Below are positions 1 to 64,000 of a stretch of 64,000 nucleotides of DNA, piece after piece. Positions within the stretch are counted from its first letter, which is position 1. Each line of letters starts with the position of its first letter. This stretch comes from Brachionus koreanus (lineage: Eukaryota > Rotifera > Eurotatoria > Ploima > Brachionidae), in the NCBI GenBank assembly GCA_016987375.1, contig PJRA01000313.1:1442715-1506714 (forward strand), given 5' to 3'. The translations under genes were made by a program, and so were the position numbers. The notes beneath the pieces were generated by a model. It was not told the DNA's origin, ran no database searches, and saw only the letters and a list, made by a program, of their open reading frames with translations.

Positions 1-73
1 TTTTCTTTTTAAATAAATATCAATTAAAGAAAATTGATAATTAAAGTAATCATTTTAGAAAAAAGATTCTAGT

Positions 74-480
74 GAATTTCGTCAAGGATCAGTACTTGGA
101 CCCCTGCTATTTATTCTGAACATAAATTACCTCCCTGAATGCATTAGATTAAATTAAATTTTATACAGATCACTTCTAGGGACGGAAAATTAAAAAGAAT
201 TGTAATAGAATGGAATTGCTTACAGATGACGTTTCTAAGGGTAATGCTAAAATGAACGTTTACAAGTAAAGAGAAAAGGCTGTGAGCAAGATTGTGTATA
301 TTCATGGTGAGACCCCACCTAGACTACGGATTGCGGGTTTTGAATCCAATTATGAAAGGTACAAGAGAGGGTTTTCAGAATTTCGAGTCATCTTATATAG
401 TTTAATTGTGGAAATAGGGTCAAACCGAACCTCGAAGTATTAAAATATGGTATTTTAGCTTTTTCATTTGTAAGAGCTTT
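74..480 (+). pseudogene. Decayed non-LTR retrotransposon (LINE) reverse transcriptase fragment
   Basis: Two short stretches read as LINE reverse transcriptase on the plus strand. Around 74-145 the translation contains QGSVLGPLLF followed by NINYLPE, the classic motif upstream of the catalytic aspartates. Around 305-370 it contains RPHLDYGLRVLNP, the motif near the RT C-terminus. Between them the frame is broken and the FADD catalytic box is missing, so the copy is dead and internally deleted. It resembles the better-preserved LINE end at 53.3 kb. The clade (CR1/Jockey-like) is my inference. Confidence 0.7.
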
Positions 481-2569
481 CGAATATATAACCAAGTCAA
501 ATTAACTATTGAAGTATATTCTTTAGCTTCCTAATTAACTATCAAGCAGTCCGCAATACCATAAAGTTATTCTCATCCTAAAATATTAGACTTCAAGTAC
601 AGCACACTTTGAAAAGCTTCTAACTTTGCCTTTTATTTTCCAAATGAACGGAATTTTCAAAAATAATAAACATTGGTGATTTTATGTATTATATTTGTTG
701 AGTTAAATTCCTAAAAAAAATATTTTTAATTCATTTGTAATCGATTTTATACAATATTTATAATTTTTTTGTTTGATTTAAAATAAACTGATAGAAATAT
801 GATCTGAATTATTTAAAAAGATAGTAGAGATATATTTTTTTAAATAAGATAAATATTATTTTTTTAGAAAATTAACTTAAAAGAATTTTTCTTGTGATGG
901 CTTTTATTTTGAAAAATTAAAATTTGAAGTTTTTCTCAGACTCAATTAAATGCATTAATTTAGCATTCAGGCAGCTTAATCTAATGCTCCATTTAGATTA
1001 AGTTAACAATTTAATGTTTCTAAATATGCCTTCAAAAAAAAAACAAACAGCAATAATTTTTTATTTAAATTAAAACAACATAATAAAATTTTAACTGTAA
1101 TAAAAATTTAAAAAATGTGAAATTTTTAAGCATCAGAATGTTTTAATTAAAATTTAGGACGAATAAATAAAAATAAAATAATGATTTGGTTTTTTCAAGT
1201 ATTGAGTAAAAAATAATAAAAAACTTCCGTGAAAAATCAGTCGAAAAAACATACGTCACATGAAAATTAAATTTTACTATAAATTTCTAAGTAAATTGTT
1301 TGTTCCTAGGGAAAAAAATGAGGAAAAGAAAAATTTTTGATAAATTTTAATGTTCTTTTTACTTAAAAATTTTAAACATCTTTTCAAAATAATACTTGAA
1401 ATTAAAAATTCAAAACACTAAATTTAATCTGACAAAAAGGACTAAAATATAATCAATGATCAAAGCCAAAAAACTAATCTTCTTATTAAAAAATAAAAAT
1501 CAATTTTATTTTTTACTTTCTTCTATATTTGAGTGTTTACTGTAAAAGAAGTTGAAAATGAACGCCAAAATGAAGCTTTGCGAGACATAAAAAAAAATCA
1601 TATTCTTTTGGGACAATTCACTTGGCTGTCAAGAAACTGCTAAATCTAGTTAATACAATTTCATTTTCTGAATAAATTAGTCTTTTTAGTATCGAATTTT
1701 GCAAATTTCCGAATCGAACTTAAGATAGAATATCTCTCGAGACACTATTAATTGCTAAGTAAAATTTATTATTTAAATTAAAGCGGCAGCAAAAAGTCTA
1801 GTATAAACAAAAATACAAATCTTAATCAAATTTGCTTTAGGTAAAGCATAAAAAAAGTCTACATAGTCAGTATTTTTGTAATTGAATTTGATTTTTCATT
1901 TTCCTATTCTAGATTTTAATTTGATTATAATATATTTTAATGAAAAGTTTAAATAAATCAGATTTTATTAGAAACCTGAGAATGAAATTTATTTAAAGAT
2001 TAAGATAGAATTTTTTTGATAAAATAAAATAACTAACACGAAATCCATCATTATCAATAACACGATCAAAGTTTATATTATTTGGCATTTTTTTTCTTAA
2101 ATTCAATTAGCTAGTTTTCAAAGCTCATTTAATCAGTAAAATTGAGAACTATTTTAAATACACCTTTCAGATTTAATTAGATGTTTTTCTAGTATAAATC
2201 AAATTGGTATAAATCTTTTAGGTACTATCATTTAAATCCATTTTACATGAGATATTATTTCCCTTAATTTTTGAATTTTCTTAAGGCGAAATTCTATCAT
2301 TATTTTTTTAATATTGATACAAAATTTTGCTTTAGCATGATAAATCGATAAATTATTTCTAATCAATGATTAATGCATTGATTTAAACCACTGGAGAGTT
2401 TGCAAAATTGTGCCAATAGCACTACATTATTTTTAGCATAAAAATGTTAAATGAAAAATCAAAAATCAATCAGCCATTCTCTCAGTTAAAGAATCAATAA
2501 ATCTTTTAGCTTTAGCTTTTTCTATTTTAGTTCAGATAAGTAAAAATTCGAATTCGTTGAGAATTTAAA
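481..2569. other. Gene-free AT-rich spacer
   Basis: I see no coding exon, RNA gene or clear repeat. The sequence is dominated by A/T runs and has frequent stops in all frames. It probably includes the promoter of stomatin gene A, but no specific element can be named. Confidence 0.6.
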
Positions 2570-3635
2570 ATGGCCGAAGAAATAACCAAACAACAGAGGA
2601 CAAGTAAGATTAAATTTTTATTTGTTTTAGGCAAATAATGAAATTTAATGAAGGTTTGATTGAAAATCCGACAGAAGTGCAAGAACACCAAAATGATATT
2701 TGCTCAAGTTTTTTGGTCATTCTATCCTATTTTCTTGCGTTTATTAGTTTTCCAATCTCTTTTATTTTTTGTTTCAAAGTAGTTCAAGAATACGAAAGAG
2801 CAGTAAAATTTCTATTAGATTAAAAAAAAGTTTAAAATTTTTTAAAATTTTTTTTTTTAGGTAATATTTCGCTTGGGCCGTAACCTAAGCGGTGGAGCTA
2901 AAGGCCCCGGATTGTTCTTTGTTCTTCCATGTATTGATGAAATAACTACAATAGATCTAAGAACAGTTACTTTTGACGTGCCACCACAAGAAATTTTGAC
3001 CAAAGACTCAGTTACAATCACAGTTGATGCAGTGGTTTATTATAGAATATTTGATCCAGTCAGATCGGTGAACAAGGTAGCAAATGCTCAATATTCCACA
3101 CGTCTATTAGCAGCCACATCACTACGGAATATCCTTGGCACAAAAACCTTACAAGAAATATTGGTCGATAAAGAATCTCTTGCTTTGCGCATGCAAGTAA
3201 TTTTTTTTCTGATTATTTAGTTTCATTTTAACAATTAAGTTTTTAGAACATGCTAGACTTGGCTACTGATGATTGGGGTGTTAAAGTAGAGAGAATTGAA
3301 CTGTAAGATTTTATACAGTAATGAAAAGAAGACTAATTTTTCAATTTAGAAAAGATGTTCGTCTTCCAGTTGAAATGCAAAGAGCCATGGCAACTGAGGC
3401 AGAAGCTACAAGAGATGCCAGGGCTAAATTGGTCGCAGCTGAAGGAGAGCAAAAAGCGTCAGTGGCTCTGAAAGAAGCAGCCGATACAATCAATAAAAAT
3501 CCGGTAGCTTTACAGCTTAGATATTTGCAGACATTGACTGATATTGCCGCAGAAAAAAATTCAACTATTGTTTTTCCTATACCGATCGAACTTTTACGAT
3601 CATTGCCTGGCGCTGTCAATCAAAAATCTAATTAA
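2570..3635 (+). CDS. Stomatin-like band-7 protein A
   Basis: Membrane-hairpin scaffold of the stomatin (SPFH/band 7/PHB) family. In animals these proteins sit on the inner leaflet, oligomerise and modulate ion channels (MEC-2, stomatin). Exons: 2570-2603, 2654-2802, 2861-3196, 3247-3302, 3350-3635; 286 residues, all phases closing. After a short polar N-terminus comes a hydrophobic hairpin ([16 protein letters not shown]) with the conserved mid-hairpin proline. It is followed by [35 protein letters not shown], the [18 protein letters not shown] helix and the C-terminal [12 protein letters not shown] oligomerisation segment. The first intron (2604-2653) uses an AATGAAG acceptor. A TTTTAG acceptor at 2630 exists but puts a stop in frame. 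An alternative start is the ATG at 2638. First gene of a plus-strand run of four. Confidence 0.9.
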
Positions 3636-4427
3636 AATTAGCTTTGTGAACTAGCAAATTTAAAACTTGATAATTATGACTAAATTTTGGTCGTTCTATG
3701 TATTTAATTTATTCTAATATTTGAATTTTAAATCAAATGGTAATAAAAAAAATAAAAAGCGTTTTAATTTAAATAAATTTTTTTAAAATATTTTCAAACT
3801 AAAATTTATTTTTTTATTAAATTTTGTAGATAAATTTTTATTAGTATTTTATTTTGTTTAGCTTAATTGAATTTTTAAAATAAGATTTAAGTATAATATA
3901 ATTATCATCGCCACATGTTATAAATTTACTTGTTGATTTTCTCGTTCCAAATAGCTCTATGAGCTCAAGTGTGCATAAAATAAACTGATTAAACTGATTT
4001 TAGATTTGATCAAAATTAAAATAGAAGTTAAAAAATAGAAAGCCATTAGTTAAATTTAAATAAAGAGTTTAACAATTGTATGCACGTCTTGCTAAGCAAA
4101 AGTTAAAAAAAATTAATTTATAACTAGATTTTTATTTAAAATACCAAGACCTTTCTTGAAATTTAAATTGTTTAAAAATTTAAGCATAATATTTTAACTG
4201 CTAATATAGAGGTTTATTTTTTGAAAATATGCGCATTTTATCTTGAAAATTTAATTTATCATGTTTAATTAGATAATGTATTTGGTTTAAAATTAACATT
4301 TTTTTTTAAATTTCGAAATTATAAATTTAAAAGATAGTCGTCATGAAAAAGATAAACAGCTAAGGTATAAAAGAAAAAAATCGATGCTTTTTTTATTTTT
4401 AGATTTAATAAAATTATTTTGAACAAA
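3636..4427. other. Intergenic spacer between stomatin A and B
   Basis: AT-rich DNA with no recognisable gene. It must hold the 3' end of gene A and the promoter of gene B. Confidence 0.5.
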
Positions 4428-5628
4428 ATGATCAAATCAGAAGGTTTTTTGGACATGAATGAAATAAAAACACATATTGTGACTAAATTAACCATTTTTT
4501 TTGAAAGGAAGACAGCCAGTTGAAGTGGTTGATGACTCGAATTTTTGTGGCTCTATACTCACATTTTTGTCTTATATTCTTATTGTAATAACATTTCCAA
4601 TTTCATTACCTATGAGCATAAAGGTAAAAAAAACTAATATTAAGTGTTCTGATTTTAGCAACTTTTTTAATCTGTTATTTCTAGATTGTCAAAGAGTATG
4701 AAAGAGCAGTCATATTTCGACTAGGTAGAATTTTGTCCGGAGGAGCTAAAGGACCTGGTCTATTCTTTATTGTTCCATGTATAATTATTTTATTTTAATT
4801 TTCAAAAAAAAAATAACTGACAATAAAAAAGGTATTGATTCGATTGTAACCGTGGACTTAAGGTTTTTATTTTTTCATTTTAATTTAAAAATAATTGAAA
4901 TATTAAAGATCAGTAACTTTTGATGTGCCTCCACAAGAAATTTTGACTAAAGATTCAGTAACTGTTACAGTCGATGCAGTAGTTTATTTCAGAATTTCGG
5001 ATCCAATTCAGTCTGTGACCAAAATCGCTAATTCAAGATACTCTACTCAATTGCTTGCAGCTACAACTTTGAGAAATATTCTCGGCACTAAGTCATTACA
5101 TGAAATTTTAAGTGATAAAGAATCTATTTCGCATCATATGCAGGTATAATTTTTATTTATTTTTTTATTTTAGTTTAAATTTTATTAATTTCTAAGGAAA
5201 TTTTGGACCATGCCACTGACGAATGGTAAATAGATTTATTTTTTCAACATTTAATTTATTTTAATTTTAGGGGTGTAAAAGTAGAAAGAGTAGAAGTGTA
5301 AGATTTAAAATTTTTGGGTTTTCGATGATAAATTTTGATCAATAGGAAGGATGTAAAATTGCCTGTTCAAATGCAACGTGCCATGGCCACAGAGGCTGAA
5401 GCAGCTCGAGAAGCTAGAGCTAAAGTAATAGCAGCCGAAGGAGAACAAAAAGCTTCAGTTTCATTGAAATCAGCGGCAGATACAATAAATCAAAGTCCAG
5501 TTGCCCTACAGTTGCGTTATTTACAGACTCTTACTCACATTGCAGCTGAAAAGAACTCCACTATTGTATTCCCTATTCCATTAGAACTTTTAAGAAGCTT
5601 TCCTGGTATAAAAGAGGGAAAATTTTAA
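4428..5628 (+). CDS. Stomatin-like band-7 protein B
   Basis: Second stomatin paralog, 276 residues. Exons: 4428-4443, 4508-4623, 4685-4778, 4832-4862, 4909-5143, 5197-5225, 5271-5297, 5346-5628; all phases close. The N-terminal exon gives only five whole codons. The hairpin reads [14 protein letters not shown]; then [49 protein letters not shown] and [12 protein letters not shown]. One intron splits the Cys codon of the PCID motif, as in paralog F. Another splits the conserved Trp codon (TG|G), so the 56-nt exon seen in A, C and D is cut 29+27 here. The N-terminal exon is assigned by phase only. The function is presumably membrane scaffolding or channel modulation, inferred from the family. 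Confidence 0.88.
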
Positions 5629-7089
5629 AGAACAAATATTCTTTCTTATGTGAGCATATTTACTTAATAAATACAATTTTTTCATTGTTTTGATTCTAAA
5701 TAATTTTAAAATCATGAACAAATCTTAATCATGAATTTATTTTGTTTTTAAATTTTTTATTGAAAAAATTTCAATTTTTTTTTCATTTTTTTCGTAATAA
5801 AAGTCAATTTTTCTACTTTAAAAAAAATTTTTTCTTCAATGTCGTTCTAAATTTTCAAAAAAAATAAGAAAATAATCGTATTCCAATGTTATTCTTTAAA
5901 ATTTTTTTTTCCTAAAACAAAAACGACTTTTAATTAGTTTGTTTCCAAACTTTGATAAGGCCACATGTGTATTTATTTTCTGCTTAATTTAAGGCCTTCA
6001 TTAAAAGGAAATTAGATACTAAAAAATTTATAATTAATTTAGATAATCTGAATTTTAACTTGAATCAAATATTTTTGAATAATTTCACATAGTGAATTAA
6101 TTCAGAGATTATAAGAGAAAAATTCTCTTTAATTGAATTTTGAAAATTGTTTCATTTATTCAATTTTTTGTCGAAGATGAATAACTTGTTTAAAATAATT
6201 TGAAATAATTTGTTTAAATTTAGAATAAAAAACTTGGCCAAAAATTTTGCAAATATTTGGGAATCATAAATTTACATACCAGGCAGTTTTTAAAATAATA
6301 ATTTAAAAATCTTTAATAGACCATGAGTAATTGAATTCTTTAGGAAACACTTAAAATGCAAAATATACTCAAAAATTAGCTGATTATTTAAAATTAAGTT
6401 CTCTCTTTTCATTGAATTATCTATAAATAACTAATCTTTCGTTTAAGATACAAATTTTATTGATCTAACAAACAAAAATAAGCTAAAAAGCTTAAAACAC
6501 GAGTCTCATAGCCAAGTTTTAATTTTTATTTTTTTTTACCAAAACCAACAATGAAAAAATAAGATCAATAAAATAATTTTGTTTATTTTTTTGATTTTAA
6601 AAAAATTTTACTTTATAAATTTTATTTAGCTTAGAAGATCCTTTTTTTTAAATTAAAAATTTAAATTATTGTTTTTCTCAATGTAATTATTGATTTTTAT
6701 CTAATTTTCCGTTTATGATTTTAAAAAATGGTCTCAAATTAAAAATTTAACTTTAATTTATTCAAATTTTATTTCCGAATTAATTCCTATTTTTTAAATT
6801 TATCGATGCAGGTAAATCATAGGGTTAAAATTTGAAATCAGTAATTATCTCATTTATTTAAGTATTTGCCTACGGCCAATTATGCCTGGTTATTGTCCAT
6901 TTAAAAGAGTATATGACTAGCAGAAAAGCTTTTATTTAGGTTTATAAATTAGATCATGCAAACGGAATCAAATTTTGAATACCTACTGAAAAAGCTATTA
7001 TTTTATAGAATCAAAATCTAGTTTTTAATTAAATAGTGAATTTTTATTTTTTTTTGTTATTAAAATATCAATAATTCGTTGATTAATCA
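5629..7089. other. Intergenic spacer between stomatin B and C
   Basis: About 1.5 kb of AT-rich DNA with long T and A runs. No coding potential, RNA gene or inverted repeat is evident to me. Confidence 0.5.
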
Positions 7090-8068
7090 ATGGAAAGATT
7101 TAAATATCCAAGCAACCATATTCGTGTAAATATTGACCAGCCGTTTCAAAGAAAAGAAAACTTTAGTTCGAAATTTTTGACTAACATTCTAGTTTTTTTT
7201 TCAATTTTTTTAATAATTATTTCTTTGCCTTTAAGTCTCATCTATTGCATGAAAGTAGGAAATAAATAATCCAAAAAGTAAACAAAATTAATTGATTTTT
7301 TAAAGATGATACGAGAGTATGAACGAGCGGTGATTTTTAGACTAGGAAGATGCATCAAAAAGGTAAAGGGACCTAGTCTATTTTTTATTCTACCATGTAT
7401 GGACAATTATGAAAAAGTGGATACTAGAATAAGATCATGTTGTATAAATCCACAAGAGATTTTGACCAAAGATTCAGTTACTATAAATTGTGAAGCAATC
7501 ATATTTTTCAAGGTCTTTGATCCATATTTGGCCCTGAGTAAAATTCATAACTTTTATTATGGAACTAAATCGTTGTCAGCATCAATTTTGCGAAACACAC
7601 TAAGCTCGCGAACTTTACAAGAAATTTTGCAAGAAAAAGATACTTTAACCCACTATATACATGTAAATAATTAAAAAATTTAACTCATTTCAATTAATTT
7701 AGAAAAATTTAGAGCTTGTTAAATAAAGCAACTAGAGAATGGGGTACGTTAGTAGAGCGAATCGAAATGTAATTAAATATATAATTATTTTTTTGTTTAA
7801 TGTTAGATTTTTTAGAAAAGACTTGAGACTTCCCATTGAATTGCAAAAAGCCATGTCAGCTGAAGCTGAAGCAACAAGAGAAGCTAGAGCTCTTGAAATT
7901 AGAGCTTTTGGAGAAAAAAAAGCGTGTTTTTTTTTGAAAAATGCGGGTGACCTATTTGCAGAAAATTCGACTTCTGTTCAGCTCAGATACTTGCAAACTT
8001 TGTCTCAAATAGCTTCAGAAAATAGGTCTACAATTATTTTCCCGATACCAATAGAAATTTTTAATTAA
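7090..8068 (+). CDS. Divergent stomatin-like band-7 protein C
   Basis: Intact but fast-evolving stomatin paralog, 276 residues. Exons: 7090-7254, 7306-7662, 7713-7768, 7816-8068; phases close. The hydrophobic hairpin (FFSIFLIIISLPLSLIY), [41 protein letters not shown] and [12 protein letters not shown] are kept. The loop that is SGGAKGPG in the paralogs is IKKVKGPS here, the VDLR...VTFDVPP strand is replaced by VDTRIRSCCINP, and GVKVERVE is GTLVERIE. It alone lacks an intron in the N-terminal coding part. It has no internal stop, so it is probably a functional, diverging copy rather than a pseudogene. The role is unknown beyond membrane association. Confidence 0.87.
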
Positions 8069-8371
8069 TTTTAGTAAAAATTTTTTTTTTAAACAAAATG
8101 GTTAATTATAACATTAATAACATTTTTTTTTATTTTTATACCTATTCGAATCGTCTCAAAAATCTATATTGCTGTTTATCATTGTTTAAAGAAGTAGTAA
8201 AAAAAAAAAAACTTTCATTCTTTTTAAACCATATTTTTTGTAAAAACAATTTCGATCTTTGATCGAAATACTTTATAATTGAAAAATTGGAAATAAATAA
8301 AAAAAAATTGTTAAATTGGAAGAAAATTTTTTACATAAAATTATAGATGATTTTAATAAAAATTAAATTAA

Positions 8372-8713
8372 GGTTCGCGCGTAGCAAAACTACCGCACTA
8401 TCTGAATTTGCATAAACTGACTTTAAAAAATTAATCTGCATAGTTGAAAACCTAAAAAATCCATTTATTTAGGTCAAAAAAAAAATTTTTGGACCCCACC
8501 TCCTTAAAGATTTGAAAAAAAACAAAAGTTGCTTGTCTTTAAGTCAAAACAATTTACCATGATTTTTGACAAAAGATGGTAAAAACATAGACTTTTTCCA
8601 GTTATTTTGGATCTAGTCCGAGGTGAACCCCCCAACTCCTTTTTTTTTACAGATTCTGAAACTAGAGGAAATTCTGAATAAAATGTTGGGACCACTTTTT
8701 TTAATTTTTTTAA
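8372..8713 (+). mobile_element. Truncated copy of a TTAA-flanked DNA element (same family as 39106-39852)
   Basis: The sequence starts after a TTAA (8368-8371) with GGTTCGCGCGTAGCAAAACT, matching the terminal sequence of the complete element at 39.1 kb (AGTTCGCGCGATGAAAAACT). Internal blocks also match, including the attctgaaactag...aaattctgaa stretch. I could not find the opposite terminus: the right part runs into an inverted duplication. It is non-autonomous, with no transposase frame. Confidence 0.6.
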
Positions 8714-8894
8714 ATTTAAGCAAAAAAAATTGCTAAAAATAAGTGTAAAATCAAAAAAAAAGAATTAAATTGTTTTATTTTGATAAATGTTTTTAGAACT
8801 TAAATAAATTTCTTCATATGTTAAAATTTTATATTAACAGACTAAATTTATTAAAAAAATAAAAAAAGTGGTCCCAACATTTTATTCAGAATTT
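8669..8894. repeat. Long inverted repeat (about 44-bp arms)
   Basis: The arm at 8669-8713 (starting AAATTCTGAATAAAATGTTG) recurs as its reverse complement at 8851-8894 with almost no mismatch, around a loop of about 137 bp. A transcript would form a strong hairpin. It appears derived from the interior of the TTAA-type element that begins at 8372. Confidence 0.8.
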
Positions 8895-8972
8895 AGACAC
8901 TAAAAATCGAAAAAATTTCTTTTCTTGAAACACAATTTTTTTATTTATTTTTCAACTTTTCAATTATCAATT

Positions 8973-9042
8973 TTTTCGATCAGGACTCGAGCCAAAACAG
9001 TTTTGTTTGAGGAAAAATCAATTAACACCTTAACTAACCAGA
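8973..9042 (-). other. tRNA-like fragment or SINE head (weak)
   Basis: On the minus strand, TTAGTTAAGGTG resembles a pol III A box. About 45 nt further on, GGCTCGAGTCCTG resembles a B box. I could not fold a proper cloverleaf acceptor stem, so this is at best a tRNA relic or the head of a SINE. Low confidence. Confidence 0.2.
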
Positions 9043-9179
9043 CTTTCTTAATATTTTTTTATGTCAATATTTATAAATTGAAATAATTAAAATAATCTTT
9101 TTCAACTGTTTTAAGCAATGACAAAAAAACAATAAAATTTTCGAATACACTGGTTATGAAATGTTCACAACAATAATTC

Positions 9180-9420
9180 CATTCTATATTTTTAATGCAG
9201 TCAGGGAGCGAGGTGATTTATGTCCAGAACAAAAAGCAAGGGTCCAAGTACAAATCCTTTGGAAAATCCACTACAAATACCTCTGACCATTAAGAAAACA
9301 TCAGCAAGTTCAACTCGCTGAGTTCTCTTTCCCAAAAAGTATTTGATTCATCAACAATTTTACCTATCTCACTAGGCCATCTCACTCGTTATTGATCGAA
9401 ATTTGCCAAATTAAAAGAAA
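9180..9420 (-). pseudogene. LINE reverse transcriptase relic
   Basis: The minus-strand translation contains GFSKGFVLGPLLFVLDINHL, the RT motif preceding the catalytic box. Flanking frames are interrupted and no intact domain remains. Probably the same broad LINE family as the relics at 0.1, 38, 42 and 53 kb. Confidence 0.6.
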
Positions 9421-11170
9421 ATGTCTGTTTTTCCAAGAAATTCAAAGTTCATTGACAACTCTTTGTGGCCAAAAAAGACGCAAAAGTTCTGGATTTTTGA
9501 GAAATTTAAAAATAAAATAGGATGCGAAACATTATTTTAATTTTTTTTTTAAGAAATCAAAAAAGCTTAATTTTTGAACCAATGTTATATGTTATTTCAA
9601 TATATTATAATTTATTACATGATATTTTATAATTTTATTTGGAATTAGTGAGTATCACCTTTAAAATTCGCTCGTGACTTACTTGAGTTTTCTAAATGCA
9701 TTTTACATCTATGCGCTTGAAATGACTTTGAAATAGTATCGTAAATTTTAATTTTCAAAAAATATTTTCACAATTTATTTAGAAAAAGCCTAAAATTGAT
9801 ATATGATCTTAAACTTATAAATAATTTGTTAAATTAATGCTGAATGGAGAGATGCTAATAAAAAGTATAATTTACATCATTTAATTTTGGCTTTTTAAAA
9901 TAAAAAAAAGACGTTAATTACTAAATTTATTTTTAATAAAAGATTGAGTAAATAAATTTATTTTTGAAATAAAATTGTTATTTTTTGTTTTAAAGTATAT
10001 ATCAATTATTGATTATTTGATTTAGAAAAAAATGAAGAAAACTTTTTTTACAATTATTTTTTCAAAAATATAATTTCGATTACTAAGACTAAAACAACAT
10101 CTAAAAAATTTATGTGCAAAAGTCAACATAAAATAAGTTGAATAATGAATATTAATTATTTAAATGAAAAATAAGTATTTCTGGTTTTAAAATAAAGAAG
10201 AGGCGAAAAAAGTTACATTTTAGATAAAAAAGTAAATTCTTCTTAACATAGATTAAATTTTTTAAGGTAATGCTTGATTTAAAAAGCAGTTACAAGTGAG
10301 TTTTGCATGATTATTGACTGGAATTAAAAAAATATAAATCAATATTATAAAACTCCATTCAAAACTTAAGTTATTGATGAAATCAGTTATTAAAGCTTAT
10401 TGTTTAGTAAATGAAAATTAAAGTTTTAAATTGATTAAGATTTTTAAGTTCAATTTTTGAAAAACACCAATAATTTGATATTTATTTCACTAGAGGAAAG
10501 AATTTTACCTCGATAAATGCGTGGTAACAGTTGACTGTAAATTTTTTTGATTGACGTAAATTTTATCCTCTTAGATTCATTTTATTTTATAAAATTAAAT
10601 TTTAAGAAATGATTCATTTTTATCACCATGGCATAGATTATGCATTCTTTTTTTTCTATTTCCTTTCTAGCTTTCAATTTTAATCAAAAACTGTTTTCTA
10701 TCGGTATAATTTAACACAGAAAACAAACTCTCTTATACATAAGCTTTAAAATTCCACTCTGCTAACTAACTAATGTATTGAAATAAATTTTAAAAGAAAA
10801 AAATCAATCCCAGGTAATTTATTATTTTTACTCGGATCGATTTTTAAAACTTTTACATTATTATTAGAAAATTTTTGAAAATAAAAAATCCATTATTCTC
10901 AAACTGTTTTTATTTAAAAGGAAACAAAACATTAGAAAAATTCAATATTAAAAATTATCGACTAATTCGCATTTAAATACAACTGGCAAAGTCTCATTCA
11001 AATAAAATTTTTAAAAAATTAGTATAATTTAAAAATTGAAATAAATTTTTTATCTAAGTAATTAAATTAGTTAGTATACTTTAAGCCAAATTTTATTTTA
11101 ACTTTTGAAAAAATTTGGTTGACAAATTATACAAATTAATCAATTTAAGTAAGAATTTTTTTATTTAAAG

Positions 11171-12186
11171 TGCAATCCGAGGAATCAAAAAATCAAGCAG
11201 AAGAAGGCTTTGGACTATGTGGCTACATACTTATAGGTCTTTCTTACATCATAGTCATTTTTACTTTTCCTTTTAGCTTATTATTTTGCATCAAAGTAAT
11301 GACTAATTTTTCTAGTTTATTTTTTTATCTCTTTACCATTTTTAGATAGTGAAAGAATATGAAAGAGCAGTTATTTTGAGATTGGGTCGTATATTATCAG
11401 GCGGAGCTAAAGGACCTGGTCTTTTTTTTATCTTGCCATGCATTGACCAAATTGTTACAACTGATCTGAGGTTAAAAATAAAATTAATTATTTTAATTAA
11501 TTTCTTAATATAGAACGATAACTTTTGATGTACCACCACAAGAAATATTGACCAAAGATTCTTTAAGCATTACAGTAGATGCAGTCTGCTATTTTAGAAT
11601 TTTTGATCCGGTTGTCTCAGTAACAAATGTAGAAAATGCCCAAGTATCTACGAGACTGTTAGCGGCCACTACATTGAGAAATATTCTTGGTACAAGAACA
11701 TTGCAAGAAATTTTACAAGATAAAGAAATAATTGCCCAAAATATGCAAGTACTTAGCTAATGTAACTAATTTATATTTTTTTAAAAAAAAATTTATAATT
11801 TGAATAGGAAACTCTTGACAGTATAACTGATTCGTGGGGAATCAAAGTAGAACGAGTCGAAGTGTATGTTATTCTTTATTTTAGTTTTAATCTATTTTTA
11901 ATTTATTTTTAATTTTAGCAAAGATGTAAGACTTCCTGTACAAATGCAGCGTGCAATGGCAACTGAAGCCGAGTCAAGTCGTGAAGCCAGAGCTAAAGTA
12001 ATTGCAGCTGAAGGAGAGCAAAAAGCCTCTATTGCCTTAAAACAAGCTGCTGATATCATAAATCAAAGTCCAGTAGCTTTACAACTCAGATATTTGCAAA
12101 CTTTGACCAACATTTCAGCCGAAAAGAATTCAACAATAATATTCCCAATTCCGATTGAAATGCTTAAATCTTTTTCAAAAAGCTAA
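11171..12186 (+). CDS. Stomatin-like band-7 protein D (first exon not found)
   Basis: Fourth plus-strand stomatin paralog. Exons seen: 11171-11295, 11346-11470, 11514-11748, 11808-11863, 11919-12186. The first of these begins in phase 1, so a short N-terminal exon with the start codon must lie upstream, as in A and B; I could not place it. The hairpin reads [16 protein letters not shown], followed by [49 protein letters not shown] and [12 protein letters not shown]. The undivided 56-nt exon (11808-11863) matches those of A and C. Its stop lies 199 bp from the stop of convergent gene E. A channel-modulating membrane scaffold is inferred from the family. Confidence 0.87.
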
Positions 12187-12384
12187 GATAAAACTAATTT
12201 AATTGAGTTTTAATTTTAATATGAATGAAAATAAATATGTGTTCAAAAAAATATTTTTATTTCAAATTTAGCTAATTAAACAGCTAATTTTTAAAAAATT
12301 TTTTATTTGAAAAAAATAACCAAATTTTTTATTATCGGTTTATTATTTACATACATATTTTAGGCATGAATAAGAATATGGTTT

Positions 12385-14990
12385 TCAAGTATTTGGATTG
12401 AATAATGAAGCAGTCTTGCTAGCTAAAAACGAAAACATCTCTAAAGGTATAGGAAAAACTATTGTAGAGTTTTTCTCCGAAGCAATTTGAGTTAAAGTTT
12501 GCAGATAGCGAAGTTGAATCGCTATCGGAGACTCACTGATTATTATAGCAGCGTCTTTTAAGGCTTTTGAAGCTTTCTGTTCACCTTCGGCAGCAATTAC
12601 TTTTGCTCTGGCTTCTCTTGCAGCTTCAGCTTCGGTAGCCATTGCTCTTTGTAATTGAACCGGAAGTCTTACATCTTTGACTTCGACTCTTTCTACTTTC
12701 ACTCCCTTTATTAAAAACAAAGCATTCATATTTTTCATTTTTGTGGTCATCTGACTTCCAGCTCAATAAGACAAAAAAATAAAATCAATTGATTTTTAAT
12801 AGAAAATTTTAATTTAAAAAAATATATAGCTTTGATTTTATTTTTATTTAATCTCAATTGTTTTAGAAATTTACCCAAGGTCCAGTTGCATCATCTAAAT
12901 TATTCTTAAAAAAAAGTTAATGAATTTTATATTTTTTAATCTTGGTCTAAAATTACTTGTATAAGAATTGCAACCGATTCTCTATCAGATAAAATTTCAT
13001 GTAATGATTTAGTACCCAAAATGTTTCGTAATGTAGATGCAGCAAGTAGTTTGGTTGACTTAGCCGCATCTTCTACATTAATCACTGAAATTACTGCGTT
13101 TAATATTCGAAAATACACCACGGCATCAACAGAAACAGTTACTGAATCTTTTGTCAAAATCTAAAAACATTTTAATTAAAAAAACAGAAAAAAAGATAAA
13201 AATATCTAGTTGCAAATGCAAAAAAAAATATCAATAATATGCGGAAAATATTTAGTTAAATTGACATAATGATTTTTAAAATTTTTTTTTAATAAGAAAT
13301 CTAGAATCAAAAAACATTAAAATTAATTAATGTTTTTTAATAAATGAATTAATTAAAAATTAAATAATATAATAAAAAATCTAGATAAAAAAATTTAAAA
13401 AATAGATATTTTATGTATACCTTGAAAATGAAAAAAAAAAAATAAATTTTGGTCGAAAAGTCAGATTAAAACAGTGGTTTAGTTTCAATCTTCGTAAACC
13501 TTAAATTACATGTTTATTCATTAAAAAAATACTTAAAATTTAGCTGTTTATTTTTTATTTCATTTAAATTTTTGATTCCATCACAAAAATAATTGATTTT
13601 GCAAAATAATTTTCTTAATTTTTCTAACAAATCTTATTTCTATTTAGTTTTCTAATTAACAATAAATTCTTAATTCTATGTTCATTTCTCTTGAATTTTA
13701 ACAAAAATTGTATTTCAAAATTAATTAGTTAAAGCTAAAATATTTGATTCAGTAATCGGCTAAAAGCGGAAAAAATATCAGAACTTGGAATGTAATATAA
13801 AATAACTGAGCTTTTTATGATTATATTCAATACATGTTTTTTTTTTTAAATTGAAATAAATCAGAAGTTTAAGTGATTGAAAATTAACATGTCTTAAAAT
13901 TTATTAACAAGATTTTTTTATTCATTATTGTTTATTTTCTTTCTTTAGAAGTTAATACAATTCCAAAAAAAAGCATAGAAATTTTTTTTCTCAGAAATAA
14001 TTATTTTATTAGATAATAATTTAAGATAAATAAACTTACTTCTTGTGGAGGAACATCAAAAGTAACTTAAAAAATAAATAATTAAAAATTAAAATTTCAA
14101 TCAATTTAATTTACCTGTTCTTAGATCGACTTTAGTATATGTATCAATACAGGGTAATCTATTTTTTTAATGATAATAAAATCTTAAATCAGATAAATAG
14201 AAAAAACTTACACAAAAAAAATACCAGGTCCTTTGGCTCCACCAGATAGAATTCTACCCAGCCGAAAAATAACTGCTCGTTCATATTCTTGGGCAACTTT
14301 TACGCAAGCACATAATGAAAAGGGAAATGTAAATATGAGAAACAGAAATGAGAGAGCTACTAGTATATGGCCCCAAATATCGATTTTTTCATCAATATCT
14401 AAAATTTGTAATTAATAAAATTTTTGCTTACTACTTAAACTTAAATTTAATCTACTCATTTCGTAACCAGAACCAGACGTTGAATATTTAGAGTACTTAA
14501 AAGCTTGATTTTGTTGAGATGCTGAACTGGATGCATAAGCTCCTTTTTGCGCGCTTCCGCTAGTTTGCTTTTCATTCCTAGTAATTATCTTTACAGTTTT
14601 TTGTGTTTGTCCATTTTTATTGTGATATTGTTGATGAGATAGAGGATATTTTTCATTGTCTTCGTCAAATTCGTTTTGACTGTCATCAAGTGTATCGTCT
14701 GCATCATTTTCTTCAAAATCTTCATTTTCATTATTTTTATTTTGCTGAAAGGCTTGCAAGCGGCTAGTGTGTGCGCTTGGTGCACGAACTTTTGGCATTC
14801 GACTGGAAGAATTTTTTAAAATAGATGTTGTCTTTATTTTTTTAGTAGGATTTATTGCCATCGGATTTATTTCTTCTTCATCTTCATTATCATCACTTGC
14901 TTGATTAGAAGTCTGCAAGAACCGGCTAGTTGTTATAGCTTCAATATTTGTTGTTTGTTCACGTCTCCTATCCGAGTTGTAATCACTCAT
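12385..14990 (-). CDS. Stomatin-like protein E with a 186-residue disordered N-terminus
   Basis: 456 residues. Exons (minus strand): 14990-14432, 14398-14212, 14158-14115, 14065-14040, 13160-12957, 12904-12875, 12705-12385; phases close. Residues 1-186 are polar, acidic and low-complexity (Ser/Gln/Asn/Glu-rich) with no recognised domain. Then comes the stomatin core: hairpin [79 protein letters not shown]. elegans MEC-2 also has extra termini around its stomatin core, but I see no direct homology of the extension. The first intron is only 33 nt; the intron after PPQE is 879 nt. Closest local relative is gene G: E exon 2 (187 nt) equals three G exons. The intron between VERVEV and KDV is absent in both. 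Confidence 0.85.
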
Positions 14991-17900
14991 TTTTTAATTG
15001 TGATTTTCAGCTTTGTCTTAAAAAAAAAGTTATAAGATAATAAAATGATCTTAAATCACTTAAAAAAAATAAAAAAAAATGAAATTTAGAATGTTTATTG
15101 AAATTAAAAGTTTGAGCGAATTTAAATGCTTGTCACATACAACAACAATTTTTTTTTCATTTTACTTTATTAATTGGAATTATAAAAAATCAATGCTTCA
15201 TTTTTTTTCGTTAATTTTGATTTATTAACTAAATACGTGAATTTCATTAATTTTTTGGCCAGGCTTCCTTCTATTTATCAACTTAAGTTAATATTTAGTT
15301 TTTTTTTCTCTATTAATTTTGGCCAGATTGACCAATTTTCTCCAATTTACTTCGATTTCTATTAAATCAGTCACAATAATACTGTTCTTTTTTATGTACT
15401 TGGATTTGGCGTATATTATTTTCTAGAAACTACGACAAAAGGCCTCAAACTTACACAAATCACTAATTAAAACTCTCTAAATAGCTATTAAGCTCTAGGC
15501 TTTATATAAACTATTGCTTTAAAAATTATTTAATAAATCGACCAATTTCCTTTTTAATTACCCTTTATTTGTCTTTTAAATATATATTTCTATTTTAATA
15601 TATATTATATATATATGATTACACCTACGACTAGTCGGTTTTAAAGCATTTCCGAGAGATTCTATATTTTTTTATTTTATATTTAAATACTAAAATCAAT
15701 AGTTTTGATTTATTCTTATTAATATTTTTGGCATTTGTTTCTTTTTTGTTTAGTGAACTTATCCTTAAGTCAAATTCTATCTAGTCCAAAATAAAGAAAA
15801 ATTGTTTAATCGTGCCTAATTGTATAAAAGCTGTTTGTAATTATTGTAATTGATTGACTTAAATTTGAAATAAATCTGAACTAAATGCGAACTCTTAAGA
15901 TTTGTCTTTTCTGAAAAAAAATCCATATTTATTTATTGATTGCTTCATAAATGATTATAAAATGAAAATTATCTCATTTTACTATTAGTTTTTGCTTACA
16001 AATGGTTGCTTTAATCCATTGTCCCAAAAATTTCTATTAATTCTACAATAGATTTTTTTTAAAAAGCCTTTATATTTCTTTTCTTTAAACTATGTACTAT
16101 TCATTTGTAGAACAATATTTAAAGAATTACTTGTTAATTTCTTTATCTTTAAGTGTTTATTGATAAACTTTAATTCAATTTCAATCTTGAGATGAAGATT
16201 TTTAATCCTATCTGTGATTAAAATAGGATACTTGAGTTAAAAAGATATTCATTAGAGATATCGGCTGATAATGCTTCCAATTTCCTTATAATTTGAAAAA
16301 TCTATTTTATCTCTGTGAAATCTTTATTTTCTTGGACTAGAGCTCAAGTGTTTTTTCGGATAAAAAACTGCTTGGGTCTTAGAATTGAGACAAAAACAGT
16401 TTTTTCAGTTGATGATCATTTTACTGCTCAATTTTATTCTAAGTAGATCAATAGGCTGAAATTATTCACTTGGCTTTAGTGAAATAACTAGATGCTTGGG
16501 CCCTGTTTTCTTTCAATTCATTATTTAAAAATTAAATTATTCGATTAAAATAACAAAATGATATTCTATGTAAATTATGCTTTGTTAATATCTAGTGTAT
16601 TCGCTAAGCACCTTAGGTAATCAACTATTAAAATGTTGCTATTTAATTAAATTTATATTCCTATTCAATATGTTATATTTTGCTGAGTTAAGAAACATAT
16701 ATTTTATCGCTTAAATATTGTTTATTCTCAGGCAAAAATCGATTTAATTCGATCAGTGAATTTTTCTCATTTTATTTGTTAAAGAAATCCAAATGCTTTA
16801 CGATCTTTACTAAAAAAAAGCTCAATAAAAAAAATGAAAATTTTATTTAAAATTTGACACATGAATTGCAAAGTACCTTGTCGTAGATTTTGTGTCAGAA
16901 TTTATATTGGATCTTCTAGATAAAAAAAAATGAAAATCATAAATTTATATTGATTTTTTTGTTGTATTTAATTGCAGAGGTAAATGAATTTTATGAGCTA
17001 AACATACAAAACAAATTGGATGACTTAGATTAATAACGGTTGAACAATATTCTTAATATGAACTTGTAATTAGAAAATTTTATTTTACTTTCATAAACTT
17101 TATAAATGCAAAATAAATTTACTTTATTTTTACTAGTAGTTTTTTTAATATGTAGAATAATTTAACCAGGCAATGCTTGCTTACAATTAAATAGAATGAA
17201 AAATTTCAATGCTAAACCAATTACAATTATATCATGCAGAATGACATTAATATGTAAAAGGAAGTAATAAATTAATTTTATATAATCATGAAATATCTAT
17301 CAGAAATTATTTTATTTCAAATAGGAACTTGTATTCTTTTTATTGTTGATGTCAACATAATCTCAATGAAAATAATGATGGTTGTATTTGACACTGCATC
17401 GGCATAATTTAGTAGCAGAAACCAAAACTAATTCAATAGTTAAATTCATTTAATCTTTAAATTAATTAAACCCTTAAGAGAAAAAATGTTCTTTAAATTC
17501 TTACAATCTTTAAATTTATTTTTTATCCCTGAATAGAAATAATTGAAATTAAAGAAAGTCTTTTTTTTTGAGTCGAATAATTTTCAAGCACAAAAAAATG
17601 AATTAAAAGAATTGTCATATGCTTGAATGAGAAGAATTAATCTCTAAATAAGATTACTTAAACTAAAATCTAATTTATGCCAAACGCAACTAAAATTCTT
17701 GAACCTAAGTATACATTGGGTTTAATTCAAAATTAATTTTCTAAATCTATTTTGTATTATTATTAATTTGACATATGCAATTTTTTTTCATTAGAGAATT
17801 AATTTCGGAATCAAAAATTATTTTAAAATTAACTGTATTTTTTTTTCCTAGAATTAGATTGTTAATATATTTAGAAATTAGAACTAAATTAAAGCCAAAA

Positions 17901-18894
17901 TAACATCCGTTTTAATTTAAAATCTGGAAAAAATTTTAGCTTTTATCTAAATTATAAAAATTTTAAAAATAAAATAAAAAAATAATTTAACTTTTTCTAA
18001 AAATTAGTCGATATCTAATTTCTACAATATTAATTATTTTGCTTAAATTTGAAATTTACATAAATATATAATATGATGACTTTTAAAAAAAAATCAGTTG
18101 ATTTTTGTCAAATATTAGTTGGAAAATTTTTATTTTAAATAAACGATTTGTTTCAGCGGATTAGCAAAAAATTGAAATTGGAAGAATGAGTTTACTTAAT
18201 ATTTAATCGATTTTTGTTTATACAAAAATTTAGATTGTTAATAACTCACCAAAGTGAAAAGCCCATGAATTTTCGGAAAGAAACAACAAAATAAATTTAG
18301 AAAAAAAAAAAAGGAAAACAACTGGAAATTACAATTAATACACTCTCGTAGCTAATTTAGCAATCCATTATTATTATTTAGAATAAATTTTTTTTTATTT
18401 ACAATAAAAATCGCTTTTATTCTATCTATAAATTAAAACTTTTTGTTAGAAGAAAATATTGTTTGAAAAATCTAGAAACACTTTCCAAACAAAAGTTATT
18501 TCATTATGTTTCATTCTAAAGACATGTTTTATACCAATCCCATTTTAAGCTTTTGTTTTTGAAAATTTGAATCATGTTTCACAGCTCAAGTTGAAAATCT
18601 AAAGAATCAAGTGTAGCCAATTTTAATTATAAATTTTGTAAGCTCACATCAATTTTTCATTTAAACATAGAAAATTTCTGTATAAATAAAATAATTTTGT
18701 GTTTTAAAATGACCATAGCTAGTGGTTAAATTGTTGATTTTCAAAATTATTAAAAAAAAATCTTCTTTTGAATAAATTTTTACAAGATATGTTTTATTAA
18801 GTGTAAATTTCAAAAGTATAAACACAAATTAAATTTTTTCTAGGAATAAAAATTTCAAAGGTAATTAAAAACAAAAGTGAGGCATTCGTCGCTA
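14991..18894. other. Gene-free AT-rich region upstream of stomatin E
   Basis: About 3.9 kb with no coding exon or RNA gene that I can support. A short (TA)n run sits near 15598-15617. It should contain the promoter of gene E and the 3' flank of gene F. Confidence 0.5.
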
Positions 18895-20309
18895 TTAACT
18901 TTGAGATCCATGAATAACTGTATTTTCTTGTCCGATAAGCTTCAAAAATTCTACTGGTATAGGAAAAACGATTGTAGAATTTTTTTCGCCGGCTATATGA
19001 GTTAAGGTTTGTAAATAACGCAGCTGTAAAGCTATGGGCGATTTGTTGATAGTATCTGCAGCTTCTTTTAGTGCAACTGAAGCATTTTGTTCTCCTTGAG
19101 CGGCTACGACCTTAGCTCTTGCTTCTCTTGTCGCTTCAGCTTCGGTTGCCATTGCTCGTTGCAATTGTACCGGCAGTCTTACATCCTTTCTAAAATAGAA
19201 AAAAACTAAAAACAAATTTTTATTCATATTTTATTTAATTTACACTTCTACTCTTTCAACCATTACACCCTTAAATAATTTTGAATAAAATTTTTTCATA
19301 TTTTAAAAATTTCATTAAATTACCCTTTTTTTTTAATTTGAAAAAAAAATTCAACAAATATTAGTTGGAAAATTTTTAAAATTAGAAATTATTAAATATA
19401 CTCACCAAACATCTTTAAAAATAATGTATTAAAATTAAGCTTTTTTTATTGATCTAAATTACCTGTAGCATCATCGAGAATTTCCTTTTTATTGAAGAAT
19501 AGAATGAAAATTTTATGACCAAAAAAATTCTAAATGAATTACCTGCATATGATGCGCAAGAGATTCACGATCTTGTAGCACTTCTTGTAAAGTTTTAGTA
19601 CCTAAAATATTACGCAGTGTTGTTGCTGCTAATAAGCGAGTTGAATATTGTGCATTTTCTACATTTATGACTGATGCAACAGGATCAAAAATTCTGAAAT
19701 AGACTACTGCATCAACTGTTACTGTAACTGAATCTTTAGTGAGAATTTCTTGAGGTGGCACATCGAATGTAATAGTTCTTTTGATTGAATTGAGTTTTTA
19801 TTTTATAAAAGATTTTAAAAGATTCAAATTCACCTCAAATCAACTGTAACTAAATTATCAATACCTAAATATATGATTAATAATTTTTTTTAGATGTGTT
19901 TTATTATTTTATACATGGCAAAATGAAAAATAGTCCTGGACCCTTGGCTCCACCAGTAACTATTCTGCCTAATCTGAAAATAACCTAAAAAATTTAATTC
20001 TCTTAAAAAAAAATGAATTTTTTTTAACTTTAAAAATCTTACTGCTCTTTGATACTCTTGAACAACTTTCAAACAGCAACACAATGTAAATGGTAGGCCA
20101 ATAAAGAGCATAAAATATGACAGGGCTATTAACACATGACCGCAAAAGCCAAACCCTTCTTCAGCAGAGTATTTAGCATCTGTGTTCGGCACATCACTGA
20201 ATGCAACTTGCTTATCTTTATTTTTTAATTAAAAATTCAATTAAAAACAAAATCAAAATTCTTTACTTTTGCTCTTTCCAAGAGGATCTGGTCCAACATT
20301 TTTATTCAT
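18895..20309 (-). CDS. Stomatin-like band-7 protein F, with a 7-nt and an inferred 1-nt exon
   Basis: 300 residues if spliced as follows (minus strand): 20309-20267, 20215-20043, 19984-19915, 19864-19834, 19777-19543, 19484-19463, 19412-19406, 19324, 19269-19244, 19189-18895. The protein starts MNKNVGPDPLGKSK. It has hairpin [65 protein letters not shown] and [12 protein letters not shown]. The region that is one 56-nt exon in A, C and D is cut here into 22+7+1+26 nt, which also sums to 56. Without the single-base exon, the reading frame hits a stop two codons after the join. The intron in the PCID Cys codon is shared with B. An alternative reading is a 1-base deletion in this copy, but paralog G shows the same arrangement. 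Confidence 0.85.
19324..19324 (-). other. Putative single-nucleotide exon of stomatin F
   Basis: On the minus strand the sequence reads AAAAAG|G|GTAATTT. The single G has a perfect acceptor before it and a perfect donor after it. It lies between introns of 81 nt (19405-19325) and 54 nt (19323-19270). It supplies the missing third base of the conserved Trp codon. Confidence 0.6.
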
Positions 20310-21231
20310 TCTATAATTATTTTAAATAAATTGGACAGACAAGATAGCAATAAAATGCCGCTTTACTATGAGCGGTTTTATTTATTTAGAAAAATTTTTA
20401 TTTAAACTTTATTGTTTAATTGAGAAAAAATATAAATTCTTAAAGTAAAATAAAAACAATGACGGTTTTCAGTTAATTAGAGACTAAATACAAATTTTGA
20501 TCTAAACCTCATTATTTGTTATGCTTACAAGATGATTTTTTATTTTTTTTTTGATCAATTATCTAAATCCGAATACGCTCCTAGAAAGATGTATGAAAAT
20601 CGATTTTTCATATTTAGATTTTGTTTTATTAATTTTTACTAATCATGTAATTTAGAAAATAAACTGAAAAAGAATAAGCTAAATTATTTTTTTTATTAAT
20701 TAAAATGTTGTGTTTTGCTAAATTAATTAACTTTTTTTGTTGCTGATCTATACTGTTTCTTATTGCATAAACAAAAGCACAAAAATTAAGTATCTGCTTG
20801 AGTTTGAGTTATGATATCCTGTTTTGTTTTAGGGATAAATTGCTATTTATTTAGGTAACTTAGACTAAGGAAATTAAACAGGACGATGAAAAACTAAAAC
20901 TTAAGTTTCTTGTTCGATAGCTTTAATGCCATTTCTTGAAAAAATTAATAACTTAGTTAGCGGATATACATTGTATTAGCTTTCGTCATATTTTTTTTTC
21001 AATTTTCTGTAATGAAAAATTCTAATTAATCATGAGAATCAAAATTCTTGCATGAAATTTATCTAGTTATTTAGGTCGATAAAATTTTTTCGTCAAGATA
21101 CAAATTCATTCCGTGCTTTTTTTTTAAATTAAAAGAAAATCCCAAATTTAATAAAAATTAACTAGAAATAATATATTTATGTTTGTTAAACTTTATATAC
21201 ATGACAAGATAGCAAATTTTTAACAAAAATA
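20310..21231. other. Spacer between stomatin F and G
   Basis: AT-rich DNA of about 0.9 kb with no gene seen. It is the 5' flank of F and the 3' flank of G on the minus strand. Confidence 0.5.
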
Positions 21232-24200
21232 TCAATAATTAGCAGTCAAAGCTGGTATTTTTTTGTGAGTTATAGATTTTTTTACTACAGAGGAAATAAT
21301 ATCTAGCGGAATAGGAAAAACTATGGTCGAGTTCTTTTCCGAAGCTATTTGAGTCAAGGTTTGAAGATAACGAAGTTGTATAGCCAAAGAAGATTCACTG
21401 ATGACGTCAGCTGCTTCTTTCAGAGCCTTGGATGCCTTTTGCTCGCCTTCAGCAGCAATTACTTTTGCTCTGGCTTCTCTTGCAGCTTCAGCTTCGGTAG
21501 CCATTGCTCGCTGCAATTGAACTGGCAGTCTAACATCTTTAACTTCTACTCTTTCAACTTTAACTCCCTGAAATATACAGATAAATTGACAATTTACTTT
21601 TTTAATAATCTATTTTACCCTTTTAGAAAAAATTCAATTAAATTAAAACCAATAAATAAATATTAACTTACCATGGTTCAGTTGTCTCATCCAAATTGCT
21701 CTTTAATATCATTTTTAATATAATTAGAAAAATTTTTTAAAAGGATTTTTTTACTTGAATCAACATTGCAACTGATTCTCTATCGGACAAGATTTCATGA
21801 AGTGATTTTGTGCCGAGTATGTTTCGTAAAGTTGAAGCAGCTAATAATTTTGTAGACTTGGGAGCATCTTCAATATTAATGACGGATATTACAGCGTTGA
21901 ATATCCGAAAATAGACAACTGCGTCGACCGACACTGTCACTGAATCTCTTGTTAAAATCTTGATTTTTGACATTTAAAATCATATTTTAGATAAATTAAT
22001 TTGAAATTACTTCTTGCGGAGGCACATCGAATGTAACTTAAAAGTTTTAAAAATTAAGTTTTTAAATTATCTAAACAAGAATTATTTACCTGTTCTTAAG
22101 TCAACTTTTGTATAGGTGTCAATACATGGTAGGCTTTTAGAAAAAAATATAAATTTAACTATCATTATGTTAAAAATTATTTTTTAAAAATTAAAAAAAT
22201 TTTAAATCTAAATCGAATAAATAAAATAGTTGATTACACAAAAAATATTCCAGGACCTTTTTCGCCACTTTTTAATATACGACCCAAACGAAATATTACA
22301 GCTCTAGAAAATAAAAATTTTTTAATAATTAAAAATTTGTTAATAAATGCCATTCTTAAATTTCAAGTATGCATTTAATGCAATCTTATTTTGATCAGCA
22401 TTAAAGTTATCTGAAGTTATCGATTTTTTTTTCTAAAAATCTTAATCAAAATTTTATTCATGCACTTTTATTTTGTAAAAAAAAAAAGCTGGTCATAATA
22501 AAGCATATACCTTTCGTATTCTTGAGCAACCTGAAACAAAAAAAATTAATATTTCTATATTTAAATTAGTTTAATTTACCTTCAGGCAGGTACAAAGTGA
22601 AAACGGAAATGAGAATATTAAAAATAAATATGATAATATGATCAATATTCGACCCCATAAGTCAAATTCTTCATTCGGATCTTCATTAAGAAAAAAATAT
22701 TATTTCATTTCAGCTAAATTTCAAGAAAAAAAATTTTAGATTTAATTATTATTTAGAATTGGAGAATTAAAATTTTTAATTTGTAGAATTTTTGAAAGAA
22801 CTGAAATTGTAGAAAAACCAAGGATATTTTTTTCCTTAATTTAAAAAAAATTAAAAAGCCATTTTTATTTAAACTGATGAAAACAAGTTATTAATTTTGA
22901 TTGACATTTATTCTAAAAGTTTGGAATTTTCGAACTTTTTATTCACATTAAAAAACTACAATCAAATCAAAATAAATCTTAAATTTGTAGAGAATGTTTT
23001 TTTTTCACAAAAATATTTAAAAATTTAGTTGAATTGTTGCAAAACAATATATTTTTAGTTAATTGTCAACTTAGGATAAATTTTTTCAACAATATTTTAA
23101 AAATCAATATATACAATTCGTTAATAACACTTAATCAGTTAAGAAAATATCAAAATTTTAGGATAAATCTCAATATTAATCAAACTTGGCATATTCAATC
23201 TATCATTAAGCATTTATAAATTTAGTTTAAAACATTTATAAAAAATAATTTTTATTCATATTTTTATATCATTAAATTAAGATTTTAGTTTTAAATTTTT
23301 TGAGTGATTTAAAATTCATTCAAATTTGTAACTGAAAAATGGTTATTCGTAAAAAATCTCCAATAAATAGTTTTTAAGTTTAAAATTTTTAAAAGAAAAT
23401 TCACAAGAAATCTCCCGTTGATATCCGTTTCCTGTTGAAATCCTGATAAGATCCTAATTAAGATCTTAACGGAAATCGGCTTCTGGGAAATAGCTTCATC
23501 CTTCTTAAAATTGGTCTTGATAAGTAAAATTACGTCCTCTTACAAAATGAATTATTTAGCGAAAAAGATGGCAATCAGAAGTAAAACGATCTGGGCTACA
23601 TGTTGGGTGAGAAAGAAGTTCGATTTCTTCCAGCTATTCTATTCTATTGTTCTTCTAGCTATATGAGGTCAAGCACAACTATCTGGTACCAGCTCAAAGT
23701 TTACTGTATCATGGAAATTCGACCAAACAAATAATCTTACCATTTTAACAAATCTTCTCTTTTCACGACTAGCTAAGCTGGTAGAGATGGATTCCTTTGA
23801 AAGGTCATACAATACTATTAAATATTTTAAACTAATTTTGTAAACTTTCTTATTTTAATCAGAATTTCACCTTTTATTAGATTTTTTCACGAGTAACTTT
23901 TGTTGCTAATAGGCCTATTTTACAATAATGGAGTTAAAGAACCAAAATTTCAAAATTTTCATTAAATTTTATTTTACACTTACAAAGGGCCGATGGCAAT
24001 TTGAAACTTTTTTATAGTCATTTATCTTATTAAGTATAAATCATATCCACATTAAACTTTCTGGATTCGTTACATTTAGATTTATTAAATTCTGATTTAT
24101 TTTTTATTTGAATACTTCTGTTAGTATTATTTGATTTCCAAAATTGATAAATGATTCAAAAAACTAATCAAATTTTTTTTAAATTGTTTAAGGTAAATAA

Positions 24201-26548
24201 TTATTAAAAAAATAAAAATGATATCTTCTTCGATTTAAACTTAATAATTTTTTAACATTATCAAAAAAGGTTTTGATACAATAGAACAGAAAATAATGTT
24301 TATAACAAAAATTCTTATAACTTTTCTTATAAAAGTCAAAAGCAAGTTCAGTAAATGCAACACGGTGCAACATTCAAAGTTGCACTATTATCAAAAATTT
24401 GGTAAAATTCTGCAAATTTAGCATAATTTAAATTTGGACAAATTAAGCTATAGACTTTTGATGACTTTAACTTTTGGTGCAACTAGCGGGTGATGCATAA
24501 GTAAATGGACAAAAGTTAAGTTAACTTGCCTGATCATTTGCATGATCAGGGGATCATATATATATCAATTTATTAACTACCAACCATTAGCTATAATATT
24601 GGAAAATTATTTTTTTAAATGCCACTAAATTATAAATTATGAAATTTATGTTTGAGTGAAAAAGTATACGAGAGAGGTTGGCAAGCCTCAACAGAGCAAC
24701 AGCTGATTATCCGCATTAAATTAAAGTTGAAGGACTTTGACTTAAATTTTGTGAAATACCTTATGACCGGGGTCAAAGCAAAGCTCAGAAAAATTGGTCC
24801 CNNNNNNNNNNNNNNNNNNNNNNNNNNNNNNNNNNNNNNCTATTGAAAAATAAATTCTTTACATCAGAAAAAAAACAGAACTTAATAGCATTTTTATTTT
24901 TTGAGATATTCGCTTTTATTTTTTGTCCATTTACTTTTGCATCACCCGTTAAGTATGTTGCAGTTAGTTGCATTTACAGAACAAATTAAAAGTCTTTAGA
25001 AAAAAAAGTATAAGCTTTTTAGCATTAATTTTTGTTCTTTTTTTTATTTTGTAACAAATTTAACAAAGCCCAAAAAAGTAAATTAAGAAATTGACAGAAA
25101 CAGAACAGACAAAATTTATTCCAGTTTTAAATAAAACTATTTCAGCCTCAAATTTAGCAAAAAATTTACCAATTGGCAAGAAAAAAGTTAAAATTACACC
25201 AAACAAGACTAAAAAGCTTTAGAATTCCAGTCAACAGATGATTTTCATCAATTATTATTAGATTAAAATTAATCTTTCATTTAATTAAAATTAAAGACTA
25301 AAACATTTAAATAAAATTGCGTAAAACAGAAGATTTATTTTTTTAAAAGATCATTAAAAAGATCACCCAAATTAATTTTCATTTCTAGTCGTTTCTTTAA
25401 ATCTTGATCCATACTTAACATACATCATTTTTTTGCTAAAAATAATTTTAAAAAAAGCAGATATCTTTTTAAATAAAAGTTTGATTGCTAATAAAAAATA
25501 TTGATTGCTTAAGCACATTTTTAGCCGAAGAAAACTAATTTTGTTTAAAAAAAAATTACAAACCAATTATGTATGAAGAGGGTGTCTGTAAATTAGTTGA
25601 TAACGATAAAGACCGGGTGTACAAATTTTGCCTCTCATTTTCAGGAGTAAACATAAGCGTAAGGTGCTTTTGCTGTTGGTTACGTTGCTGCTGTGTCGGA
25701 TGAGGATACTGATGTAAATGCTGTTGTTGCTGTATTTGTTGTTTTGAAATGTTCTTGATTTTTTTCTGCTGTGCATCTTCCAATTCTTTTTCTTTTTGTT
25801 TGGCAAGCCGTTTATTATAAAGGTGATCAGCGGACAATATTCGTTGCTTTTTGTTTTTTATTTCTTTTTTGTACTCGTTGTCGGAATCGGGTTGATCCGG
25901 TTCACTCAATTCCACATCAGATATTTCAGCTTGATTTTTCAACGAGTCATTCCTTTGAAATCGTTTAATTTCATTGGAATTTTTGGCTCTTTGACTCGAT
26001 CGTTTCATAGACTCTCGTCTCAACAGCATTATGGGACTAATTTGTTTAGTTGGATTTATTTTTTCATTCAAAGAACTAATTCTGTTAAATTTATGCTCAG
26101 CTATTTTTTCTCCGTGTTCTCTAAATTCACTTTTGGACTTTTCAAGAGCTCTGTGCGAGCTCAAGCTCATAAACATGTTAGTAGAAGAAGGCTTTAGTTC
26201 AGTCTCGTCAAAATATTCAATAATGCCTCGGGCGTCCAAGTCGTCGATGCGAACACTTTGTCTAGCCATAGGCCCAGCATCGTACTCGTCATTAAATTCA
26301 TCATCAAAGTCATGGTCGTCAGACAAGTGCTGAATTTCAAACCGGCTCAAGTTGTGCTCCATGAATGACTTAGGTGAGCTAGCAGCTTTTTTCTTTCGTT
26401 TAGTTTGAATTGTTTGTTGCTGCTGATTTGTATCTGTATTTAGAATGGAAGAAATAGCTCGGTTCGAGTTAACTGTTGTTGTTGTTGTTGATGAAGAATC
26501 ATTGTTTTCATCGTTTTGATCGTTTTTGTACCGTTCTTTATCTGACAT
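21232..26548 (-). CDS. Stomatin-like protein G with a long disordered N-terminus (first exon joined by inference)
   Basis: Exons (minus strand): 26548-25564, 22680-22580, 22530-22511, 22303-22238, 22133-22090, 22036-22011, 21958-21755, 21700-21672, 21619, 21567-21232; 603 residues. The core has hairpin [66 protein letters not shown] and [12 protein letters not shown]. Exon sizes 101+20+66 equal the single 187-nt exon of E, and the 44, 26 and 204 nt exons match E exactly. The 328-residue first exon is a Gln/Ser/Asp-rich open frame starting [10 protein letters not shown]. It ends in a phase-1 G|GTTTGT donor that fits the phase-1 acceptor at 22680, as in E. That join spans a 2.9-kb intron holding a transposon and an N gap, so the 330-codon frame could instead be a separate gene. 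A 1-nt exon at 21619 is required. Confidence 0.65.
21619..21619 (-). other. Putative single-nucleotide exon of stomatin G
   Basis: The minus strand reads TCTAAAAG|G|GTAAAATAG, a G between perfect AG and GT dinucleotides. It is flanked by introns of 52 nt (21671-21620) and 51 nt (21618-21568). Joining exon 21700-21672 directly to 21567 gives a stop within three codons; adding the G restores Trp-Gly-Val-Lys-Val-Glu. Confidence 0.62.
23430..23830 (-). pseudogene. Mariner-type transposase relic, C-terminal part
   Basis: The minus-strand translation gives [20 protein letters not shown] and further on [16 protein letters not shown]. The latter corresponds to the HPPYSPDLAPSDYHLF signature of Tc1/mariner transposases. 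Frameshifts and stops throughout mark it as dead. It matches the plus-strand relic at 29.2-29.6 kb in inverted orientation. It lies within the proposed first intron of gene G. Confidence 0.7.
24486..24949. mobile_element. TA-flanked MITE with terminal inverted repeats (interrupted by an N gap)
   Basis: The left end GCGGGTGATGCATAAGTAAA and the reverse complement of the right end (ACGGGTGATGCAAAAGTAAA) agree over about 31 bp. Each end is bordered by a TA dinucleotide (24484-24485, 24950-24951), as expected for a Tc1/mariner-superfamily target site. The interior has no intact transposase and contains 38 Ns (24802-24839). It sits in the inferred first intron of stomatin G. Confidence 0.7.
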
Positions 26549-29180
26549 TTTTTTTCTCTATATGTTTTTGCTTATGATTGAGTAAGAGCCTGCTTGAAAT
26601 TGAACCTTAAAATATTTTTTTTATCTATTTTTCTTGATTTAATTGATTATCAAATTGAATTTTTTTTATTATTTTGTTATTATTTGTAAAACGCTTGAAA
26701 GAAATTTGAATTGATTTATATTCTTAAAATGCTTTTGTAATTATTATCTAATTGGAAATTTATATTTTGAAATTTTTTTCAAATAGTTTTCTTAATCGGG
26801 TTTACTTTTGTGCAAATGTTACACAAACAAAGAGCGTTCGATGTTCGATTCGGGATTGAATCAATCAAACGATGAAGAGCTAATTAAACGAAAGCCTTGA
26901 AATTGAGCGAGCGCTAGGCTTTGGGTAGGCAATTTATTTTATCTAAAATTCTACCTAAGCATTACCCGTCAATCCTAATCTAATAAAAAATTTTATTTGA
27001 ATTAAAATTCAATTTTTATTTGATTAAGTGCATCTTTATTTCACTAAAGGCCCGAAGTAAATTGTTTTTTTCTTTATAATGCCATTGAATTAAAAATTAT
27101 TCGAAAGTTAATCACTTTTAAGCACTTTAAAAGAAAAATTTATTTTTTTCTAAAAAGCGCCAAGTTTTTTATTTATCATTTGTTATAGAAAAAAAATTAA
27201 TCGGAAGTAAACAAGATTTATTAATTAAACTAAATTATCTAAAATCATATTTTCCATTATTTTAAAAATAATTATTGGAATCTGCTTGATTACAAAAAAA
27301 CTCAGTTTACTCATCAATACTTTTTAATTAGACTATTTGTATTAAAATAACACTGAGACTTGTTTCAAATTGAAAAAAATTAATATACAATTATTTTTAA
27401 TTGAAATTGTGTTTAGTTTAGTGCTGTATGATTTCTAATAGTTGACAAATTAGGGCTTTTCAAGCAGTTGAAAAATAAAATTAATTAAAGTAAAAATATT
27501 GTTATTATTTTTTAGTTAAATTCTGAAATTTCTCTCTTGATATTTGTTCTCAATAGATTAACTCAAAAATTAAAACTTTTAATTTTGATAATACTTTGAG
27601 TTGTTGAAGTAAATAAATAGATCAATAAACTGATAATTAAACTCAATTTATCGGGTAAATATTTTTTAGGTAAAATGGGTAAAAAATAGCTAATAATTAA
27701 AAAAAATTTTTTGTAACCAATATCAGATTGTCTTTAGTTTAATTTGAAAATTTTACTAGAGAAAAAACTATTTGTATTTACTTATTTTTCATTTTTACTT
27801 CCAATTAGTATAAAAGTAATTGCAAAATTAATAATTTTCATTAAGTTAAAAAAAAACGAAATCAATTTTAAAATTTATTGCTTACATTGAATAAAACAAT
27901 AAATACTAATTTTCCCAATATCTTTAAAATCTATATATTAAATTGGCTAAAATTTTGCTGATTAATATTTAGCTAATTTTGAAGAAATAATTTTTGCCTA
28001 AAAATAAATTTATGTTATTTGGTACTATTTGATAACAAATTAAGGTAAGCATAAATACACAAATTAAAATACAGAAAATATTTCAAGGGTTCTCTCCTAG
28101 TGTATCTTTCAAGTGCAATTTTAACAATCAATTAAAATTTTCTTTAAAATAAATTTTTAATGAAAATAAATAAGATAAAATATTTATAGATTATTTTAAT
28201 CCCATATGATATAATTTCATTGCATGTGGTTAAAGACAGTAATTATCGTTAGAAATGTTCTCTTGTAGAAAATCAAAATTTGCATGCTTTAACTTTGGTA
28301 TCAAATATTGAGTAAAATTATGGTTAACTCGTGCAATTTAGTGTAATATTTATTTTTTGTTTATTTGTGCATCAATTATCCAAGGATCTCTTATTAAGAA
28401 ATCAAAATTTATTAATGCTTGGATTAGAACACAAATTATAAGATTTTCTTGAATAAAAAAATATTCTTATCAAATCATATTCTATGGTTTCAACTCAATT
28501 TTTTTTGAAAGTTATTCTGGTAATGACCAAAGCCATTGAATTTTCAATTAAATTAAATTTAGCCTTTTTAATTTATTTTTAAAATCTAATTATAAGATAT
28601 AATTTTATATAAGGATTTATTTACATAAATAAAAAGACAACAATATTTAAATATCTTAAAAAAAACATCTTACTTTTTTAATAAGTTTATTATGTTGAAT
28701 CATGCAATTTTGCCGGCGTTTTTTAAAATGTTGACTTTTTAATTTTAAAAAACATTAAGACATATTATAAGTAAAAATAAACATAATTGAATGCTCTAAA
28801 AGATGACATTTCTAACTCATTTATTATTTAATTCTATAAAAATTTTATAAATTGAAAACTTTAAATAAAAATTTTGAAATTTTGGCTGTCACGGCATTAT
28901 TAGAAGAATTAGATGAAAAAGCAGCGATACAACCTTTCAAAGGAAGAAGATTCAAGAAAGATTCAGCCTTTCCCGATGATGATGTTATGGGAGAGCAACA
29001 AAGCTTACTACTCGCTAGTTATCAAATGATTTTTTCAAATCACCATCTACCATATCTCGTCATCTTTATTTAATTAACAAAGATAACAGAAGTTGCCTAA
29101 AGTTTCTCATGATTTGACAGATTTCGATATTCAATTTGTATGAAACTTCTTGAAAATATCCTCTAGATTAACTGATTTTC
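26549..29180. other. Gene-free AT-rich region
   Basis: Upstream flank of gene G and further AT-rich DNA. A short open frame at 28852-29073 has no recognisable motif and no ATG start. It adjoins the mariner relic and may belong to an insertion, so I do not call it a gene. Confidence 0.45.
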
Positions 29181-29186
29181 AGATGG

Positions 29187-29600
29187 TTTGTTAGTTATGA
29201 TGAAAAATGGATTTTTTCTCGAAATTACATAAATCGATGGTTGAACCTACCATCACAACCAGCTCAGCTAGTCGTGAAAAATGAACGCTTTGATAAAATG
29301 GTAATGTTATTTGTTTGGTCGAATTTCCAAGGCACAATAAACTTTGAGCTGGTACCAGACAGTTGTGCTATAAATGGACAACTTTATACTTATTTTTTTC
29401 TTCAAGATAACCCTTGACCTCATATAGCCAAAAGAACATAGATAAAAATAAAAGTTGGAAGGGATCGAACTTCTTCCTACTTCTTCTTCTTACTTCTGAT
29501 TATCATCTTTTAAGCTCAATAGTTAATTTTTTAAAAAGACGTTATTTTACTTATCAAAACCAATTTGATGAAGGGTGAAACTGTTTACTGATAGATGACT
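29187..29600 (+). pseudogene. Mariner-type transposase relic, middle part
   Basis: An open stretch of 76 codons (29187-29417) begins FVSYDEKWIF and continues QPAQLVVKNERFDKMVML and [16 protein letters not shown]. These match the Tc1/mariner block that carries the second catalytic Asp region (YDEKW) and the VMLCVWWD motif. It then breaks at a stop, and the following HPPYSPD region is degraded. Inverted partner of the relic at 23.4-23.8 kb. Confidence 0.75.
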
Positions 29601-32600
29601 AAAAACTTACGATCGTAATGGTTTAAATTGGGAAGATTAACTCACCAATTACAAAATACAAAATTTTTTTGACTCACCCTTACAACACCTTACCTTTGTT
29701 TCAAGTTATTTTTTTATCATTGACTAATTAAAATTTATTTTTTTATTATTTAAAAAAAAATGTCAAATTTCACTCTTAAAAAAAATATCAAATTAAAAAG
29801 ATCAGATTAATTATATATTTAGATTTTAAAATCTAATCCTTAAAAATTTTAAAACAATGATGAATAATTTATTTCTAGATTATTATCTCATTGTTATAAT
29901 AAACAAAAATAACCAGAAATCAGATAATATCTTGATGAAAAACTTGATAAACACTTTTAAATAAGAAATTTCATTTCAATTAGATAATTTAGAAAAAATT
30001 AGTGCCAGAAAAGAGAATGTTTAAACAAAATTTAAAAGATTAAAACTAAAAAGCGGAAATTTATTTTATTACTAAACTAACATTTTAATGACTTTATTTA
30101 TAAGAAAAATTTTATAGTTCTGTAAAAAGCCACATCAATTCTTTTAAAATACTTTACATTTTTTATATTATCTTTTTTTTGAGGTTCAACCTCATTTTAC
30201 AAAAAACTATATACTTAAATATATTTAAAATTGTTTTACTTAGAAATTCAATTTGCAATTTAAATTTCTCTGATAGTTTTAGAGAATTAAGTAAGATTAA
30301 ATTATACACTGCTGAAAAACCTTCCTGATAATTTTAATATTAAATTAAGCACTTATGTAAAATCAATATGATAAAATTTATTAAATACTTGATAAAATTT
30401 TTATATTTTTTTCTTAAAGATATTTGTTTTGGTATTGAAAAATCTTTCCTAAAAGCTTTATTTTTAATCCGGGAACGTTCCAATCATCATATAAATTCAA
30501 TTTTCTAATCGAATTAATGTGCCTTAAATTTTTCGAGATCATCTTGAAAAAATTTCATTTGTGTAAACAAATATGATGATATTTTTAAAGATACACAAAA
30601 GAAAAATATTATAGGGCGATAAGAGAAAAAGTTGAATAAATCCCAAAGCATTCGGTATTTCTTTAAATAAAAAAAATAAAGCTTTTCAAAAAGTCTAAAG
30701 GTCTATTTTTATTATTTAATAAATTAAAATTTTAAGTATAAAATTTTTTGCGATTGATAAAAAAAATTAAAATTATTATTTGTATGATTTATAAAAAGCA
30801 TTTTCTCTCGATAAAATTATCAAGCACTTTATCGGGAAAGATTTGAGACAGAATTTCGAGACCTCTGTCCAAAAACTAGATCAAATTAATTTTAAAACAA
30901 ATTAGAAATTCTTCTATTTATTTATAAACAACAAATTAATTTAATCAAAAATTGACTTGTTTTCTAAATATTTTAATTTTCCAGATTTACGCCATTTGAG
31001 CCTAAAGAAATCTGTTCAATAATTCTCGCGGTTAATTTTATTAATAAATTTAGAAAAATTTTTATAGGAATTTGTAAATTTTTTATTCCAATGAAAAAAA
31101 AATATATTGAAAATTATTCACTAATTTAGAAAATAGCAATAATTGCAATTGATGAATGAAAATAAAATTTAACAAAATTATTCGATTACTTGATACAGTA
31201 TAAAAAAAATGACTTTTTAAAAATAAGTTTATTTAACTAGATGAATTAATTTGAAATTGTAAATGAGAGGGATTCATCCGTTTATTTAATTTAATTTGTC
31301 AAATTGTATCCTTTTTGATAAAATTTAATGGTCTTAAACAAATTTTTGATTTTTTTTCTGTAAATCTTTATAAAAAAAAGAATTAAAATTATCTCAAGTG
31401 ACATGACTCAATTTTTTTCCGCAAAAAATTTTGATTTTTTTTTCATTCCTAAATAAAATCAATAAATAAAAAAAAAACTATTTCTCCTAAAATTTTTGAT
31501 GCTAATCTTCTGTTAATATAAAATGCAGTTTTAAAGTATACAAATTTTTTCGTTAAGAATTATTCGATAAAAAGATTATTTTTATCGATGAATAAAATTT
31601 TGATTTTATTAAACCAAATCAAACGCAAGAAAATCTTTAAATTATTTATTTCCTTAAAATTAAAATTAACTAAATAGCTTATGACGTGGTTTTATTATTT
31701 TGTAATTAACAGATTATAATCTTGAGTCCCCAAATTGTATCTGTAGGTATTCAATCGCAAATAAATCAAATAATAAATCCAACGAATTGTGTGATATGAT
31801 TAGGATTCGTTTCGTTAGCAATGAATATCTGAAATTGCAGCAATTTTTTGTCTAATTCTTTAGTATCAGCGATTTAACGTCGAATTCAATTAGAACCTCA
31901 TTAATGACTCTTATGATTAGAATTAATTTGAATTAGATAAATCGACATTCTTAATTTCTAATAAAAGCTAAGACTTCTACCAGGTTTAATAATTAATCTT
32001 GGCAATTTTTTGGGAAGATCTCAACTTCTATTAAAACTAATTTTAGCTAATTGAAGTTTTTCTCAAGTAAATAAAATTGGATTAAAAAAAGTGAAAGTAT
32101 AAAGCATATTAAATATCATTTGAAATCTAACTCTACTTTTTATAAATCATTTGCTGATAAAATAATATAAGACAAATTTTTAATTTTATTCTCATTTGCT
32201 TAATCTTTAGAACAAAAATGTTTATTCTGTTGATAATTTTTTGTTTATTTATGCAAAAAAATAAATTCTATGGCTTATTTTGGCTTTAAAATAAAAAAAT
32301 ATTGTAAAAAAATTCATAAAATAGATACAAATTTAGAATTCTCACAAAAATCCAATCTTTAATGAAATAAGATTATTTCTTATAAAATGCTTCCTTTTCT
32401 CGTAAGCATTTGCTAGGTTTTATTCTTGAGTTTTCTGTGAAATATTAAGAATAGCATAATTAAATCAAATTTAACTGATAATTTTTATAACATAATCAGA
32501 AGATTTTTTTCGTTGAATATTTGCTCTTATTTATTTTGATGATTTTTGTTAATCAGGAATATTTTAGATTTTTTTTTAGTGAAATGTTTTTTTTTAGTTA

Positions 32601-34050
32601 AATTTTAAAATATCCCAAGATTGTTTACAGTTGATTTTTTGAAATTTAAGACAAATGAACAAACCTAAAACATCATTTAAATTTACTTTAGAGGTTAAAA
32701 ATTGAATCTATTGATGCAGCATGGAGTGATTAAATCAATAAAAATCGATTTAAATATGCAATTTAAATAAAAACAACTTATTTAAAATTTATTTTTAATT
32801 ATTCTTTAGTGATTATTTAACGTTAACCCTGAATTATTTTTTCATCAAAATTATTCTTAACAGCTCTTCTTTGTCTTTATGACTTTTAATAAAAACATCA
32901 ATTTGATCTATGTTGACTTAGTAAAAAAATTAAAAAAAAAATTCTATAGATTTTTAAATGTTTAATTCTTTTCAAAAAAATAATTGTTATTTAATTTGTT
33001 TATCAAGTCTCGATATTAAATGGGGTGTTAATTTGTCGACTAAGATAAGGGCACAAGTTGGTTAATTAAGCTTGAAATTGAAAAAAAAAAAGAAAAATTT
33101 CATCAACAATTTAAACAAATTCTTGAATTTGAAAAAGCTACCGATTCTGAAAATGCTCGTTTTCGACGTGAACATAAACAGAAGATACATAAACAAAAAA
33201 ACCAAGAATAAACTCGTCGCACAAGGATCCTGAAAAAATTTAGTTCAAATAATAATTTTTACTATAAATAAAGAATTTTTTAAAATCCAATCTTTTATTA
33301 TGTTTATCTGTTGGCAACAAAATTGACTGATGAGTCAATGAAATTGGGGATTTCAGAGTCACTAAATGACCATAATTAAAATTTTAGGTTTTTTTTTGAG
33401 CTCAACTAGTATTGAAATTATATAAAAATAGTAAGTAATTTCCTAAAATTCTCATACAATTTTTAGCTAAAAAAATAGCTGAGATAATAAAGAAAAAAAT
33501 TTTAAATTTAAAAAAATTCGAAAATAAAAAAATTAACACAAAAAAGCTTAAAACCAAAAAATTTTTAAATCCTCGTATCTTTTGAATAGATTTTTCAAAT
33601 GAATATATCTTTTTTGATTTATGTAGTTTTGTAAATTTTCTTTAAAAATAATATTACTTTATAAAATTTTTATAGTTTTTTTTATAAAATAATTTCAAAT
33701 TAAAAAAACGTGTAAAAATGCTTGGTGCTTCTAATAAAATTTTAACAAAATTATTTTAACACTTCTAATAACTTAGTGTTAATAAAATTTTTGTTCAATA
33801 ATCTTAAAAATTTGATGATGAGTGTGTTCATTTGCTAGCGATTTGTTATGTAGAACAATTTTTATCTGTTTTTTTAGTATGACACATTCAATAATTCAAA
33901 AAAAATTTCTCAAAAAAGAATTTATTGCGTTTAAAGAGTGCTATACAAATATTTTTCGCAATCGAAAATAAAAACCGTATTTAAAATTCAAATCCTAATT
34001 TTTATAAAGTCATAAAATACTAAAAAAAATAATTAGATGAAACTTAAGAA
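29601..34050. other. Gene desert with scattered repeats
   Basis: 4.4 kb of AT-rich DNA. Near 33090-33212 a stop-terminated frame reads as a charged helix (ILEFEKATDSENARFRREHK) and may be a coding relic. A degraded TTAA-flanked MITE lies at about 33537-33745. The rest shows nothing I can name. Confidence 0.45.
33537..33745. mobile_element. Degraded TTAA-type MITE copy
   Basis: The interior (AATCCTCGTATCTTTTGAAT...TTGATTTATGTAG) and the end AATGCTTGGTGCTTCTA match the reverse complement of the element at 36965-37171. The left terminus follows TTAA (33533-33536) but is eroded. A 27-bp palindromic stub TTAACACT...AGTGTTAA follows at 33756-33782. Confidence 0.65.
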
Positions 34051-36567
34051 TCAAATATCCCAGCTGAACAAATGGTGTTCGACTAGCATGTCTTTAATAG
34101 ATTCATTAATTGCTGAGTCTCGATCAAAATTTGGTAACTCAGCATCTTGACTTAGCAAAAACGAAAATTGAGAAAGAATACGAAGTTCACATTTAATTTG
34201 TACCCAACCAGGACTTCTCAAAAATGACCATCTATGGTACCATTTTTCAACAGTTTCCACACATGAACACAAAGTCTCTAGCCAAATGTGCAAAACCCGC
34301 TCATTAAGGCCGACACAAATAAGAGATCTAAATTTTATATCCATACTAATTCGACGCGGATCGTGGCTCATGTTTATAATTTGCACTGATTTGTACAAAA
34401 GCTCATCAGGTGTCAAAACTTTGCCATCCTCATCCAGGCGAAACGTTCGGCACAAAACCAAACGTGAATAAACACTATCAAAGTCCTTTTCAACTACTTT
34501 CTTAGCTGCTTCTTCAATAAACGACCATGGATGAGATGCACTTCCCAATACTGACCATTTTTTTAGGCCATGCTCAAATATTGCTTTAATAACTAGTGAA
34601 AATTCACCTCTAATTAATTCACCTATTCTTTCACTGACTGAATCATCACCAGCGATTGAATAAATTTTTCCATTTCTTTCATCTATCATTGAGACAAATT
34701 TACTCGGAAACCAACCTTTGACTCCATTCATTTCACCTATCCAGCAATGGTCATCCTTGGTCGACAATACTGTAATTATGTCATTTTTCTTAAAGCCCAA
34801 CTCGTCATCATCAGTTTTGTCAAAATCCAATAGAGCCTTGGCGCGTTTGACTCTTTTAGACTTGGTCGTATCTGCATATAGCTCATAGTCGCGGCTATGC
34901 GACTCTACTGAATAATCCGCATTCAAATTGCTATTTAGATATTTTTGCGGATCTTGGGTTTGAAAATGATGTGCTATTTTGAGTATAATTTCGCGTAAAT
35001 TCACCAAAAACTCGGTTTGAAAAACATTTTTCATTTTTGCTTCATCTTCCATGTAAAGGCTTTCACTGTTTAAACTGCGAATGCTAGAATTTATCTTAGA
35101 TCCATTTAAACCATTCGACTCTGAACGATTATTATTTAGGTCTGATTTAAAGGATTTTTTTATAAGCTTAAAAATATTGTGATTGTTGCTCTCATGTGTG
35201 CGATAATGAGCCCTTTCCTTGATTAATGGCAAATTGTGACAATTGGACGGATTTATGATTTGTCCTATTTGGGCCATTAAATAGGCCTGATGCTTGCGCC
35301 GTGCTGAGTCCAGTAGATTTTTGTTTACCGATGATGCAACTCGAATCATTGTTTCAATCAATAAATCAATATTGACCATCTCTGTGGGCATTTCGGTCAA
35401 AATGGTGAATATTTGACTAGAGCTTTCAGAGCTGAGTATTTTGGACTCGTTTAGTTTGAACATTGCCAAAGTAATTTGGAATAGAGCTGGTGAGCCCTCG
35501 TAGAAAAACAAATCCCAAATTCTTAGCAAAATTCTCATGTCAAACACATTTGAAAACAAGGTCAAATACCAATTGATGCAAATTAAAGATAGTTCTATGT
35601 CATGTTTTTTGAATTGTTTTTCCAATTCAGGTAAATAAGTGGCTGTTAATTGCCGCAGTACTTTCATGTCAGCTTGTACTCCTATTAAAGAGTGCGAGTA
35701 ATAAGAAGCTGGTAGTAAGTCTTCTAAAATTGAACACATAAGCCAGAAAGTGTCCTCTTCCTCAAGAAATAATAGCAAACTAGCTACAATGGTACCCATG
35801 CCTTGACAATATCCAATATTTGGATAAAGCCAAGCAATAGTCTGCAAAACTCTTCTTAACCGCGGAATGCCGACACTGTTTGCCGCAGTAAAACATGCAT
35901 TAGTCGGTAAAGTTCTTAACAAGTCTTTTTCAATTTGTTTTGAAGCATTAAAATGGTCTTGTTCACTGTTTTTAAATAAATCAACATATTTAAATTTTGA
36001 TTTTTGCTTTTTTTCCAATGCAGTCGATAGACGCATCCAAATGAAAGGTCTCAGTGAATGCGGAATTCCTTGGCCACGAATCATAGAGCGCAATTTTTCA
36101 CATCTTTCCAAACTTGTCACTTGATCCCAAGAAAACGAAGAACCCATGTCGCCATTTAAAGTAAATTCTAAATAGGCTATCCATTTTAATTTGTGTTTGC
36201 TGTCTTCGGTGAAATTGTCTAAAATTGGTTTGGGCCTTGGTGATGATGACAGATTTATGTCAATAAAATTGTCATTGTGAATGATAGGCTCTTCTCTTTC
36301 GATCTTGAAGCCAAACGGATCATGGTAAAATTCGTCTTCTTCGTTTACACAGTCCAATGGAAGCATTGAGCTTATTATTCCGCTGAATGCCCTGCCTGTT
36401 TTTAATTTTATTACACTTTTTTCTTCTTTTGAATTATTTTTTACTAATTTTAGCTCTATTTTGTTTTCTTCGTTGTCCTCGATCAAAGAATCGGCAATAA
36501 CGTGGCCTGGCCAGTATGCATTTTTAGCGTTTTCCATTGAATTTTTTGGATTTTTTTCTGACGTCAT
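34051..36567 (-). CDS. SGSM3: TBC-SH3-RUN Rab GTPase-activating protein, SGSM3-like
   Basis: 838 residues from the first in-frame ATG (36567); the frame is open for 13 more codons upstream without an ATG. Domain order is that of small G protein signalling modulator 3 (RUTBC3). A TBC domain spans about 160-385, with the arginine finger in IEKDLLRTLP (R218) and the glutamine finger in GYCQGM (Q255). An SH3 domain spans about 575-629 (ALLDFDKTDDDELGF...GWFPSKFV), and a RUN domain about 645-815. TBC proteins stimulate GTP hydrolysis by Rab GTPases; the SH3 and RUN parts bind partners and small GTPases. Human SGSM3 is about 750 residues; the N-terminus and the TBC-SH3 linker are longer here. The whole gene is a single exon in a genome where its neighbours are cut every 50-350 bases. 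Confidence 0.93.
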   Translation of the reverse strand: MTSEKNPKNSMENAKNAYWPGHVIADSLIEDNEENKIELKLVKNNSKEEKSVIKLKTGRAFSGIISSMLPLDCVNEEDEFYHDPFGFKIEREEPIIHNDNFIDINLSSSPRPKPILDNFTEDSKHKLKWIAYLEFTLNGDMGSSFSWDQVTSLERCEKLRSMIRGQGIPHSLRPFIWMRLSTALEKKQKSKFKYVDLFKNSEQDHFNASKQIEKDLLRTLPTNACFTAANSVGIPRLRRVLQTIAWLYPNIGYCQGMGTIVASLLLFLEEEDTFWLMCSILEDLLPASYYSHSLIGVQADMKVLRQLTATYLPELEKQFKKHDIELSLICINWYLTLFSNVFDMRILLRIWDLFFYEGSPALFQITLAMFKLNESKILSSESSSQIFTILTEMPTEMVNIDLLIETMIRVASSVNKNLLDSARRKHQAYLMAQIGQIINPSNCHNLPLIKERAHYRTHESNNHNIFKLIKKSFKSDLNNNRSESNGLNGSKINSSIRSLNSESLYMEDEAKMKNVFQTEFLVNLREIILKIAHHFQTQDPQKYLNSNLNADYSVESHSRDYELYADTTKSKRVKRAKALLDFDKTDDDELGFKKNDIITVLSTKDDHCWIGEMNGVKGWFPSKFVSMIDERNGKIYSIAGDDSVSERIGELIRGEFSLVIKAIFEHGLKKWSVLGSASHPWSFIEEAAKKVVEKDFDSVYSRLVLCRTFRLDEDGKVLTPDELLYKSVQIINMSHDPRRISMDIKFRSLICVGLNERVLHIWLETLCSCVETVEKWYHRWSFLRSPGWVQIKCELRILSQFSFLLSQDAELPNFDRDSAINESIKDMLVEHHLFSWDI

Positions 36568-36964
36568 TGAAAGATCATTCAGAAATTGTTTTTTTTTCAA
36601 TGCCACGTTATGACAATATTTAAATTCTTAACAAAAAATTCTTATTTTATTTAGAAAAAAAATATATATATATTAAAAATAATTTATGCTTCATATTGAA
36701 GCTAAGTAAGAATGCAGTAGATTCAATGATAATTGAAATTGAATTTTCAATTTTGGAATCAAATGCCTAAATGTAAAGCTAAATTTGATTGATTGTTTTT
36801 GTAATTTATATATTTTTTCTCATATTGTAGTAAAAAAAAAAAAAGAAAAAAATATAAATTTTCAAATTATAAAATAAAAAAATTAGAAGATTCATTTTTT
36901 TAATGATTTTCTTTACTTTTTACAGTTTATATTACCAAAAATTAAAAGGAATAAGAGTATTTGA

Positions 36965-37171
36965 CACTAGAAGCACCAAGCATTTTTTCACGTTTTTTTA
37001 ATTCAAAAATATATTATAAAAAAATATAATAATTTTATAAATTTATTTCATTTTTTAAAGAAAATTTTAAAACCTACATAAATCAAAAAAGATATATTCA
37101 TTTGAAAAATCTATTCAAAAAATATGAGGATTTTTAAAATTAGTCATTTGACTCGTTTGGTGCTTCTAGTG
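36965..37171. mobile_element. piggyBac-like MITE, 207 bp, TTAA target site
   Basis: Terminal inverted repeats CACTAGAAGCACCAAGC / CACTAGAAGCACCAAAC face each other. The right end is followed by TTAA and the left end is preceded by TTGA, a one-base variant. TTAA duplication with CAC-type ends fits piggyBac-superfamily non-autonomous elements. It is too short to code. A decayed relative lies at 33.5 kb. Confidence 0.75.
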
Positions 37172-37929
37172 TTAAAATAAGAAAAGAGTATAATCAATTA
37201 CACTAAGTAATTTAAACTAGGATTCTAAATCGTTGCTTGTTAAAATTTACCCAGCACCTATTAAAGCCATCATGAAATACTGGTCCGATTTGATTTCGAT
37301 TTTGGATGAATTTATTTAAATGAAATTAATTAAGACACAAAAGTTTGGATCAATTTCATGGCAGATTTAAAAAACACTGAAAACACAGCATTAAAAAAAA
37401 TTTGAATTCTTAAAAGTGAACCAAGAAATAATCATTTATTTAATTTTGCAAATTGTTATTGAAGCATAAAAATATAATTTTGTTTAAACTAATAAAAAAT
37501 TATTAAGTGAAAATTTGTTATAAGCTTAATATGGTGAATATGTCGAGACGAATTAATTATTTTTGATCAAAATTAATTCTTAGGTCAATCTAGCATATTT
37601 TTTAAAGCAGTATCCGAAAGCAACATGTGTTCAGAGTAATTTATTGTGAATGCAATGTAGATTATTTTGTATGAACTTTGGTAAGATTAATTTGAATTTA
37701 AATGATTTTTTAAATATTGATTATGTTTTAATTTTTAATTTAAGCAACAATTAATGTGTTAATTAACATTTAAAAAAATAAAACTATGTTTATGCTTCAT
37801 TCACATATGTCTCTTATCCTTGAATTAGTTTGACTCTATTGAATTTGTAAAAAGCCATGAACAATTTTAAAATTAGAACAAGCAATTTAAATATGATAAG
37901 TGAAACTGTTTGATTTGAAGTCAAATTGT

Positions 37930-38660
37930 TGCAAAAGCAGAGCATGTTTTAATACCAATTATTTTAAGTTTTCGATTATCACTTGGTCAAGGAAAATTGC
38001 CTAAAAAATGAAAAATAGTAAATGTTACTCCAGTTTTTAAAAAAGAAAGCTAACTTAATGCAAATAATTATCATTCTGTTCCTCAACAAGAAACTTTTGT
38101 AAGATTATTGAGATCATATTTTAAGTTGGTCCCTCATTTGGTCTCTTGATTCGAACATCAAAAAATGCCTTTTAATGCATATTGGTCCTAAAATCTATCT
38201 AAAACGACTCAAGAAAAGGATTTAGGTATCTATATCTATATTCCAGAGAAGAGCAACAAAAACCATCTCTTTCTTTTGTAATTACAAATATAACAAAAGA
38301 CTTGAGTTGCTAGATTTAACTGACCTCATGAGGGGTGATTTTATTCAGATCTATAAGATCATAAATCGCTATGTGTTCAACTTTTTAATGGAATGAATTT
38401 TTCTCCCAACCAAGTATACAATTTTTTTGAATCCATGGAAAGAGAAGATGCATCTTTATCATTTTTTGACAAATGTGTGTTGTTAAAAAATGAAAAAGTC
38501 TTTCTGAAAAATAGTAAATTCTAAAACAAAAAAATTTTTTAAAGCTAGACCGGATAAACGAAATTATTTACTGCTATAGCTTGTAAAAGCTTGACCCTTT
38601 CTTGGGTATTTTTTCGAAGTATTTTTTACCACTACTACTATTTAGTTTTAATTTGTTTTA
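37930..38660 (+). pseudogene. Internally deleted LINE relic with 3' tail
   Basis: Around 37950-38095 the frame reads LSLGQGKLPKK followed by NVTPVFKK, the N-terminal fingers of a LINE RT. Around 38250-38400 it reads RRATKTISFF and LDLTDLMRGDFIQIYKIINR, the extreme C-terminal region. The RT core is missing. A short ACTACTACTA-type repeat near 38630 resembles the tail of the LINE copy at 53.8 kb. Confidence 0.65.
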
Positions 38661-39101
38661 TTTACCTAACTTTAAAGAGAAAAATTTTCTTCAATTCTTT
38701 ATTAAATATTTTTATTTTTTACTTTCACCTATTATTTTATTTAATAAAAATTTCTAGTTTCTATTTAAGACATGTTATTTAAATGTTACTTAATTGAAAT
38801 TCTAAATATTAATTGCTTAACAATTAAATTATTATTGAAACTAATAAAACTATGAAAGTGCAAAAATGTCATAAATTTAAATTACATGACAGAAATTAAA
38901 TAGTCAAATTAATATTTGAATTGTCAGATATTTCCTTACAAAATTTCAGGTAAAAAATAAAAATCAAAATTTATTTCATAGATAAATATAATGAAAATCT
39001 TTGAGATGAAGAATAAAATTTAAAATAAATCTTAATTTTAATTAAAATCAAACATTTTTTATTACTTTTCTAAAACTGACAAAAATAAAAAAAATGAATA
39101 C
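38661..39101. other. AT-rich spacer
   Basis: No coding or repeat feature recognised between the LINE relic and the TTAA element. Confidence 0.4.
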
Positions 39102-39105
39102 TTAA

Positions 39106-39852
39106 AGTTCGCGCGATGAAAAACTTCCACACTATCTTCAGATTTGAATTTCGACCTCATTTTTAGATTCTACTTATATGAAAACCTAGGGTTAGCCAAA
39201 ATTTTAGGGGAGGTCAAAAATTTATTTTTTTGGATAGGGGGGTCTGAAACTTTACAGCCTTATTTGAGTGTATCTTATTTAAGAGATTTTATCTTAGAAT
39301 TTTTTCAAACGAATCTACCCGATCGACACATTTTCTGATAGAGAATTAAATGTTCTATATTCTGAAATGGTTATCTTTTAAAAAAAAAAAAAAAAGAGAA
39401 TATTTTCGGAAAAAAATCGGAAAAATTTTGACATTTTTAACTTTTTTGAGATCTACTTTTTTCCAAACGCCTTTACCTATATATTATTATATAAATTCTA
39501 AAACTAGACAAAATTCTGAACAAAACTATGGTTTTACTTATTTTATTTATTTAGTTTAAAATTTTTTTTAATCGATCAAAAAGTGTCCATTTAAAAAAAA
39601 AAAAAAAAATTTTTTGAAATATTTTCAAATTTGATAAATTAAATGTTAATTTTTGACATATTTTTACATAATTATAAAATTTTTTATTCATTTTAAAATT
39701 TTTTGTAATTTTCACACTTTTTGTAAATTAAAAATGCCACTTAAGTCTGCCTTTTACCAAAGTAGAATCTCAAATTTTGGAAGTTGTGCTGAAAAAAAAG
39801 AAGTTGTGGAAAAATCAGAAGAATCATGTGGAAGTTTTGCATCGCGCGAACT
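39106..39852. mobile_element. 747-bp non-autonomous DNA transposon, TTAA target site
   Basis: Terminal inverted repeats AGTTCGCGCGATGAAAAACT and AGTTCGCGCGATGCAAAACT (reverse complement of the right end) extend about 27 bp with one mismatch. TTAA flanks both ends (39102-39105 and 39853-39856). The interior is A/T-rich with no conserved transposase. A truncated relative begins at 8372. TTAA sites are typical of piggyBac, but the termini differ from those of the 207-bp element, so it is a separate family. Confidence 0.8.
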
Positions 39853-40211
39853 TTAAAAAAAATATATAAATGAGATATAAGTTAATTATTTGTATTAAGA
39901 GAATTTGAAGCTCTTTCAAAAAATGTTTACAGCATCATTAATATCTTAAAAGAAGGAAAAGAAAAATTAATTTAGAATTAGATATTTTATCATTTTATGC
40001 ATATCTAATTTTAATTTTAGCCTAAAAATAAAGCTATTGAAAACATAAAACTGTTATCAACTCCGACTTTAATTTTTTATTTTTTTATATAAAATATATT
40101 TTCACTATAAAAAATTTATTAAAAATAAAAACTAAAATTAAAGTTTGTTGAAAAAAAAATACTAAGAATTGAATTCAGAATTTATTTTATTTCGATTGAA
40201 CTCATTTGTTT

Positions 40212-41339
40212 CTACTTTATGCCTTTAAGAGCAAGTTCATAAGTAACTCGTTTAATGTAATTTGAATCAGGATAGCCAAAATAAGATGGTCCACCAGTTA
40301 TATTGGTCTTATGATGAATATCATTCCAAGTGATTACATTATTTTGTCCAGTAGTTCTCGATTGACCAATTGTGAAAATTAATTTTTGCTCAAAAGCTTT
40401 TTTTAAAAGAGAAAGAACATTTTTTCCTTCTGAATTATCAGGCAAATAGGCAACTCTTGTTGTTCCTGAATAAGGAACACCGGGATTAGGGTGTTCCGGA
40501 CCTTGAACTCCACCTTGGAAAGAGTATGTTATTTCAATCGTTTTGACAGATTGATCAAATCCAGGTAACGTTGTATTAAGCGATCTGTATGACATCTGAC
40601 CAGGTGGTTGGTTGCCAATTTGTTTACCATATGACTGTTTACAATAAGGGCATTCTTTTTTTATTTTTAGGCATTGATCTATACATCCTTGACAAAATAC
40701 GTGTCCACAAATATCTAATAATTTAGACTGTTTTATTTTTTCTAAACAAATCGGACAATCTTCATCCAGCTGATTATTTTTTTGTTCAAGCAAATTTTTA
40801 ATTATCTGCACACTTTCCAAATATTTATTTTTAAGATTGTTAGCAATGATTACTTGACATTTTTTCGATAAGGAAACTTTTCTTAACGAATTAATTAACG
40901 GTTTAATTGAATCATCTAGTTTAAATCCACATTGACCAGTGCCTATAATAGGCACAGCAATCGAAGCCAAATTTAGTTGATTAAAACAAGTATGAAATAG
41001 TTTGTCATAAATGGGCTCTAAGCTATTGGCTGTAGAAGGTGAACAGATATGTAATATACTATCAAAATTAGTAAGATTATATGATTGCGTTATAAAAACT
41101 GAGTTTTTGTCCAAAAACGAATTTTGTGCTAGATAATTATTAAATTCCTGTACTAAACCGTTGCCAGCTGCATCCGTAATTGACTTGGATACTCCATTAT
41201 AGTGTTGAAATTTTGGTCCAGTACAATTTACAATACAGTTAATATTACACAAAAGACTGATATCAGCATTTATCAAAATAAGTTCTATGTTTTGATTGTC
41301 CAATCCCGAAAATTTTGTATTTTGCAAAAACTTCGCCAT
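40212..41339 (-). CDS. Macro domain-RING-Deltex C-terminal E3 ubiquitin ligase
   Basis: One exon, 375 residues from the ATG at 41339 (a GTG lies two codons upstream). The N-terminal 180 residues have macro-domain features: ILINADIS start, VNCTGPKF, GVSKSITDAAG and the IIGTGQCGF loop, which in the family binds ADP-ribose. A C3HC4 RING follows (C195, C198, C211, H213, C216, C219, C230, C233). Then comes a complete Deltex C-terminal domain (NQPPGQMSYR, VQGPEHPNPGVPYSGTTR, GQSRTTGQ, WNDIHHKT, YFGYPDSNYI). RING-DTC proteins ubiquitinate substrates, and the DTC binds ADP-ribose or NAD. In vertebrates DTX3L pairs with the separate macrodomain protein PARP9, whereas here both modules are in one chain. 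A link between ADP-ribosylation and ubiquitination is inferred. Confidence 0.93.
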   Translation of the reverse strand: MAKFLQNTKFSGLDNQNIELILINADISLLCNINCIVNCTGPKFQHYNGVSKSITDAAGNGLVQEFNNYLAQNSFLDKNSVFITQSYNLTNFDSILHICSPSTANSLEPIYDKLFHTCFNQLNLASIAVPIIGTGQCGFKLDDSIKPLINSLRKVSLSKKCQVIIANNLKNKYLESVQIIKNLLEQKNNQLDEDCPICLEKIKQSKLLDICGHVFCQGCIDQCLKIKKECPYCKQSYGKQIGNQPPGQMSYRSLNTTLPGFDQSVKTIEITYSFQGGVQGPEHPNPGVPYSGTTRVAYLPDNSEGKNVLSLLKKAFEQKLIFTIGQSRTTGQNNVITWNDIHHKTNITGGPSYFGYPDSNYIKRVTYELALKGIK

Positions 41340-43766
41340 TTTCACTATTTTTTTTAATTCTTAAAAAATGAAATTTTTCTATTTAAGCTGGAGAAATTTT
41401 TGATGAAATTTTTTCATTTTATTTTAGAAACTATTCAAATTATAAGATTTCATAATTTATAATTTAGATAATTATCGCTCCCTCTAAGCAAAATTAATAA
41501 CTTAAACATAGCAATAGAGATCAAAAATAAAAAATTTAAAACATGTACTCTAAAAAAAGTATTGAATAGAAAAAAAGAAGTAATAAATGACAAAATTTAA
41601 ATTCTTAACAAAAAAATTCTTATATTATTAATAAAAAAAATACATGGAACAAGTCTTGAGCATAAACAAGTTAAATCCATTTAGAAAGCCCAATGGTTTT
41701 GTTTATACCGCCCTTTAAAAAATTAAAGCTTAAATATTTACACCACTAGTCACATTAAGCCATTCGGATTCTGTTTTACCAACAACAACTCTTTGTTTAC
41801 GATGACTAAGAAACGATTTAATCCATTTTAATAACATTGCTTCAATGCCAAGTCGTTTAAGTTTAAATAAAAGTTTAGAGTGATTCACTCTTTGGAAAAA
41901 TTTGCATAGAGCACATCCACTTGATTGCTTAGAGATATATGATGTGCCAAAAGATCAAGACTTTCGAGGAGGTTTGTAGTACACGATTTATGAGGAATAA
42001 ATCCATATTGGAATTGATTAATTAATCTATTTCCTAGACAAAAATTTAAAACCAAGATTCTAATAATTCTCTCAGCAATACGGCATGGATTGAGATAGGC
42101 CTATAATTTTTACGGTCTGATCAACCTTTTTTATAAATTGGAGAAAATATTAAAAAAAAATTATAATTTAAAACTTAAATTTAAAGTCTTGAAATAAATG
42201 TACTCTTGCATAATAGTTGTTTCATCCTTAGGCTTCACTGAGGCTTTTTATAAATTTTTATAATTCATTTACCATTTTTATTTGAAAATAATAAATTCAA
42301 ATAAAACTAAATTTTTTCCTTGACTCGGTTATTATTTATTAAAGACATACTTTTGTTTACTTTAAAAATTAAATACAAAATAAAAAAAATTAGGCTACGG
42401 TTAAGCATTAAATAACAGCAATTAGCAGCGTTTACTGTCTTAGAATTTTGAATATTTTCTAAAAATTTTTTCATTTTTAGCATCAGTATTGATGTAGCTT
42501 TTTAAAAAAAATAGAAAGCATAAATTGCTAATAATGATAGCGGTGATAACGGTTCCTAGAAATTGTTTAAATTCATTTTATTTCTATAATACGATTATTT
42601 ATTGAAATATTGCGTTTATTTTATAAAATGGTTAAAATTTTCAGTTAAATAATTTTTTCAAAAATGGCGATAGCTTACCTATTGAGAACCTTTATAATTT
42701 TCTAGTTAGATCTGTTATAGACTTTTCCTTTCTATGTTTAAACTTAGCATTAAAATAATTTTAACAACTAATAGCCTCAAATCCACTTTTTGAAATAAGT
42801 GAGAGATATGTTGGAGTTGGACTTGACCAAAATTTGATGCGGAGATAAATATTCATGTGTAGTAAAACAAAGCCAATAAGTGTTGCGGATAAGTCCTATA
42901 AGCCAAGCTTGCTGTTTTTCCTTAATTGTATTACATTCGAAATTAAACTAATTTTTGTAAAATGTAAAAACCGATGTTTGTCATCATTTTTTGATTTAAT
43001 AAATCATTTAATTAGAAATGCTGAAATGTTTTTGAAAGAATCTTTTCATAAAATTTTTAAAAGGAAATGTCATTTTAATTAATACATCCATAAATCCAAA
43101 TTCATTTCAAAAATTTTTAAATTTCGAATTCTTTGTAAATTATCTAATCCAAGAAAAAAGAATACTTTTTCTAAGATTATAAATTAAAATAAAAGACAAA
43201 ATGTTAAATTGTAATCTCTTATCAATAATTTATTTTTTACAAATCGCCATTATTAATTTATTTTAAAAAAAAAGAAAATATTCGCTTACCATGGCAAAGT
43301 TCTGTAGAGTCTTAATAAAATTTTAAAATATAAATTAGCAAGTTCTACCCAAAATTAAAATCACTACAAAACTAATTTTAAAATAAGAGAGTTTTTTTTT
43401 GGTATTATTATATCAGCATAATGGTCATTAATTAGATATTAACATAATTGGTATCCATCAAAACGATATTATAAGTTTTTAAAAATTTAATAAATAATAT
43501 ATTAATTTTAAATAATAATTTTAAAATCTTTATTTATCCACAAACCAATTTAATAATATATTTTAAATATAAATTTAGAAAATACTATCAAAAATAATAA
43601 ACATGCTAAGATTTGCGATAAAATTCATCTTCCTTAATATATTAGATTTGAAATTATAGACTTAATTTGTTTTATATTTGGGGCTTTTTGTTAGATATAA
43701 AAATTATGAAAAAACAACTAGAGGGACAAATAGACAAATAAATGTTTTAATATTTTAGGTTTGTGG
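41340..43766. other. Spacer with one LINE relic
   Basis: Apart from the LINE relic at 41740-42135 I see no gene. A 75-codon open frame at 42855-43082 lacks recognisable motifs and is probably chance. Confidence 0.45.
41740..42135 (-). pseudogene. LINE reverse transcriptase relic
   Basis: The minus-strand frames read FSPIYKKG, NYRPIS, QFQYGFIPHKSCTTNLLE, then VDVLYANFSK and HSKLLFKLKRLGIEAMLLKW. This is the RT fingers-palm region of a LINE (compare YRPISL, QFGFRKGRSC, DFSKAFD). The FDKAFD-type Asp is lost and several frameshifts are present. Inactive. Confidence 0.8.
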
Positions 43767-44891
43767 TTAACACCATATTTTAATTGAACCATCTTCAAGA
43801 CCTCCAAACAAACTTTTAAATGGTGATAAAGCTAGCTTCATAGTATGACCAGTAAAAATTGTATTTTTTAGAGTTCCATCTGAAATATTCCATATTTTTA
43901 AAGATAAGTCATAAGAACTAGTTATCAACCAACCATTTGGTAGGCTTAATAGTGAAATAACACCTTTCTTATGACCTGAAAGTTTTCTTTTAATACTTCC
44001 ATTTTCCATATTCCAAATTATAGTCGAATTATCAGAAGACCCACTTACAAGATCACCATTGGGTAAAGCAAGCAAAACATTAATTCTTGTCTCATGGCCA
44101 TTTAGCGTTTGTTTTAATTCACCAGATATAATATTCCATATAAAAATTGACGCCGATGATCCACTAACTAAATCTCCATTATTTAAAACAGCCAGCGACC
44201 AAATATCGACTGAATGAGTAAGAGTCTTTTTAGCTATTCCTTCACTTACATTCCAAATCATAACTTTATTATCCCATGATCCACTTNNNNNNNNNNNNNN
44301 NNNNNNNNNNNNNNNNNNNNNNNNNNNNNNNNNNNNNNNNNNNNNNNNNNNNNNNNNNNNNNNNNNNNNNNNNNNNNNNNNNNNNNNNNNNNNNNNNNNN
44401 NNNNNNNNNNNNNNNNNNNNNNNNNNNNNNNNNNNNNNNNNNNNNNNNNNNNNNNNNNNNNNNNNNNNNNNNNNNNNNNNNNNNNNNNNNNNNNNNNNNN
44501 NNNNNNNNNNNNNNNNNNNNNNNNNNNNNNNNNNNNNNNNNNNNNNNNNNNNNNNNNNNNNNNNNNNNNNNNNNNNNNNNNNNNNNNNNNNNNNNNNNNN
44601 NNNNNNNNNNNNNNNNNNNNNNNNNNNNNNNNNNNNNNNNNNNNNNNNNNNNNNNNNNNNNNNNNNNNNNNNNNNNNNNNNNNNNNNNNNNNNNNNNNNN
44701 NNNNNNNNNNNNNNNNNNNNNNNNNNNNNNNNNNNNNNNNNNNNNNNNNNNNNNNNNNNNNNNNNNNNNNNNNNNNNNNTTAAAGTTAAATTTGTTTTTT
44801 TTTCTATGTAAAAAATATTTTGACAGATAAAACTATTTCTTAAATTAACTAAAATTAGGAAAAAAAATAAGATTAGCGTTTCATTAAACAA
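43767..44891 (-). CDS. WD40-repeat protein with N-terminal hydrophobic segment, partial (N gap)
   Basis: The frame is interrupted by 493 Ns (44287-44779), shown as an unbroken run only because the gap length happens to keep phase. The C-terminal part has at least five WD40 blades: SGSWDNKVMIWNVSEG, SGSSASIFIWNIISGEL, GHETRINVL...SGSSDNSTIIWNM, GHKKGVISL...LSLKIWNISDG and the last ending GGLEDGSIKIWC. WD40 propellers are protein-interaction platforms. The N-terminal 24 residues (FNETLILFFFLILVNLRNSF) look like a signal peptide or membrane anchor. There is no in-frame ATG at this end, so the start is either in a further exon or uses another frame. Whether both ends belong to one protein cannot be settled across the gap. 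Confidence 0.7.
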   Translation of the reverse strand: MFNETLILFFFLILVNLRNSFICQNIFYIEKKTNLTLXXXXXXXXXXXXXXXXXXXXXXXXXXXXXXXXXXXXXXXXXXXXXXXXXXXXXXXXXXXXXXXXXXXXXXXXXXXXXXXXXXXXXXXXXXXXXXXXXXXXXXXXXXXXXXXXXXXXXXXXXXXXXXXXXXXXXXXXXXXXXXXXXXXXXXXXXXXXXXXXXXXXXSGSWDNKVMIWNVSEGIAKKTLTHSVDIWSLAVLNNGDLVSGSSASIFIWNIISGELKQTLNGHETRINVLLALPNGDLVSGSSDNSTIIWNMENGSIKRKLSGHKKGVISLLSLPNGWLITSSYDLSLKIWNISDGTLKNTIFTGHTMKLALSPFKSLFGGLEDGSIKIWC

Positions 44892-45985
44892 AACTTTTAC
44901 ATTTTAATTTCGCCATTTTACTCGATTATTGTTCTATTAGCTTGATGATTTAGAAAAAAATCAAAATTTAATTTCATTTAGAAAATTACTTAAATAAGAA
45001 AAAATTAATTAATGGTTTTAATTTAAATGCAATTAATTAGCTAACTTGGAATAATTAAAATTAAAATTTTTACAAGATATCACAATTTTGAACGAATAAT
45101 TTAATTTTTCTTATGACAGAATTAGGAAAATTTTTCGAGTAAGAAAATTAAAATCTGAAATCATGTTTTAAATTAAAGAAATAACTTTAGGCGTTTACTA
45201 AAAATATTTTATTTATCCAAAAATTAAATCAGGAATATTATTCCAAGTATTCGAGCTAAGTTCATCTTAAAGCATTTCTAAAATAATGAATGAGATTTCA
45301 ATAAATTGATTTTTACGACATTTATTTCATTGCCAAAGGTTAGCTATAAGTTAGTCATTTAAAAACAGTATAATTATTGATTCCTCAAGAAAATTTGGAA
45401 AAAAATCAATCGACATAAATCAAAAAAATATTGAGTATTGTGCATTTCAAATACAAATAAAACATAGTTTTTCATTTTTTGATAAAATAAAATTTAATAA
45501 AATAAAATATTTAAAAAAAGTACTTCAAAATAAGTGCAACATATTAAGTAATAAGTGCACCTTTTTTATCTAAAATAAAAATTCTATTTACTATTTTTTA
45601 AGAAATCAAGTCAATAATCAATTAAAATCTTATTTGAAGTTTTATTTTGTCTTTTTTTACACAAAAAAAAATAATCCAAGTAAAAAAAGTTGCAAATAAG
45701 CACTTTTTTTAATACAAATCCATAAGCCATAGAGTTTTCTTATGGTCAAAACTTTAGATAAATAGTTTTCAAAAATAAAACGAATCAAATTTAAAATTTT
45801 ATTCTTGGTCATTTCTGAAAATAAAATGCTTTTAAACAGTTTTTTATAGAGATAATCAGTAGATAAATTAGAATTTAAAAATTACTTTTTTTTTTAAATT
45901 GATAGGTCCAAATTAAATATATCTAATATAATTTTTTTTAGGAACTTTTTATTATTTTATTTTTAAAAATAAGATATCAAATTAT
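44892..45985. other. Spacer with a small inverted-repeat element
   Basis: AT-rich DNA. The only structure is the inverted-repeat element at 45511-45712. It is otherwise the 3' flank of the RPC1 gene and the 5' side of the WD40 gene. Confidence 0.45.
45511..45712. repeat. Imperfect inverted repeat, possible 202-bp MITE
   Basis: The sequence TTAAAAAAAGTACTT...ATAAGTGCAAC (45511-45540) faces its reverse-complement relative at 45689-45712 (TTAAAAAAAGTGCTTATTTG when reversed). It starts with TTAA and ends in TTAA-like bases. The low complexity makes this tentative. Confidence 0.4.
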
Positions 45986-52456
<6,471 letters not shown>

Positions 52457-53284
52457 TTTAGTAAATTTTAATTTTTTCAGAGAAAAAATAATAAAATACT
52501 ATTTTATTTTAAATTAAAGAATAAAATTTGAATTTATTTTAGATAGCAGAATTAAATTTTCATTTGAATAGATTAGAAATAATAAAATTGGTTGTGAAAT
52601 TTTCTCATATTTTAATTTATTAGTGTTTTTAAATAAATTGTAGTTATCTAAGCAAACTATCTTTATTTAGATTTTTTTTTAAACATTAATTTACACTGTG
52701 AATTTTGCACTAAAAAACAAAAACAAAAATTTTAAATTTAATTAAATTTTTTGTCTAAAGTTCTAAAATTCGTTCTGTAAATTACATCAGCTGATACAAA
52801 GTCTGTTCGAAATTTTTTATTATAAAAAATTTCATTTATAAAAAAAATAATTCTCAAATTTTGCTGACAAAAAAAAGTTAAAAAAACTTAACAATCTTGT
52901 GTTCTAACAAATCTATTCAAGATCTCATACCACTTCATTTCAGATCTTATTCTTTTTTATACAAAATTTTGTTAAGATAAGGTTTGTGAAAAAAGATGCC
53001 TTGCCTACTTATACAAAATAAATGAAATTTTCTGTATAATAATTTTAATAATTTTAATATTTTGATCTCGATAAAAATATTATGTTAACTAATTAAAATT
53101 AAATCTAAAAGTTGGATTTTAGCAAGTTTGTAATTTTAAAACTTTAATTCATATTATATCTTAAAATAAACAGAATTAAATGCCTTTCAAAAATTATGTT
53201 TCACTATTTGTTTATTTAGTTTTAAAAAATTTATAAAATGAAAGCTTTAAATGAAAAGTTTTTAATTTCTTTAACTCATCTCAA
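52457..53284. other. Intergenic spacer 5' of RPC1
   Basis: AT-rich DNA with no gene seen. It contains the promoter side of the RPC1 gene and ends at the LINE insertion. Confidence 0.45.
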
Positions 53285-53872
53285 ACAGGCGTTAAATAGG
53301 GTGCTTTGATAATAAATAATCTGGATTATGCAGTGCAGGTCTGGAATCCAAGTATGAAAATGGACGTGAATGCGTTGGAAAAGGTGCAAGAGAGGGCAAC
53401 AAAAATACCTTTGTCTGTAAGAAACATGCCGTATGAAATGAGGTTGACAAAATTAGGACTGACAAAGCTGAGTGAAAGAAGAGTGAGAGGGGACTTGATT
53501 GAGATGTACAAATTAGTGAATGGGATAGAAAAGATAAGCTTGGTAAAGAGTCTAGTGAATAAATCAGAAAACAAGGGTCCAGCCGGGGCGTTAAGAGGAA
53601 ATAGCATCAGAGTCCAGAGAGAAAGTTTCCCAGCTCAAATCAGAAACGATTTTGCGGCTGCAGTAACTGCCAGACATGTATTTTTCTCAAACAGAGTAGT
53701 TCCGCATTGGAATAAATTGCCGGAAAATGTGGTGAAATCCAAGTCAACCGTTAATTTTAAAATGGCTTTAGATAAGTTCAATGGAATCGGCTGCTACAGC
53801 TCTACACGGCCAATTGGCGGTGGTGGGCTAAGACATTGTTAGGTGTCGCAGCAAGAACTACTACTACTACTA
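53285..53872 (+). mobile_element. 5'-truncated LINE, RT C-terminus and 3' tail, relatively young
   Basis: An uninterrupted frame of 178 codons (to the stop at 53842) has no ATG start. It reads NLDYAVQVWNPSMKMDVN, LEKVQERATKI, LTKLGLTKLSERRVRGDLIE and NRVVPHWNKLPENVV. This is the C-terminal end of a CR1/Jockey-like LINE reverse transcriptase, downstream of the catalytic box. It is followed by a short 3' UTR and an (ACT)n tail at about 53856-53870, the normal 3' end. Loss of the 5' part and absence of frame damage point to a fairly recent truncated insertion. It is more GC-rich than its surroundings. Confidence 0.85.
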
Positions 53873-54275
53873 ATAAAAGTCAATTTTTTTTCAGGAATAT
53901 TTTTTGATTATAGCCTGATAACAAAATCAAAGCTAATGTATTATTTCAACATTTAATATACTATTAAAAACAGATAGCTGTTTTTCAATCATATATTAAA
54001 TTTATAATAATAGTTTTTGAAAAAACAATCTAAAATCTTAAGTGTGTCATTAAAATATTTTTATTTAATCAAATATTTTTAAAATTTATAAATAAGTAAA
54101 AACTAAAATAGACGAAACAAAATATGGATATTACGATTTATTTCACTTAGCGAAAATTTGATCTATTTTAGATTCAGACTTTCATCCAAGATTATTAAGC
54201 TTCGGTTTTATTTTCTGTATTTTCTTCTAAATCAGGTAGCTCTAAATTTAAAGTATGAATTAAAAGCTAATATTA
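53873..54275. other. Short spacer
   Basis: Nothing recognised between the LINE tail and the p23 stop codon. Confidence 0.4.
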
Positions 54276-54914
54276 TTAAATTGAATCATTACTTTCATCG
54301 TCACTGTCTTCTTTTTCTTCCATGTCATTCAAATCAGGTAGATCGTCCATTCCGCCCATTCCACCCATTCCTCCCATTCCACCAAGACCTCCCATTTGTC
54401 TGAACATACTATCGAAATCACCAGCACCTTGTGGACCACTTTCTTCTTCATCTTCATCGTCTTCATCTTTCCATTTGTTCCAGTCAGCTTTTAGCCAGTG
54501 AACTCTTTTTGACTCTTTAAGTAGTCTCGGCCAGTATGGACCCTTTTCCTGTTTTTTCAAAATAAACATCCAATGTTTTTGGGCGTAAACTCCCCATTTA
54601 CTTTCCTTATTTATAAAAAATTAAAAATTGAAATGTTTTTTCAAATTATACTTCTTTATTTATCGGTTTAAAAAATTCGATATTTAATTCATAACTTTGG
54701 TTATGAGCAGAGCCTTTAAAGAGAAGAGTATTATCTTCTAATTTAACTTCTGGTTTGTCCACATCTTCAACGGCAACAGTCAAATAGACAATGTCGTCTC
54801 TTTGAGCCCAGAGACATTGTGGAACATGCCTAAATATAATTCTTTAACATAAACTATCTTTTAATTTATATTAAGACAAATTTTTACTTACACATTAGTA
54901 ACGTTTTCTGGCAT
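54276..54914 (-). CDS. PTGES3: p23 co-chaperone (prostaglandin E synthase 3 homolog)
   Basis: Three exons (minus strand): 54914-54892, 54829-54652, 54605-54276; 176 residues against 160 in human. The CS-domain beta sandwich starts VTNVHVPQCLWAQRDDIVYL, then VEDVDKPEVKLEDNTLLFKG and YELNIEFFKPIN. It ends KWGVYAQKHWMFILKK and the p23 signature GPYWPRLLKE with VHWLKADWNKWKDEDDE. The tail has a Gly-Met repeat (GGMGGMGGMGGM) and an acidic end. p23 binds ATP-bound Hsp90 and stabilises client complexes in cytosol and nucleus; it also has reported prostaglandin E synthase activity. The Gly-Met repeat and acidic tail make this version slightly longer than human. Confidence 0.96.
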
Positions 54915-56715
54915 TTTACAGTTAATGAATGAATAAATCTAAAATGTTGGTTTTAAATTAATTTTGATACACCAAAAAATGAAATATTTTTGTTTTAGTA
55001 AGAGCAAATTTTTAAAAATAATCGCTTAGTTTCAAGATTTTTCTCGAAATCATATGAAATTTTTAATGCATGCATACTATCAACTTTTTGACTATTTCAT
55101 GTACAATTATTTAAGATAAAAATTTGAATGCTTTTTTACATATTCAGAACAAATTCGAATAAGCACATGTTAAAATTGATTCAATTTTTGCTAAAATTTA
55201 GCCAACTTTATACAGTTCTGAATCAGCTAAGACAAAGTATTTTGCTTGTGTTTCAACAAGCAATTATAAATAAATTTTTACTTCCCTTTTTTTAGATTTT
55301 ATTTTAAATAAGAATTAATTGAAATTATAGGGTAAATTGAAAAAGCTAAATTCTCAATGTGAATCTACTTTTATTTACGAATAGTAAGATTTAAAATTCA
55401 AATTATTAATTTATTAAAAAAAATTAGATTTTTTTGATTACTGTATTTCTTTACATTTATATCCTTTTTTTGAAAGGAACTAAAATTTAACTTGACATTT
55501 TTTGCAGCTTTCTTTCTTAGAGAAAGTTTAATAAATGGCTTGTTTTTGCAAAGTTTAATTTATTTTGATATTTGAAAAATGAATTTAAATTAGCGACTCT
55601 AAATCATCATCTGAGTGCATAAGTTAATAGACGTCCACATCTAAGCGATTCGAATAATACTGATTTTAAAAGAATTAGCATCTTAAAGATTTAAATGTAT
55701 ATTAAAATAAAATAGGTATAAAAAAGTCACTTTTGGTATTATATAATTTATAAGCCTTTAATGAATACATAATTTTTTTAAAATAAAATAAGAAAATTAG
55801 ATAAAATTTTTTAAATTTGCTTTATTTAAATTAATATTTTTATAAATAATTGATCTTCAACTTCATTAAGAAAATTTTTTATGAATAAAACATTGCATAT
55901 AAATTTTGCTATTATCTAAAAATTATCTAAAATTTTTAATCAAACTAATCGTTTAATATAATGTAACCATTTAATTAAATTTAATAAGAAAATGTCTTCT
56001 TGATTTTTGATAGTTTAATTTTTTATATAAACAATATTAGAATGGTTTTCATGAAAAGCTTTGGATCTTGCCTGTTATGTGACCTGATGATTCATGACAG
56101 ACCGGAAATTTTTTTTTCGGCTCACATTAATTTGAGTTACACAAATTTATAGGTTACCAAAATATTTTAATGAGTCACAAGTATTCTGATTCTGATGGGT
56201 CACCAAAATTTAAATAATTCAAAATTTTTAAAGAAAAAAATTTTAAATTTCTCTTCTCATGGTAAAATAAATTTGCAATCTTCTTACAATTATTTAAAAA
56301 GCAGTGATTTATTTAAAAAAAAAAATTAATAAAATGGAAAAAGAAAATCGCGAATTATTCAATTATTTAGTTTTGTTAGGGATAATTTTACCAATGCAAA
56401 ATTATACAAACGATTCTTGCTTGAAAAAGGGAAAAAAGAGGAAATTGAAGGAATTATAATTTTTTTTTTGATTTAAAAAAAAATTCACAGAAATTGCTTC
56501 TATCCCTATTTAGATTATTTGCCGATTGATTAATCTTTTGCCTTTCTGTATTTTTTAGAGAAATGCCGAATGAATTTTAAACCCTTTTTTTTATTATAAC
56601 TATTTTATTTATTCATTTAGCGTAGTATTTTTAGACACTTAGGGATTTTTTTATTGATTTAGAAATTTAAATTAAAAAAAAATTGGAACATCATTATATT
56701 ACAATATTTTAAATT
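54915..56715. other. Gene-free spacer between p23 and Vti1
   Basis: 1.8 kb of AT-rich DNA. No exon, RNA gene or repeat that I can support. Confidence 0.45.
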
Positions 56716-57405
56716 TTAGCTCATTTTTTTTTTAATTACAAGATAAATGACAAAAACAATAGTTAAAATTAAAAAAACTATCATTCCAAATAAAATAAGT
56801 TTATTTTGCAAAGCTTTACGAGTCATTGTACCAACAACACGGCTCGATTTTCCTAAATTGTTGTTGACTTCTCTTAATCTATCTCTTGCACGAGTCATTT
56901 GTTCCCTCTGTCCAAACAGATCACTTAAAATATTATTACCAGTTTCCTCAGATTCCAAAACCATTCTGTATCCATTTTCCAAATTTCTATTCATTTTGTT
57001 TAGGCTTTCAGTATTCTTTCTTTTCAGATCAAATAATTCCGAGTCTTCCGGATTATTTTCGTTTAATTGAATCTCAAAATTGGTATTTGAGCTCATACTA
57101 GAATTCTTGTTTCTCACTTGGCGATCAAATTCTTTTTCTAATAGAGATAATTCAGCCTTATAGCTATTTATAATATTAAGATATTTTTCTTTTTGTTCTT
57201 GAGTCCTTTTTTTTGACGAGTTAGCATCCATTACTTCAAGTTCCATTTGTTCAATAATTTCAAGAGCATCTTGGAAAAGCCCTTCGATTGTTGCAATTGA
57301 GCTTTTTCTGTCTGAAGAATTGGCCGATATTGATATTTTATTGGTAATATCGGCACACAAAACTCCAAATTGTTGCTCATAATTTCGTAAAATGTCACTT
57401 GTCAT
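56716..57405 (-). CDS. Vti1-family Qb-SNARE
   Basis: Single exon, 229 residues. An N-terminal three-helix domain (about 1-95, containing DALEIIEQMELEVMD and YKAELSLLEKEFDR) is followed by a SNARE motif of about 60 residues. The motif reads ESEETGNNILSDLFGQREQM then RARDRLREVNNNLGKSSRVV. A C-terminal transmembrane anchor lies at about 202-224, with a short lysine-rich lumenal end. Vti1 proteins act in Golgi, endosome and vacuole/lysosome fusion as Qb-SNAREs. Resemblance is closest to VTI1A (RARERLRE...NLGKSSRIL). Aligned to VTI1A, the zero-layer residue is Gln166, whereas mammalian Vti1 proteins carry Asp there as I recall. The gene is intronless, unlike its neighbours. Confidence 0.92.
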   Translation of the reverse strand: MTSDILRNYEQQFGVLCADITNKISISANSSDRKSSIATIEGLFQDALEIIEQMELEVMDANSSKKRTQEQKEKYLNIINSYKAELSLLEKEFDRQVRNKNSSMSSNTNFEIQLNENNPEDSELFDLKRKNTESLNKMNRNLENGYRMVLESEETGNNILSDLFGQREQMTRARDRLREVNNNLGKSSRVVGTMTRKALQNKLILFGMIVFLILTIVFVIYLVIKKKMS

Positions 57406-57670
57406 TCTTATTTTTTTAAATCTACTAAATTCATAGAATCAATAAATAAGCAATGTAATTTTTTATGCTCATTATTGTTGGAAACTTTGAATAATTCGTC
57501 ATTATTTAATAGATTTATAGTTTTTTATTATCAAATAAATTTAAAAGGCAAAATAAACTTTAAAAAATATCAAATTTAAAAATTAATTTAAAATTTTTGA
57601 AATGTTTTATTTAATTTATTATTTGAAAAAAAAATTATTTACAAATTATTAGAAAAACATTCAATTAATT

Positions 57671-60018
57671 TTAAAGTATTGGATCTGTCGAATTCCAATC
57701 AACATAGGCGTTTTTCCATCTTGCAATATAATTAAAATTTAAAATAAAGCTGAAAATTTTTTTTCTTAATCTTACTTGGTTCTAATTACGTGTTCAAGTG
57801 GAGGTACTAATTCTTTTTTATCGCTTTTTTTGTTTTGAATTATTTCATCAAAAAATGATGGTTTGGCTGGTTGAAAAGATTTGCTTGCTAAATTTTGTAT
57901 TTTAGTAAAAATTAATTTTTAGTTATTTAATAGTTACAAATAGTAAGCTTTATTTGTTCATTTTGTCCAGCTAAACCGTCATAGTAGTACAAATCAAATT
58001 TAGTTTCGGCCTTCCAATCATTCAATATGTCCTTTCGTAATGAAAACAAAACACTAAAGTGAGATTCGGAACAAACAACCCAAATAGGAAATTTTGGCGT
58101 TTTATAGTAAGATCCGACCTCACATGATTTGTAATGTTCAAACAATGACAATAATCCGACATCATTCCTTTTATTTGGACCTTTCAGCTTCAATTGGTCG
58201 ACCATTGCTAAGTCATTAAAAACATTCGACACAGCTCGACCATGAATCAACAGATTCACCATTTCCATTGAACAATAGCCATGTTTGCCCATTAATTTAT
58301 TGTTAACATCATCCATATCTTGCATTATCCTTAGCATTTATTAGAATAAATAAACTTTTTAGAAATGAAAATTTTATTACTGTTCAAATGATCGAGAAAA
58401 AATAGCGGAATACAGCACCATTATGCAAGCATAGTTCCTTTCTTGTTCAAAAAGTTCTACATTTTTTGATAAATAATTTTCTAATTTTTCATAGTTTGTA
58501 AATTGAATAAGATTTATCTATATAGTGAGAATCAAATTTTATGTTTTTATGAAACAGTCAACTTGCTCTAATTCTTTAAGCTTTCACTTCAGAATGGAGC
58601 AATTTGATTTTTCAAATATTGAATTACTGTTTCAGTAAATCCGTCTGTTCGATATTTTCCACTAGGAGGAAAGTGAGCTTTTGAAGTTGGACTGGCAATA
58701 ACTGCTTGACAATTATTTCCACACTTCCACAAAATTTTTGCCAACGCCCTTGCCAATGCCTTCAATCGGCTAGCTTTATTTGGATTAAATCTTTAAAAAA
58801 AAACTATTAAAAAAAAATGTCAACTTTTAATGTTTATTTACATTAGATTACAATCACTTGGTGGCTCTTCATCTTGGCCGAAAATCAATTCTAACAAAAC
58901 ATAGCTTTGAATTGCTGCTAGTACGCCACATGGACCACCTTTTTTCTGTACAAGACCAAATCTCATTTTAGCAAAATCACAAAATTTCAAATTTTGAATT
59001 TTCCATTCATCATTAAATGTTTGATTTACATTTCCAAATAAAAGCTCTCTTAAATTCTAGAAAAGAAAATTGAAAAAAATTATTTTTTTAGATTAATTTA
59101 TTAAGAATAAAAAATACTTTGGCTGTCTCAAAATCAATGGGCTTAGTGCTGAATTCAGATGTTTTGATCGATTCTCTTAAATTATCATCTGATCTTGAAT
59201 TATTGTTTGAATGAGGCTTTGAAAGAAATTTTTGAAAATTGAACACTTCTTTTTTATCATCTTCAGTGTCTGAACTTTTATTTTGTTGGTGTATTTTATT
59301 TTCATAGTCATGATTGTTTGATCGTAGTTTACCAGATGTTTTTGATGTTTTGCTAATTTTATGTACCCCACTCTCTTTGTAGCTTGGCTTCTTAGAATCA
59401 ATTCTTTTTTCATTACCATCAGTTAATTCTCCTTCATTGGCATCGTCAATTTTGAGATCATTTACTTTAAATTTACAATATTTTAAACAAAATAGTATAG
59501 TATTATAGTTGATAATTAGTTTTACTTTTTTGCTTTAAATCACTTGACTTGTCCATAAAGCTTTTTTTTGAGCCCATTTCAGAATTTGATTGCTTTATCG
59601 AGTTGGCTTTTTTTTTATTAAATCTTGCCGAATGATAACTTATTAAAAGTTCTAAAATGGTTTTAAATGAGTTTTTTATAGCCTTTTAAAATATTTTGAA
59701 ATAAAAAATTTTATTTAATTATTATCATTTTTTTACTTTATTTTTATCGTATATGTCTTGAATATTTAAATATTCGACTAATTTTGACCGGCTATTAATG
59801 CTCTCGGAAAAATTTTCCGAATTTTCTTCATCAAATTTTTCTAAAGTTTTACGAAACCCCTTAAAAGTTAAGAAAATTTCAACGAAATAGTCATTTTTAA
59901 TTTAAAATTATTAGATTACTTTACGAGCCAAATACTCTCTAATCAATGCTGTTGTTGAGCAATTAATGTAACTCAAGTCTAAATTTAACTCAGTGTCATT
60001 AAAATTTTCAATGCTCAT
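57671..60018 (-). CDS. MINDY4: MINDY4-type deubiquitinase (FAM188B homolog)
   Basis: Ten exons (minus strand): 60018-59920, 59859-59737, 59682-59526, 59464-59118, 59056-58842, 58790-58628, 58517-58381, 58329-57938, 57887-57776, 57719-57671; 597 residues (human about 757), phases closing. The N-terminal helix region ([32 protein letters not shown]) aligns with the LisH-like start of MINDY4. A disordered Lys/Ser-rich middle part is shorter than in human. The catalytic domain shows [15 protein letters not shown] (Cys285), [38 protein letters not shown] (His504) and ends [13 protein letters not shown] enzymes trim Lys48-linked polyubiquitin. The start codon is the first suitable ATG; homologous sequence continues about 17 codons upstream, so a further 5' exon is possible. 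Confidence 0.93.
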
Positions 60019-60180
60019 TTTTGCCAAGTCGTTAATTTTAGAATAAATTATTGACTCGACGAATATCTAAATTTGTTATAAATTTTTAGAATTTCTCTAA
60101 TAAATTAGTAGCCATGGAGATCGAAATTAAAATTAGATCAATCATTAAAAACTTAACTTTAAATTTTTTATTTTTAAATT

Positions 60181-61362
60181 TTAAAAATTTTCAATTAAAT
60201 TTTTAATTATTTTCAAATGTTCTGAACTGATTTTGCAACATCCTCCGATAAATGTTGCACCCAACTCCATCCATTTTGGTATATTTTCCAACACTGGTTG
60301 AATTGGATCTGTACCATCATCCACATCATATCTTACATAAAAATCATTGCAATGTATACTTTATGTTTTTAAATTTACTCTGAATTAGTTTCATTCCATC
60401 TTTTGGCATCATTTGAGTACACAACAAAAGGCTTGGTTGCTTTTCCATCTTTCAAAACAGACTCAAGTAGACTTGTTATGTCGTTTGGCAAACTGCAATT
60501 TATTCCTATCGCAATCAATTGTTGGGAATTTTCAAATAAACGATATGCGCTGCTAAACTTGTCTCCAACACTTAGCTCATTTTCATTTTTGCAAGAAAAA
60601 GCTAGCCAAGCTTTAATTTCTGGATAGTTTGAAATTAATTTTAAAACCGCCTTAGCTTCTTTAATTGAAGGAAAAGTTTCTATTGCGATTAGGTCTACTT
60701 TTTCTTCCAAAAGACATTCAAGTCTAGGTCTGTGCCATTCAATGAGAAACTAAAAGATATTCATGATCAAAAGTGAATAAAATAGGAACGAAAAGATCAC
60801 TTCTTCGGAAAGATTGTGAACATAGTCTCCGCGAAATTCAGATCCGTCACAAAGACATGCCCCATATGGACCTATGGAGCCTGCTATCAAAATATTTTGG
60901 TCTTTTTTTTCAAAACGTTAACAAAATTTCAAGTCATGATAAATAAAATATTTGAATTATTTACTATTTGCTTCACTGATTGCTTCTCTAACTATTTGGA
61001 CAGATTTTTTTATCAAATTTCTTGCCTGAAGCTCGGAACAGTTTAACTCTTGAATTATAAGTTCAATGCTCAGTTGATAAGACGCGGTTGTGATAACTTC
61101 TGCTCCGCTTTTTATAAAACTAAACGAATTTTCTTAATTTTATTTGAACAACAAAAGAGCCATTCAACAAATACTTTAAATGTGCTTGTTTTAAAAGATC
61201 TGGACGCTCAGCTATTGCTTTTCCTGTCCATAGCTTGCAATTCTATAAAAGGTTAAATTTTCAATTGATTTAATAAAAATAAAATACTTCGAGGCTAAAT
61301 CCCAAACTAACTAGTTCAGTACTAAGACCTCCATCTAAAATTTTAATTTGGTGTTTGGACAT
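60181..61362 (-). CDS. Homocysteine S-methyltransferase
   Basis: Six exons (minus strand): 61362-61288, 61242-61175, 61119-60965, 60901-60801, 60749-60379, 60331-60181; 306 residues, all phases closing. It starts [19 protein letters not shown] and has [52 protein letters not shown] and [14 protein letters not shown]. The zinc ligands of the family are present: Cys218 in IGINCS and the pair Cys288-Cys289 in IGGCC. The enzyme moves a methyl group to homocysteine to make methionine. The single-domain type without a betaine-specific region suggests S-methylmethionine or S-adenosylmethionine as donor (family inference). Its stop is only about 160 bp from the MINDY4 start, both on the minus strand. 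Confidence 0.95.
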
Positions 61363-64000
61363 TTTTAGTAAATTATGCAAACTAACTTCTAGGAATTATT
61401 TTCTGTGTAAAAGCAAAACTTTTTGGAATTCAATTTTTATTAGCTTCAAGTCAATAAAATTTTGATTCTGTTTTTAATTTATTTATAAAGATTATGATTT
61501 TTTTTGAAATTTTAATTTTAGAAATTCGTAATAAAATCTTAACAATTGGCTAAGACCTGAAGCGAACATGACCTAACGCTAATACAAATATTTCATTCAA
61601 GTTATTCTAGCTTCAAGAGGGTTATCCTCAATTTATTTAAATAAAAATATATTTGTTTCTTTTTATCAATTAGTAAATTATGATTTTTTCTTCTTTACTC
61701 AATTTTCTATTACTTTTACTAAAAGGCTAAGTTCATGTTATTAGAACACCTAAGTTTATTAGAAAAATCTTATACTCTCCTATTTGTAGTTAATTTTTTC
61801 TTTTTATTTAGTATTTTGAAATTTCGACTGGTACTATTAAAATGATTTACAATTTTGTTTTTTTTTTTCAAGCGTTAATAATAGGTACATCAAATTATTA
61901 TATTTTGTCAAAAATGCTCTTCTGAGTTTAAGTAAAACCATTTTGTATTCAAATTATCCATGTCAAGTAAATTAAATTAAAATAATTTTTATTTCTCATT
62001 TGTTGGAAGGCTAATAAATTAGCAAAAAAAGAGAAAAGCGAATATATTTGATGCTTTGAATAAAACATATTCACAGAGAAGCTTTGTTTTAGTCAAAAAT
62101 TTGAAATCAACATTACATAAAAATTGATTTTGATCAAGCATAAGCTGGAGAGACAGAGTAAAAATTTAAAGTTATGAATAAATCTACAATTATTATAATT
62201 AATATATCATTTCATAATCGCTAAATTTGCTTTAGTTTACCTAAGCAAGTTTTGAATGCTTTTTGACCTGAATTACTAGCAAAAAAAAATTAAAGAAAAG
62301 GCTTAAATTACAACACGAACGCTCTTAATTCATCAAGAGAACTAATTCTTTTATTTTTGTGCCTAGAAATGTGTCTTGACTACCATTTTGTTTCAATTAA
62401 TTCAAATAGGTTTGTTTAATAAAGATGTTTTAGTCAACTAAATCAATAAAAAATCATAATATTTTCATGTAGTTTCAATTAATCTAAGAGAAAATAATTT
62501 AGACAAATTTTTAAAACTGTAAAGCTGTTTCTAGCATTTAATCATATTTGTTTAAACAGAAAAACTTTTTCGTATTTCGGTCAATATTTTGTTCGATTTT
62601 TTATTTTTTGAAGCATTTCGAATTTTGAATTAGAGGAAAATTTTTTTCTAGCCTAAGTATAATAAACTGAATAATGAATTTAGTATTGTGAGTTTAACCT
62701 TAATTATTTTCTTATATTCACTTGGATATATGATGTTTTTAAATATTTTTAGCAACACATAAAATAAAAGGGCTGATAAAAAGTTGGCTGAATAATTATT
62801 TCAAATTAGAAATAAATTTTTTCTAGAATTATGTAAGCATATCACCGACTTAAGCTAAAAACTATATTTGTTTTAATCAATTATGGATTCTGTTTCGATT
62901 AACTGATTAGACAAAAAATCATAAATTATAATGATACTAAATTTAAAAGATTTGCGTTTTATTTTTATTTATTTATTTTTTGATTAAATAATGTCAACTG
63001 TAAGTTTTTTCATCCTAATAAAAAAACGCATAATCGAACTTGTTTAGTAACTTTGTTTTATTTTTTTTTGTGGCAACACTTGGCAAAATAATAAACAGCT
63101 TATTTTCCGCATAAGCTATGTAACCAAAGCTAAAATGGAACAATTAAAGCTAAACTGTGAATTCAGTTTTATAATTTTAATTAGGACGTAAATATTAAGT
63201 TGTCTAAACTATTTAAATTAAAATTTGAAACAAACAAAATAAATATTATCTTCTTTTTTTTTAATAAAAATTATAAATAAATTTGATGCTAAGCAATATT
63301 TTTTCCATTTTATAAAATCAAGCTTTGTAAATCTTAGCATGCATCTTTTTTACCTTTAATAAAAAAATTATACGTTTATTTCTTTCAGTTTTTTAATTAT
63401 TAAAGTTATTTTTAAATTATTGAGAATAGAATTATTTTCAATCGAAAAGAATTATACCAATAAAGATTGTCGAGTTTTTTCACAACTGGTCAAGTAAGTT
63501 TTATATTAATGTAATTCAATTTATTGATTTATATCTATATTTTAATTTGATGATTAAGCTTCAAAACATTTTTAAATTGATGTTGAAAGCTATTTTTAGA
63601 TAGAAAATTCAAGATTGAACATTTCATTTCATTATTCTTGATAGCGCAAAATTGTCATGACAAAACAGTTATTATAATTCAAATTTGTAGGCCATTATGA
63701 ATATGATAGTGAAAAAAAAAGATTGTTAGAGAAATATCTAAGCTAGTTTAACATGAAGTGGTGTGAGTCTATTGAAGTTAGCTGAAGAGGGTTGACGAAA
63801 GTATAAATCATATGTTAAATTATAATTGAGTGAATATGTTTTTTTGAAGAAATGAAAATATTGATAGGATTTATTTTCAATCGAATTATAATACTTAAAG
63901 AGAGCAGATATTCAGCGGGGTAGATTCGTCGAGCTTAACTAATTCACATTCATTATCATTGGCCAAAACAATTAATTACAAAATTAATATAAATAAAAAA
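61363..64000. other. Gene-free AT-rich end of the window
   Basis: 2.6 kb in which I find no coding exon, RNA gene or clear repeat. The last 250 bases are slightly richer in G and C but show no motif. Confidence 0.45.

Follow-up and report, generated by a model that had tools for sequence, protein, structure and literature searches.

Can a single nucleotide serve as an exon of an animal nuclear gene? The question is raised by a stretch of 64,000 nucleotides from the rotifer Brachionus koreanus (hereafter the window, C2:1442715-1506714; the assembly searched comprises 83 Mb in 92 contigs). Two genes of the stomatin family in this window, F and G, were proposed in a sequence-only reading to depend on one guanine that is flanked by an intronic AG on one side and an intronic GT on the other. 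Here we asked whether this base is needed, whether it is better explained in another way, and how such an arrangement could be spliced and could have arisen.

Results

Exon-intron structure of genes G and F

Gene G lies on the minus strand. Its earlier exons (22299-22238, 22133-22090, 22036-22011 and 21958-21755, together 21755-22299) were placed by spliced alignment. They are followed by an exon of 29 nt that ends in ...CCATG (21672-21700), a left intron of 52 nt in phase 2 (L, 21620-21671, GTAAGT...TAAAAG), the lone G at 21619, a right intron of 51 nt in phase 0 (R, 21568-21618, GTAAAA...TTTCAG) and the last coding exon, which runs through the stop codon (21232-21567). The lone G is the third base of an invariant tryptophan codon. 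Reading of the sequence and spliced alignment agree on the two introns and on the exons adjoining them, and site scoring was added for the introns and chain enumeration for the lone G and the last exon. In the aligner model the exon lengths are 62, 44, 26, 204, 29, 1 and 273 nt.

Gene F, also on the minus strand, is divided further. Upstream of its lone G (19324, same codon position as in gene G) lie an exon of 22 nt (19463-19484), an exon of 7 nt (19406-19412) and, directly abutting the latter, a left intron of 81 nt in phase 2 (19325-19405). Downstream, a right intron of 54 nt in phase 0 (19270-19323) is followed by an exon of 26 nt (19244-19269) and, through the stop, by the last coding exon (18895-19189). 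The 22-nt and 26-nt exons were placed by spliced alignment; sequence reading supports the 7-nt exon, both introns and the last exon as well, and for the last exon enumeration gave the same result. Exon lengths in the aligner model are 70, 31, 235, 22, 7, 1, 26 and 247 nt. On the minus strand both sequence reading and spliced alignment thus return exactly the coordinates and the intron sizes (52 and 51 nt in G, 81 and 54 nt in F) that had been put forward beforehand. The accompanying sum was right too: the pieces of F, 22+7+1+26, add up to 56, and an undivided exon of 56 nt is found on the plus strand in paralogs A (3247-3302) and C (11808-11863) by spliced alignment and in paralog D (7713-7768) by gene modelling. 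In human podocin, the exon after exon 5 is an undivided 56 nt. The podocin splice variants on record as c.535-1 (intron 4) and c.738+2 (intron 5) give exon 5 of that gene a length of 204 nt, as in the exon that precedes the present stretch in G and E.

The lone base is required for the reading frame

In both genes the exons beside the lone G are offset in phase by exactly one base relative to their homologs. A protein-to-genome spliced aligner that was given no hint of a micro-exon and permits GT-AG introns only was run with the protein of gene A and four database proteins, including a molluscan and a placozoan one, as its five queries, at five settings of intron penalty and minimum intron length. 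As described below, F and G are each present in duplicate, and the one-base exon was chosen in all 100 runs on these four gene copies, 25 for each. Among the controls E, H, B, c3 and c2b it appeared in 0 of 125 runs (0/25 per gene), and a single aligner run per copy found it in none of the 15 other gene copies. By the same aligner, 17 of the 21 modelled gene copies are in frame as assembled with GT-AG introns sufficing, GT-AG being the only type allowed.

We also enumerated splice chains with up to two introns for G and up to three for F, using GT, GC or AT donors, AG acceptors and at least 30 nt for each intron. With GT or GC donors, a single chain per gene copy retains the motif W-G-[VI]-x-VERVE, and in 4/4 copies it is the chain with the one-base exon. 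Admitting AT donors adds four variants per copy of F, every one of which contains the one-base exon. Other open-frame chains were also obtained, all without the motif. The W-G pair ahead of the VER motif is present in 302/302 proteins returned by homologue searches, a set selected by similarity. Hence the lone base is required for the frame, and the sole motif-keeping splice solution found uses it in all four copies; the earlier proposal that both genes need it was borne out by unprompted alignment and enumeration alike. On these grounds we consider it very probable that the single guanine is a genuine spliceosomal exon and that F and G, both stomatin genes, are intact and constrained.

When the neighbouring exons of G are joined directly, a stop is met seven codons past the tryptophan, and not within three codons as the sequence-only reading had it; in F it is met two codons after the tryptophan. 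A stop upon skipping in both genes would suit an exon used as a switch, in which skipping joins TG to GGN and turns the protein off, an idea compatible with the preferred explanation. We regard such a switch as unlikely: in G the stop caused by skipping would fall in the last coding exon, and constitutive inclusion accounts for everything observed.

Group I or group II introns around the lone base were considered as well. No Rfam family matched the window at gathering scores, and the introns beside the lone base, being GT-AG introns of 51-81 nt, are unlike either group.

Both genes are duplicated and constrained

The stomatin cluster to which F and G belong is an inverted duplication, with copies at C2:1434-1465 kb and C2:1185-1217 kb, about 0.25 Mb apart, and with nine gene pairs (A to I) in mirrored order. 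Seven genes of the cluster lie in the window at 2861-22299, while H and I are situated just beyond its edge. In total 21 stomatin gene copies were modelled, comprising these nine pairs and the singletons c2b (contig C2), c3 (C3) and c31 (C31); Band-7 matches on contigs C35, C23, C19, C28 and C42 lie outside this set. The remainder of the window holds several other genes on the minus strand: a conserved TBC-SH3-RUN protein gene (34051-36606), a single-ORF protein of 377 aa that by Pfam combines macro, RING-finger and Deltex C-terminal domains in a seemingly unusual way (40212-41345), the largest subunit of an RNA polymerase in several exons (45986-51090) and a conserved v-SNARE gene (56716-57405).

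The second copies of the one-base exon were found at C2:1185536 for G and at C2:1187812 for F, with flanking introns of 52/51 nt and 77/53 nt, respectively. Both AG|G|GT and the phase are unchanged in 4/4 copies. In F the base ahead of the AG differs between the copies and the left intron measures 81 nt in one and 77 nt in the other, and the core is intact. Seven of the duplicated pairs were compared; their dS values span 0.07-0.16, and between the members of a pair 0-2 differences alter an amino acid; pair D, which was left out of the tree and of the intron statistics, is looser, with 8 differences in 210 residues. The two G copies have a dS of 0.15, a dN/dS of 0.027 and 2 amino-acid-changing differences in 213 codons, and the corresponding values for F are 0.11, 0.019 and 1 in 213 codons. 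Intron divergence amounts to 8.3% in G and 6.6% in F. Because dN/dS is as low as 0.02-0.03 and amino acid changes between the copies are so few, F and G with the lone base included are under strong constraint.

These comparisons bear on two further explanations. The first is that assembly or sequencing dropped one G where several stand in a row at the junction, and that in reality there is one ordinary intron. Short G runs do exist at both outer junctions. The same base would however have to be missing from four gene copies at two places about 0.25 Mb apart, the 7-8% divergence of the introns speaks against one sequence having been placed twice, and the 17 copies mentioned above carry the same codons in frame as assembled. 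The initial judgement that sequencing errors are unlikely is thereby strengthened, and we consider an error very improbable. The second is that F and G are frameshifted pseudogenes with a coincidental AG|G|GT. We searched with full-length F, full-length G and a 161-residue profile of the F and G centres, and no F or G transcript occurs among the 120 best matches listed per protein search in a database clustered at 90%, which weighs against the one-base exon and would be in keeping with pseudogenes. The low dN/dS between the copies and the lack of any further stop in the 213 codons of either gene model argue the opposite, and we find the pseudogene explanation hardly credible.

The best identities among the matches listed were 87% to the centre of F (P0234) and 85% to G (P0121). 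Two of the matches were considered as the genes themselves and rejected: P0121 places with E and not with G on the tree, and P0006, at 81% identity, is related to F. In the window, an ORF at 14412-14990 on the minus strand looks like a long N-terminal part of gene E, and P0121 has a similarly long, low-complexity N-terminus.

Intron lengths, splice sites and chance expectation

Away from the lone base, 62 of 67 introns in 19 gene copies are 42-66 nt long (median 53), the counts for gene I excluding three spurious upstream exons in the first model of one copy. The five longer ones measure 104 nt (in both G copies), 169 and 171 nt (in E, at the Trp-Gly codon pair) and 879 nt. Of the eight introns adjoining the lone base in the four copies, six have 51-54 nt. 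In a side observation, one intron of gene I measures 1.9-2.0 kb (C2:1214719-1216586 and C2:1434015-1435995), compared with about 50-60 nt at that place in the paralogs.

The R donors reach the 85th percentile among the donors of the stomatin family. The scores of the 16 splice sites beside the lone base are within the family's range, but five of them are low, at or under the 18th percentile, which speaks against the one-base exon: the F left donor in both copies (10th percentile), the left acceptor in the C2:1187 kb copy of F (10th) and the G right acceptor in both copies (18th).

How often the core arises by accident was estimated from real GT...AG stretches of the window of matched length, with at least 40 nt on each side of the core. 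AGGGT occurred in 19/1500 stretches of about 104 nt (1.3%), in 29/1563 of about 131 nt (1.9%) and in 40/1547 of about 136 nt (2.6%). With any base between AG and GT the numbers for these length classes rose to 66/1500 (4.4%), 156/1563 (10.0%) and 179/1547 (11.6%). Shuffled sequences agreed, giving 0.012-0.044 and 0.014-0.063. The chance of AG|G|GT at suitable spacing is consequently 1-3% per gene, and an accident in both genes has a probability of a few in 10,000 if the base must be a guanine, or of about 0.4-0.5% if it may be any base.

This estimate weighs on what we see as the closest competitor, namely that each gene has one long intron, of which one outer site is non-canonical and displaced by a single base (G|TAAGT or CA|GGG), and that the inner AG|G|GT is accidental. 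Its mature mRNA would be identical, and the GGGG run leaves the origin of the base ambiguous in cDNA. Length is no bar, either: both copies of G contain an intron of 104 nt elsewhere, and in E, a sister gene, one long intron of 169-171 nt interrupts the Trp-Gly codon pair. On the other hand, the remaining 17 of 21 gene copies need GT-AG introns alone (with the aligner permitting GT-AG only), just 5 of the 67 other introns exceed 66 nt, and one and the same oddity would be demanded in two non-sister genes together with the twofold accident calculated above. Shifted outer sites are in our view improbable, and we retain the one-base exon as the preferred explanation.

The mRNA reads TG-G-GG, in which the inner G is the same as the G contributed by either outer site if shifted by one base. 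A cDNA with TGGGG is therefore necessary and not sufficient for the one-base exon, because the first G of the left intron or the last G of the right intron spells the same letters.

Four intron states at the Trp-Gly codon pair

Counted from the T of TGG, the left intron (phase 2) is at +2 and the right intron (phase 0) at +3. All combinations are represented in the family. F and G have both introns; B, H and c3 have the left one only, as in paralog B with an intron of 45 nt on the plus strand (5226-5270); E and c2b have the right one only, which in E takes up 12706-12874 on the minus strand (169 nt; both placed by spliced alignment); and A, C, D, I and c31 have neither. The 56-nt stretch as a whole is interrupted at four inner places in different paralogs, -12, -5, +2 and +3. 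We also noted that the 7-nt exon of F, which begins five bases ahead of the Trp codon and includes the first two bases of that codon, has a counterpart in the distant paralog c3 (L021:3862-3868), and that c2b has a 15-nt exon at that place (L018:4155-4169).

A protein tree was calculated from 45 rows, 19 from this genome and 26 picked out of the 302 proteins. G joins E and P0121 (support 100/99) and F joins P0006 (95/83), and A, B, C, H and I group with proteins that are named as belonging to Brachionus plicatilis or B. calyciflorus. A clade uniting F and G was rejected (AU p 0.00018). Compared with its sister group E, which has the right intron only, G has an extra left intron, and compared with the left-only genes B and H, F has an extra right intron. 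The fewest changes needed on the tree are five for the left intron and three for the right (19 rows scored, pair D not included). A warning of the tree program indicates that c2b and c3, whose long branches meet, are possibly misplaced. The double-intron state is thus either old, with many partial losses, or it has arisen twice.

Comparison of the intron sequences at the Trp-Gly codon pair gave values like those of shuffled sequences for G-E, G-F, F-B, F-H, F-c3, G-H and E-c2b (P 0.07-0.84) and a P of 0.047 for H-B. Shared and separate origins of the introns are not separable by sequence because the introns are too diverged.

Discussion

A possible splicing route and origin

The course of splicing that we propose starts from a pair of GT-AG introns, each ordinary and about 50-80 nt long, that meet at AG|G|GT within TGG GGN, the codons of an invariant Trp-Gly. 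The acceptor and the donor around the lone base would overlap too closely for simultaneous use, and for this reason the short introns would each be recognised whole (intron definition) and removed successively. Were the left intron to leave first, TGG|GT would result and the donor would be rebuilt; were the right intron to leave first, AG|GGG would result and the acceptor would be rebuilt. Such a process may be likened to recursive splicing with a one-base ratchet site. A ratchet point proper leaves a zero-nucleotide exon, and in 4/4 copies one base separates AG and GT.

As to origin, the TGGGGN run has probably acquired introns at two places, one base apart. Paralogs show each of them alone, and F and G hold both neighbouring introns, which would leave one base between them. 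A bolder idea is that the one-base exon is an intermediate through which a spliceosomal intron shifts its position by one base. It is suggested by the fact that dropping either intron from the double state yields the single states observed in the paralogs. Its odds are lowered by a similar published series of group II introns (see below), which was interpreted there as two neighbouring insertion sites, and we put the idea forward tentatively, as a possibility that we rather doubt. If it were true, one-base exons would be a natural stage as introns are gained and lost, and further ones, overlooked by annotation, would be present in animal genomes with short introns.

Comparison with known one-base exons

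One-base exons had been called known and extremely rare, which accords with the plant, Fusarium and Candida cases in print. In Arabidopsis, a single-nucleotide exon of APC11 was established by substitution, deletion and GFP assays (PMC4674806, Guo and Liu 2015). As in F and G, a base required for the frame lies between an intronic AG and GT, and intron definition with recursive removal was favoured. Unlike in the rotifer, the gene is that of a plant, the base is an A, the exon is experimentally proven and the total is 422 nt, compared with 104-136 nt in F and G. Plant APC11 and VPS55 resemble the present case in having conserved 1-nt microexons that annotation missed and whose base is inside one exon in intronless relatives; they differ in being backed by RNA-seq and RT-PCR and in being ancient in land plants (PMC8831610).

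The one-nucleotide exon of CYP621A in Fusarium was seen in 18 reads in two species (PMC12940212, Nelson and Syed 2026). It shares with F and G the core AGGGT, short introns (with a genome median of 56 nt and, in F. graminearum, a total of 139 nt) and a base lost at a junction within a conserved motif. There, the organism is a fungus and the comparison is between orthologs of one gene and an intronless relative (PMC12940212), whereas F and G are two non-sister paralogs accompanied by sister genes that have either flanking intron alone. The single-base exons of Candida snoRNA hosts, for which the removal pathway was judged from RNA-seq, likewise consist of one base between two introns, and in D. 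hansenii a zero-length exon is found in one corresponding snoRNA cluster; these are yeast snoRNA clusters without a protein reading frame (PMC5033589).

Outside spliceosomal splicing, the Ophiostoma introns rnl-576 and rnl-577 are one base apart and leave a one-base exon, and relatives have either of them alone; here the introns are mitochondrial group II introns and not spliceosomal (PMC12308204). Placozoan cox1 offers a one-base exon in an animal, though a mitochondrial one with group I intron structures on its flanks (PMC5436844). Drosophila ratchet points are alike in that an acceptor is immediately followed by a donor and the intron is removed stepwise, and unlike in that no base is left in the mRNA and the introns are mostly long (PMC8605326); in F and G one base is predicted to be retained in the mRNA and the introns have about 50-80 nt.

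MicroExonator gave mouse candidates below 3 nt separately and unfiltered, high-specificity calling not being possible (PMC7821500), and the excerpted portion of a Drosophila microexon survey (PMC8042270) does not mention one-base exons. Among the literature matches listed, mostly under open licence, there was no one-nucleotide exon of an animal nuclear gene, which does not establish priority.

Significance

A one-nucleotide exon in two animal genes, in an unusual evolutionary setting, is in our view a strong and well-supported prediction from genomic sequence. If true, it would be the first such exon in an animal nuclear gene as far as the open-licence literature listed shows, and it would occur in two non-sister genes. 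Software for gene finding or read alignment would be apt to overlook exons of one base or to disrupt the frame around them. The stomatin family of this rotifer provides a natural series, with neither intron, the left only, the right only or both, and lends itself to testing how such exons originate and whether introns shift by one base. If the prediction is true, the animal spliceosome copes with the smallest possible exon where introns are short.
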